The notes under the pieces: generated by a model | Told to the model about the DNA's origin: nothing | What the model saw: only the letters and a program-made list of their open reading frames with translations | The model's database searches: none | Shown here: positions 1 through 37,940 of the stretch, piece by piece | Layout of the letters: every line of letters starts with the position of its first letter | Numbering within the stretch: the first letter of the stretch is position 1 | Virus record (IMG/VR): IMGVR_UViG_3300036766_001059 | Span: 1 to 37,940 of that record | DNA length: 37,940 nucleotides | Direction: 5' to 3' (one strand) | DNA from: a virus | Translations under genes and position numbers: made by a program

Positions 1-367
1 GGGACTGGAGCGGCGACCCCGAGGGAAACGAGGCCGTCTCCCAGGTCCCGTCGAGTCCGTTCGTCGTGTCGTTCGACCCCCACATCGTGAGGACGCTCGA
101 CATCGACGGCGCGGCGATGCCGGTGAAGGCCGTGAAGCACGCGGTGATCTCGCGCTGCTCGGGGAAGAAGTGCCAGAGGGTGGTCGTCCCGCCATCGATG
201 CCAGCGATCGTGCCGACTGCCGTCGCGTCATTGTCCTGGAGTTCCTGGAGATCGGTCGCTCCGAGGTACCCGCCGACGCCGGAGGTGTAGCTGGCGTTGA
301 CGTAGCCCACGCGGGTCCCGTCGTTGTCGTAGGGGATGCGGCGGTCCGGGAGTGCTGGGTAACTCAC
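1..367 (-). CDS. Putative phage tail/virion structural protein (3' end cut by window edge)
   Basis: An open frame of 122 codons runs from a GTG at 367-365 off the left edge with no stop. The GTG overlaps the TGA of the upstream HNH gene (GTGA), as in most junctions here. The residues are rich in Gly, Thr, Ser and aromatics (starts VSYPALPDRRIPYDNDGTRV), the composition of phage fibre or baseplate proteins. It lies downstream of the distal tail gene, where receptor-binding or minor tail proteins usually sit. No domain is recognised; the role is inferred from position and composition. Confidence 0.6.
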   Translation of the reverse strand, partial: MSYPALPDRRIPYDNDGTRVGYVNASYTSGVGGYLGATDLQELQDNDATAVGTIAGIDGGTTTLWHFFPEQREITACFTAFTGIAAPSMSSVLTMWGSNDTTNGLDGTWETASFPSGSPLQS

Positions 368-897
368 AGCGAGCCCTCCCTGATGCAGTCGGCGCAGTCG
401 CGCGCGTCAGCCGGCACCGCGCCGGCCAGCTCGGACGCGAAATAGCGGCGTTGCCGCTCTCGATCGCAGGCCCGACATTTCCGATGCCCGAGGGCGTTCC
501 TGCGGGTGTTCTCGGGCGTGAACTCATGACCGTTGATGCAGTGCGTTCGGGCCGCCGCCGCAGCCGTGATTGTCTCGCCCCGCATGAGATTTTCTCGCTG
601 GGTCACGGGCTCATGGTGCTTCGGATTGCAGCAGGGTCGGTTGCGACAGAGGTGATCGATCTGAAGGCCGGCCGGGATTGCCCCGCTTCGCATCTCGAAA
701 GCAGCGCGGTGAGCGATGACCTGTGTGCTCGCAGCCTTGCCGCCGAACTGAAACTGTCCGTAGCCGTTGTCTTTCTTCGGGCCGATCCATGGCCAACAGG
801 CGTCCGGACCACCCGACGTATCGACCTTGGACCAGAAACGTTCCACGTCCTCGGCATTCATGACGCCTGGTGTCCCAACCCACCGAATCCCGCGCAT
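364..897 (-). CDS. HNH endonuclease (homing-type, HNH_3-like)
   Basis: 177 residues. The N-terminal part has the WSKVDTSGGPDACWPWIG...GYGQF block shared with two other HNH proteins in this window (29626-30207 and 36052-36567). The nuclease core reads IDHLCRNRPCCNPKHHEPVT, followed by a C-terminal zinc-knuckle-like set (HCINGHEF...CRACDRERQRRY). Known members are free-standing phage nucleases that nick or cut DNA and promote their own spread. The start at 897 is chosen because GGAGG lies 7 bases upstream; an earlier ATG at 915 would overlap the previous gene. It sits between two tail-region genes, so it is probably a mobile insertion, not a virion protein. Confidence 0.85.
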   Translation of the reverse strand: MRGIRWVGTPGVMNAEDVERFWSKVDTSGGPDACWPWIGPKKDNGYGQFQFGGKAASTQVIAHRAAFEMRSGAIPAGLQIDHLCRNRPCCNPKHHEPVTQRENLMRGETITAAAAARTHCINGHEFTPENTRRNALGHRKCRACDRERQRRYFASELAGAVPADARDCADCIREGSL

Positions 898-899
898 CG

Positions 900-1265
900 T
901 CAGGCCTCCATGCAATGGATGCAGTCCAGGACACCCTTGGGCATGGCGTCTGGCAGTTCACGGAGAAAGTGGACGAACGTCCCGTTCCGAATCCGGTCGA
1001 TCCGGCAGGCCTCCGTTCCGCGCGAAACGTCGTGCAGGACGTTCGCGTCGCGGTCGTAGAGGAAGCGCCCGAGCAGCTCCCGGGTGACGTGCAGCGGGGC
1101 CGTGAAGGCCGGGAGAGGCGGCGCATCGTACCGCTCGATGTCGCCCTCGGCGGCCTCCCAGCGGCTCCGGGCCTCGGCGTGCCAGGCCTCGCCCTCGGGA
1201 TCGTGGATGGCCGCCCGGCCGCGGGGCGGGGCGGGTGGCGCTGGGGTGGGCTTGCTGCGTGCCAT
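900..1265 (-). CDS. Hypothetical protein of the tail region
   Basis: 121 residues. The first 20 are Pro/Ala/Lys-rich and look disordered; the rest is mixed (APLHVTRELLGRFLYDRDANVLHD) and ends in a Cys pair (CIHCMEA). It begins 10 bases after the distal tail gene, with AGAGGA just upstream of the ATG. The family is not recognised. Position suggests a minor virion or assembly protein. A real gene is likely from frame continuity, ribosome site and tight packing; function unknown. Confidence 0.6.
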   Translation of the reverse strand: MARSKPTPAPPAPPRGRAAIHDPEGEAWHAEARSRWEAAEGDIERYDAPPLPAFTAPLHVTRELLGRFLYDRDANVLHDVSRGTEACRIDRIRNGTFVHFLRELPDAMPKGVLDCIHCMEA

Positions 1266-1275
1266 GGCGGTCCTC

Positions 1276-2115
1276 TCAGGCCTCGTAGGGCGTCTTCAGG
1301 GTGGTGGTGAGCCGCGTCGCGGCGGAGAGCCCGGTCCCGGTGACGCGGAGCGCGTTCGCGCCCGGCTCCAGCACAAGCCAGCGGGCATCGCCTGAATGCC
1401 GGATCGAGCCGCCGGCCGCGACGCCGTCGTTCGCCGCGGTGAACGCGTCGAGATCGATGATCAGGTGCTTCGTCGCCGCGACCGTGACGAGGCACTCGAC
1501 ATAGATCGCATTCGTCTGGTTCAGGATCCGCGGGTTCGCGATCGGGCCGAGGAAGTCGAGCGTGCCGCGCCAGGTGCGCGCGGTACCCGGATGGGTGAGC
1601 GTGAAAGCGGTTGGCGAGCTCGCGATCGCGCGGGACGCGTCGACGGTGTCGGCGCCGTAGAAGTACGGATCCGGCAACTCGAAGTCGGCGACCGCGAGGA
1701 TCGGCCCGCGACCGGCCGGCGAGTCGCTCACCCGGAAGCTCACGCACTCCCCGGTTGCGGTCCGGCTCGTGCCGTCGGGGAGGTAATGGACGATCGTCCG
1801 GAGGGCGTGGCGCTTGCCGAGGATCGCCCGGAGTGCGTCGAGGTTGCGCTGGACCTGGATGTCGTCGCTCGTGACCCCGCCATCCCAGCCGCCGGTCGCG
1901 TTCGTCTGACTGATCCAGAGGGCGAGCGCGAACCGCTTCGCATCGTCGAGCTTCGGGACGTGCCGACGACCCGGCGACCCGGGCGCGATCACGTTCTCGC
2001 CGCGCATCGGCGGCAGGTCCTCGCCGCCGTCGAGCTCGGTGACGAGCGTGGCATGACTCGACAGGTCGAGCCCGTCGATGGTCCAGCGATCCGGGGAGAT
2101 CGGGATCGTCGTCAT
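1276..2115 (-). CDS. Distal tail (Dit-like) / phage tail family protein
   Basis: 279 residues. It opens with a short beta-rich segment (WTIDGLDLSSHATLVTELDG...PPMRGENVIAPGSPGRRHVPK), then a region like the siphovirus tail-component family (ALRAILGKRHALRTIVHYLPDG, FELPDPYFYG), then a jelly-roll-like C-terminal half (GTARTWRGTLDFLGPIANPRI). This is the usual pattern of Dit proteins, which form the hub between tail tube and tip. The ATG at 2115 overlaps the tape-measure stop (ATGA); the longer frame upstream is a shadow inside the tape-measure gene. Its place straight after the tape measure supports the call. Confidence 0.8.
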   Translation of the reverse strand: MTTIPISPDRWTIDGLDLSSHATLVTELDGGEDLPPMRGENVIAPGSPGRRHVPKLDDAKRFALALWISQTNATGGWDGGVTSDDIQVQRNLDALRAILGKRHALRTIVHYLPDGTSRTATGECVSFRVSDSPAGRGPILAVADFELPDPYFYGADTVDASRAIASSPTAFTLTHPGTARTWRGTLDFLGPIANPRILNQTNAIYVECLVTVAATKHLIIDLDAFTAANDGVAAGGSIRHSGDARWLVLEPGANALRVTGTGLSAATRLTTTLKTPYEA

Positions 2116-4367
2116 CCGGCCGACCCGAGGAACGCGAGATGCTGGAGCTGGCGCGAGACAGAGGTGCTGGCCGGCTCGGGCTTCGGGTTGTTGACGGTGA
2201 TGTTGACCGTCTGGCCGCCGCTTGGTCGGTTCTGCGCCGCCGGGATGATCGCCTCGCCCCGGTGGACGAACGCGAGCTGGTCCCGTTCGACGAACGGCGT
2301 GCCGGTCGCGAAGCCCCGGATCCGGTCGCGGGCGGGCGGCTTGGGGATCGAGGACGGCGTCGTCCACCAGGCGTCGCGTTGGCCAGCCTGCCATCCCGAC
2401 GACAACCCGGCTGCGAGGGCCGCGCCAGCCGCGACGCCCACCTTCTCCGCCGCGGCCCGGATCTCGGGATCCTTGGACTCGAGACCCTTGGCGAGCTCGG
2501 CCATCGCGTTCTTGCCGACGTTGCCGGCCTTGGCGAGATCCCCGAGTCGGTCGAGGATCATGTCCTTGACCGCGAGCGCCTGGGCGCGCACCTCCGGATC
2601 CTTGCTCTTGAGACCGGCGGCGAGTTCCTTGCTCACGAGCTGGCCGGCCAGGCGCGCCGCCTCGGCCGAGGGCGTCATCTGGTGCTTCAGCATCTCGATG
2701 AGTGTGTCGAACGCGTCGAGCGGCTTCTTCCGTGCAGCGGAGATGCCGGCCGCCATCGCGGCCATGCCGTCGGCGCCGGTCACGCGCGAGGCCTGCACCA
2801 CGCCGGACATCGAGGTCGTGAAGCTGGTGACGAGCGTCGCGATCTCGCCGTCCCAGACGGGCTTGGTGGCCTGCGCGCCCTCAGCCAGGGCCACCGGGAC
2901 ACTGGCCCCGGTGTCGGCCGCTCGCCGGGCGATCTCCGCGTCGACCGCATCGAGATCGCGCTGGAGGCTGCTGATCTGGTCGGCGGCAAGGAAGCCGCCG
3001 AACGGCAGGGCATTGAGGTCGGCGACGCCCTTCTCGAGCGCCGCCCTGCTCTGTTCGAGCTGGTCGAGCGTGCCGGCGACGACCTGGTTCGCGACCGCGG
3101 CGCCGATCTTCTTCGCCTGCTTTTCGAGGTCGGGGTCCAGGAAGATCTTCTTGAGCGCCAGGGCGACACCGATGCCGGCGGCTGCAACGATCGCGATGGG
3201 GATCGCGGCGCCGATCGCCCCGCCGATCGCGGTCCCGACGCCGGTCCCGGCCACGGCACCCGGCACGGTTGTCGCGGCGACACCGCCGACGACCTTGGGG
3301 ATGAGGAGCCCGGCGAGGCCGCCCAGGCCGGCGCCGATGGCCTTCGTGAGCCCCGGCCCGAACGCGGCGGCGAGCATGGCGACATCGCCGAGGTTCGTTC
3401 CGAACTCGGCAAGGGCCCCGGTCGCGCCCTTCATCAGGAGCTTGAACCTGTTCCCGAAGCCCGACTCGACGGCCGCCGCCGCGCGGTCGGTGGCACCGGC
3501 CGCATCATTCGCGTCGATCACGAACTGGCTGAGGTCGCCCTGAGCGAGCGCCTGGGCGAGCTGCGGTCCGGCCTTGGCGCCGAAGAGTTCGATCGCCTTC
3601 TTCGCCCGCTCGAAGGGGTCCTTCGTCGCCGTGATGTCGGCGATGAGCGCCTTGAGTTCCGCTGGCGTCTTGACCGCCTTCAGAGCCTTGGCGAGGGCTG
3701 TCGGAACCTTGCTGGCATCGATCCCGGAGGCTTGGAACATATTGAGCAGGGCGATTCCGTCATCGAGGCCCAGCCCAAAGGCGTTGAGCGCTGGGGCCAC
3801 CTTCGCGAGAACCGACTGGTTCTCGCTGATCGAACCGCCCCACTTGTGGTGACTCACGATGAGCTTGTCGAGCAGTTCCCCGGCGCGCGCTCCGGTCAGA
3901 TTGAACGCATCGAGCGTGTCGTCCGCCTGAGCGATCGCCTCGGCTGCATCCTGCCCGGTCGCGGTGCTGAACTTGAGGAACCGCGCCGTCGCGTCGTCCG
4001 CCTCCTTGCCGACCAGCCCGAGGTCGTTGTGGACCTTGGCCATCGCGGCGCCGATCTGATCGAAACCCTGGAGGTTGTTGCGGTACATCCCCGCGAGCGC
4101 ATGCTCGGCCTTCGCGGCCTCGGTGGCGGTCATGCCGGTATCGGCCTGGAGCTGGCGCGTCGCGGCGTCGAGCTGATTGGCACCGCTGAGCATCATCCCG
4201 AAGGCGGCGCCGATGCCCGCCCCGATGGCGCCCCCAGCGGCCTGCTTGAGCTTCGAGCCGAACGACTTACCGGCGGTCGCGCCCGCCGCCTCGCCGGCCT
4301 TCTGGGCGTCGACCTGGAGCGGGCCGCCATCGCCCCTCAGCGCAAAGAAGATGTCGCCGATGTTCAA
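2112..4367 (-). CDS. Tail tape measure protein
   Basis: 751 residues, the longest gene of the tail module. It sets tail length and is ejected with the DNA. The N-terminal part is Ala-rich helix (GQDAAEAIAQADDTLDAFNLTG, NQSVLAKVAPALNAFGLGLDDGI), matching the conserved phage TMP region. Gly/Ala-rich hydrophobic stretches follow at about 330-415 (for example AAAFGPGLTKAIGAGLGGLAG and IAIVAAAGIGVALALKK). The start is a TTG at 4367 that overlaps the TGA of the chaperone frame (TTGA), with GAGG 8 bases upstream; the next in-frame ATG is far inside. At about 113 nm by the usual 0.15 nm per residue, a mid-length siphovirus tail is expected. Confidence 0.92.
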   Translation of the reverse strand: MNIGDIFFALRGDGGPLQVDAQKAGEAAGATAGKSFGSKLKQAAGGAIGAGIGAAFGMMLSGANQLDAATRQLQADTGMTATEAAKAEHALAGMYRNNLQGFDQIGAAMAKVHNDLGLVGKEADDATARFLKFSTATGQDAAEAIAQADDTLDAFNLTGARAGELLDKLIVSHHKWGGSISENQSVLAKVAPALNAFGLGLDDGIALLNMFQASGIDASKVPTALAKALKAVKTPAELKALIADITATKDPFERAKKAIELFGAKAGPQLAQALAQGDLSQFVIDANDAAGATDRAAAAVESGFGNRFKLLMKGATGALAEFGTNLGDVAMLAAAFGPGLTKAIGAGLGGLAGLLIPKVVGGVAATTVPGAVAGTGVGTAIGGAIGAAIPIAIVAAAGIGVALALKKIFLDPDLEKQAKKIGAAVANQVVAGTLDQLEQSRAALEKGVADLNALPFGGFLAADQISSLQRDLDAVDAEIARRAADTGASVPVALAEGAQATKPVWDGEIATLVTSFTTSMSGVVQASRVTGADGMAAMAAGISAARKKPLDAFDTLIEMLKHQMTPSAEAARLAGQLVSKELAAGLKSKDPEVRAQALAVKDMILDRLGDLAKAGNVGKNAMAELAKGLESKDPEIRAAAEKVGVAAGAALAAGLSSGWQAGQRDAWWTTPSSIPKPPARDRIRGFATGTPFVERDQLAFVHRGEAIIPAAQNRPSGGQTVNITVNNPKPEPASTSVSRQLQHLAFLGSAG

Positions 4368-5112
4368 CTGTCGAGCCTCTTCACGATCCCGGGGAACATC
4401 GCCCCGAGCTTGGCGAGGGTGGCGTCGCGGGTCGCCGGGCCCCGCACGAGATCAGGCCACCTCGAGCGGATGTAGGGCGGCTGCTTCCAGGCACCCTTCG
4501 GCTTCGCCTGGCCGGTGGCCACGAGGACCTCGAGCGCGGCATCGCGGGCGGTGACGAACGATTCGGCGAGGCGCGCGTCGCGCTCTCGAACCAGCCGCTC
4601 CTGGCCCGCGTTCCAGAGCATCTCTAGCTGCTCGGGATCGAACTGGGAGCGGACCGCCGCCGGCGCGAGACCCCATTCAGCGAGGCACCATTCGTAGAGC
4701 TCGGCGGCTCCGATGAGTCGTCCTTTGGGGCGGCCTTGCCGATCATCGTCGCCAGCATCTGGCCCACGACGCTGGCCCCGTCGCCTAAAGGGAAGGCGTT
4801 GTCCGCCATCTGGACGGCGGCCGCCCTCAGTTGCTGGGCATCGGCGTGCTCCTCGAGCCACTCGCGGCCGCCCAGGGCCCCCGTCCGGTCGTAGGCGAGC
4901 ACGAGATCGAGGAGTCCGGCCGTCGTGACCTTCGCGATCAGGGTGAAGCCCTCGCGAGGATCCGTGGCGGGTTCCGTGGGTGTGAGGGCGTCGAGCAGCT
5001 TCGCCCACTCGGCGACGTACTTGATCGGCAGGGTGGGCACCGCTTTCGTGATGCCCCCCACCGAGATCTGGAGGAGGCCGCTCAGGACCTCCTCCTCGGT
5101 CCGCTCGCTCAT
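4364..5112 (-). CDS. Tail assembly chaperone, -1 frameshift fusion (gpG-T-like)
   Basis: The fusion joins zero-frame codons 1-130 (5112-4723) to the -1 frame from 4723 to the TGA at 4364, giving about 249 residues. The -1 frame downstream (GRLIGAAELYEWCLAEWGLAPAAV) has ordinary protein composition, unlike its upstream part, which is Arg/Pro/Gly-rich shadow. The T-like domain recruits the tail tube protein in lambda. The frame ends overlapping the TTG start of the tape measure gene. This dual-frame pair is one of the most conserved features of siphovirus tail operons; here it is read directly from the sequence. Confidence 0.85.
4624..5112 (-). CDS. Tail assembly chaperone, short form (lambda gpG-like)
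   Basis: 162 residues in the zero frame from ATG 5112 (MSERTEEEVLSGLLQISVGG). Tail chaperones coat the tape measure protein while the tube grows and are absent from the virion. The call rests on position between tail tube and tape measure and on the slippery site at 4729-4723 near the end. The residues after that site are Ser/Arg-rich (SSTNGASLNGVSRRRRSAPSS) and look like unconstrained read-on sequence, which supports a frameshift in a fraction of ribosomes. Confidence 0.82.
   Translation of the reverse strand: MSERTEEEVLSGLLQISVGGITKAVPTLPIKYVAEWAKLLDALTPTEPATDPREGFTLIAKVTTAGLLDLVLAYDRTGALGGREWLEEHADAQQLRAAAVQMADNAFPLGDGASVVGQMLATMIGKAAPKDDSSEPPSSTNGASLNGVSRRRRSAPSSIPSS
4723..4729 (-). promoter_or_regulatory. 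Programmed -1 ribosomal frameshift slippery heptamer CCCAAAG
   Basis: On the minus strand the zero-frame codons are GCC CCA AAG GAC. The heptamer C CCA AAG fits X XXY YYZ exactly; after slipping, tRNAs re-pair with CCC AAA. The new frame continues GGA CGA CTC ATC into the T-like domain. No downstream pseudoknot was modelled. Confidence 0.82.
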
Positions 5113-5114
5113 GG

Positions 5115-6134
5115 TCAGGCGCTCATCAGGAACGTGATCGGCACCTGCGTCGGCGTGGCCTCCGCGTAATGCCCGGTGAACTTGAGGGTCAGCCCCAGCG
5201 GGTTGGCCGGATCGTCATTGAATTCGAGGCTCTGGCTCTCGGCGCTGAGGGCGTTCTCCAGCGTGACGATGAGCGTGCGGCCATCGGCACCGATGTCGGT
5301 CAGGACCAGATCCTTATAGGCGGAGGAGGCGATGCGGCCGATGACCGGACGGACTGTCGTCCCGCCGAGGGCCGTCACCTCGATGACCCACTCGTCGAGG
5401 CCATGGTCACGGGTCAGCGGGATGGCGAAGTCGAGGCCAGTGCCCGAGGGTCCGGTCGTCCCGACCGCGGTGAGCGTGCGGGTCTCGTAGTGGCCGACAT
5501 AGCCGATCCGCACGAAGTCCCCGATGGACAGGGCGGTGACCGCGTCCACCTTGATCCTCGTGGCGCCGGCGGCAGCCGGAGCCGCGAGGATCGTCCCGGT
5601 GACGGTCACGACGTTCTCGCCGTTGCCATGATCGATGAGCAGCCCACCGCCGGCGCTGTTCTCGATCTCGGTATCGGTCGCGCCGGCCGTGCCGAGCACC
5701 TTGACGCGCACGACTTCGCTGGCGGCTTCGGTGAGCGTGGTCCCGATGCGGATGAAGTCACCCTGGGCCACCGTAGTGACGCTCGCGAGCCGGATGAGGG
5801 TAGCGCCGAGCGCGGGGTCGACGCCGAGGGTCGTGGCGAGGCCGGCGCGGAGCTGGCCGACGGACTCGGAGCTCGTGGCGGTGGCGCCGGGCATCGCCCA
5901 CGCGAGCTTCTGGGCCGTGAGCTCGTTGACCACGACTTCGACGGAGGGGATGATCTTGTGGGTGCCGCGCGTGCCCTTGACCGGGCCTCCGGCGTTGGTG
6001 AACACGGGGGCGCCCTCGGTCACGTCGAGGGCGAGCTTGGGGACGCCGGTGGTCGCGCCGCATTCCACGCCGCCGAACGTGAGGGAGACCGGAGCGCCGC
6101 TCCAGATGGCATTAGGATCGACTGTCGTGCTCAT
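5115..6134 (-). CDS. Major tail tube protein
   Basis: 339 residues (starts MSTTVDPNAIWSGAPVSLTF). The N- and C-terminal parts look like a tail-tube beta fold: GTRGTHKIIPSVEVVVNELTA early, and SLEFNDDPANPLGLTLKFTGHY near the end. Between them is a Thr/Gly/Val-rich insertion with two copies of a small motif, VAQGDFIRIGTTLTEAASEVV and LSIGDFVRIGYVGHYETRTL, that may be a surface-exposed domain. Its stop lies 2 bases from the chaperone start, the usual order. A 100-base gap precedes it, with a probable own ribosome site (GAAAGGAACAGGAC). Confidence 0.85.
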   Translation of the reverse strand: MSTTVDPNAIWSGAPVSLTFGGVECGATTGVPKLALDVTEGAPVFTNAGGPVKGTRGTHKIIPSVEVVVNELTAQKLAWAMPGATATSSESVGQLRAGLATTLGVDPALGATLIRLASVTTVAQGDFIRIGTTLTEAASEVVRVKVLGTAGATDTEIENSAGGGLLIDHGNGENVVTVTGTILAAPAAAGATRIKVDAVTALSIGDFVRIGYVGHYETRTLTAVGTTGPSGTGLDFAIPLTRDHGLDEWVIEVTALGGTTVRPVIGRIASSAYKDLVLTDIGADGRTLIVTLENALSAESQSLEFNDDPANPLGLTLKFTGHYAEATPTQVPITFLMSA

Positions 6135-6234
6135 TTGTCCTGTTCCTTTCGCTGCCCGGAGTCATGGCCCCGGTGGGCTGTTTCGTCCCCGCCTGGGCGG
6201 GAGCGGTGGAGCGGGGGCTACGCCATGGGCGGTC
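6135..6234 (-). other. Short intergenic gap with a small GC-rich hairpin
   Basis: No convincing coding frame is seen in these 100 bases. A perfect inverted repeat CCCGCC-TG-GGCGGG lies at 6188-6201 between the tail terminator and tail tube genes. There is no T-run after it on either strand, so it may be an mRNA-processing or attenuation element or nothing. Confidence 0.35.
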
Positions 6235-6657
6235 TCATGCGAGGAGGCTCGTCGAGGCGTTGACCTGGATGACGATGTCCTCATGCCACTGCTGGGTATC
6301 GGGGTCCCGCGTCGCGCCCTCGCCCCCGTCGTCGAACGAACCGAAGATCGCCACGCCCCCCGCGGTGAGCCGGTGGCCCTTCGCATGGATGGCGTCGGAC
6401 ACCGCACCCGCGAGGATCGCGGCGTTCGGGGCGGACGTCCCGTAGCACTTCGCGACCAAGCGCACCTCCTGGATCGGGGCGCGCTTCAGGCGCGTGCCGC
6501 CGAGCCGGGTGAGCACGACGAACGGGAGATACGATCCCGCGCCCAGTGCATCGCCCGGGGCCGGCTCGCCGCCGCGGATGCGCGTCGTGATCGCGGCCAC
6601 GGTCGGGTCGTCGCGGATCTCGGTGAGGATGCGACCCAGAGGATCGACGAGCGTCAT
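6235..6657 (-). CDS. Putative tail terminator / tail completion protein
   Basis: 140 residues from ATG 6657, which overlaps the stop of the upstream gp10-like gene. The N-terminus (VDPLGRILTEIRDDPTVAAITTRI), the central QEVRLVAKCYG and the C-terminal strand WHEDIVIQVNAST fit the small alpha/beta proteins found just before the tail tube gene, such as lambda gpU or the DUF3168 group. These cap the tail tube and join it to the head. The order connector, gp10-like, terminator, tube is standard; direct sequence recognition is moderate. Confidence 0.7.
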   Translation of the reverse strand: MTLVDPLGRILTEIRDDPTVAAITTRIRGGEPAPGDALGAGSYLPFVVLTRLGGTRLKRAPIQEVRLVAKCYGTSAPNAAILAGAVSDAIHAKGHRLTAGGVAIFGSFDDGGEGATRDPDTQQWHEDIVIQVNASTSLLA

Positions 6658-7133
6658 GGCTTCGCCCTCGATGCGCCGAAGACGTCGCCACGGGCCGCGC
6701 GCGCAGCGCCGATGACCTTGTGCTTGATACACGCCGCCTTGACGAACCCCTCCGCGTCGGGGAGCGTCGCCATCAGCTCGGGCGTCAGGAAGGGCTCGGG
6801 GGCCATGTGGACGGTGCCCGTCTCGACGAACCGGCCGGGGAACCCAAAGCCGCCGATCACCGTGATGCCGAAGGCGCTGAGCTTGGCGGCGCGCGGCTTC
6901 TTGACCGACGTCTGACCGCCGGTCGTCGCCACGCCGACGCGCTTCTTGCCGACGAACGCGAGGACGCCACCGCCCTGGATGAGACCTTTGCCGAGCGGCG
7001 TCGCATCCGGCACGTCCGCGCCCTCGATCACGGCCTTGGCCAGCTCGAACGCCCCATCGGCGACGGCGAGCGTGATCGCGTCGAACGCCTGACGGTTGAG
7101 GACGATCCTGCGGGCGCCGCTGGCTCCGGCCAT
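6654..7133 (-). CDS. HK97 gp10-like head-tail/tail completion protein
   Basis: 159 residues. The C-terminal signature FVETGTVHMAPEPFLTPEL is the hallmark of the HK97-gp10 family (E-GT-x-PFL-P). Residues before it (LNRQAFDAITLAVADGAFELAKAV) form the expected helix. The ATG at 7133 gives a TGATG junction with the gene upstream; a GTG at 7136 is an alternative. Members act at the neck or in tail completion. Confidence 0.85.
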   Translation of the reverse strand: MAGASGARRIVLNRQAFDAITLAVADGAFELAKAVIEGADVPDATPLGKGLIQGGGVLAFVGKKRVGVATTGGQTSVKKPRAAKLSAFGITVIGGFGFPGRFVETGTVHMAPEPFLTPELMATLPDAEGFVKAACIKHKVIGAARAARGDVFGASRAKP

Positions 7134-7462
7134 CACGTCACCTGCGCCAATCCGAGTTCGAGATGGTGGCCTGTCCCGCCGGCGTCGTAGATCGAGAGGA
7201 CGTCGTACCGAACTCCGTCGCGCTCGATCCAGCAGTCGGTCCCCAGTCCGGCCAGCGGATCGAGGTATCCCGCGTGTTCACCGAGCACCACGCCCGCCTG
7301 GCTCGCCAAGGCGACCTCCCGTGCGCGGCGCGGCTGGATGAGGCCGACGACCGTGGCCACCGTGCTCTCGACCGTGACAGGCTGGCCGTAGGCGTCGAAG
7401 GCGCCGGTCGCGGCCATCCGCTTGACGACGAGCGTGTGGCGGTAGCGGCTCTCGATGCTCAT
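7133..7462 (-). CDS. Head-tail joining / head closure protein
   Basis: 109 residues from ATG 7462 (TGATG junction). The pattern RYRHTLVVKRM...DAYGQPV near the start, GLIQPRRARE in the middle and DCWIERDGVRYDVLSIYDAGGTGHHLELGLAQV at the end matches the phage head-tail joining family (SPP1 gp16 / HK97 gp9 type), small beta barrels that seal the connector after packaging. Gene order supports this strongly. The longer frame upstream to 7552 is a shadow of the adaptor gene. Confidence 0.82.
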   Translation of the reverse strand: MSIESRYRHTLVVKRMAATGAFDAYGQPVTVESTVATVVGLIQPRRAREVALASQAGVVLGEHAGYLDPLAGLGTDCWIERDGVRYDVLSIYDAGGTGHHLELGLAQVT

Positions 7463-8037
7463 CAGCGAATCCCGAACCCGTCGGACAGCGAGGCAAGGAT
7501 CGCCGCCCGCTGCTCCGAATAGGGCACGCCCGTCTGATACGCCTCGCTCCACGTCCCGATCGATTGGCTGGCGAGGCCCGGCGAGAACGTGATCGCGAGT
7601 TTGACGAGCTCCACCGCGACCCGGATCCGTTCGGCCGTGTTGTCGACCGGGACGTAGGTCGGCCTGATCCGTCCACGCCAGCAGGAGCTTGGGTTGGTCC
7701 CGGTCCGGAGACGGATCAGCATCCGGCGCGAATCGCTCAGCTCGTAGTCGTCGGCCGCGAGCGTCAGGGGCGAGTAGCGCGCGTTCTCGACGACCGACGT
7801 GATGCGTTCCGCGCGAAACGCCAGCGGCAGCAGGTCGCCGTCGACGGTGACGAGGTCGGCGCGCTCGCCGGGCGGGCCGATCGCATCGTCGATCGCCGAG
7901 AGGGCCGCATCGAGGAGCGCCTGCAAGACGGCGTCGGACAGCGTCGTCGCCACGAACTCACGAAGCCGCGTGACGGTGAAACCCGTCTCCGCGGCAACGG
8001 TGAGCTTCGGGAGCGTGACGGCGACTGCCGTGGCCAC
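7462..8037 (-). CDS. Head-tail adaptor (connector) protein, gp6/gp15-like
   Basis: 191 residues, starting with a GTG at 8037 that has GGAG 7 bases upstream. Helical segments (VTRLREFVATTLSDAVLQALLDAALSAIDD) are followed by beta strands (DYELSDSRRMLIRL) and a C-terminal region IGTWSEAYQTGVPYSEQRAAILASL. This fits the adaptor ring that binds below the portal. It is the first of the three neck genes downstream of the capsid block. Confidence 0.75.
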   Translation of the reverse strand: MATAVAVTLPKLTVAAETGFTVTRLREFVATTLSDAVLQALLDAALSAIDDAIGPPGERADLVTVDGDLLPLAFRAERITSVVENARYSPLTLAADDYELSDSRRMLIRLRTGTNPSSCWRGRIRPTYVPVDNTAERIRVAVELVKLAITFSPGLASQSIGTWSEAYQTGVPYSEQRAAILASLSDGFGIR

Positions 8038-8038
8038 G

Positions 8039-8446
8039 TCAGGACTCCGGCGCCGTAATCGTCATCGACGCGATGGGGAACGGATCGGCCGCGGTGACCG
8101 AGGTCGAGACGACGTTGCAGTCGAAGTTCGCGCCGACGCCGACCGTGCCGTCCATGACGGTCGCCGCGGCCGCGCTCTTGACCCGGAACCAAGCCGCCGT
8201 CCCCGTCGCGTCGGCCGAGGCGTCCTGGGTGATGGCGTGGGCTGTCGCGACGCCGGCGACCGCGGCCAGAAATGCCGGGCTGCCGAACGTGCAGGTGGCG
8301 AGGAGCGTCTGGGTCGTGACGCCGTCGTCGGCCGTCGCCGGCTGGACGCCGTCATAGACGAGGATCGAGCCGCCGTCGCACAGGGCGGCGACGGCATCCG
8401 CGATCGCGTTGGCCGTGGCGGCGGTGAGCTGGACGTTGTGGGCCAT
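8039..8446 (-). CDS. Putative virion protein, unknown role
   Basis: 135 residues, Ala/Thr-rich and beta-prone (starts MAHNVQLTAATANAIADAV, then LCDGGSILVYDGVQP). Similar small proteins with a GG-x-LxVYDG-x-QP motif are common among head and neck genes of actinophages, without a settled function; this likeness is from memory. It lies one base from the adaptor gene. It could be a head decoration or minor tail protein. Confidence 0.6.
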   Translation of the reverse strand: MAHNVQLTAATANAIADAVAALCDGGSILVYDGVQPATADDGVTTQTLLATCTFGSPAFLAAVAGVATAHAITQDASADATGTAAWFRVKSAAAATVMDGTVGVGANFDCNVVSTSVTAADPFPIASMTITAPES

Positions 8447-8506
8447 GTGCCCTCCCTATTCGGGATCGCGGGGGCCGGCCCAGGTCGCGGGTCCGGGTGG
8501 CGACCC

Positions 8507-8854
8507 TCAGTGCTCGTACAAGAAGATGAGCCGGCCGGTCTTGGTGTCTCCGCCGCCGGCCGTCGCGACCTGGAGGCGGTCGAGCACCGGCATCGGAAGC
8601 GCGGCCCCGGGGACGTCCACACCGCCCGTCGTCTGGCCGAGCATCGTCGGCGAGTAGTCCCCGTCGGCGGCGACCGCCGCGACGTCGAGGACCGTCTTGG
8701 CCCCGGGCTCCTCCGTGATCACGATGTCCGGGGTGGACAGCGTGCCGAGCTCGAGCCGGATGAGGCGCAGGACACACGGACCGAGCCGGACGGTCGTGAG
8801 GTCCGTGCCGTCGGCTGCCGTCGTGATCGGGACGCTCCTGGTGAGCAGGCTCAT
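8507..8854 (-). CDS. Putative virion protein, unknown role
   Basis: 115 residues (MSLLTRSVPITTAADGTDLT), with beta strands and a C-terminal DTKTGRLIFLYEH. It overlaps the preceding gene by ATGA at 8854. No family is recognised. Its position directly downstream of the capsid gene and its neighbour suggests a minor capsid or decoration protein. Confidence 0.55.
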   Translation of the reverse strand: MSLLTRSVPITTAADGTDLTTVRLGPCVLRLIRLELGTLSTPDIVITEEPGAKTVLDVAAVAADGDYSPTMLGQTTGGVDVPGAALPMPVLDRLQVATAGGGDTKTGRLIFLYEH

Positions 8855-9153
8855 GGCTCAAGCCCGGCGCCAGAGACATCCGGTCCGGGCTCCGGATCTG
8901 GTTCTGGCTCTGGTGCGCGGTCGGGTCCGGGCTCCGGTTCTGGCACCGCGGCCGCGACCTCGCCCGCCCTGCGCGAGAGCGGCCAGGTCGGCTCGAAGGG
9001 CGCGAACAGGGCCGCCTTGCCGCGGAGCAGTGCGTGGCCGGCCTCCACGGTGTGGCCGGCGAGGACCAGCACATTGCCGTTGTGGTAGAAGGTCGCCTTC
9101 GCGACGTAGTACGCCGGTCCCTCGGATCGGAGGCGCTTCTCGGCCATCGTCAT
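8851..9153 (-). CDS. Small protein with Pro-Glu-Pro repeat tail
   Basis: 100 residues. The first 60 are compact (GPAYYVAKATFYHNGNVLVLAGHTVEAGHA), suggesting a small beta domain. The last third is low-complexity PEPEPGPD-type repeat (about residues 70-93). An ATG at 9153 and one at 9147 share the same AAGGAG ribosome site. It sits between the hairpin after the capsid gene and the next virion gene, the usual place of capsid decoration or head-fibre genes; this role is inference. Confidence 0.55.
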   Translation of the reverse strand: MTMAEKRLRSEGPAYYVAKATFYHNGNVLVLAGHTVEAGHALLRGKAALFAPFEPTWPLSRRAGEVAAAVPEPEPGPDRAPEPEPDPEPGPDVSGAGLEP

Positions 9154-9171
9154 GGTCTCCTTCTCGCGCGT

Positions 9172-9204
9172 CCAGACGGGCCCGGGATGAGCGGGCCCGT
9201 CTGG
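9172..9204 (-). terminator. Strong hairpin downstream of the major capsid gene
   Basis: CCAGACGGGCCCG and CGGGCCCGTCTGG form a perfect 13-bp stem with a 7-base loop, 12 bases past the capsid stop. No T-run follows, so it may act as an attenuator or as a 3' mRNA-stabilising structure that keeps capsid message abundant, rather than as a full intrinsic terminator. Confidence 0.6.
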
Positions 9205-9216
9205 GGGGCGCAGGGA

Positions 9217-10803
9217 CTACTGGACCTTGAGGAGCCGGAACGCGTTGACCGTCAGCAGGCCGGTGTCGTTCCGCCAGCGGGCGAGGATTCCCCGCTCGCT
9301 GAGCGGCTTCCCGTCGCCGTCGAAGAGGTTCGGGATGAACTCGGTCGAGAGGCCGAGCCGGTCGACGATCACGAAGTGCCGGAAGTCCCCCATCAGGAGG
9401 ATCTCCTTGGCGTCCGTCGCGACGTCGTCCATCGCGCTCGCTTCGGCGATCGTGTAGCCGCGGAGCGTCTTGCTGACCGGGTTGTAGATGCTGTCGGCCG
9501 GCTGGCCGGCCGTCCCGAATGCCGGAACCAGCTGGAGGATCGCCATGTTGGCGCACATCTTCGAGCGGCTCCGGAAGCGCGGCGGGACCGCGCCGATGAG
9601 CTTGTCGATGTCGCCGAGGGCGAACACGTTGTCCGTGATCGTCGGGACGATCGATGTCGTGTCGGTGATGAGCCGGGCGACGATCCCGTCCGGCTCGTTC
9701 GTGCCCGAGCCCATGAAGAACTTCGTCGCCTCGAGGTCGTCCTTCGCGATCTGGACCATGCCGCCGAGCTCCGCGGCGATCGCGGCGGCGCCGTAGTCCT
9801 CCTGGTAGACGGCCGTGAACCTGACGAACGAGCTCGCCTCCACAGGCGTGATCGTCGGGTTCGCGACGTCGGCGGGTTCCGAGCCGGTGGACGCTGTGAC
9901 CTCGGTCGCCTTGTAGGCCGCCGTGACGCCCGCGCTCGTGATCGCCTGCCATTCCTTGGTCGTGATCGTCTCGACGCGCGCCCAGTCCGGCTGGCGAAGC
10001 GGGTTGACCGAGCCGTCGCTGGTGAGGACGAACGTCGGATCGATCGTGAACGGGATCGCGTAGCCGCCGTCGGCGTCGCTGTACGTCTGGAGGACCGCGA
10101 GCTTGTCGGCCGAGAGGCTGTCGCGGCCGCGGGCGACGTACTGTGCCCACGCCTCGTGGTATTCCGGCGAGCCCGTCCCGAGGACGCGCCGCGCCACGAC
10201 CCCGGCGGGTCGGTGGCGGGTCGGGATCATCAGCTTCTCGATGTTCGTCTGAGCCTTGGCCTTGTCGGCGACCGTCGGGAACTGGACCTGATCGAGCGCA
10301 CGCATCGCGCCGTCGCGGTAGGCCATCGGCAGGTCGTCGATCGAGCGGACGCGCGTCCGGTAGGCGGCGAGGTCGAAGATGTTGTCGGGCGCCTTGATGA
10401 CGTTCGGGAGGCCGAACAGGGTCCCTTCCCGCTCGACTCCGCGGCCGCTGCCCTCCACCACCTCCTCGATGACCCGTCCGCGGATCTCGAGCTCGGTGAT
10501 CGTGTTCGTGACCTGCTCCAGCAGGCCGTCCTTGCCGGAGATCGCCTCGAACTCCTCGTGCTGAGCCGCGTTGAACGGCTTGCCGTCGGCCTCGAGGTCG
10601 AGCTCGGCCAGACGCGCCCGTAGCTGGGCGTCCGCCCGGCGGTACGCATCCAGCCCCCGGAGGTCCTCGGGCACGACGCCGCCGCTGTACGAAGCGATGC
10701 CGAGCTCGGCCGGTGTGAACTGGCCGAGTCCCACCCCGACGGGGCGGTAGACAGCGTGCGCGGCCACCGCGCCCGCGTAGCGCTCGAGGGGAATCTTGTT
10801 CAT
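9217..10803 (-). CDS. Major capsid protein, HK97 fold, with N-terminal scaffold-like region
   Basis: 528 residues. About the first 200 include a helical, charged segment (AQLRARLAELDLEADGKPFN, GLLEQVTNTITELEIRGRVIEEV) typical of the delta domain that is cut off during prohead maturation. The HK97 core follows: SDADGGYAIPFTIDPTFV, then the P-domain and E-loop region (ITTKEWQAITSAGVTAAYKA) and late strands ILLMGDFRHFVIVDRLG. The C-terminal ARWRNDTGLLTVNAFRLLKVQ is a standard ending. The ATG overlaps the protease stop (ATGA). The cut site is not visible by eye. Confidence 0.93.
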   Translation of the reverse strand: MNKIPLERYAGAVAAHAVYRPVGVGLGQFTPAELGIASYSGGVVPEDLRGLDAYRRADAQLRARLAELDLEADGKPFNAAQHEEFEAISGKDGLLEQVTNTITELEIRGRVIEEVVEGSGRGVEREGTLFGLPNVIKAPDNIFDLAAYRTRVRSIDDLPMAYRDGAMRALDQVQFPTVADKAKAQTNIEKLMIPTRHRPAGVVARRVLGTGSPEYHEAWAQYVARGRDSLSADKLAVLQTYSDADGGYAIPFTIDPTFVLTSDGSVNPLRQPDWARVETITTKEWQAITSAGVTAAYKATEVTASTGSEPADVANPTITPVEASSFVRFTAVYQEDYGAAAIAAELGGMVQIAKDDLEATKFFMGSGTNEPDGIVARLITDTTSIVPTITDNVFALGDIDKLIGAVPPRFRSRSKMCANMAILQLVPAFGTAGQPADSIYNPVSKTLRGYTIAEASAMDDVATDAKEILLMGDFRHFVIVDRLGLSTEFIPNLFDGDGKPLSERGILARWRNDTGLLTVNAFRLLKVQ

Positions 10804-12152
10804 CGGATCTTTCCTTTCATGCGCTTGTTCCAGCCCGGATCCGGGCGGCCGATCGAGGCGGCGCTCGCCGCCCGGTTGAGGGGGATGACTGCGGCCGCGG
10901 AGCGAACCGCGTTCGCCTTGGGCTGGAGCCGGCGGACGGTGGCCTCGAGCGTGTCGATCCGATCCACCATGCCGGCAGCTAGCGCCTTGCTGGCGAGGAG
11001 CGTCCGTCCCTCGCCGTAGCCGCTCGCGACGGCGTGAGGTGTCGCGCCGCGCCCTTTCGCAACGTCGTTGAGGAACATTCCATAGAAGGCGTCGACCTGG
11101 TCCTGGATCGCGGCACGCGCCTCGTCGCCGAGCGGCTCGAACGGGTTGCCCTCGGTCTTGTACGGGCCGGCGCTGATGAGGGTCGTCTTGATCCCGGCCA
11201 GCTGCTCGGCCTGGCTCATGTCCTCATGCGCGGCGTAGACGCCGATCGAGCCAACCTCGCCCGAAGGCGTCATCGCGATCTCGGTCATGTTCGACGCGAG
11301 CCAGTAGGCGGCGGACGCGCACAGGGTGTTGATCTGGGCGACGATCGGCTTGGCACCCTTCGAGAGGCCACGCAGTTCCGCGGCGAATTCGGGGGCGCCA
11401 TCGACCGACCCGCCCGGCGAATCGATGTCGAACACGACCGCCTGGACGGCCGGGTCGACGAGGGCGCTGCGCAGGAGAGAACGCAGCTCGTCGATGCTGG
11501 TCCCACCTGACATGGCGCCCATCAGACTCTCGCGCTGCGTGATGAGCCCGTACATCGGGATGATCGCGACTGAGCCCGCGATCGCGGCACCCGTGCGATC
11601 ACCGTTCTGCGCCTTCGCCACGGCCAGGCGATCGTCGATCTCTTCGGACGACAGCACCACGCCGGCGACCCGATTGCGGAGGAGGTCGACCATGAATGTG
11701 AGCACCTGCGGCTGGACCGCCCACGGGCGTTCGTGGAGTGCCTTCGTGATATGGCGGTACGAGCGCGGGGCGATCAGGGCGAGATCGGGCGAGCCGGCCT
11801 CGGCGGCCGTGCCCATCCCGTCGTCCATGTGCGCCTGCGCGTGCGCCTCGACGTCGGCGCGGTCGGCGGCCGGGACGTCCGACTGGCCGACGCGGGACAT
11901 GATCGCCCGGCAGCCGCCCAGGTTCGCCGCACCGGGGTTCCCGTCAGCGTCGACCATGTGGTGGGGGAAGCTCGAGTCGGCCTTCGCGTCCGGGTAGCCG
12001 TCGCCATCGGGGTCGTTGCCCGCCGGATCGTGCCAGGCGTACATGCCGTTGCCGCGGGCCTTCGTGACCGGCGTCGCGAGACGCGCCTCCTCGGCCGGGC
12101 CGTCCCAGGGCGTGTCGACCGTGGCCGTGCTGTGGACAGGATTGGCTGGCAT
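10800..12152 (-). CDS. Prohead protease, SppA/S49-type (ClpP fold)
   Basis: 450 residues from ATG 12152. The S49 catalytic Ser is Ser280 in CASAAYW, and the Lys is Lys332 in ISAGPYKTEGNPFEP; the 52-residue gap equals that of Bacillus SppA (Ser147/Lys199). PMYGLI and FDIDSPGGSV are further family motifs. The first 140 residues hold a separate region (FPHHMVDADGNPGAANLGGC, then ADVEAHAQAHMDDG) like one seen in other phage head proteases. It would cleave scaffold and capsid N-termini. A GTG at 12275 extends the frame over tandem repeats but lacks a usable ribosome site; GAGG precedes 12152. Confidence 0.9.
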   Translation of the reverse strand: MPANPVHSTATVDTPWDGPAEEARLATPVTKARGNGMYAWHDPAGNDPDGDGYPDAKADSSFPHHMVDADGNPGAANLGGCRAIMSRVGQSDVPAADRADVEAHAQAHMDDGMGTAAEAGSPDLALIAPRSYRHITKALHERPWAVQPQVLTFMVDLLRNRVAGVVLSSEEIDDRLAVAKAQNGDRTGAAIAGSVAIIPMYGLITQRESLMGAMSGGTSIDELRSLLRSALVDPAVQAVVFDIDSPGGSVDGAPEFAAELRGLSKGAKPIVAQINTLCASAAYWLASNMTEIAMTPSGEVGSIGVYAAHEDMSQAEQLAGIKTTLISAGPYKTEGNPFEPLGDEARAAIQDQVDAFYGMFLNDVAKGRGATPHAVASGYGEGRTLLASKALAAGMVDRIDTLEATVRRLQPKANAVRSAAAVIPLNRAASAASIGRPDPGWNKRMKGKIR

Positions 12153-12190
12153 GGCCCTCAGTCTCCGGCGCCCGGGGGGGTGCACGTCAA

Positions 12191-12266
12191 GGGTGCAGAC
12201 GGGTGCAAGTTGCGGGATGCCGGGGGGTGCAGACGGGTGCAGACGGGTGCAGACGGGTGCAAGTTG
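12191..12266. repeat. Tandem direct repeats upstream of the protease gene
   Basis: The unit GGGTGCAGAC occurs at 12191-12200, 12225-12234, 12235-12244 and 12245-12254. Each cluster ends in GGGTGCAAGTTG (12201-12212 and 12255-12266). The array lies in the 128-base gap between the protease gene and the gene at 12281. It could be a protein-binding array or a product of replication slippage. It could also be read as a Cys-rich N-terminal extension of the protease. Confidence 0.7.
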
Positions 12267-12280
12267 GGCTGGCACCCCCT

Positions 12281-12979
12281 TCAGGCAGGCGGGCCGACCA
12301 GGACGATGACCTGCGAATAGCCTCGACGAGTCCCCGCTGATCGCAGCCTCACAACACCACCGCCGGTCGCCGTGACGGACGCGGATCGAGCGGTCGCCTC
12401 AACGAGGGTGGCCGCTCCGCCGCCCATCGCGACCATGCTCTCCAGGCGACCCGTCGCGATGGCGTTCATCACCACCCCGCCGCCGGTCAGAGAAACAGCG
12501 CCCTCGTGCGCTTCTGCCGAGGTGCCCGTCGCCGTCACAGTGACGGCGCCGCCGCCCGACGCCGTCACGGTCACCTCCGTGATCGGAGAAACAGGCCGGA
12601 GCTCGACGCCGGCGGCGTGGGGAGCGGGGATCGAGCCGAGTGCGCCACGCTCGACATCGATCCAGTCCGGCGCCACGCTGCGCACGTAGACGTAGGAATC
12701 GTCGAGCCGGAGGACCTCTCCCGCCCGGACGACGGCCGTGCCTGGGTTGCCCCCTGAGACGACATAGGCGAGGGCGTCATCGAGCTCGGCCTGCGCCGCG
12801 GCGAGCGCGCCGAGGCGCCGGTCGATCATCGCGCCGTGCTCCTGGCCGCGGGCTCCGGCGAGCGCCAGCTCAGCCTCGTCGACATCCGCCTGCAGCTCGG
12901 CGATCTCTCCGGCGTTGAACGACAGGCGCAGGCGCGGGGTCAGCGCATCGATCGATTGAGCGAGACGTGCGTTGACCAC
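12281..12979 (-). CDS. Hypothetical protein with coiled-coil start and repetitive beta C-terminus
   Basis: 232 residues from GTG 12979. Residues about 10-70 form a likely coiled coil (EIAELQADVDEAELALAGAR). A small mid-domain (VVRAGEVLRLDDSYVYVRSV) precedes a C-terminal third of repeated Val/Thr/Gly strands (EVTVTASGGGAVTVTATG, SASVTATGGGVVRL). It lies between portal and protease, where head proteins are often found. The repeated strands could form a beta-helix or decoration domain. No family is recognised. Confidence 0.6.
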   Translation of the reverse strand: MVNARLAQSIDALTPRLRLSFNAGEIAELQADVDEAELALAGARGQEHGAMIDRRLGALAAAQAELDDALAYVVSGGNPGTAVVRAGEVLRLDDSYVYVRSVAPDWIDVERGALGSIPAPHAAGVELRPVSPITEVTVTASGGGAVTVTATGTSAEAHEGAVSLTGGGVVMNAIATGRLESMVAMGGGAATLVEATARSASVTATGGGVVRLRSAGTRRGYSQVIVLVGPPA

Positions 12980-12980
12980 G

Positions 12981-14621
12981 TCACTCGCCCCTCAGCCGCC
13001 GCTTGATCGTGTCCGGGCTGACCGACAGCGCCCGGGCCACGCTGTTGTTGCCGGCCGGCTGGCCGAGCCGGAGGAGCTCGATCCGCTTGGCGACCACCTG
13101 ATCGCGGGTCACGATCTGACCGGGCCCGCCGGCGCGCGCCGGCAGCTGCGGCACGTCGGCGACCGGCTCGAACATGCTCGGGTAGGCGGCGAGGATCGGG
13201 TGGCCCGCCGGGATGATGACGCCCGCCGGGATCGTGCCCATCGAGGCATAGGGCACATCGATCGACCAGAACTCGCGCGGCGCGCGGTAGGCGGCGGCGG
13301 GCTCGTTGAGGGGCGGCAGGAGCTGGACCGAGGTCATCCCGGTGTGCACGAGGAGATTCATGTCCCCGGTCACGACCGCGGCGACCGTCGAATCGGGGGT
13401 GAAGCCATCCTTGACCAGCTGGCCGATCGTCGCGCCCTGCTTCTGGATGATGTCGGCCTGGTCGGCGACGTCCGAGCGGAGGAAGGCAACGCTGCGATCG
13501 TCGAACCAGAGGCGCGTGCCCTCGCGCGGCGGGCGGATGATCGTCTCGAGCGACCCGGCCATGTCGCCCCACAGCGGGCGGAGGGTCGCGTCGCCGACGA
13601 GGCGGGCGGCCGAACCGAAGTTGCCAGCATTGAGCGAGCTGCCCTGCAGGCCTTCCGAGAGCGCCGCGACGACCGGGTGCATTCCCGTGAGCGCCGCGAT
13701 GCGGGTCTCCGCTCGAGCCTGGATCTTCGCGAAGTCCATGCCGTCGGGTCCAAACCCGAGCCCGACCGGCGTGGGCTCGACGCCGCCGCCGAAGTAGATC
13801 GTCTTGAACCCGCGAGTGATCCCGCGGTGCTCCTGCTCGGCGAGCTCGATCCATTCGAGCGCCTTGTCCTTGCCCATCGACGCAGGGAACTTGACTGCGA
13901 GGTTCGGGGTCATCGCGTGGTTGAAGAACGCGAGCTTCCCGCGCGTCGCGCCGTTGTCGGCCATGATCTCCTGGAGGCCCGCCGTGAGGAGGCTGATCCC
14001 GCGATTGCGGGCCAGCGGGTCCTTCGTCGGCGCGAAATGGGCGATCTCGTCCGGCCCGAACGTGATGACCGGCTCGCCTGAGCCGTAACCGCCGGGGTGG
14101 TAGCCGAAGCCGATGATCTCGGCGTCGGGATCCCACGACCCGAGTTCGGTCGCTCGGCCCCGTGAGCCATAGGCGATCGACATCCAGTCCGGCCGCTCGC
14201 GGCGCAGGGCGTCCGTCCTCCCGAGGACGAAGCCGTTTCCGCCGAGGTCTGCATCGAGGATGGCACTCTGGAGGAGGTCGCGTGTCGTCTTGCCCGGCTC
14301 GGGCCGCTCGAGGATCCGGAGCGCCGGCGTGCCGAACAGGTTGCCGGGCTGGCCGTTGCGCATCTGCTGGAAGCGGAACGTCGCGTCGCTGAACAGGCGG
14401 GCCCGAATGGCGAGCGACGAGAACACGACGGGGTTGCGCAGGTAGCCGCCCGCGACCAGGCTGGCGAACGTCCCGTCCGGCGTCTCTTCCTGCTGGCTGG
14501 CCATCGTCGTCTGGAGGAACATGCCGAGACCGCCGAGACCCCACAGTCCGACCCAGTCGTCGAACGAGTTCACCGCCCCCGCGGCGCGACGGGGCGCGAA
14601 TGTCTCGATCAGCGCGGCCAT
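12981..14621 (-). CDS. Portal protein (HK97 family) with C-terminal HTH-like tail
   Basis: 546 residues, longer than the usual 400-450 for this family. Core portal signatures: ARLFSDATFRFQQM near residue 60, FGPDEIAHFAPTKDPLARNRGISLL, WIELAEQEHRGITRGFKTIY, and ALTGMHPVVAALSEGLQGSSLN. It forms the dodecameric ring for DNA entry. The last 45 residues (DQVVAKRIELLRLGQP...NSVARALSVSPDTIKRRLRGE) look like a helix-turn-helix, uncommon in portals. The ATG at 14621 is inside the end of the upstream small membrane gene. Confidence 0.93.
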   Translation of the reverse strand: MAALIETFAPRRAAGAVNSFDDWVGLWGLGGLGMFLQTTMASQQEETPDGTFASLVAGGYLRNPVVFSSLAIRARLFSDATFRFQQMRNGQPGNLFGTPALRILERPEPGKTTRDLLQSAILDADLGGNGFVLGRTDALRRERPDWMSIAYGSRGRATELGSWDPDAEIIGFGYHPGGYGSGEPVITFGPDEIAHFAPTKDPLARNRGISLLTAGLQEIMADNGATRGKLAFFNHAMTPNLAVKFPASMGKDKALEWIELAEQEHRGITRGFKTIYFGGGVEPTPVGLGFGPDGMDFAKIQARAETRIAALTGMHPVVAALSEGLQGSSLNAGNFGSAARLVGDATLRPLWGDMAGSLETIIRPPREGTRLWFDDRSVAFLRSDVADQADIIQKQGATIGQLVKDGFTPDSTVAAVVTGDMNLLVHTGMTSVQLLPPLNEPAAAYRAPREFWSIDVPYASMGTIPAGVIIPAGHPILAAYPSMFEPVADVPQLPARAGGPGQIVTRDQVVAKRIELLRLGQPAGNNSVARALSVSPDTIKRRLRGE

Positions 14622-14854
14622 GTGAGCTTCCTCACCTGGGCCGGGTCGAACGTCACGAGCAGCAGCAGCGCGATGCCGGCGGAGATCTTGCCGGCAGGCG
14701 GGAAGACGTCGGCGACGCCGGCCACGATGAGCCCGAGGCCGACGATCGCGATCAGCAGGGCACCGAGTAGCCGCACGCGACGACGGAGCTCCGCGATGCG
14801 CGTTCGAGCGGAGGCCAGGAGCCGTGCGCGTCTCGTCACCGGACCATCACCCAT
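14609..14854 (-). CDS. Small membrane protein between terminase and portal
   Basis: 81 residues. A basic N-terminus (TRRARLLASARTRIAELRRRVR) is followed by two hydrophobic segments (LLGALLIAIVGLGLIVAGVA and ISAGIALLLLVTF). ATG 14854 has GAGG 7 bases upstream; a GTG at 14839 giving a GTGA overlap with the terminase stop is an alternative. No family is recognised. Small two-span proteins here could be head-assembly or membrane-linked accessory proteins. Confidence 0.6.
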   Translation of the reverse strand: MGDGPVTRRARLLASARTRIAELRRRVRLLGALLIAIVGLGLIVAGVADVFPPAGKISAGIALLLLVTFDPAQVRKLTWPR

Positions 14855-16635
14855 GGTTCTGCCTCGGGTTCCCCGCTCAGGACGCCGGCGGCGATCGCAT
14901 CGGTGCGAGCCTCCCAGGAGAGGTTGCCGGCCATGGCCAGGTCGATCTTGAGCTGGGATCCCTCGCGCTCCTTCTGGATCGTCCAGAGCCGCTCGTTCCG
15001 GTCGTCCCGGGCGTTGACGAAGCGCTTGTGGGCGTGGCCGATGTGGGCGGTGAACGCAGGATCTCCGTCGTTCGTGCACTCGCCCGAGACGATCGCCTTG
15101 GCGTAGTTCGAGGTCGCGTAGCCGATCGGCCGCTCGCGATAGGTGAACCACTCGACGACCCGCTCCTTGCCCCACCGGCCGACCCAGGCTGCGATCTCGC
15201 TGTCCCAGTCGGGCGGATCCGCGTACAGCCGCCAGACGTTGAAGTCGGTGAACGCGTCGGTCATGGCGACGTCGACGAGGTCGCGCGGGATGTGTCGGTC
15301 GGGATAGTCAGCGGGGTCCCAGTGGCCGAACTGCTGCTGGAAGCCCGTCAGGATCTCGGTGGCCACGAGGCCCGTGTGGTCCGGCGAGCGGTGTGGATCG
15401 ACCGAGCCACGCGAACCGTCGAAGCCGAGGACCACAAGCGCCCCCTTCGGGATGCGGTACGGGATCCGCTGGCCGGTCTCAACGTCGATCACCGCGAGAC
15501 CGGTGTCCGGATCCGTCACCCAGCGCCGGTTCCGCTTCCAGGCCTCGGCATCGAAGGCGATCTCGGTCCGTTGCTTGGCTCGGTTCAGCCAGACACGCTC
15601 GGCGTAATCCGGGTCCGCGTCGGCCGACAGGAACTGGAGCGACGCAATGCCGTCGGGATCCGCCCAGGCCATCTTGCTGGGCCCGGTCGCGTCGATGATC
15701 GCCTCGCGCAGCCCCGCCAGGTTGAACGAATCGTCCTCGTTCCGGATCCTGATCCGGGCGTCGGCCCAGCGGTAGAAGAAGAACATGCGGCTCGCGTGGG
15801 CCGCCTCACCCGTCAGCTTCTTGGCCGCGTCGTGGAGCTCCTCGAGGACCGATCCCTCACCGGGCGCGTACATCGTCGTGGCATGCATCTCCCAGGGCTC
15901 GGCGATCGGGCGCTTGGACAGGTTGCCGCGCGTCGTCTGATGCGCCTCCTTGTGGCGGGGCAGCGTCCAGCGGTGCGGCTCCTCCTTGCCCTGGAACGTC
16001 GTCTTGCCGCCGTCGCGCGAATCGGGCGCGGTGGCCAGGGCCTTCGCCTCGCCCGAGCCGTCGCGCCGGACGATCCGCTCCTCCCAGACGTCGAACTGCG
16101 CCGACGCCGGGCCGAGCTCGATCATCTTGCGCATCGCGTCCCAGCTGGTGTCCTCGGCCTGCTCCTTGGCGAACGCGAACAGGAAGACCGACGGCGAGGT
16201 GACCGGCCGGCCGACCGGCAGCCAGCGCTTCCCCGAGCGGCGGAAGCCGTCGCACCGGACCGGGCCGTCCTCGGACAGCTCGGCCGCGCAGGTCGCCGCG
16301 AGGCGCTCGGACTTCAGGGTGCCCTTGCGGGTCATCACGACGACCGTGTCGAACCGGCGGCGCCCACACTTCCCGTTGCCCGCCGAGCACCGCCACGCGC
16401 TGCCGGCCGTGTCGGCCGGGTCGACGTCGAAGCGGCAGACCCCCGGATGCTGGGGCGGATAGACCTGGTAGGCGCGCTCGAGCAGCGCCCGATCCTCGGC
16501 GTCGAGCCGGTATGGCTTACCCAGGAGGTCACCCGGACCGAAGGTCAGCATCGATTCCTGCCAGTCGACGACCTGCGACCCGAGCGAAGGCCAGTTGCCA
16601 TCGTCCTCGAGCGGCGGCACGACGAACGTGCTCAT
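14836..16635 (-). CDS. Terminase large subunit
   Basis: 599 residues from ATG 16635. This is the packaging motor: an N-terminal ATPase plus a C-terminal RNase H-like nuclease. The ATPase part shows a deviant Walker A (TRKGTLKSE, about 102-110), SPSVFLFAFAKEQAEDTSW as the adenine/Q region, an EEPH sequence (218-221) at the Walker B/catalytic Glu position, and YAPGEGSVLEELHDAAKKL. The nuclease starts at VVLGFDGSRGSVD with Asp406. Cys residues at about 67, 83 and 90 precede Walker A, possibly metal-binding. The ATG overlaps a 33-residue gene. The long frame to 16950 is shadow. Confidence 0.88.
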   Translation of the reverse strand: MSTFVVPPLEDDGNWPSLGSQVVDWQESMLTFGPGDLLGKPYRLDAEDRALLERAYQVYPPQHPGVCRFDVDPADTAGSAWRCSAGNGKCGRRRFDTVVVMTRKGTLKSERLAATCAAELSEDGPVRCDGFRRSGKRWLPVGRPVTSPSVFLFAFAKEQAEDTSWDAMRKMIELGPASAQFDVWEERIVRRDGSGEAKALATAPDSRDGGKTTFQGKEEPHRWTLPRHKEAHQTTRGNLSKRPIAEPWEMHATTMYAPGEGSVLEELHDAAKKLTGEAAHASRMFFFYRWADARIRIRNEDDSFNLAGLREAIIDATGPSKMAWADPDGIASLQFLSADADPDYAERVWLNRAKQRTEIAFDAEAWKRNRRWVTDPDTGLAVIDVETGQRIPYRIPKGALVVLGFDGSRGSVDPHRSPDHTGLVATEILTGFQQQFGHWDPADYPDRHIPRDLVDVAMTDAFTDFNVWRLYADPPDWDSEIAAWVGRWGKERVVEWFTYRERPIGYATSNYAKAIVSGECTNDGDPAFTAHIGHAHKRFVNARDDRNERLWTIQKEREGSQLKIDLAMAGNLSWEARTDAIAAGVLSGEPEAEPWVMVR

Positions 16636-16733
16636 GCGCTGAGCCGCTCCAGCCGGCTTCGCATCGTCGGAGAGAGCTGAGCCAGGGCGACCGAGATGGG
16701 TTCGCGGAAGCCCGATCCGACGGGGCGCTTCAC
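16632..16733 (-). CDS. 33-residue ORF between small and large terminase
   Basis: A GTG at 16733 overlaps the small terminase stop (GTGA), and the TGA at 16632 overlaps the large terminase start (ATGA). The peptide reads VKRPVGSGFREPISVALAQL, then SPTMRSRLERLSA, with an amphipathic helical second half. Perfect coupling at both ends makes translation likely. It may link terminase subunits or serve only to pass ribosomes on. No known family. Confidence 0.5.
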   Translation of the reverse strand: MKRPVGSGFREPISVALAQLSPTMRSRLERLSA

Positions 16734-17302
16734 GACGCTGCCGCCTTGTGCTTGCCGCCGTCGAGCACGCCGAGGATCGCCGGGCCGGACCGCCGCCGGC
16801 GCGGCGCGCTGGACTTCGGTTTCGTGGCGGGCGCGAGGCGCTTGACCTCCCACTGCAGCTGGCGACGAGACAGCGGCGACAGGCCGAACTCGCGCGTGGC
16901 CATGCGTGCCTCGGCGTGCGTCCGCGGGTCGCCGGTCCGGTAGAAGCCATCCCACAGGATCGCCAGGGCGATGAGGCCCGGAACGTCGGCGTCGACCCAC
17001 TCGGCGACCATCGGGCTGGCCCAGATGGTCGTCCACCAGGCGAGGGTCATGGCGTGGGGCTCGATGACGGCGCCGACGAAGTCGTGGGGCTCGATGACGT
17101 ACTGAGCGAAATGCTTGAGGTCGTGGGCGGTCGAGGGCAGCGGGCAGCCGGACTTGCGATCGACCTCGGCCACACACGCGGTGGGAGAGGTCAGGCTGGG
17201 GAGGTCGACGCGTGTCACCGGCGGCGCCTCGAGGCTGGCCGCGGTGGCAGTGCGGTTGCGGCGCTGGCGCTGGCTTGGCGGCTTCGCGACGGGTCCTGGC
17301 AT
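16730..17302 (-). CDS. Terminase small subunit (putative)
   Basis: 190 residues from ATG 17302 (TGATG junction with the HNH gene). After a Pro/Arg-rich start, the helical core reads DLKHFAQYVIEPHDFVGAVIEPHAMTLAWWTTIWASPMV, then YRTGDPRTHAEARMATREFGLSPLSRRQLQWEVKRL, like the P27-type phage terminase small subunits where EFGLSPLSRRRLQWE is a common ending. It recognises the packaging site. The frame extends upstream to 17572, but that part is shadow of the HNH gene. Confidence 0.82.
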   Translation of the reverse strand: MPGPVAKPPSQRQRRNRTATAASLEAPPVTRVDLPSLTSPTACVAEVDRKSGCPLPSTAHDLKHFAQYVIEPHDFVGAVIEPHAMTLAWWTTIWASPMVAEWVDADVPGLIALAILWDGFYRTGDPRTHAEARMATREFGLSPLSRRQLQWEVKRLAPATKPKSSAPRRRRSGPAILGVLDGGKHKAAAS

Positions 17303-17724
17303 CAGCAGATCGACACGGGCGTAGAGAGGAGGGGGGAGGGGGAGAGACGGGCTCGGCGGTCGATCCTTCCTGACCCGGGCGGCCTTTCTTTCGTCTGTAC
17401 GAGATCCCAACTCTTGGCAGGGGCCGGTGTGGAACCCGTACGCTTCGCCCGCTCGTTGCATGGACCACAGCCGACGAGGTACCCCGCGCTTGGATCGCCG
17501 TCGATCACGTGGGCGGCGACCCACGCATCGCCAGCCGTCAGCCAGGTGCCGCAGCCGTACCCACAGAAGCACGGTAGTGTCGCCGCCAGCTCACGCCGGG
17601 TCGCCTGATGCTCGGCGCCGTAGCCTCGCTCGGTGGTCGTCCGGGCATGGGCTGCACAACGCCCCCGGAACTGAGCGAACTCGGGGCAGCCGGGCGTGCT
17701 GCAGACGGCGAGGGCGCGCGGCAT
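17302..17724 (-). CDS. HNH endonuclease next to terminase
   Basis: 140 residues. CSTPGCPEFAQFRGRCAAH is an N-terminal zinc knuckle; ERGYGAEHQATRREL is the classic segment of terminase-linked HNH proteins. The HNH core is AHVIDGDPSAGYLVGCGPCNERAK. In HK97-like phages such a protein is needed with terminase for specific cleavage of genome ends, so unlike the other HNH genes here it may be a packaging component. Its C-terminal 35 residues are Pro/Arg/Ser-rich and probably disordered. Confidence 0.85.
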   Translation of the reverse strand: MPRALAVCSTPGCPEFAQFRGRCAAHARTTTERGYGAEHQATRRELAATLPCFCGYGCGTWLTAGDAWVAAHVIDGDPSAGYLVGCGPCNERAKRTGSTPAPAKSWDLVQTKERPPGSGRIDRRARLSPSPLLSTPVSIC

Positions 17725-18047
17725 CAGCGCACCGGGAGGACCGCCGCGGGCCGACCGTTGAAGGCGTTGGGCTGGCGGGTGACCTCGTCGTAGATGCCGG
17801 TCGCGAGCTTCGCGATCGCGAGCCAGCAGGCGAACGCCCAGAACGCCGCGTCGAGGGTGAAGACGCTGGCGTCATAGAACGCGAGGACGACGAGGACGAG
17901 CGACGAGCTGAGCGCCAGCGCCTGCTCCCAGGCGCGCGCCACGATGATCGGGAACCAGACCTTGAGGACGGCGACGAGGCCGGTCACGAGGGCGGCCGAG
18001 GTGACGGCGCCCTGCAGGGTCAGGACGTCGGCGAGCGTGATCTCCAT
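17724..18047 (-). CDS. Holin-like membrane protein
   Basis: 107 residues from ATG 18047, with GAGGAA 7 bases upstream. Three hydrophobic spans are visible: LQGAVTSAALVTGLVAVLKVWFP, ALALSSSLVLVVLAFYDA and AAFWAFACWLAIAKLATGIYD. Size and spans fit a phage holin that opens the membrane at lysis. It follows the C1 peptidase gene by 13 bases, which supports a lysis cassette. No family signature was recognised, so the call rests on topology and place. Confidence 0.65.
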   Translation of the reverse strand: MEITLADVLTLQGAVTSAALVTGLVAVLKVWFPIIVARAWEQALALSSSLVLVVLAFYDASVFTLDAAFWAFACWLAIAKLATGIYDEVTRQPNAFNGRPAAVLPVR

Positions 18048-18060
18048 GGCGGTATTCCTC

Positions 18061-19236
18061 CTATGGCTTGTGCGCTGTCCGGGCCGCCTCGGCGGCCATC
18101 TCGACACCTTCGTTGTAGGCGGCCTTCAGGGCGACGGGATCCGCGACCAGAGGCGTGACCTTCGTGCAGTCGGTCGCCTTGATCCATGCGGCCTGGGGGA
18201 CGTTCCGCCAGCTGATGAGGACGGCGTAGTAGCTGGCCGGATCGCCCGCCTTGAGGCCGTAGGCGGCCGCGCTGGCGAGGCTGTTGTCTGGCGGCAGGGA
18301 CTGGATCGGCGTGATGAGCGTCGTGCCGTCCGCCGCGTAGAGCGGCTTGCCGACGGTCGTCTCGACGAGCCGGGCGGTGTGGTCGACCTGGATGAGCATG
18401 GTGCCTCCTGGCGTCGGTGGCGGCGGGAACGGCGACTCCCGCTTGTCGATCGTCTTCCACGCCTCGCCGATCTGGAGGTTCGGGTAGCCGGCGTCGGCCT
18501 CGAACGGGAGCAGGAACTCACCTGAGCGGCCGAACTCGTCCGTCGCGCCATAGGCTCCCCAGCTCTGTCGGTGTCGCCAGTAGCGGCCGCTCGGGGATCG
18601 CCCGCTCGACAGCGAGCCGACCGGTCCCTTGAGCCGGAAGCCCTTGCGGACGTACATGTGGCCGCCGGCCACACCGGACGGGAACGGGAGCAGCCCGGAC
18701 GATGGGCAGGTCCACCAGTTGGTGGGCCAGGCCGACGCGATCGACAGCGCCCCGAAGCCCAGCAGGAGCTGGATCTGGGCATCGAACCAGTCCGCCGATC
18801 CGGGCGTGCCCAGGACCTGGTAGAACGCTTCGATCAGCCGGCCGGCGCCGTCGGTCGCCGGCACGCCGACCTGCCTGGCCATCTTCCAGACCTCGAGGGG
18901 GAACGAGCCCTCGACGGTCGGGATCCCATCGCCCGGGTAGGCGCCGTGGCCATGCTTGAGCCAGTCGTAGGCCTTGAAGCCGGAGGCGGTCGAGAATGGC
19001 CAACCGCCCTCGTCGAGGTGCTCCTGGGCCTGGCGGATCTCGGTCGCCGCAAAGGCGACGCAGGCTCCGACGCCGTCCTGGTCGAGCGTCGGCCCGAGGT
19101 CGATGTCGAAGTCGTCGGGGACCGGCAGGGCGGCCCGCGTCGCAAGCAGCAGCCCTGCATCCCAGTTGCGCGGGTTCGTCCGTGCCGCGATCGCGGCCGG
19201 ATGGTCGTGGAGGTAGCCGAGCGACGGGTGGGTCAT
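18061..19236 (-). CDS. Papain-like (C1) cysteine peptidase, candidate lysis enzyme
   Basis: 391 residues. LGPTLDQDGVGACVAFAATE gives the oxyanion Gln53 and catalytic Cys59, GGHMYVRKGF gives His193, and RQSWGAYGATDEFGRSGEFLLP is the papain NSWG...G-x-G-F segment, with Gln224 in place of the catalytic Asn. A linker of Pro (PFPPPPTPGG) at about residue 270 separates a C-terminal domain (MLIQVDHTARLVETTVGKPLYA) of about 120 residues, maybe for binding. No signal peptide is evident. Beside a holin and with no amidase, muramidase or transglycosylase in the window, it is the best endolysin candidate; a scaffold or host-protein role is also possible. Confidence 0.8.
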   Translation of the reverse strand: MTHPSLGYLHDHPAAIAARTNPRNWDAGLLLATRAALPVPDDFDIDLGPTLDQDGVGACVAFAATEIRQAQEHLDEGGWPFSTASGFKAYDWLKHGHGAYPGDGIPTVEGSFPLEVWKMARQVGVPATDGAGRLIEAFYQVLGTPGSADWFDAQIQLLLGFGALSIASAWPTNWWTCPSSGLLPFPSGVAGGHMYVRKGFRLKGPVGSLSSGRSPSGRYWRHRQSWGAYGATDEFGRSGEFLLPFEADAGYPNLQIGEAWKTIDKRESPFPPPPTPGGTMLIQVDHTARLVETTVGKPLYAADGTTLITPIQSLPPDNSLASAAAYGLKAGDPASYYAVLISWRNVPQAAWIKATDCTKVTPLVADPVALKAAYNEGVEMAAEAARTAHKP

Positions 19237-19631
19237 CGCACGCCACTCGCATCGAGCTCGGCGATCTCGCCGCGTAGATGCTCGAGCTCGAGACCAATGC
19301 GATCATGGAGACGCTCGATCTCCTGTCCGATCGCGCGAAGGGTGGCCGGGGCCGTCAACCCCGGGATGTCGAGCTGGCCCCAGCGCACGGCTTCGAGGAC
19401 CGCCGCGGTCCGGGTGTAGGCCCCGGTCTTGGCGAGCATGGAACTCATGTGGTTCTTGACCGTCTGCTCGCTGATGCCCATCTCGGCGGCCACGGTCTTG
19501 TTCGTGCCCCCGTCGCGGATCGCGGCGAGGATCTGCAGCTCACGCGGTGAGAGGAGGTACCCGCTGCCCTCCCTGCCCGCCGGCCGGCCGGCCCCGCGAC
19601 CGACGAGCTCGAGCGCCAGCGCCGCGCTCAC
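19233..19631 (-). CDS. LuxR-type HTH protein without sensor domain
   Basis: 132 residues from GTG 19631 (GTGA overlap). The LuxR/GerE DNA-binding domain spans about 27-85: LSPRELQILAAIRDGGTNKTVAAEMGISEQTVKNHMSSML. No receiver or autoinducer domain is present; a C-terminal helix (IGQEIERLHDRIGLELEHLRGEIAEL) may be a coiled-coil dimeriser. It lies in the lysis/late block, so it may time late or lysis transcription. A second, shorter LuxR-type protein lies at 20152-20361. Confidence 0.85.
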   Translation of the reverse strand: MSAALALELVGRGAGRPAGREGSGYLLSPRELQILAAIRDGGTNKTVAAEMGISEQTVKNHMSSMLAKTGAYTRTAAVLEAVRWGQLDIPGLTAPATLRAIGQEIERLHDRIGLELEHLRGEIAELDASGVR

Positions 19632-20002
19632 AGCGGGCCGGCGACGATCTGGACGTGGCCAGCGGCTGCCAGGACAGCGGCCGCGATCGTGGCAAGGATC
19701 TTCCAGTTCCGGCCGAGCAGGTCGACCGTGAAGCGGAGGACGCCGAGGGCGCCGGCCTTGCGGGCTTGCTCGATCGCGGACTCCGCGATGAAGGTGTCGA
19801 AGCGCTTGTGGGCGGCGATCGAATCGCCGCGCTGGGCGATGTGCTCCCGGCCGTGCTCCTCGCGATACGCCGCGAAGTGCTTGCCGGTGTCCTCGATCGC
19901 GCTCATGACCCGTCCCTCGGTCGCGGCCAGATCCTCGCGGAAGTCGTCGCGCAGGCGATCGAACGCGGCCAGCAGGCCGAACGCGGCCGGGTCAACGCCC
20001 AT
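19628..20002 (-). CDS. Coiled-coil protein with C-terminal membrane anchor (first late gene)
   Basis: 124 residues (MGVDPAAFGLLAAFDRLRDD). Residues about 10-75 are charged helix; a hydrophobic segment near the end (WKILATIAAAVLAAAGHVQIVAG) is a probable single membrane span. The layout resembles hemolysin XhlA-type or spanin-like lysis accessory proteins, but no family motif was recognised. It is the first gene after the hairpin at 20027-20063 and leads the lysis cassette. Confidence 0.6.
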   Translation of the reverse strand: MGVDPAAFGLLAAFDRLRDDFREDLAATEGRVMSAIEDTGKHFAAYREEHGREHIAQRGDSIAAHKRFDTFIAESAIEQARKAGALGVLRFTVDLLGRNWKILATIAAAVLAAAGHVQIVAGPL

Positions 20003-20151
20003 GCGGCCCTCGGCTCAGGAGCGACCCGGGGTCCGTCGCGCCATCCCAACGCGACGGACCCCGAGAGGAGGAGGGAGGAGGGACCTTCCGGATCGCCATG
20101 CCCCACTGACGGTAGCTCTGAACGAGCCGCGCAGCCAGCTGGACGATTGTT
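20003..20151 (-). other. Early/late intergenic region, candidate late control and attP region
   Basis: These 149 bases hold no good gene. They contain the strong inverted repeat at 20027-20063 and a purine-rich tract (GAGGAGGAGGGAGGAGGGA at about 20063-20083). As the gap nearest to the 3' side of the integrase block, it is a candidate location for attP or a late promoter; neither a clear -35/-10 pair nor an att core could be identified by eye. Confidence 0.35.
20027..20063 (-). terminator. Perfect 14-bp-stem hairpin after the early operon
   Basis: CGGGGTCCGTCGCG and its exact complement flank a 9-base loop. It lies about 90 bases past the last early gene (20152) and 25 bases before the first late gene. 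No T-run follows on the minus strand, so it may terminate with a factor or serve as an antitermination control point between early and late genes. Confidence 0.65.
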
Positions 20152-20361
20152 CTAGACGGGCTCCCCGAACACGGCCCGGTAGGCCTGGATCGTGGTGGAC
20201 ACGCCGAGGCGGGAACGGATGTTCGCCAGGGTGGCCCGGACGGTACCCGGGGCGACTCCGCAGCGCTTCGCCGCGATCTTCTGGCTCCCGGTCTCCGCAT
20301 AGGCCCGGAGGATCTCGAGCTGGCGCGGCGTGAGCCGCTCGACGCCGGCGGCGAGGGTCAC
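20152..20361 (-). CDS. Minimal LuxR-type HTH protein
   Basis: 69 residues from GTG 20361, overlapping the integrase stop (GTGA). Almost the whole protein is a LuxR/GerE HTH: VERLTPRQLEILRAYAETGS, then QKIAAKRCGVAPGTVRATLANIRSRLGV. It is coupled to the integrase, so it could act as a directionality or transcription factor for the integrase block or the neighbouring late genes. No other domain is present. Confidence 0.8.
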   Translation of the reverse strand: MTLAAGVERLTPRQLEILRAYAETGSQKIAAKRCGVAPGTVRATLANIRSRLGVSTTIQAYRAVFGEPV

Positions 20362-21914
20362 GCGGACCTCGCGATCCGGAGGCGCTCCCGCCGGCCATAG
20401 ATCGGGACCCTGACCGTGTGGACGTGTGGCCCGGGCGCCTGCCGGGGGCGCCAGTCCACACCGACGAGCTCCGGCATCGCCTGGTCGAGCCCGATGTCAT
20501 ACGCCCAGGGCGTGAGCTCGACGCCGGCGAACGACCGGCCGACGACGTCGATCCGGGCGTAGACCGCATGGACCAGGCGAGCGCGCTCCTCGGGGGTCGC
20601 CTCGATCCAGAGGCCCGCGAGGTCGGCGACCGCGGCGATCGCCTCGTCCGCGCCGACCTCGGACCGGCGCGGAGTCCTCGCCTGCTCAAGCTCTGCACGC
20701 AATCGGCGGACCCCGGTGAGGTAGACGTCGTCGCTGAGGCGTTCGCCGGCGTGCTCGAGGGCGAGGTCCCGGATCGCACGCTCGAGCCGGGCTCTCGTCG
20801 TGTCGATCGGCCGCGCGACGCGGGCCTCGACGACTCGCCGGATCCGGGCGATGGCGGCGGGGCCGAGGTTCGTCCCGGCGATCTGGCCCTCGATCGCCGG
20901 CTCCCACGCCTCGAGGGGCACGGACGCCGACGAGCCCCAGCCCGAGCATGGATCCGGGTGGAGCATCCGGCGACGCGCCCGGGCTCCCTCGCCCATCAGG
21001 CCGTTCGAGCGGATCCGCCGGCCGCACGACCCGCAGGCGACGAGGCCGCGGAGGAGGTCGGTATCGTGACGGTGCGACGGGCCGCCGCCGCGGAGCCGCT
21101 GGGCGCGGAGGTCGGCGCAGCGGCGCCACAGCTCGTCGCTCACCGGCGGGTCGGCTCGCCAGGGCGCGGGGAGGCGCTCCTCGTCGGGCCCGCGGTGCCG
21201 GCGGACCCAGCCGGCGTAGAGCGGGTTCCGGAGCATCTTCACGACCCGCTCGTACTCGAGCCCGGTGACCCGGGCGAGGTCGCGCATCGAGAGCGAGCCC
21301 TCGGCGTAGCGGCGGAAGACCTCGACCGCCCGCTCGATCGACGCAGGGTCGATCTCGAGGACATGCGGCGCCTCGGCGGACCGCCGGAACCCGAGCGGTG
21401 GGTTGCCGGCCTGGTCGGCGTAGCGGCGGAACTTGGCCGCGTAGCCGTCGGTGATCCGGCCCGCCAGGCGCCGGATGTAGCGCTCGGCCGCGGTCGCCTC
21501 GGCCACGAGCTCGTCCCAATCCTCGGGATCCGAGGACAGGATCCGGCGATCGGCCATGAAGACGGCGACGCCGACGGGGTGGAGCTCGTCCTCGAGGATC
21601 TCGAGCGTTCGGCGAAGGTTGCGCTGCCAGCGATCGCTGTAGCCGACGAGGAGGACATCGAAGGCGCCGGCGGCCGCGTCGTCGAGCATCCGGCGCATCT
21701 CGGTCGAGCGCCAGGCGATCTTGCCCGAGACGGCGACCTGGTAGACGAGGCCCGTGTCGACGACGCCGAGGCGCTCCGCCGCGAGGTCCTGCTTCTCGCG
21801 CTGGCTGTCCGGGCCGAATGTGTCGAACTGGCCCTCGGTCGATTCGCGGATCCAGCGGGCGAACCGCCGACCGCGGAGCTCCTCGATCGAACGGACGAGT
21901 CGACGGCTGGTCAC
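20358..21914 (-). CDS. int: Large serine integrase
   Basis: 518 residues from GTG 21914 (GTGA with the upstream small gene). The resolvase domain begins FARWIRESTEGQFDTFGPDSQREKQ with nucleophile Ser25, and continues through DVLLVGYSDRWQRNLRRTLEILEDEL. The recombinase domain includes PLGFRR, then SMRDLARVTGLEYERVVKMLRNPLYAGWV. The zinc ribbon is LRGLVACGSCGRRI, with a later Cys in HPDPCSGWG, followed by coiled-coil-like helices (ARLERAIRDLALEHAGERLS). It would integrate the phage at a host attB. The earlier start at 22040 would be Arg/Pro-rich shadow and is rejected. Confidence 0.93.
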   Translation of the reverse strand: MTSRRLVRSIEELRGRRFARWIRESTEGQFDTFGPDSQREKQDLAAERLGVVDTGLVYQVAVSGKIAWRSTEMRRMLDDAAAGAFDVLLVGYSDRWQRNLRRTLEILEDELHPVGVAVFMADRRILSSDPEDWDELVAEATAAERYIRRLAGRITDGYAAKFRRYADQAGNPPLGFRRSAEAPHVLEIDPASIERAVEVFRRYAEGSLSMRDLARVTGLEYERVVKMLRNPLYAGWVRRHRGPDEERLPAPWRADPPVSDELWRRCADLRAQRLRGGGPSHRHDTDLLRGLVACGSCGRRIRSNGLMGEGARARRRMLHPDPCSGWGSSASVPLEAWEPAIEGQIAGTNLGPAAIARIRRVVEARVARPIDTTRARLERAIRDLALEHAGERLSDDVYLTGVRRLRAELEQARTPRRSEVGADEAIAAVADLAGLWIEATPEERARLVHAVYARIDVVGRSFAGVELTPWAYDIGLDQAMPELVGVDWRPRQAPGPHVHTVRVPIYGRRERLRIARSA

Positions 21915-22078
21915 GCTGCGCGCCCTCCTCGCGGGCCACCCTGGACGACGGTCATCGTAGCCCGTCGCTCGGCGGTCTCGCGGCGGCGTGCCGCGACCGC
22001 GAGGGCGAGCTCGGCGAGGAGCGTCACGAGCGGGTTGCACTCGGGCCGCGTCGGGTTCCGCGCGGAACGCTCAGGCAT
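21911..22078 (-). CDS. Small hypothetical protein upstream of integrase
   Basis: 55 residues from ATG 22078 (MPERSARNPTRPECNPLVTL). A helical centre (LVTLLAELALAVAARRRETAERRA) is flanked by flexible ends. It overlaps the previous gene by 8 bases and ends GTGA into the integrase. Unknown function; a recombination cofactor is possible by position only. Confidence 0.5.
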   Translation of the reverse strand: MPERSARNPTRPECNPLVTLLAELALAVAARRRETAERRATMTVVQGGPRGGRAA

Positions 22079-22238
22079 CGACCGAATCCGCCCAGCGCAT
22101 GACCCGACCGATCGCCCAAGCCCAGCCGATGCCGGCGAGGAACTGCGTGCCGTGGGGCAGCGTGAGGCTGAACACGACAACGCCGGCGGTGGCGAAGAAG
22201 ACCGCCAGGCCGAGGGCCGCCTGGTGGACGGGCTTCAC
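22071..22238 (-). CDS. Small membrane protein
   Basis: 55 residues from GTG 22238, which overlaps the preceding stop (GTGA). Two hydrophobic spans: AALGLAVFFATAGVVVFSL and QFLAGIGWAWAIGRVM. Coupled to a second tiny membrane gene upstream. Unrecognised; possibly an immunity/exclusion or membrane-associated factor. Confidence 0.5.
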   Translation of the reverse strand: MKPVHQAALGLAVFFATAGVVVFSLTLPHGTQFLAGIGWAWAIGRVMRWADSVDA

Positions 22239-22360
22239 CAGCCGCCTCCGGGCTCGTCGAAGGGCTCGATCCGGATCCGCGGCCGCGCCAGGAGCAGGCC
22301 GAGCGCGGCCAGACCGGCGGCGAGGATGAGCAGGGCGAGGCCCGCGGCGAGGCGTGTCAT
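22235..22360 (-). CDS. 41-residue single-span membrane protein
   Basis: From ATG 22360 (ATGA overlap): a hydrophobic span LAAGLALLILAAGLAALGLLLA, then RPRIRIEPFDEPGGGW outside. Too short to classify. Both junctions overlap with neighbours, which supports translation. Confidence 0.5.
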   Translation of the reverse strand: MTRLAAGLALLILAAGLAALGLLLARPRIRIEPFDEPGGGW

Positions 22361-22524
22361 CGCGGCTCTCCCGGTGTCTTGGCCAGAGCGTCGCGAACGG
22401 CGGCAAGGAGCTGGTTCAGTTGGTAGGCAATGTCGGCGTGGAGGGCACGGAGCGCGGCGGCCCAGCGCCATCCGACGACCTCGCCCACTGTTTCGGACTT
22501 GTCTCGGGCTGCGGAGTCGGTCAT
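22357..22524 (-). CDS. Small hypothetical protein
   Basis: 55 residues from ATG 22524 (MTDSAARDKSETVGEVVGWR), mainly one long amphipathic helix (WAAALRALHADIAYQLNQLLAAVRDALAK). It overlaps the VRR-NUC gene upstream (ATGA) and the membrane gene downstream (ATGA). No known family. Confidence 0.5.
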   Translation of the reverse strand: MTDSAARDKSETVGEVVGWRWAAALRALHADIAYQLNQLLAAVRDALAKTPGEPR

Positions 22525-22862
22525 CGGAGCACCTCTCGGATCCGCGCTAGGTCGGCCGGGCGCCAGACGTAGACCTCGGCGCCGGCTGCGGTCCAGGCGT
22601 CGAGCCAGGCCTGCTGCGCCGCCTCGACGCGGCCGCTGGCAGCTTTCAGCTCGGCGACAACGATCCGACCGGCCCGGATGGCGACGAAGTCCGGCCAGCC
22701 CGGATCGCCCTGCTGCTGGGCGAGGTCGGCCCGCCGAATGTGGTGCCAGCGCCAGCCGGCGAGGGTCGCCTCCGTCTCGACCGCGACGAGGAGGTCCTCC
22801 TCGGGCATGGCGCCGGCGAGCATCGCCCGATAGTCCTCGACGGACGTCAGTTCGCGAGCCAT
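22521..22862 (-). CDS. VRR-NUC domain nuclease
   Basis: 113 residues from ATG 22862. The PD-(D/E)xK core is clear: GDPGWPDFVAIRAGRIVVAELKAASGRV with Asp58, Glu71 and Lys73, then QQAWLDAWTAAGAEVYVWRPAD. Stand-alone VRR-NUC proteins are common in phages and resemble Holliday-junction or flap nucleases (FAN1 carries the same domain). It lies between replication genes and integrase and likely processes recombination or replication intermediates. Confidence 0.88.
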   Translation of the reverse strand: MARELTSVEDYRAMLAGAMPEEDLLVAVETEATLAGWRWHHIRRADLAQQQGDPGWPDFVAIRAGRIVVAELKAASGRVEAAQQAWLDAWTAAGAEVYVWRPADLARIREVLR

Positions 22863-23134
22863 GCCGGCTCCTCCATCGATGCATCGGCTGGCGGTGGGGG
22901 GGGCTCGGGCAGGGGCTCGGGCTCGATCGCCGGCGCCTTCGCCGGCCGGTCGTCGTTGACCGGCCAGTCCTCGCCGATGACGGACGTGACCCGGGTCCAG
23001 CAGGCCTCGACGTTCACGCAGCGCGGCAGGGTGTCGTAGCGGCGGCCGGCGATCGGCTCGCGCCACTCCACGAGGCGGACGGTGACCTCGCCGTCGTCGG
23101 CGCCGCACAGCAGGCAGGCGAGCTGGGGGCTCAT
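22847..23134 (-). CDS. Small Cys-containing protein, possible zinc binding
   Basis: 95 residues. CLLCGADD near residue 7 and a later CVNVEAC give four Cys in two pairs, suggesting a zinc site. The C-terminal third is Pro-rich (EPEPLPEPPPPPADA), coded over a run of eight G/C bases. The end overlaps the VRR-NUC start by 16 bases. Function unknown. Confidence 0.55.
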   Translation of the reverse strand: MSPQLACLLCGADDGEVTVRLVEWREPIAGRRYDTLPRCVNVEACWTRVTSVIGEDWPVNDDRPAKAPAIEPEPLPEPPPPPADASMEEPAWLAN

Positions 23135-23246
23135 GAGGCCTCGGGACTTTCTGGTTCCCGTTTCGACATCGCCGGAGCGTGGCTGCGATGCGGTCCTAGT
23201 CCAGCCAGGGCCTCAGAGGATTCCGACCCCCCTACCCACCACCAGG

Positions 23247-23870
23247 TCATGACGTCGGCTCCGGAGCGGCCTCGCCCATCCAGGCCGGCTCCTCCGGCGT
23301 CGGCTCGACCCCTTTCGCCCCATTGCGTCGGGCCGCCAGCCCAGCGACGAAACCGCCAGCCTCAGCCGCCGCGTGCTCCAGTGCTCGCGCGTCAGCGCGC
23401 TCTTCAACCATACCCGAATCCGAATCCGAACCCGAATCCGAAGAGGACTTGTCCGGACTTGTACGTACTCGTCCGGACTTCTGCCCATCTGAACTCAAAT
23501 CGGCGGTTGTACGTACTCGTACGGACATGCACGTACTTCGGTGACGGGCGAGGTGGGTCTCGGCCTTGGTGCCGCCCTTTGCCCCGTGTTTGGGCAGGGT
23601 CGGCACGACGCCGTGTTCGCCGCAGTCGAGGTACTTCACGCGACCGAGCGCGACCAGGTCGGCGAGGCAGCCATCGACCATCCGCTGGCGCCTGGCTGGG
23701 CCCTCGTACGGAAAGAGCTCGGCCGCGATCTGGCGGGGTTTCAGCTCGAAGTAGCCGGCGTCGTCGCACAGGGTCCAGAGCCCCATGTAGACGTAGCGCG
23801 ACGTGATCGCGAGCGCGGCCATCCGCTCGTCCTTGAAGAAGTCGGGCCGGAGCAGGCGGGTGCGGCTCAT
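23247..23870 (-). CDS. Winged-helix phage replication-type protein (candidate initiator)
   Basis: 207 residues from ATG 23870 (ATGA overlap). The N-terminal 110 residues match a phage family related to replisome-organiser proteins: RTRLLRPDFFKDERMAALAI, YMGLWTLCDDAGYFELKPRQIAAELFPY, LADLVALGRVKYLD. The middle (about 125-150) is low complexity (SSSDSGSDSDSG) and coded by repeats; the C-terminus ends EEPAWMGEAAPEPTS. Such genes often carry the origin, as with lambda O, and here the repeats lie inside the gene. Replication function is inferred, not proven. Confidence 0.65.
   Translation of the reverse strand: MSRTRLLRPDFFKDERMAALAITSRYVYMGLWTLCDDAGYFELKPRQIAAELFPYEGPARRQRMVDGCLADLVALGRVKYLDCGEHGVVPTLPKHGAKGGTKAETHLARHRSTCMSVRVRTTADLSSDGQKSGRVRTSPDKSSSDSGSDSDSGMVEERADARALEHAAAEAGGFVAGLAARRNGAKGVEPTPEEPAWMGEAAPEPTS
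23413..23537. repeat. Iteron-like direct repeats inside the replication gene, candidate origin
   Basis: TTGTACGTACTCGT occurs at 23459-23472 and 23507-23520, both followed by near-identical (C/A)CGGAC. GTCCGGACTT occurs at 23451-23460 and 23471-23480. CCGAAT/CCGAAC hexamers fill 23414-23442, and a partial copy (GCACGTACTT) is at 23530-23539. A relatively AT-rich patch (CATCTGAACTCAAAT) lies between the two long copies. Confidence 0.6.
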
Positions 23871-24094
23871 GCCCAGCCCCACTCACGAGCCACCGCCCGG
23901 GCGGCGCGCCTGGCCGCCAGTTCGTCGCGCACTCGTTGGCGGCGGCGGCCGTTGGCCTCGACGACCTCACGCCGGCGACGCCAGGCATGGTGCCGGTCGG
24001 TCGCGTTGTGGCGCTCCACGGCGTCCGCGACGGCCCACGAGGCGCCCGCGACGATCAGGCCGCCACAGACGCAGGTGGCCTGCAGTTCGCTCAT
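23867..24094 (-). CDS. Small protein with zinc-finger-like start
   Basis: 75 residues from ATG 24094 (ATGA). CVCGG at residues 8-12 followed by ERHNATDRH gives a possible C2H2-type metal site. The C-terminal half is Arg-rich helix (AWRRRREVVEANGRRRQRVRDELAARRAARAV), likely nucleic-acid binding. Unrecognised family. Confidence 0.55.
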   Translation of the reverse strand: MSELQATCVCGGLIVAGASWAVADAVERHNATDRHHAWRRRREVVEANGRRRQRVRDELAARRAARAVAREWGWA

Positions 24095-24714
24095 CGGGGC
24101 ACCTCAGTGGACCCAGCCGCGGCCGCCCGGCGCCGGTCCCGAATGGTCGTGAGGCGCTGCGAGATCGCCCATCCGCTGCTGTAGCCGAGCGCCTTCGCAG
24201 CGGCTTCCATCGAGACGTGCGCCGCGACCGCCGCCTCGATCTCGTCGTCGGTATGCCGCGGCGGCCTGCCCCCGCGACGCTTCCCCGGACCCCCCCCAGC
24301 CGCGGCGGGAGCTTTCGCGGCCGCCTTGGAAGCTCGGGCGGCTACCAGGCCCGCGGCACCTCGGGCCCGGCTGGCGGCCATCCGGGCAACGTCGGGCGTC
24401 GGTACGGCCGGTGTCAGCCCAGGGGCAGGCTCCGGCGCGACGGCGCCGGCGAGGAAGTGATCGCACTCGACCTCGAACGCGAGGCGGATCCGGACCGCCT
24501 CGTGGGGCGACGCCATCGAGCGGACCGCCAGCTTGTCCGCGTCCAGGAGCGGCCGGATCGCGCAGACAGCCGCATGGGCGCAGCCCGGGCAGGGCAAGAC
24601 TGGGCGGAGCAGCGTGAGCCGCTCCACGGGCCCAGCGCCGCCCGTGGGCCCGCCGCGGCCGTTGCCGACCACGACCTCGGAGCCGCCCTGTTCGATGTGC
24701 GCGGGGATGGTCAT
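24091..24714 (-). CDS. DNA-binding-like protein with Cys cluster and C-terminal HTH
   Basis: 207 residues from ATG 24714 (ATGA with the HerA gene). CPGCAHAAVC at about 41-50 plus a later Cys near 83 may hold a metal. The middle is an Ala/Pro-rich linker (about 90-150). The C-terminal RHTDDEIEAAVAAHVSMEAAAKALGYSSGWAISQRLTTIRDRRR reads as a helix-turn-helix. The gene follows HerA directly, suggesting a role in DNA processing or its control. No known family. Confidence 0.55.
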   Translation of the reverse strand: MTIPAHIEQGGSEVVVGNGRGGPTGGAGPVERLTLLRPVLPCPGCAHAAVCAIRPLLDADKLAVRSMASPHEAVRIRLAFEVECDHFLAGAVAPEPAPGLTPAVPTPDVARMAASRARGAAGLVAARASKAAAKAPAAAGGGPGKRRGGRPPRHTDDEIEAAVAAHVSMEAAAKALGYSSGWAISQRLTTIRDRRRAAAAGSTEVPR

Positions 24715-26480
24715 CGCCGACCACCGAGGAAGAGCGCCGCGCCGGCGCGGAGGATCCCGCCCTGCTCGTCGAGGAGACCGTTGCGTCGGAGGGCCGAAAG
24801 GTAGTCGCTGAACGTGCCCGACGTCGTCACGATCTCCGACCGCTCGCCGAGCTCCGTCCTCGTCAGGCCGCCGGGGTAGACGTCATGAAGGGCTCCGAGC
24901 ATGCGTCTCGCGCCCGCCTTGAGCTTCCGGCCCCACATCTCGAGGAGCACGTCCGACGTCGGCGCGCCGCTCCCCAGCTCGCCGGCGACCATGGCCTGGC
25001 CGGCGTCCGAGAGGGCCAGTGTGCGCCCGTCCTCGACGACCAGCCCGGCGATCCGGATTGAGGACAGGTAGTCGCTGAACGTGCCCGAGGCCGGGCTGAG
25101 GTCGGACAGGGTCGCGACCTGGTGACGTGTGAGCGGCGTGGGATGGAGCTGGGCGAGCGCCGACAGCATCCGACGCGCGCCGGCCTTGAGGCGTGGGGCG
25201 CCGCCGACGTCGGAGTCCGTCGAAGCGGCACGCTCCGGGCTGCGGCTTTGCTGCGGCGCCCCGGTCCGCCCCTGAGAACCGGGCGTGACCCGGGGCTGCA
25301 GGGGTACGACCCCTTGCTCAGGAGTGGGCCTAGGAGCCGAAGCGACTCGCCCGATGGCCGCGGTGATGTCGACGGCCACGCCGACGAGCGACCGTCCGAC
25401 GACCTCGAGTCGAGCCAGGCCTTCGAGGAGAGCGCCGACCTGGCCGTTGAGGACCGGGACCTCGACGATGACCTCGCGGACCTCGGGAATAGAATCGGCA
25501 TGATCTGCGCGGGCTTTGACAAGGTCCCGCTCGAGCGCGCCGATCCGCCGGCGGAGCTCGGCGGGATCGTTGGCCCTCTGCTGCTCGATCGTCGCGGCGA
25601 TCCGGGTCCCGAGCGCCTCGAGGTCGACCTGGGCAAAGGCCCGCGGCGCGATGGCCACCTCGCCCGCCTCGGGGGTCCTGCTCGAGTCGAAGGTGGTGCG
25701 AGCCCGAATCCGGACGCGCTGCAGGATCCGCAGGAACGACGGGCTCCAGATCCAGGCCTCGCCCTGCTCAAGCGATGCCAGCGATCCGAGGACCTCGTCG
25801 CGCTCCTCGCGCGTCCCGTTGCCGGCGATCCAGTCGTCGATGGCCGCGCGGTCCTGGGGCCCGGTCGTCTGCATGACGACGAGGACCTCGGTCTGCGTGA
25901 GCACGTTCTTGTTGAGGACGGCCGCCCGCTGGGTGATGAGTAGGTCGCCGAGGCCCTTAATCCGGCCCCGACGGACGATCGCCTCGGTCGCGCCGAGCGT
26001 TCGCGTCTGGTCGGGTCCGGGGCGTTGGGGAGCGAAGACATCGGCCTCGTCGACGACCAAGAAGAGCGGGCCTGTCTCGCGCTTCTTCGCCCGGTAGAGC
26101 CGCTCGAGGAAGTCGGCCGCGAACCGGACCTCGGCCGCCTTCGATTCGAAGCTCGACAGGTCGACGACGTACGCGCCCGGGTGCTCGATGACGACGTCGG
26201 CGATGATCTTGCCCGCGGTCGGCTCGAGGGGCACGTCGCCGTGGTCGCCGCCGAAGATGACGACGGGCAGGCCCGGGCGATCGCCGTCGACCGAGCTCCG
26301 TAGACCCCACCAGGCCCCGGTCGGGTCGAGGATGACGACGGGCACCGTGGCCCGTACGACCTCCTCGACGATGACCGACGCCGTGTAGGTCTTCCCCGCC
26401 CCGCGCCGGGCTAGGATGGCGATCGGCTGCGTGACGACGTCGACGGGCAGCTCGAGGCCTGGCGCAATCCGAAGGGCCAT
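24711..26480 (-). CDS. HerA/FtsK-like hexameric ATPase with two winged-helix repeats
   Basis: 589 residues. Walker A is ARRGAGKTYTA (residues 24-34), Walker B PLFLVVDEADVFAPQ (Asp144, Glu145), with downstream GLGDLLITQRAAVLNKNVLTQTE as sensor and VMQTTGPQDRAAIDDWI, the pattern of HerA-type DNA translocases. After a linker, two similar winged-helix modules follow: about 432-497 (KAGARRMLSALAQLHPTPLT) and 520-583 (KAGARRMLGALHDVYPGGLT), each with SGTFSDYLS. In archaea HerA acts with NurA, Mre11 and Rad50 in end resection; the same operon here has Mre11- and Rad50-like genes. It could also be a defence-type HerA, but a recombination role fits the context better. Confidence 0.88.
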   Translation of the reverse strand: MALRIAPGLELPVDVVTQPIAILARRGAGKTYTASVIVEEVVRATVPVVILDPTGAWWGLRSSVDGDRPGLPVVIFGGDHGDVPLEPTAGKIIADVVIEHPGAYVVDLSSFESKAAEVRFAADFLERLYRAKKRETGPLFLVVDEADVFAPQRPGPDQTRTLGATEAIVRRGRIKGLGDLLITQRAAVLNKNVLTQTEVLVVMQTTGPQDRAAIDDWIAGNGTREERDEVLGSLASLEQGEAWIWSPSFLRILQRVRIRARTTFDSSRTPEAGEVAIAPRAFAQVDLEALGTRIAATIEQQRANDPAELRRRIGALERDLVKARADHADSIPEVREVIVEVPVLNGQVGALLEGLARLEVVGRSLVGVAVDITAAIGRVASAPRPTPEQGVVPLQPRVTPGSQGRTGAPQQSRSPERAASTDSDVGGAPRLKAGARRMLSALAQLHPTPLTRHQVATLSDLSPASGTFSDYLSSIRIAGLVVEDGRTLALSDAGQAMVAGELGSGAPTSDVLLEMWGRKLKAGARRMLGALHDVYPGGLTRTELGERSEIVTTSGTFSDYLSALRRNGLLDEQGGILRAGAALFLGGRR

Positions 26481-27379
26481 CAGTTGAGCGGGGCCGGCGG
26501 CTGCTGGTGCCCGTTGCGCCGTGAGCGACGGGGCGGAACCGGGCCCGGCAGGAGGTCGTCATCGGCGCCGTCGGTCGATCGCTCGGCCTCGCGGACATCA
26601 TTCGCGGCCGCGCCGCGGAGCTCGTCGGCGTTGACCTCGCCCGTCGGACGGAGGTCGGCGTCGGCGTTCGGTGCGCCCTCGCCGAAGTCGACGTCGCCGG
26701 CGTCGGCCGGCAACGGCTCGCCGGGCCTCGCGGCGCGGACCCTCGTGCCGGTCTTCGGATCATCGAGCGCGCCGGCGTTGATCTCGTCCACGGCTGCGTC
26801 GAGGGCTGCCTTGGACAGCGCAGCGACGTCGACGGGCCGCAGGGGCGTCGGCTCCGGGCGTTCCTGCTGATGGTGCCAGTCGAGGAAGGCCCGGAAGAAG
26901 GCGGCGTGGTGGTCGCGCCGAGGCCCGAAGCGCTTGACGGTGAGGGCGAACTCCTCGACATCGTGCTCGCGCAGCGAGACCTTGGCCTGGCCGTCCGGGC
27001 CGGGCTCGCCGATCTCGATGTGGCTGAGCTCGTGATGGAGGACGCCGCGCCGCTCCTGCTCGGTGAACTTCTCCCAGAACCACTGCCGGAACTGGATGAC
27101 GAGCTCCGTCTCGCCCAGGAGCCGCCAGAGCGGCGAGGCCTTCGTGACCTTCGCGATCGTGTGCGGCTTCAGCTCTTCCTTGAGCGGGTCGAACGCCTTC
27201 GTCTCGAAGACGGTCCGGATCCGGAGGCCGTCCTCTCGGATGGCCGTCTGGATGGGCTCGAACTCGTCGAACGAGGCCGCGACGTCGTCGGCCAGCTCGC
27301 CGACCTCCGGCGCCACGATGAACGGCGCGACGTAGGTGTCCGGGAAGAGGCCGGACTCCGGGCTGAGGGGGATGGTCAT
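26480..27379 (-). CDS. Putative phage zinc metallopeptidase
   Basis: 299 residues. HHELSHIEIG (His116-Glu117-Leu-Ser-His120) is a gluzincin-type HExxH-like site as found in the phage metallopeptidase family. Upstream TKASPLWRLLGETELVIQF and downstream EHDVEEFALTVKRFGPRRDHHAAFFRAFLDWH are family-like, where Glu or His could be the third ligand. The last 120 residues are acidic and disordered. A strong AGGAGGAG site precedes the ATG. It ends TGATG into the HerA gene, implying linked expression. Substrate unknown. Confidence 0.8.
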   Translation of the reverse strand: MTIPLSPESGLFPDTYVAPFIVAPEVGELADDVAASFDEFEPIQTAIREDGLRIRTVFETKAFDPLKEELKPHTIAKVTKASPLWRLLGETELVIQFRQWFWEKFTEQERRGVLHHELSHIEIGEPGPDGQAKVSLREHDVEEFALTVKRFGPRRDHHAAFFRAFLDWHHQQERPEPTPLRPVDVAALSKAALDAAVDEINAGALDDPKTGTRVRAARPGEPLPADAGDVDFGEGAPNADADLRPTGEVNADELRGAAANDVREAERSTDGADDDLLPGPVPPRRSRRNGHQQPPAPLN

Positions 27380-27400
27380 GCGTGCTCTCCTCCTGGTCGC

Positions 27401-29626
27401 CTACGCGACCTCTGTGACGACCGAACCTCGGTCGCCTTTTCGGACCTCGTACGTGGCATCCCCGAACTCGGCCAGGTCCGCGTGGTGCGAGACCAAGACC
27501 ACCCTCGACAGCTCGCCGCGGTGGGCGATGACCCGGAGCGCCTGGCCGAAGGCGCGGCGGGCGTCGGCGTCCAGGCCGTCCGGCTCGTCGACGATCAGTG
27601 ACTCGATCCGCGAGCCCGCCCGGCGCGCCACGAGGCGGCTGAGGCCGACCGCGAGGGCGAGCGAGACGCTCATCCGTTCGCCGCCGCTGAACAGCGCCAG
27701 CGGCCGCTCACCGACCTCGTCGCGCACGACGAGGTCGAGCGCCTCGACGACGCCCGACCCGTCGCGCTTCGCCCGCTGGGCCCGGAGCTCGAGGGTCATC
27801 CCCGGGCGGAGGTCGGCGAGAAGCTCGTTGGCGTACCGCGCGAGCTCGGGCAACACGCCCTCGATGATCCTGGCTGGGATCCCGGTGACACCGAACGCGG
27901 TCACCAGGCGGCGCAGGCGCGTGAGCTCGACACCCGACGCCTCGAGGGTGCCGGCCAGCGCATCGCGCTCCGTGGCCACGAGCGTGAGTTGCTCGAGCTT
28001 GGCGTCGATGCCGGCGAGGACGCGGTCGGCCACGCGCAGCCGGGCCACATACGCCTCCTGCCGGCCCTTGGCCTCGAGGACACTCTGGGCCCGGGTGGCG
28101 CGTTCCTCGCGGAACGGCGCGGCATCGGCGACTTTCCCCTCGAGCTCGGCGATCCGGGTGGCGATCGCGGAGCCGCGCTCGCTGATCCGGACCTGGTCGA
28201 CGTCGGCCGAGGTGACGTTCGCCTGCTCGCGCTCGAGCGTCGCGCGCGCCGCGTCGAGGGCCTCGCCCCGGGCCGCGACCGCAGTGATCTCGGAGACCCT
28301 GGCATGGGTCGTCGTCAGGGCCGCGGGATCGAAGGGCGCCTCGCGCCGGCGGGATTCGAGCCGAGCGAGGGCGGCTCGGCCGCGGGACAGCGCCGCCGGC
28401 TCCTTCGGCTCGGCACCCTCGAGCGTCCTGAACTCAGCGCGCGCCGCCTCGAGGGCCGGCCGGATCCCGGCCTGGTCCACCAGGTTGTGGTGGCCGCACT
28501 TCTCGCAGATGACGGGCTCGAGCGAACTCGCCGCCGCGGCGAGTTCGTCGACTCGCCGGCGAGCGGCCTCGTACCGCGCGCGATGGTCCGCGGTCGCGAC
28601 CTGGTGCTCCCGGCCGGCCGCCTCGAGCGCCATCTCGGCCTGGCGGATCTCGATACCGAGCATCCGGTCGGCCGCCTCGGCGGCGACGAGACGATCGAGC
28701 TCCGCCTTGGCGCTCGGGAGCGCGGCCACGGCGACGGCCACGATGGGCGCGGCTGCCAGGAGCAGCTCGGCATCGGCGATCCACACGGCGGCCTTGGCCT
28801 TGCGCTCGCTGGCGGCGTGCCAGTCGGCGGCTGCGGCGGCCCGCTCGGCCCGCAGCGATGCGATCTCGCCGGCGACGGCGTCGGCGGCCGCGAGAGCGAC
28901 GTCGAGCTCCCGGATCCGCGCCTCGGCCGCCTCGCGATCGACAGTCGCCCGGGCGCCCTCGTTCTCGGCGTCGGCCTTGACCTCGAGCGCCTGCCCCCGG
29001 TCGTTCTCGATCTCGGCCCGCTCCAGGAGCCGTGTAGAAAGCTGCTCACAATTTGAGCGGTCCGCGCCAATGCGTGCCTCGAGGTCGCGCGCCGTCTCGC
29101 GGGCCCGGGCCTCGGCGCGGGCATAGACGTCCAATCCCAACACTTGGCCGAGGATCCGCTTGCGCTCCGCGGCCGTCGCCTCGGCGAAGGCGTTCGCGTG
29201 GCCCTGGCCGAGCAGGACGGCCGTCGCGAAGGTCGCCGCGTCGAGGCGCAACAGCTCGGCGATCGCCGTCTCGGTATCCCGGATCGTGTCGCCCGTGAGC
29301 GGCCGCCAGTCGTCGCCGTCCGCGACGTGGAGCTCCAGAAACGACTTCCCGCCAGCCTTCGTCGTGCGGCCGCGGACGACCCGGTAGCGGGCGTCGCCGA
29401 AGGTGAACTCGACGAGGACGCTCATGTTCGTAGCGCCGAGCTGGACGAGCTGGTCGGTCCGGCCGCGAGCCTCGTCGAAGAGGGCATAGGAAAGCGCGTC
29501 CGAGGCGAGCGTCGACTTGCCGGCGCCGTTCGGGCCGACGAGCGTCACGAGACGGGCGCCGTTGGGCGCCCAGTCGGTGGCGGTGTGCGAAAGGAACCCC
29601 TCGAGACGGATGCGGTCCAGGCGCAC
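27401..29626 (-). CDS. sbcC: Rad50/SbcC-type SMC ATPase
   Basis: 741 residues from GTG 29626 (TAGTG junction). Walker A GPNGAGKST is at 31-39; long coiled coils surround a zinc hook at Cys374-x2-Cys377 (ICEKCGHH); near the C-terminus are the ABC signature LFSGGERMSVSLALAVGLS and Walker B LIVDEPDGLDADARR. It is shorter than bacterial SbcC (about 1000), as usual for phage forms such as T4 gp46. With SbcD it would open, trim or resect DNA ends during phage replication. Confidence 0.93.
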   Translation of the reverse strand: MRLDRIRLEGFLSHTATDWAPNGARLVTLVGPNGAGKSTLASDALSYALFDEARGRTDQLVQLGATNMSVLVEFTFGDARYRVVRGRTTKAGGKSFLELHVADGDDWRPLTGDTIRDTETAIAELLRLDAATFATAVLLGQGHANAFAEATAAERKRILGQVLGLDVYARAEARARETARDLEARIGADRSNCEQLSTRLLERAEIENDRGQALEVKADAENEGARATVDREAAEARIRELDVALAAADAVAGEIASLRAERAAAAADWHAASERKAKAAVWIADAELLLAAAPIVAVAVAALPSAKAELDRLVAAEAADRMLGIEIRQAEMALEAAGREHQVATADHRARYEAARRRVDELAAAASSLEPVICEKCGHHNLVDQAGIRPALEAARAEFRTLEGAEPKEPAALSRGRAALARLESRRREAPFDPAALTTTHARVSEITAVAARGEALDAARATLEREQANVTSADVDQVRISERGSAIATRIAELEGKVADAAPFREERATRAQSVLEAKGRQEAYVARLRVADRVLAGIDAKLEQLTLVATERDALAGTLEASGVELTRLRRLVTAFGVTGIPARIIEGVLPELARYANELLADLRPGMTLELRAQRAKRDGSGVVEALDLVVRDEVGERPLALFSGGERMSVSLALAVGLSRLVARRAGSRIESLIVDEPDGLDADARRAFGQALRVIAHRGELSRVVLVSHHADLAEFGDATYEVRKGDRGSVVTEVA

Positions 29627-30207
29627 TAGGACCAGACCTTTCCGCTCGCGACGAGTGAGATCGTTGACGATGAGACGCCGTGCAGTCGGGCGAGTTCGAC
29701 CTGGGCAACACCAGCAGCCAGGGCAGCCCGGATCGCGGTGGCCGTCTCAAAGGTCAACTTGGCGTTGCCGCGAGGGCTGCGGTTTCCACGGAGGACCCGG
29801 TCCGGGAACCGCCGGGTCCAGTGGGCGTCGCCTCGGCAGCGACGTTCCGGCGGGAGCGGCCGGCCGCGCACGACAACCTTCCGACCCTTCGCGATCATGT
29901 CTGCGACGTTGTCGGCGGGCGTGCCCAGGAATAGATGGGCGGGGTTGCAGCAAGGCCGGACGTCGCAATGATGGAGGACGCCCATGCCCTCGGGGATGTC
30001 GCCGTTCGTGAGGATCCAGGCAGCTTGGTGAGCGCGCCGCGACCGACCCTGCAGGTACGTGACCCCGTATCCCGATCGGTTGACGGGTCCTGTCCAGAGC
30101 CAGCATGCATCGGGGCCGCCAGATCGATCCACGCGGTCCCAAAACGGGGTCTGGGGTCGGCCGACCGGAACGGCGCCCCCGCAATGGGGGCAAACGATGT
30201 TCCCCAT
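29626..30207 (-). CDS. HNH endonuclease inserted between sbcD and sbcC
   Basis: 193 residues from ATG 30207 (TGATG). A CPHCGG zinc pair opens the protein; WDRVDRSGGPDACWLWTGPV and HHCDVRPCCNPAHLFLGTPADNVADMIAKGR form the HNH_3 core. The C-terminal KLTFETATAIRAALAAGVAQVELARLHGVSSSTISLVASGK is a DNA-binding HTH, as in homing nucleases. It interrupts an otherwise tight sbcD-sbcC pair with perfect stop/start overlaps on both sides, typical of a freestanding homing gene. Confidence 0.9.
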   Translation of the reverse strand: MGNIVCPHCGGAVPVGRPQTPFWDRVDRSGGPDACWLWTGPVNRSGYGVTYLQGRSRRAHQAAWILTNGDIPEGMGVLHHCDVRPCCNPAHLFLGTPADNVADMIAKGRKVVVRGRPLPPERRCRGDAHWTRRFPDRVLRGNRSPRGNAKLTFETATAIRAALAAGVAQVELARLHGVSSSTISLVASGKVWS

Positions 30208-31349
30208 CACGCCGCGACCTCCGCGAGCAGCGCCCGCCCGCGCTCGACGAGGACCTCGCGGTCGACGTCGTCGACGAAGTACTCATCGAGCGCCTCGTGG
30301 GCGGTCAGCGTCTCGGACAGCCCGCCATTCGACTCGGGGGCCTGGACCGGGCGCCGACGGATCTCCGCGACCTCGAAGGGCAGGGTCCCGAGGATCGAGC
30401 GGATCTCCTCGACCTGGTCGGTCGGCGCGTCAACGACGCGGACGACGGATCCGCAGATCGCGGCCGCGAGCTCCTCCTCCGCCCACTCGCCGAGGACGCC
30501 ATCGCCGGTCAACGTCACGAACCGGCGCGCCGGGATCGGGATCCGCTCGACCGTCGCGCGCCCGTCCACGACATCGAGCAGGACGAACGACTGCTCGTCG
30601 AACTCCTCAGCGAAGTCAACGCGGTGGGTCGAGCCCGTGAAGAGCACCGGGCAGGCCGGGTCGTCGACGAGTATCTGCGCCCTATGCACGTGCCCAAAGA
30701 CGACCGCGGCATAGCCGATCGACCCGAGGGCCCGGGCGTCGATGACGAGATCGAGATCGCCGAGGAAGGCCTGCTGGCTCGCGCTCATCCGGCCGCCCGC
30801 GAGCTGCTGGTGGCCGACGAGGATCGCGGCCTTGGCGCCGAGGGCTTCAGCCGCGACGAACTGGCCGCGGGCGATTGTCAGATAGGCCTCGGCGAGCGCG
30901 CGGTAGACGTCGCCCTGGCTCGCCGTCTCCATGCCGGCCTGGCTGCGGAGGTACGACGGTGCGAGGAATGGGATCACACAGACGGCGACGTCGCCGACGA
31001 GCTCCACGCCCGGCGACGTGAAGCCGGACCAGCCATCGACCTGGCCGAGCACGTCGACGATGCTCTGGCCGGCGCGCTCCTGGTCATGGTTTCCGCGGAC
31101 GTGGATCTGGCGATCGGGGCCGGCCTTGAGGGCATCGATAATCCGGGCCACGCGGGGCGGCGCCGGCGTCCGGCGCTCGGTGTAATCGCCTGCGATGACG
31201 AGCGCCTCAGCGCCCAGTTCGCGCGCGGTCGAGGCCACGAAGCGAGCCGCGGTCAGGGCATCCACGAAGCGCGCGTTTAGGCCGGAGCCGGGATCCACCT
31301 TCGAGCCGAAGTCGTCGACGTGCAGGTCGCCGCTGATCGCGATCTTCAC
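30207..31349 (-). CDS. sbcD: Mre11/SbcD-type nuclease
   Basis: 380 residues. All metallophosphoesterase motifs are present: GDLHVDD (7-13), GDYTE (54-58), GNHDQE (86-91), VGHQQ and FGHVHRAQI, so the active site looks complete. The C-terminal capping region is present and ends EVLVERGRALLAEVAA. It pairs with the Rad50-like gene downstream, separated only by an HNH gene. The complex would have exonuclease and hairpin-opening endonuclease activity. Confidence 0.93.
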   Translation of the reverse strand: MKIAISGDLHVDDFGSKVDPGSGLNARFVDALTAARFVASTARELGAEALVIAGDYTERRTPAPPRVARIIDALKAGPDRQIHVRGNHDQERAGQSIVDVLGQVDGWSGFTSPGVELVGDVAVCVIPFLAPSYLRSQAGMETASQGDVYRALAEAYLTIARGQFVAAEALGAKAAILVGHQQLAGGRMSASQQAFLGDLDLVIDARALGSIGYAAVVFGHVHRAQILVDDPACPVLFTGSTHRVDFAEEFDEQSFVLLDVVDGRATVERIPIPARRFVTLTGDGVLGEWAEEELAAAICGSVVRVVDAPTDQVEEIRSILGTLPFEVAEIRRRPVQAPESNGGLSETLTAHEALDEYFVDDVDREVLVERGRALLAEVAA

Positions 31350-32020
31350 GTCGCCAGCTCCCCGGGCAGCCGGCGACCCTTGCGCGAGTTGCAGTCGCGG
31401 CAGAGGTTCTGGATGTTGCCCGTCGTGTTCGACCCGCCCCGGCAGAACGGCACGATGTGGTCAAGGCCCGCGCCGTCGCCGCACATGACGCAGTTCGGCT
31501 CGCGGCGCCAGAGGTCCATGACGTTGTCGGGGCTCAGCCGGCCGTCAGCTCCGCACTCCTCAGCCCGCTTGTTGGCCGAGGCCGCGATGTGGATCGCCCG
31601 CGCGCGTGTCGGGTTCTCTTCCTTCCAGCGGGTGGCCTTCGCGATCGCGCGAGCCGGGTCGGCGAGGTAGGCCGCCCGTTTCTTGGCAGCGATCTCCTCG
31701 CGGTGCTCGGCGAGATAGCCGGGCCGGTACATCGCCATGTACGCGACGAACTCCGCCCGATGCTCCTGCCGGTAGCGAGCCATGTACGCCCGCCGTGCGT
31801 CAGGGTTCTTCGCTCGCGATCGCCGCCCGTATTCGCGCCAGCGGTCAGGATTGGCCGCTCGATCGGCCTGCTGGCGTGCACGGAGTTCAGCCCGATGTGC
31901 GACCTGCCAGTCGGGGTGGTAGCTCGGATTGGCCTCGCGCCATCGGCGGTTGGCTACCCGCTGCGTCGCGCGCTGACGCTCGGCCAGGTCGGGCGGCAGA
32001 TCCGCGAGTCGCCGCGTCAC
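31346..32020 (-). CDS. HNH endonuclease with long basic repeat region
   Basis: 224 residues from GTG 32020 (GTGA). The first 150 are repeats rich in Arg/Ala/Tyr (RWREANPSYHPDWQVAHRAE, YMARYRQEHRAEFVAYMAMYRPGYLAEHREE), a pattern seen as DNA-binding arms in phage HNH enzymes. The nuclease is C-terminal: CVMCGDGAGLDHIVPFCRGGSNTTGNIQNLCRDCNSRKG, a classic C-x2-C / DHIVP / C-x2-CN core (HNH_5-like). It ends ATGA into sbcD. Confidence 0.88.
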   Translation of the reverse strand: MTRRLADLPPDLAERQRATQRVANRRWREANPSYHPDWQVAHRAELRARQQADRAANPDRWREYGRRSRAKNPDARRAYMARYRQEHRAEFVAYMAMYRPGYLAEHREEIAAKKRAAYLADPARAIAKATRWKEENPTRARAIHIAASANKRAEECGADGRLSPDNVMDLWRREPNCVMCGDGAGLDHIVPFCRGGSNTTGNIQNLCRDCNSRKGRRLPGELAT

Positions 32021-32214
32021 TGGATCGCCCGCCGGCGAATCCGCCGCTTGCCGAGCTCCTGGGCGATGAGCGCGATCCACGTCTCCTCCTCGGCATCGAT
32101 CGCGAGGCGCCAGTGGTTGGCCGCCATGACGAGCCGCGCCCCGGCGGCCTCGGCGCCGATCGAGGAGCCTCCCGCGCCGCAGAACAGGTCGGTGACCGTG
32201 ATGTCGAGCGTCAT
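32017..32214 (-). pseudogene. N-terminal remnant of a C5 cytosine DNA methyltransferase
   Basis: 65 residues from ATG 32214. Residues 5-32 (ITVTDLFCGAGGSSIGAEAA, then GARLVMAANHW) hold motif I (DLFCGAGG) and the start of motif II of C5 methyltransferases, which are normally 300-400 residues. The PCQ, ENV and target-recognition parts are missing; the frame instead ends in EEETWIALIAQELGKRRIRRR of unknown origin. Both ends still overlap neighbours (ATGA, GTGA), so a short product is probably made. It cannot methylate DNA alone; it may bind AdoMet or be a deletion relic. Confidence 0.75.
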
Positions 32215-32552
32215 CCCCTGCTCGCCTCCACGGCCTCGCCGGCGCCGACCGGCGCGTCGAAGCCCTCGGCCAGCCAGGCCGGATCCGGGAGACCGAGCCC
32301 AGCCTCGAAGGCCTCGGCCTGGGCGACCCGGTAACACGTGCCCCGGAACTGGCCGCCGGCGCACGTGCAGGTCAGCTGGCCGACCCGCTTGAGGACCGTC
32401 CCATCGGGATCGATCAGCTCGACCTGCACGGGCTGGATCAGATGGAGGTAGGTCTGGTCTCGCGACACGGCGGCGTAAGTCCGCCGACTCGCGCTGAGGA
32501 CGACGAGGGTGTCGGGCTCGAAGTTGATCCCGACGTGGACGATCCGGGTCAT
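32211..32552 (-). CDS. SWIM-like zinc-finger protein
   Basis: 113 residues from ATG 32552 (ATGA). VGQLTCTCAGGQFRGTCYRVAQAEAFEAG resembles a SWIM zinc finger (C-x-C-x8-C-x-H), with Arg in place of the final His. The N-terminal half is beta strand (HVGINFEPDTLVVLSASRRTY). SWIM proteins bind DNA or partners and some assist recombination; Shu-type proteins in eukaryotes act with recombinases. It follows the annealing-protein candidate directly, which suits a cofactor role. Confidence 0.6.
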   Translation of the reverse strand: MTRIVHVGINFEPDTLVVLSASRRTYAAVSRDQTYLHLIQPVQVELIDPDGTVLKRVGQLTCTCAGGQFRGTCYRVAQAEAFEAGLGLPDPAWLAEGFDAPVGAGEAVEASRG

Positions 32553-33709
32553 GCCGCCTGCCCCCGCGCGTGCTCGGCGATCGCCCGGATCGCGGCGTGG
32601 AACTCGTCCGTGCCCAGCGAGTCGGCGACGTTGACGAGGCTCTGCGCCTGGGCCGCGGTGAGCGCCGACTTGACGGTCTCGTCCCAGATGTAGACGAGGG
32701 CCGTGGTCGTGACGCCGGGCGGGGTCAGACCGCCCAGGAGGCCCTTGAGCTTCTCGAGCTGGGGCGCGGTCGCGGGGCCCTTCATGCCCGACGCGGCCGC
32801 GGTATCGCGGATGAGGGCGGCCACGTCGACCTCGGCAGGTGCGGCCGCCGGCGTCGGGACCGACGCGGCCACGGCTCCCGTGATCCAGTCCGGCTCCGCG
32901 GGTGCCGATGCGGCCGCGGCGAGCTTCTCGCCCGGCATCGTGGTCGGCGTGGCCGGCGCCGGATCTTCCTCGGCCGCCTCGGGTGCGTGGATCTCCGGCT
33001 CTCCGGCCGCGAGCTGCTTCATCGGCGCCAGCGCGGGCGACGGTCCGTAGAGCTGCGCGGTGACCGGGATCATCGCGTCGAGGACCCGGGTCCTGACCTC
33101 GGGGTGCTCCATGTTCAGGACATAGCTGACGACCACGAACGGCTTCGCCAGATCGGCCTCGGGGTAGCTCGATCGGAGCGAGAGGACGCCCCGGATGCCG
33201 CGGTTCATCGCCCGGGTCTGGACGTTTGCGTAGAACTGCTTCCGGAACTTCGCAACCTCGGCCTGGCTGGCGTCGCTCTTGAACCAAGTCCGGAGGTCGA
33301 TGAGTTGCGAGCCGGGAGCGGTGATCCGCTGCCCGGTCGGCAGGATCATCGAGACGTCCATGGTCACGCCGAGAATCTCGGGGTCGCTCCCGTCGTCGAT
33401 GCGGTGCTCGTTCGTGAACGTGAGACCGGCCGCAGACGAAAACTTTCGGAGGAGCCGGGCGGTCGGGGCGCGGTGTCCGGTGGGGACGTCGTTGGACTTG
33501 TAGGTGTCGGCCGACTTGCCGTCGCGATCGGGCGGATCCGCCTGGATCACCTGATAGGCGGGCTTGAACAGATCGCTCGGCATGACGATCGTCTGCATCG
33601 GAATGAGCCGGTTGAAGTCCTCCACCGGGAACTGGTCGAGGGTCCACTCGACGACGCTCGACGAGACGTCCTGCTCGATGACGGCGACGGCGGTCTGCGG
33701 GTTGGTCAT
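32549..33709 (-). CDS. Candidate single-strand annealing / recombination protein
   Basis: 386 residues, ATG with AGGAG 8 bases upstream. A first conserved region (EDFNRLIPMQTIVMPSDLF, DPPDRDGKSADTY) is shared with the gene at 34972-35382. Residues about 154-192 (KFRKQFYANVQTRAMNRGIR, then SLRSSYPEADLAKPFVV) recall the TRA-x-x-R-G/A motif of Rad52/Erf/Sak-type annealing proteins. An Ala/Pro-rich linker follows, and the C-terminal 90 residues (APQLEKLKGLLGGLTPPG) are a small helical domain. The place upstream of SbcCD supports recombination, but the family is not certain; a replication accessory protein is the alternative. Confidence 0.5.
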   Translation of the reverse strand: MTNPQTAVAVIEQDVSSSVVEWTLDQFPVEDFNRLIPMQTIVMPSDLFKPAYQVIQADPPDRDGKSADTYKSNDVPTGHRAPTARLLRKFSSAAGLTFTNEHRIDDGSDPEILGVTMDVSMILPTGQRITAPGSQLIDLRTWFKSDASQAEVAKFRKQFYANVQTRAMNRGIRGVLSLRSSYPEADLAKPFVVVSYVLNMEHPEVRTRVLDAMIPVTAQLYGPSPALAPMKQLAAGEPEIHAPEAAEEDPAPATPTTMPGEKLAAAASAPAEPDWITGAVAASVPTPAAAPAEVDVAALIRDTAAASGMKGPATAPQLEKLKGLLGGLTPPGVTTTALVYIWDETVKSALTAAQAQSLVNVADSLGTDEFHAAIRAIAEHARGQAA

Positions 33710-33735
33710 GGCGTGGTGCTCCTCTGCTCGGATTG

Positions 33736-33774
33736 GCCCGGGCCAGCGCCCTCCTCAAGGCGCCGCCCGGGCCC
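33736..33774. other. GC-rich inverted repeat between genes
   Basis: GGCCCGGGCCAGCGCC and GGCGCCGCCCGGGCCC flank CTCCTCAA in the 69-base gap upstream of the annealing-protein gene. A stable hairpin is likely, with bulges. No T-run follows. It could be an attenuator separating the zinc-protein gene from the annealing-protein gene. Confidence 0.45.
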
Positions 33775-33778
33775 GTTG

Positions 33779-34315
33779 CTAGCCGCTCAGCAGCGGCAGC
33801 TGGGCGTCGCCCCGCTGGCCGGTTGGATCAGCGGCTGGATGCGGCGGCCTTCGAAGAGGCGGTCGGGCAGAGGAGCCGCCGCCCGCCTCTTCGAGGGAGA
33901 CCGGATCCGTGGAGGAGAGGACGCCTGTTTCGACCTCTCGGGTGGTGAAGAACGCTCGTGTCGGGGCGCTCGGGCCGTCCGGGTGCGCCTTGGGCCGACC
34001 GTCGTGTTCGACGTGTGGGCAATAGAAGCCCCAGCGGTCTGTTGGCCAGTCGAGGACGGGGCCGTGGCCTGGGTCGACGGGGCAGCGCGGGTTGTGGAGC
34101 TGTCCCCGCCCAGGAAGCCCGCTAGGCCGTTTCGTTACCGAGACGCCCACATGGGCGTCCCCGGCGGTGTCGCCGCGCGGCGCCGCCCGGAATGCAGCCA
34201 CGCGGCATTTTTCGGAGCAGTACCGGGGAATCCGGCCAGGCCGACGGACTCCCAGCGCCTTGCCGCACTTCCGGCACGCCGGCAGGAGGTCGACGAGCGG
34301 CTGCTCGCCGGTCAC
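33779..34315 (-). CDS. Zinc-ribbon hypothetical protein
   Basis: 178 residues from GTG 34315 (GTGA). CRKCGKALGVRRPGRIPRYCSEKCRVAAFR near the N-terminus is a clear four-Cys zinc motif of the type seen in small phage and MYND/FCS-like proteins. A second possible site is HNPRCPVDPGHG...YCPHVEHD. The C-terminal 60 residues are low complexity. The longer frame upstream is shadow of the HNH gene. Function unknown; DNA binding plausible. Confidence 0.65.
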   Translation of the reverse strand: MTGEQPLVDLLPACRKCGKALGVRRPGRIPRYCSEKCRVAAFRAAPRGDTAGDAHVGVSVTKRPSGLPGRGQLHNPRCPVDPGHGPVLDWPTDRWGFYCPHVEHDGRPKAHPDGPSAPTRAFFTTREVETGVLSSTDPVSLEEAGGGSSARPPLRRPPHPAADPTGQRGDAQLPLLSG

Positions 34316-34731
34316 GACGGCCACCGCAGACGCCGTTCGATGATCGCCTTCGTCGCCATCGCCACGATGACCCGCTTCCGGAGCCCGGAGCGCAGCTGCA
34401 TCAGCTCGGCGTCGGTCCAGCTCGGCGTCGCGAGGACCCCGGCGTAGCGCAGCCGCATCCGCTCCTTGACGAACGTCCGCCGCTCGGCGAGGGTCTCCTG
34501 GACCGTGGCGCGGGCGAGGCCGTTGCACTCTCGACAGGCAACGACCGTCAGCCGCCGACGTCGATCGGCGAGAGCACGCAGAGCGTCTGGGTCGTCGGCG
34601 AGGATCTCGAGCGCGGAGCGCGGGATGACGTGGTCGACGGTGTCGGCCGACAGCCCGCAGTAGAAGCACCGCGTTTCGTCGCTGGTGAGCGCCTCGCGGA
34701 GAACCAGGCCAGCTTCTTCGAGGACGCTCAT
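34312..34731 (-). CDS. HNH endonuclease
   Basis: 139 residues from ATG 34731 (ATGA). CFYCGLSADTVDHVIPRSALE and VVACRECNGLARATV form a C-x2-C, DHVIP, C-x2-CN core. The C-terminal half is helical (LAERRTFVKERMRLRYAGVL). It sits among small early genes between two paralogous genes, so it may be an inserted homing-type nuclease. Confidence 0.85.
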   Translation of the reverse strand: MSVLEEAGLVLREALTSDETRCFYCGLSADTVDHVIPRSALEILADDPDALRALADRRRRLTVVACRECNGLARATVQETLAERRTFVKERMRLRYAGVLATPSWTDAELMQLRSGLRKRVIVAMATKAIIERRLRWPS

Positions 34732-34862
34732 CGCGCCCAGCCCCGCCGGACCGAGTACCGCGAGCAGTGCGACCGCCGGCAGAGATAGATCCGCTCGGTC
34801 CCGATGCGCCTGACCAGGCCGACGTCGTGACGGCCAAGAAGGCACAGGAGGCGGCCGAGCAT
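34728..34862 (-). CDS. 44-residue Cys/Arg-rich protein
   Basis: ATG 34862 to TGA 34728 gives MLGRLLCLLGRHDVGLVRRI, then GTERIYLCRRSHCSRYSVRRGWAR. Cys at 7, 32 and 37 with His at 12 and 36 could bind zinc. It starts in a TGATG junction and ends ATGA into the HNH gene. Tiny phage proteins with a CLLGRH start and later C-x-R-x-x-C are familiar but have no known role. Confidence 0.55.
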   Translation of the reverse strand: MLGRLLCLLGRHDVGLVRRIGTERIYLCRRSHCSRYSVRRGWAR

Positions 34863-34975
34863 CAGAGCCACCGTCCGACGATCCGCTCGAGGCGCTCGGG
34901 ACCGACGACGGTGTAGCCGATCGCCAGGAAGAGCAGGAAGCCCGAGACGAGGAGGCCGGCGTCGGCCCCGGTCAC
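34862..34975 (-). CDS. 37-residue membrane peptide
   Basis: GTG 34975 overlaps the stop of the paralogue gene upstream (GTGA); the TGA shares a base with the next ATG (TGATG). Span: AGLLVSGFLLFLAIGYTVVG, then a short basic tail ERLERIVGRWL. Coupling at both ends suggests it is translated. Unknown function. Confidence 0.5.
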   Translation of the reverse strand: MTGADAGLLVSGFLLFLAIGYTVVGPERLERIVGRWL

Positions 34976-35382
34976 AGGACGCTCCCGGTCAGCTCGCGGG
35001 CCCGGAGGTTCGCGCGCCACCGGGGCTCGGGCGGGAGGTTCCGCGAGCCCCGGGTGTGCGCGCCACGGCGATGGAAGTCGTCCAGGCGGCGCTCGTCGTA
35101 GAAGCTGAGCGATGCCGCGGTCGCGACCTTGGACAGGCCGCGGGCTGTCAGTGCCCGGCGGCCGGCCGGGACGTCCTTGCTGGAGTAGTGGTCGAGCGAC
35201 TTGCCCTCGCGGTCGGCCGGATCCATCACGACCGGATTGACCACGGGGATGAACAGGTCGCCCGGCATCCAGATCCGCTGGACCGGAATCAGCCTGTTGA
35301 ACTTGTCCTCGGGCCAGTTGTCGAGGCTGTAGGTGACCCCGGCCTCCCCGGCCGGGACCAGTGCGGTCTCTGTGCGTGTCAT
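34972..35382 (-). CDS. Truncated paralogue of the annealing-protein candidate
   Basis: 136 residues, with GAGGAG 6 bases before the ATG. Residues about 20-105 align with the N-terminal region of the protein at 32549-33709: shared FNRLIP-Q-I-MP-DLF-P, DP-DR-GKS-D-Y-S-DVP-G-RA-TAR-L-K and AA-L-F--E-R-DD. The remaining parts of the longer protein are absent; the tail is FHRRGAHTRGSRNLPPEPRW. It may be a regulator or decoy of the full protein, or a relic of duplication. Confidence 0.7.
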   Translation of the reverse strand: MTRTETALVPAGEAGVTYSLDNWPEDKFNRLIPVQRIWMPGDLFIPVVNPVVMDPADREGKSLDHYSSKDVPAGRRALTARGLSKVATAASLSFYDERRLDDFHRRGAHTRGSRNLPPEPRWRANLRARELTGSVL

Positions 35383-35405
35383 GGTTCGCTCCTCGTCGTG
35401 GTTGC

Positions 35406-35441
35406 GGGCCGGCTCCGGGCTCCGATCTCCGGCGCCGGCCC
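35406..35441. terminator. Hairpin in the gap before the truncated paralogue
   Basis: GGGCCGGC and GCCGGCCC pair across an inner CCGG/CCGG repeat, in a 67-base gap between the genes at 35450 and 35382. No T-run follows. It is a candidate attenuator within the early operon, coming just before a gene with a strong own ribosome site. Confidence 0.5.
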
Positions 35442-35449
35442 CTGTGGTG

Positions 35450-35653
35450 TCAGGCCGCGTGGACGGCCAGCGGGACGTCCGAAGCTGGGGGGAGAGCCTC
35501 GGGCGTCCCGCTGGGGGCCATGCGTTCCAGCCGCTCGCGGAGGCGCGCGGCCTCCATCCAGAGCTCGACGCTCAGCCGGTCGAGCAGGTAGGCGCGGAAG
35601 CGGCGCACGGTGCGCTCGTCGGCTCGGCGGGCGAGGCGCTGATAGCGGGTCAT
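35450..35653 (-). CDS. Small helical hypothetical protein
   Basis: 67 residues from ATG 35653 (ATGA). MTRYQRLARRADERTVRRFR and AYLLDRLSVELWMEAARLRERLERM suggest helical hairpins with basic surface. C-terminus Pro-rich. Unknown function; possible nucleic-acid or protein binder. Confidence 0.55.
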   Translation of the reverse strand: MTRYQRLARRADERTVRRFRAYLLDRLSVELWMEAARLRERLERMAPSGTPEALPPASDVPLAVHAA

Positions 35654-35814
35654 CGGAACGCCTCCTCGAGGAAGCGCGTCACGAGCCAGAACGTCACGCC
35701 CAGCGCGAACGCCCAGCCGAGCGCCGTCCCGATGCGGTCGAGCGCCGAGGGGCAGCCCAGCGGTCCGGGATGATGCCGGCAGGGCACCTCGTAGAAACCG
35801 GAGTGGCGGTTCAT
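35650..35814 (-). CDS. 54-residue membrane protein
   Basis: From ATG 35814 (ATGA). An N-terminal YEVPCRHHPGPLGCPS region with two Cys and two His precedes one span (IGTALGWAFALGVTFWLVTRF) and a short tail. Unknown. Confidence 0.5.
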   Translation of the reverse strand: MNRHSGFYEVPCRHHPGPLGCPSALDRIGTALGWAFALGVTFWLVTRFLEEAFR

Positions 35815-35933
35815 GACCACACCGCCCGGGTCTTTCCGGTCGGGGCCGAGTGCATCCCCTCGTGGTCCCGGTGGCGGTGACACCGCAGGTGGCCGCGCTT
35901 GCTCTTGCAGCGGTCGCTGCTGCCGGGCTTCAT
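35811..35933 (-). CDS. 40-residue Cys/His-rich peptide
   Basis: From ATG 35933 (ATGA at both ends). RCKSKRGHLRCHRHRDHEGMH has two Cys and five His, consistent with a metal-binding knuckle. Similar small C/H-rich peptides (CxHRGHLxCxRxxxHxGxHxA type) are common in actinophages, without a known job. Confidence 0.5.
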   Translation of the reverse strand: MKPGSSDRCKSKRGHLRCHRHRDHEGMHSAPTGKTRAVWS

Positions 35934-36055
35934 CGCCGACCCGTCCAGCTGAGGCCCACGATCACGAGGGCCACGACCAGCAGCAGGCCGCCCAGGATGA
36001 CGACGCCCGCGAGCGCGGCAGCGATCGGGACGAGCGGGACGGCGAGGATCGTCAT
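35930..36055 (-). CDS. 41-residue membrane peptide
   Basis: ATG 36055 to TGA 35930: MTILAVPLVPIAAALAGVVI, then LGGLLLVVALVIVGLSWTGRR. It is nearly all hydrophobic with a basic end. It overlaps the HNH gene stop (ATGA) and the next start (ATGA). Unknown; may act in the host membrane early in infection. Confidence 0.5.
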   Translation of the reverse strand: MTILAVPLVPIAAALAGVVILGGLLLVVALVIVGLSWTGRR

Positions 36056-36567
36056 GCCGCACCCACGTGTGCCCAGTTCCGGCCCTTGGCGATCATCCAG
36101 ATCGCTCCGGCGACCACGCCGTAGTCGTTACCGAGGTCATTCCATCGTTCGCCCTGTGCGAGCCGCTTCTTGATCTCAGCGACCTGCGCCTCGTCGAGCT
36201 TGGCCCAGCCATTCCGAGAACCGCGGGGGCGGGCTTCGGGCTCCATCAGCCGCATCGGGTTCAAGTCGCCCGATAGGCTGCGGCCCTTCGCGACCATGTC
36301 GGCCATGTTGTCCTGCGTCGTCCCGAGGAACAGATGAGCCAGGCGAATACACGGCGGGGTGTCGCAGTGATGGCAGACGAATAGACCGGGCGGAATCGGT
36401 CCGTTGGCTTGCGCAAACACGAGCCGATGCAGGTACCGCTCGACGCGCCTCGGATGCCTGGAGAGCCGGCCGTAGCCATTCGCATCGACGCTGCCAGTCC
36501 AGATCCAGCAATCGGTTGAGCGGTCCGTGCGAGCGAGGCAGTCCTCGACGCCGAGGAATCGCGGCAT
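36052..36567 (-). CDS. HNH endonuclease with C-terminal HTH
   Basis: 171 residues from ATG 36567 (TAATG). DCWIWTGSVDANGYGRLS and CHHCDTPPCIRLAHLFLGTTQDNMADMVAKGR match the HNH_3 core shared with 29626-30207. The C-terminal KLDEAQVAEIKKRLAQGERWNDLGNDYGVVAGAIWMIAKGRNW is an HTH for target binding. A freestanding homing-type nuclease among early genes. Confidence 0.88.
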   Translation of the reverse strand: MPRFLGVEDCLARTDRSTDCWIWTGSVDANGYGRLSRHPRRVERYLHRLVFAQANGPIPPGLFVCHHCDTPPCIRLAHLFLGTTQDNMADMVAKGRSLSGDLNPMRLMEPEARPRGSRNGWAKLDEAQVAEIKKRLAQGERWNDLGNDYGVVAGAIWMIAKGRNWAHVGAA

Positions 36568-36893
36568 TAGGCGATCCCGTCCGGGGTGAGCTGGCGCAGC
36601 CGTCGCTCGGCCTCGACGTGGATCGCGGCCGCCTCGTGGGCCGCCAGGTCGAGCCGCTCGGCCGTGATGGCGAGGTACAGGCGGTCCGCCCGGGCGCGCA
36701 TCGAGGTCGCGAAGTCGAGTCCCTCGGCCGCGAGCGCGGCTACCTCGGCCTCCAGCGCCTCGACATGGGCCCGCCGGACGGTGACGAGCGCCGGGACGCC
36801 CCGGCGGCCCCCGTCCAGGACGCGCACGGCGCCGAAATCCGGCCGCTGACGGGCGGCGGGGGTTGGAGTGGCGCTTCGGCGCACGGCGGTCAC
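36567..36893 (-). CDS. Helical hypothetical protein, second early gene
   Basis: 108 residues from GTG 36893 (GTGA with the Cro-like gene). After a flexible start, residues 40-105 are long charged helix (RAHVEALEAEVAALAAEGLDFATSMRARADRLYLA). Unrecognised. As the second leftward gene it may be an early host-takeover or regulatory protein. Confidence 0.55.
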   Translation of the reverse strand: MTAVRRSATPTPAARQRPDFGAVRVLDGGRRGVPALVTVRRAHVEALEAEVAALAAEGLDFATSMRARADRLYLAITAERLDLAAHEAAAIHVEAERRLRQLTPDGIA

Positions 36894-37096
36894 GACGCGA
36901 CCTCAGCGGGCGTCTGCCGGTCGGTTGTCACTGACACGAGGGCTGCGCGATAGCGCTCGGCCATGTCGGGCTCGACAACGGCGAGAGCTTCGATCTGGGC
37001 GATGCGCTGGCGGGAGACGCCCATCTCGCTCGCCAGACGCACCGCCCGGATGCGGGATCGAACCCGCTCGACTTTCAGGTCCATTCCAGTGGTCAT
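36890..37096 (-). CDS. Cro-like HTH protein, first leftward gene
   Basis: 68 residues from ATG 37096. VERVRSRIRAVRLASEMGVSRQRIAQIEALAVVEPDM is a Cro/CI-type HTH with the recognition helix at SRQRIAQIE. The ATG lies about 7 bases after the -10 box, so the mRNA is probably leaderless; the in-frame ATG at 37084 has no ribosome site. It is divergent to a repressor gene, forming a lysis/lysogeny switch. Its 3' end holds a palindromic operator (36926-36936). Confidence 0.8.
   Translation of the reverse strand: MTTGMDLKVERVRSRIRAVRLASEMGVSRQRIAQIEALAVVEPDMAERYRAALVSVTTDRQTPAEVAS
36926..36936. promoter_or_regulatory. Intragenic operator candidate TGTCACTGACA
   Basis: Perfect 11-base palindrome with one central base, inside the coding end of the Cro-like gene. 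It matches 10 of 11 bases of the site at 37114-37124 (read on the other strand). A distal operator could loop with those in the switch. Confidence 0.5.
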
Positions 37097-37102
37097 GTCA
37101 GG

Positions 37103-37131
37103 AGACTACCGCGCGTCAGTGACATTGTCAA
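37103..37131 (-). promoter_or_regulatory. Leftward early promoter
   Basis: On the minus strand, TTGACA (37131-37126) is followed by a 17-base spacer and TAGTCT (37108-37103). Transcription would begin near 37096, the A of the first ATG, giving a leaderless message. This promoter would drive the early operon and lies over the operators. Confidence 0.65.
37114..37130. promoter_or_regulatory. Operator pair within the leftward promoter
   Basis: CGTCAGTGACA (37114-37124) is one base from TGTCAGTGACA and overlaps TGACATTGTCA (37120-37130), a perfect palindrome. Together they cover the spacer and -35 box of the leftward promoter, so bound protein would block it. Confidence 0.6.
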
Positions 37132-37137
37132 TAGACT

Positions 37138-37153
37138 TGTCAGCCGAGTGACA
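37138..37153. promoter_or_regulatory. Operator candidate TGTCA-N6-TGACA
   Basis: The same half-sites occur with a 6-base gap in front of the repressor gene, overlapping the -35-like GTGACA of the rightward promoter. The spacing differs from the single-base form, so a different protein or weaker binding may apply. Confidence 0.5.
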
Positions 37154-37178
37154 CAAACGCTAGCGCGGCGGCTACAGT
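37148..37178 (+). promoter_or_regulatory. Rightward repressor promoter (weak match)
   Basis: TACAGT (37173-37178) lies 6 bases before the GTG start, implying a leaderless repressor mRNA. A GTGACA sequence (37148-37153) is 19 bases upstream, a long spacer. The match is modest. Confidence 0.4.
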
Positions 37179-37184
37179 CGCTCC

Positions 37185-37541
37185 GTGAAGGAACTCGGAC
37201 GGCGGATCAGGGCGCGCCGCGTCAAGCTCGGCCTGACGCAAACCGAGCTGGCAACGCGCGTCGGCCGGGGACACCCATGGCTGAGCGCCATCGAGCACGG
37301 CCGCGGCGGGGAGGTTCCAGCCGAGATTCTGACCGCCCTTGCGGTCGAGTTGGGCGAGAGCCCGGTCGAATATCTACGGCTCGCTGGCCGAGCGGTCCTT
37401 CAGGCGGAGAATGTCATTCCGACTGACATTGACCCGCGGCTCGGCGGCGCGATCGAGGCTGCTGTCGATCGAGCGATGGGTCGACTGGGCGACCGATTGG
37501 AAGTACTCCTCCGGGAACTGCTCGGCGGAGGCGCTCGATGA
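37185..37541 (+). CDS. Repressor-like XRE family HTH protein
   Basis: 118 residues from GTG 37185. The HTH spans residues 3-60: LGRRIRARRVKLGLTQTELATRVGRGHPWLSAIEHGRGGEVPAEILTALAVELG, with LTQTELATRVG and HPWLSAIEHG as helices 2-3. The C-terminal 35 residues (LGGAIEAAVDRAMGRLGDRL) are an amphipathic helix suited to dimerisation. No LexA-type protease domain is present, so induction would not be by RecA self-cleavage. Divergent from the Cro-like gene; a prophage repressor is the likely role. A TGTCA-N7-TGACA site lies in its own coding sequence at 37412-37428. Confidence 0.82.
   Translation: MKELGRRIRARRVKLGLTQTELATRVGRGHPWLSAIEHGRGGEVPAEILTALAVELGESPVEYLRLAGRAVLQAENVIPTDIDPRLGGAIEAAVDRAMGRLGDRLEVLLRELLGGGAR
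37412..37428. promoter_or_regulatory. TGTCA-N7-TGACA site inside the repressor gene
   Basis: Half-sites identical to those of the switch flank TTCCGAC. It lies about 260-300 bases from the other operators, a distance that permits looping. It may also be chance, since it encodes ordinary residues (VIPTDI). Confidence 0.35.
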
Positions 37542-37626
37542 GGCGGTCAGCGGCGCGGTCGATGGCGGCTTCCACTGCGGCTTCCAGGACCTCCGGATCG
37601 ACGACAGAACGCTCGGACTCGGACAC
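37414..37626 (-). CDS. Possible antisense small helical protein
   Basis: 70 residues from GTG 37626 with GGAGG 4 bases upstream (GGGGAGGAACC-GTG). It starts VSESERSVVDPEVLEAAVEA, then AIDRAADRLIERLRRAV, whose helix closely resembles the C-terminal helix of the repressor on the other strand (IEAAVDRAMGRLGDRLEVLL). It overlaps the repressor 3' end by 128 bases. The second half (RPVDPSLDRQQPRSRRRAAG) looks like shadow. It could be a small partner of the repressor or a chance frame. Confidence 0.35.
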   Translation of the reverse strand: MSESERSVVDPEVLEAAVEAAIDRAADRLIERLRRAVPGGVLPIGRPVDPSLDRQQPRSRRRAAGQCQSE

Positions 37627-37748
37627 GGTTCCTCCCCAGGCTGGCGGGCCCGGATCGGGCCTTCTGGGTTCCATCGTTCGCACGGGTGCTCGCGCGGCGC
37701 AAGGGGCCGGGACCACCGGCTGGGCGCGGTAGGACGAGAGGGGGAGTG
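37627..37748. other. Gap between repressor region and lipoprotein gene
   Basis: No good coding frame or clear promoter is visible. A purine-rich GAGAGGGGGAG precedes the lipoprotein ATG as its ribosome site. Confidence 0.4.
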
Positions 37749-37940
37749 ATGCTGAGGGCGTTGGTCCTGATGGCAGTGCTGGTCGCGGGGTGCGGCGGCG
37801 GACCGACCTCGACGAAGTACACGCAGACCTGGACGAAGGCCTACGGCGCCACGCCCTGTTCAGACTGGCGCGACGTCATGGACAACCACCAGCGGTTCGT
37901 GGCCGCGGCGGACATGCTCCTGACGACGCGCAAGAGAGAT
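37749..37940 (+). CDS. Lipoprotein, N-terminal part (cut by window edge)
   Basis: 64 codons from ATG 37749 with no stop. The signal peptide MLRALVLMAVLVAGCGGG has a lipobox LVAGC, so the mature protein would be lipid-anchored at the cell surface. It continues KYTQTWTKAYGATPCSDWRD, then HQRFVAAADMLLTTR. Rightward and next to the repressor, it is probably expressed in lysogens and could act in superinfection exclusion or host conversion; this is inference from place and export signal. Similar short lipoproteins with YGATPC-DW exist in actinobacteria, from memory. Confidence 0.75.
   Translation, partial: MLRALVLMAVLVAGCGGGPTSTKYTQTWTKAYGATPCSDWRDVMDNHQRFVAAADMLLTTRKRD

Follow-up and report, generated by a model that had tools for sequence, protein, structure and literature searches.

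The closest described relatives of the genes studied here belong to several distinct systems. In archaea, end resection is associated with the HerA-NurA-Mre11-Rad50 machine, of which NurA is an RNase-H-like torus (PMC5715905), and in bacteria the guidance of the related pump FtsK by KOPS through FtsK-gamma has been described (PMC2680272). Phage versions of SbcCD/Mre11-Rad50 include those of T4 and T5. In the Lambda Red and RecET modules an annealase gene adjoins a nuclease gene, as also in streptococcal phages, where sak4 was reported adjoining sbcC (PMC8093625). The solved stand-alone VRR-Nuc proteins are Hjc-like and dimeric and cut Holliday junctions (PMC4103454).

We analysed a stretch of 37,940 nucleotides (the window) of a bacterial virus known from environmental DNA alone (IMG/VR record IMGVR_UViG_3300036766_001059). 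We consider it fairly probable that this is a temperate high-GC tailed phage and that the region is a recombination and replication block holding two functionally separate devices, one a pair formed by SbcCD and a Rad52-like annealase and the other a HerA addressed translocase. The HerA-like ATPase, SbcC, SbcD, metallopeptidase, candidate annealing protein and VRR-NUC-like domain named in the original prediction are all present where it had placed them, on the minus strand (Table 1). No SWIM-like protein was found, and the doubtful genes at that place encode HNH endonucleases and, in one case, part of a C5 DNA methylase. The description of the region as one operon holds in part: SbcD, SbcC, the metallopeptidase and HerA have start and stop codons coupled or 21 nt apart; the series is nevertheless interrupted by HNH genes, and VRR-NUC lies beyond further genes, the replication initiator among them.

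Table 1. Features of the recombination and replication block and other features of the window mentioned in the text.
Feature	Position	Strand	Evidence and remarks
Terminase	14836-16950		phrog_9; window's own
Stand-alone VRR-NUC-like nuclease	22521-22862	-	PHROG 93 and 5702 (endonuclease, Holliday junction resolvase)
Replication initiation protein	23247-23882	-	phrog_16167
Iteron-like array	23449-23526		inside initiator gene; five GT(A/C)CG(T/G)AC palindromes, mostly 10 bp apart
Gene of unknown function	24091-24714	-	overlaps HerA stop by 4 nt
HerA-family ATPase, 589 aa	24711-26480	-	phage subfamily without HAS barrel; DUF87 E 2.9e-9
HerA winged-helix module B, about aa 519-589	24714-24926	-	AF2 secondary structure and module alignment
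HerA winged-helix module A, about aa 430-505	24966-25193	-	AF2 secondary structure and module alignment
PhageMetallopep HEXXH protein	26480-27379	-	PF18894 E 9.5e-17; HELSH at residue 116; stop codon overlaps HerA start
SbcC/Rad50 ATPase	27401-29626	-	short coiled coil, CXXC zinc hook; phrog_77 E 1e-66
HNH_3 endonuclease gene	29626-30210	-	wedged between SbcD and SbcC
SbcD/Mre11 nuclease subunit	30207-31349	-	phrog_100 E 6e-18
HNH endonuclease gene	31346-32080	-	upstream of SbcD
Candidate single-strand annealing protein, 386 aa	32549-33709	-	PHROG 13782; Rad52-like N-domain, RecT-type tail
Annealase second copy, truncated	34972-35382	-	N-terminal ~100 aa only

Comparison with other viral records revealed annealase-SbcD-SbcC as the recurrent unit. 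In the window (HNH genes aside) and in loci L041, L114, L116 and L017 the annealase gene immediately precedes SbcD-SbcC; L017 has SbcD and SbcC fused and a weaker annealase match (E 4e-9). In L041 SbcD and SbcC are directly adjacent, with no HNH gene between them, and in L016 HerA and one more ORF stand between the annealase and SbcD-SbcC. Both SbcC and SbcD were detected in six of the eight annealase records, against 1 of the 44 others (Fisher p 9e-6), these records being partly dependent, as L114 and the window phage are related. Since L114 breaks off within SbcC and L116 is a fragment of 19 kb, the apparent lack of HerA in these two is not final. The annealase adjoins a recombination nuclease, which is SbcD/SbcC in six loci and a phrog_298 exonuclease in L117, and RecT was found in none of the eight annealase records. 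This arrangement follows that of Lambda Red, RecET and Sak4-SbcC, from which it differs in that the annealase is of PHROG 13782 and that SbcD is present as well as SbcC, the two being fused in one case. The window pair shares its catalytic motifs and zinc hook with known SbcCD: the Walker A, CXXC hook, signature, Walker B and H-loop of SbcC are all intact, as is every phosphoesterase motif of SbcD. It departs from known pairs in its short SbcC (741 aa), its annealase-linked operon and the HNH gene that splits the subunit genes.

PHROG 13782 is labelled 'unknown function' in the PHROGs database. Single-sequence searches of the viral contigs with SbcC, SbcD and the annealase gave no matches, but an alignment of the annealase recovered its relatives there. 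None was found in 29 HerA-bearing bacterial genomes, and 396 genomes of one phylum contained one weak, partial match. The annealase model resembles the beta-beta-beta-alpha folds of the Rad52 type, a weak but consistent likeness. Its top PDB match is human RAD52 (E 0.004, prob 0.99), followed by Mgm101 and phage Sak, and its viral matches are named Rad52/59/22, Erf and RecT; by score the fold match is weak (Z at most 6.7, reached with RAD52, and below 8), the model (pLDDT 74) having been built from 8 sequences. The annealase profile had no match among PDB sequences. The tail of the protein (aa ~250-386) matches the PF03837 RecT tail of the related phage L049 (E 4e-33), indicating a tail swap with RecT, and in L049 the RecT gene adjoins YqaJ, which stands there in place of SbcCD.

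These proteins may form a Red-like device in which SbcCD would open and trim DNA ends, filling the place of the YqaJ-type exonuclease beside RecT in related phages, the Rad52-like annealase would pair the exposed strands, and the resulting branched DNA would probably be resolved by the VRR-NUC protein. This last protein is probably a Holliday junction resolvase, as judged from a stand-alone domain with the PD-(D/E)xK motifs GDPGWPDFV and AELKA. It has the single-domain size and the PD...ExK motif of stNUC, saNUC and psNUC (PMC4103454), but its match to the VRR-NUC profile, at 20.5 bits and in the genome search at 21.2 bits, stays below the curated Pfam cut-off of 23.8 bits. The pairing with SbcCD gives PHROG 13782 a testable function and a possible use as part of a new recombineering pair.

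The AF2 model of HerA (pLDDT 89) matches HerA structures with a Z of about 29 over residues 1-283, and the Walker A, Walker B and RRGR motifs are present. Archaeal HerA from Sulfolobus (4d2i) and Thermococcus (9x1m) shares this fold of the motor core (24-27% identity and Z 28.6-28.8 across ~245-250 residues) and the RecA-type motifs. However, the phage protein has no HAS barrel, since the motor begins at residue 1, which aligns at target residue ~112-154; it is not accompanied by a NurA gene, and it has additional long helices as well as a tandem pair of winged-helix modules. FtsK/SpoIIIE belongs to the same motor superfamily (Z about 17) and has a winged helix at the C-terminal end of its dsDNA pump, where winged helices are predicted in the phage HerA too; the phage HerA differs from FtsK in having two modules per subunit, whose putative specificity is matched and fast-changing, and its winged helices are likened here to gamma by analogy. 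We found that the phage proteins form a family of their own, with the signature DPTGAWWGL, and nothing placed them with packaging or defence families. A role as packaging ATPase was rejected: the window has its own terminase, and the match to the PHROG 2666 'terminase' reflects superfamily kinship.

The original prediction, which had identified the HerA-type motor, SbcCD, VRR-NUC and annealing protein correctly, compared them to the archaeal resection machine, with VRR-NUC possibly in the NurA role. Such a phage version of end resection, in which HerA together with Mre11-Rad50 would act by pumping DNA into VRR-NUC, would agree with the HerA motor fold, with the presence of all components on one strand within 11 kb, and with the proximity of HerA to SbcCD in L016, L017 and L041, the L017 record being also among those with a VRR-NUC. 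The parallel nevertheless fails at the HAS barrel and at NurA (PF09376), which was detected in 0 of 47 HerA-bearing viral records by a search that was positive in 7 of 14 control genomes; VRR-NUC occurs in 5 of these 47 records, and it resembles the Holliday junction resolvases, stand-alone VRR-Nuc proteins being dimeric cutters of such junctions (PMC4103454). The neighbourhood is also largely not conserved: of 48 viral loci, 4 have SbcCD no more than 10 kb from HerA, as does none of the 63 loci taken from genomes of bacteria and archaea, and the proximity implies at least three changes on the HerA tree. The neighbourhood, fold and NurA tests led us to reject a conserved HerA-Mre11-Rad50-VRR-NUC machine, and make resection of the archaeal type very unlikely in this phage.

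Analysis of the winged-helix modules, which 89 of the 98 full-length HerA proteins have as a pair, revealed that the two recognition helices of phage HerA evolve in lockstep. In the window HerA the recognition-helix face SGTFSDYLS is identical in module A (aa 465-473) and module B (aa 554-562). Within one protein the recognition codes of A and B differ on average at 0.66 of 7 residues, compared with 5.06 of 7 between proteins, while control columns differ to a similar extent within and between proteins (8.74 vs 8.95 of 10). The 76 proteins compared display 66 codes, a natural experiment on winged-helix DNA reading. One code is common to L008 and L002 and another to L017 and L023, and the codes of L007, L017 and L055 are unlike that of the window HerA. 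Column 40 alone underwent about 50 changes per module on the ATPase tree, yet A is unlike B in just 7 of the 76 proteins. Among sister pairs, 86 changes at recognition residues were concerted and 12 one-sided, against 5 and 97 at control columns. The matched columns fall on the wing, on the outward-facing positions of helix 3 and where helices 1 and 2 begin, as expected for the side that faces DNA, and the buried positions 39, 43 and 46 showed a much smaller excess of matching or none. Synonymous codons at matched sites agree slightly more than expected (0.473 vs 0.422 by chance); since this is barely above chance, gene conversion between modules was rejected as the general cause of the matching. 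The window gene may be an exception, as identical codons for aa 465-471 and 554-560 make a recent copying event possible there.

The lockstep suggests that the motor is directed to a DNA word that is repeated and specific to the phage. HerA would be a hexameric dsDNA translocase with two winged-helix modules of matched specificity at the end of each subunit. By analogy with FtsK-gamma and KOPS it probably docks on such a word in the phage's own genome and starts pumping DNA there, which would help the phage genome to recombine, replicate or segregate. We tentatively propose, as a plausible though not the expected outcome, that HerA carries a self-address, in which two readers of one private specificity are kept identical by selection and change fast from phage to phage, which would restrict loading of the motor to its own genome. 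If true, this would be a barcode-like discrimination of self from non-self by a DNA pump, and may show how temperate phages keep DNA motors off each other's genomes. Searches for the target found no over-represented word in the window, no word among clustered repeats and no common dyad beyond chance at same-code HerA loci. Besides the palindromes in the initiator gene, the window has tandem repeats at 12191-12261.

These empty searches are also what would be seen if the matched faces formed a protein interface (between modules, within the hexamer or with a common partner) under a symmetry constraint, and the test itself reveals lockstep evolution, not DNA contact; the concentration of matching on the columns expected to face DNA, with little or no excess at the buried ones, makes this reading rather improbable. 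It is unlikely that HerA is instead a replication motor, whose modules would bind origin iterons and whose hexamer would open or load at the origin in lieu of DnaB or a DnaC-type loader. The gene does lie about 1 kb from the initiator gene, whose array of 10-bp-spaced palindromes is a probable origin, and DnaB is absent from the window record, with a DnaB_C match in just 6 of 47 HerA records. However, DnaB is missing from many temperate phages anyway, those six records do combine HerA with a DnaB_C match, no iteron array occurs near most HerA loci, and L005, with a near-identical code (GGTSDYS vs SGTSDYS), is without such iterons in the part examined. A role in defence or counter-defence, like that of the ATPases of Sir2-HerA, DUF4297-HerA or MADS, appears highly improbable: weak matches to the PADLOC models of HerA and mad8 and the defence HerAs among the nearest solved motors point in this direction, but no Sir2, DUF4297 or other effector was present among the scanned neighbours, the defence HerAs in the structure list have an N-terminal part that the phage HerA does not, and the mad3 match of SbcC represents generic Rad50 kinship.

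The metallopeptidase was considered and rejected as a partner of HerA or SbcCD, being present in the RecT phages L049 and L050, which have neither. Its match to JetA (E 0.0087) leaves the HEXXH region uncovered. Additionally, a weak homologue of the gene that follows HerA in the window adjoins the metallopeptidase in L049.

The window has 70.7% G+C and almost all of its genes on the minus strand; it encodes a serine recombinase, head protease, major head protein, portal and large terminase, and comes from a temperate tailed phage. It is the complete IMG/VR record (37,940 bases), whose ends are not circular in IMG/VR, and is possibly a fragment of a larger genome. Of the genes named in the original prediction, HerA, SbcC, SbcD, a metallopeptidase, a VRR-NUC-like domain and a candidate annealing protein were all found with intact motifs. 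SbcD, an HNH gene and SbcC follow one another with 4- and 1-nt overlaps; a gap of 21 nt separates SbcC from the metallopeptidase, which overlaps HerA by 1 nt. HNH genes lie at the SbcD/SbcC junction and upstream of SbcD, whereas annealase, SbcD and SbcC are directly consecutive in viral record L041. Of five HNH endonuclease-like genes, three share the HNH_3 family and resemble homing-type insertions.

Positions of features in the window and in viral comparison records (L numbers)
Record	Position	Strand	Feature
Window	364-915		HNH endonuclease-like gene
Window	12191-12261		10-bp unit GGGTGCAGAC, 6-7 tandem copies immediately upstream of probable head protease start; may be a protein-binding array
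Window	20358-22040		Serine recombinase
Window	23451-23526		Palindrome cluster
Window	24711-26480	-	HerA
Window	29626-30210		HNH endonuclease-like gene, between SbcD and SbcC
Window	31346-32080		HNH endonuclease-like gene
Window	32017-32364		C5 cytosine methylase, N-terminal fragment only; break near HNH gene 31346-32080
Window	32549-33709	-	Candidate annealase (PHROG 13782)
Window	34312-34845		HNH endonuclease-like gene
Window	34972-35382		Truncated second annealase copy
Window	36052-36567		HNH endonuclease-like gene
L005	3650-4861		Gp3-like PF18897 protein
L007	8913-9180		At least 7 TACTGGCA/TGCCAGTA repeats
L017	6546-10004	+	SbcD-SbcC fused in one 1152-aa ORF, adjoining HerA
L041	9848-11622		HerA across two overlapping frames; frameshift in gene or assembly

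The phage HerA family has the signature DPTGAWWGL, and a pattern search requiring the conserved signature, which misses more distant relatives, gathered 46 IMG/VR loci, one GenBank phage and 63 loci in bacterial and archaeal genomes; several of the viral records compared are fragments. The structure predicted from 39 sequences has a pLDDT of 89, and its residues 1-283 match HerA motors with a Z of about 29. The match begins at the end of the HAS barrel of known HerA proteins, whose position is well established. Among the 48 viral loci only four, those of the window, L016, L017 and L041, have SbcCD within 10 kb of HerA, and the 63 genome loci offer no such case. SbcCD is also missing near the closest HerA relatives, L003, L004 and L005, and the trait needs at least three changes on the HerA tree. 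Other neighbours differ between loci (DNA polymerase X-like proteins, RecT, YqaJ and others), and a ParB-like protein, possibly linked functionally to HerA, is a commoner neighbour than SbcCD (21 of 111 loci, such as L015, L017 and L041). NurA was found in none of 47 tested HerA-bearing viral records, and VRR-NUC in five. The proposed parallel with archaeal HerA-NurA-Mre11-Rad50 therefore fails as a claim of membership.

HerA is predicted to end in two winged-helix modules, A and B, both present in 89 of 98 full-length relatives. Among 76 non-redundant HerA proteins, the modules of one protein differ at seven exposed recognition-helix (code) positions by a mean of 0.66 residues versus 5.06 between proteins, and at ten control positions by 8.74 versus 8.95. 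Little or no matching excess was seen at buried positions of the helix or in the latter half of the domain, and some at the wing and where helices 1 and 2 begin. Code column 40 changed about 50 times per module on the motor-domain tree and is unlike between A and B in only 7 of the 76 proteins. Twenty-five sister pairs gave 86 concerted versus 12 one-sided differences at code positions, and 5 versus 97 at control positions. Synonymous codons at matched positions agree in 47% of cases versus 42% expected, so this matching does not generally come from DNA copied from one module to the other; the window gene may be an exception, with a 21-nt stretch identical in both modules. The simplest reading is that both modules would read one common DNA word, varying between phages; a search for it in the window and the HerA loci did not find it.

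Five of the six GT(A/C)CG(T/G)AC palindromes of the record lie inside the initiator gene and form a probable lambda-O-type origin, for which the initiator and HerA are both candidate readers. The L007 repeat array, about 1 kb upstream of HerA, is a candidate origin or HerA site.

The context of every PHROG 13782 protein found was examined (eight viral records). SbcD and SbcC occur in six of the eight versus 1 of the 44 remaining records, and in five of those six the annealase lies directly upstream of SbcD/SbcC, HNH genes disregarded; in a seventh record, L117, a phrog_298 exonuclease adjoins it. In the model of the window annealase, strands and helices of the N-domain follow one another as in Rad52-type annealases, RAD52 leads the structural matches with Mgm101 and phage Sak lower, and the viral structure list includes models named Rad52, Erf and RecT. 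The C-terminal tail of the window annealase is also carried by the PF03837 RecT of L049, where YqaJ adjoins RecT, and by the Gp3-like (recombination directionality factor-like) protein of L005, and thus moves between recombination proteins. Every single score is modest, and fold, neighbourhood and tail swap agree in suggesting an annealase. The annealase gene sak4 beside sbcC has been reported in streptococcal phages (PMC8093625), so the pairing is known as a kind and the PHROG 13782 family is the new part.

VRR-NUC had been suggested to take the NurA role. Since stand-alone VRR-Nuc proteins are Hjc-like and cleave Holliday junctions (PMC4103454), and related phages keep a resolvase-type nuclease nearby (Hjc-like in L049, VRR-NUC in L003 and L116), a resolvase would by analogy fit better than a NurA substitute. 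L049 shares integrase type and metallopeptidase with the window phage, but where the window has SbcCD, annealase, HerA and VRR-NUC it carries YqaJ, RecT, Hjc and a polymerase X-like protein, a case of module swapping. The second annealase copy of the window (54% identity over 87 aa) stops after about 100 residues, and the HNH gene 34312-34845 lies downstream of it.
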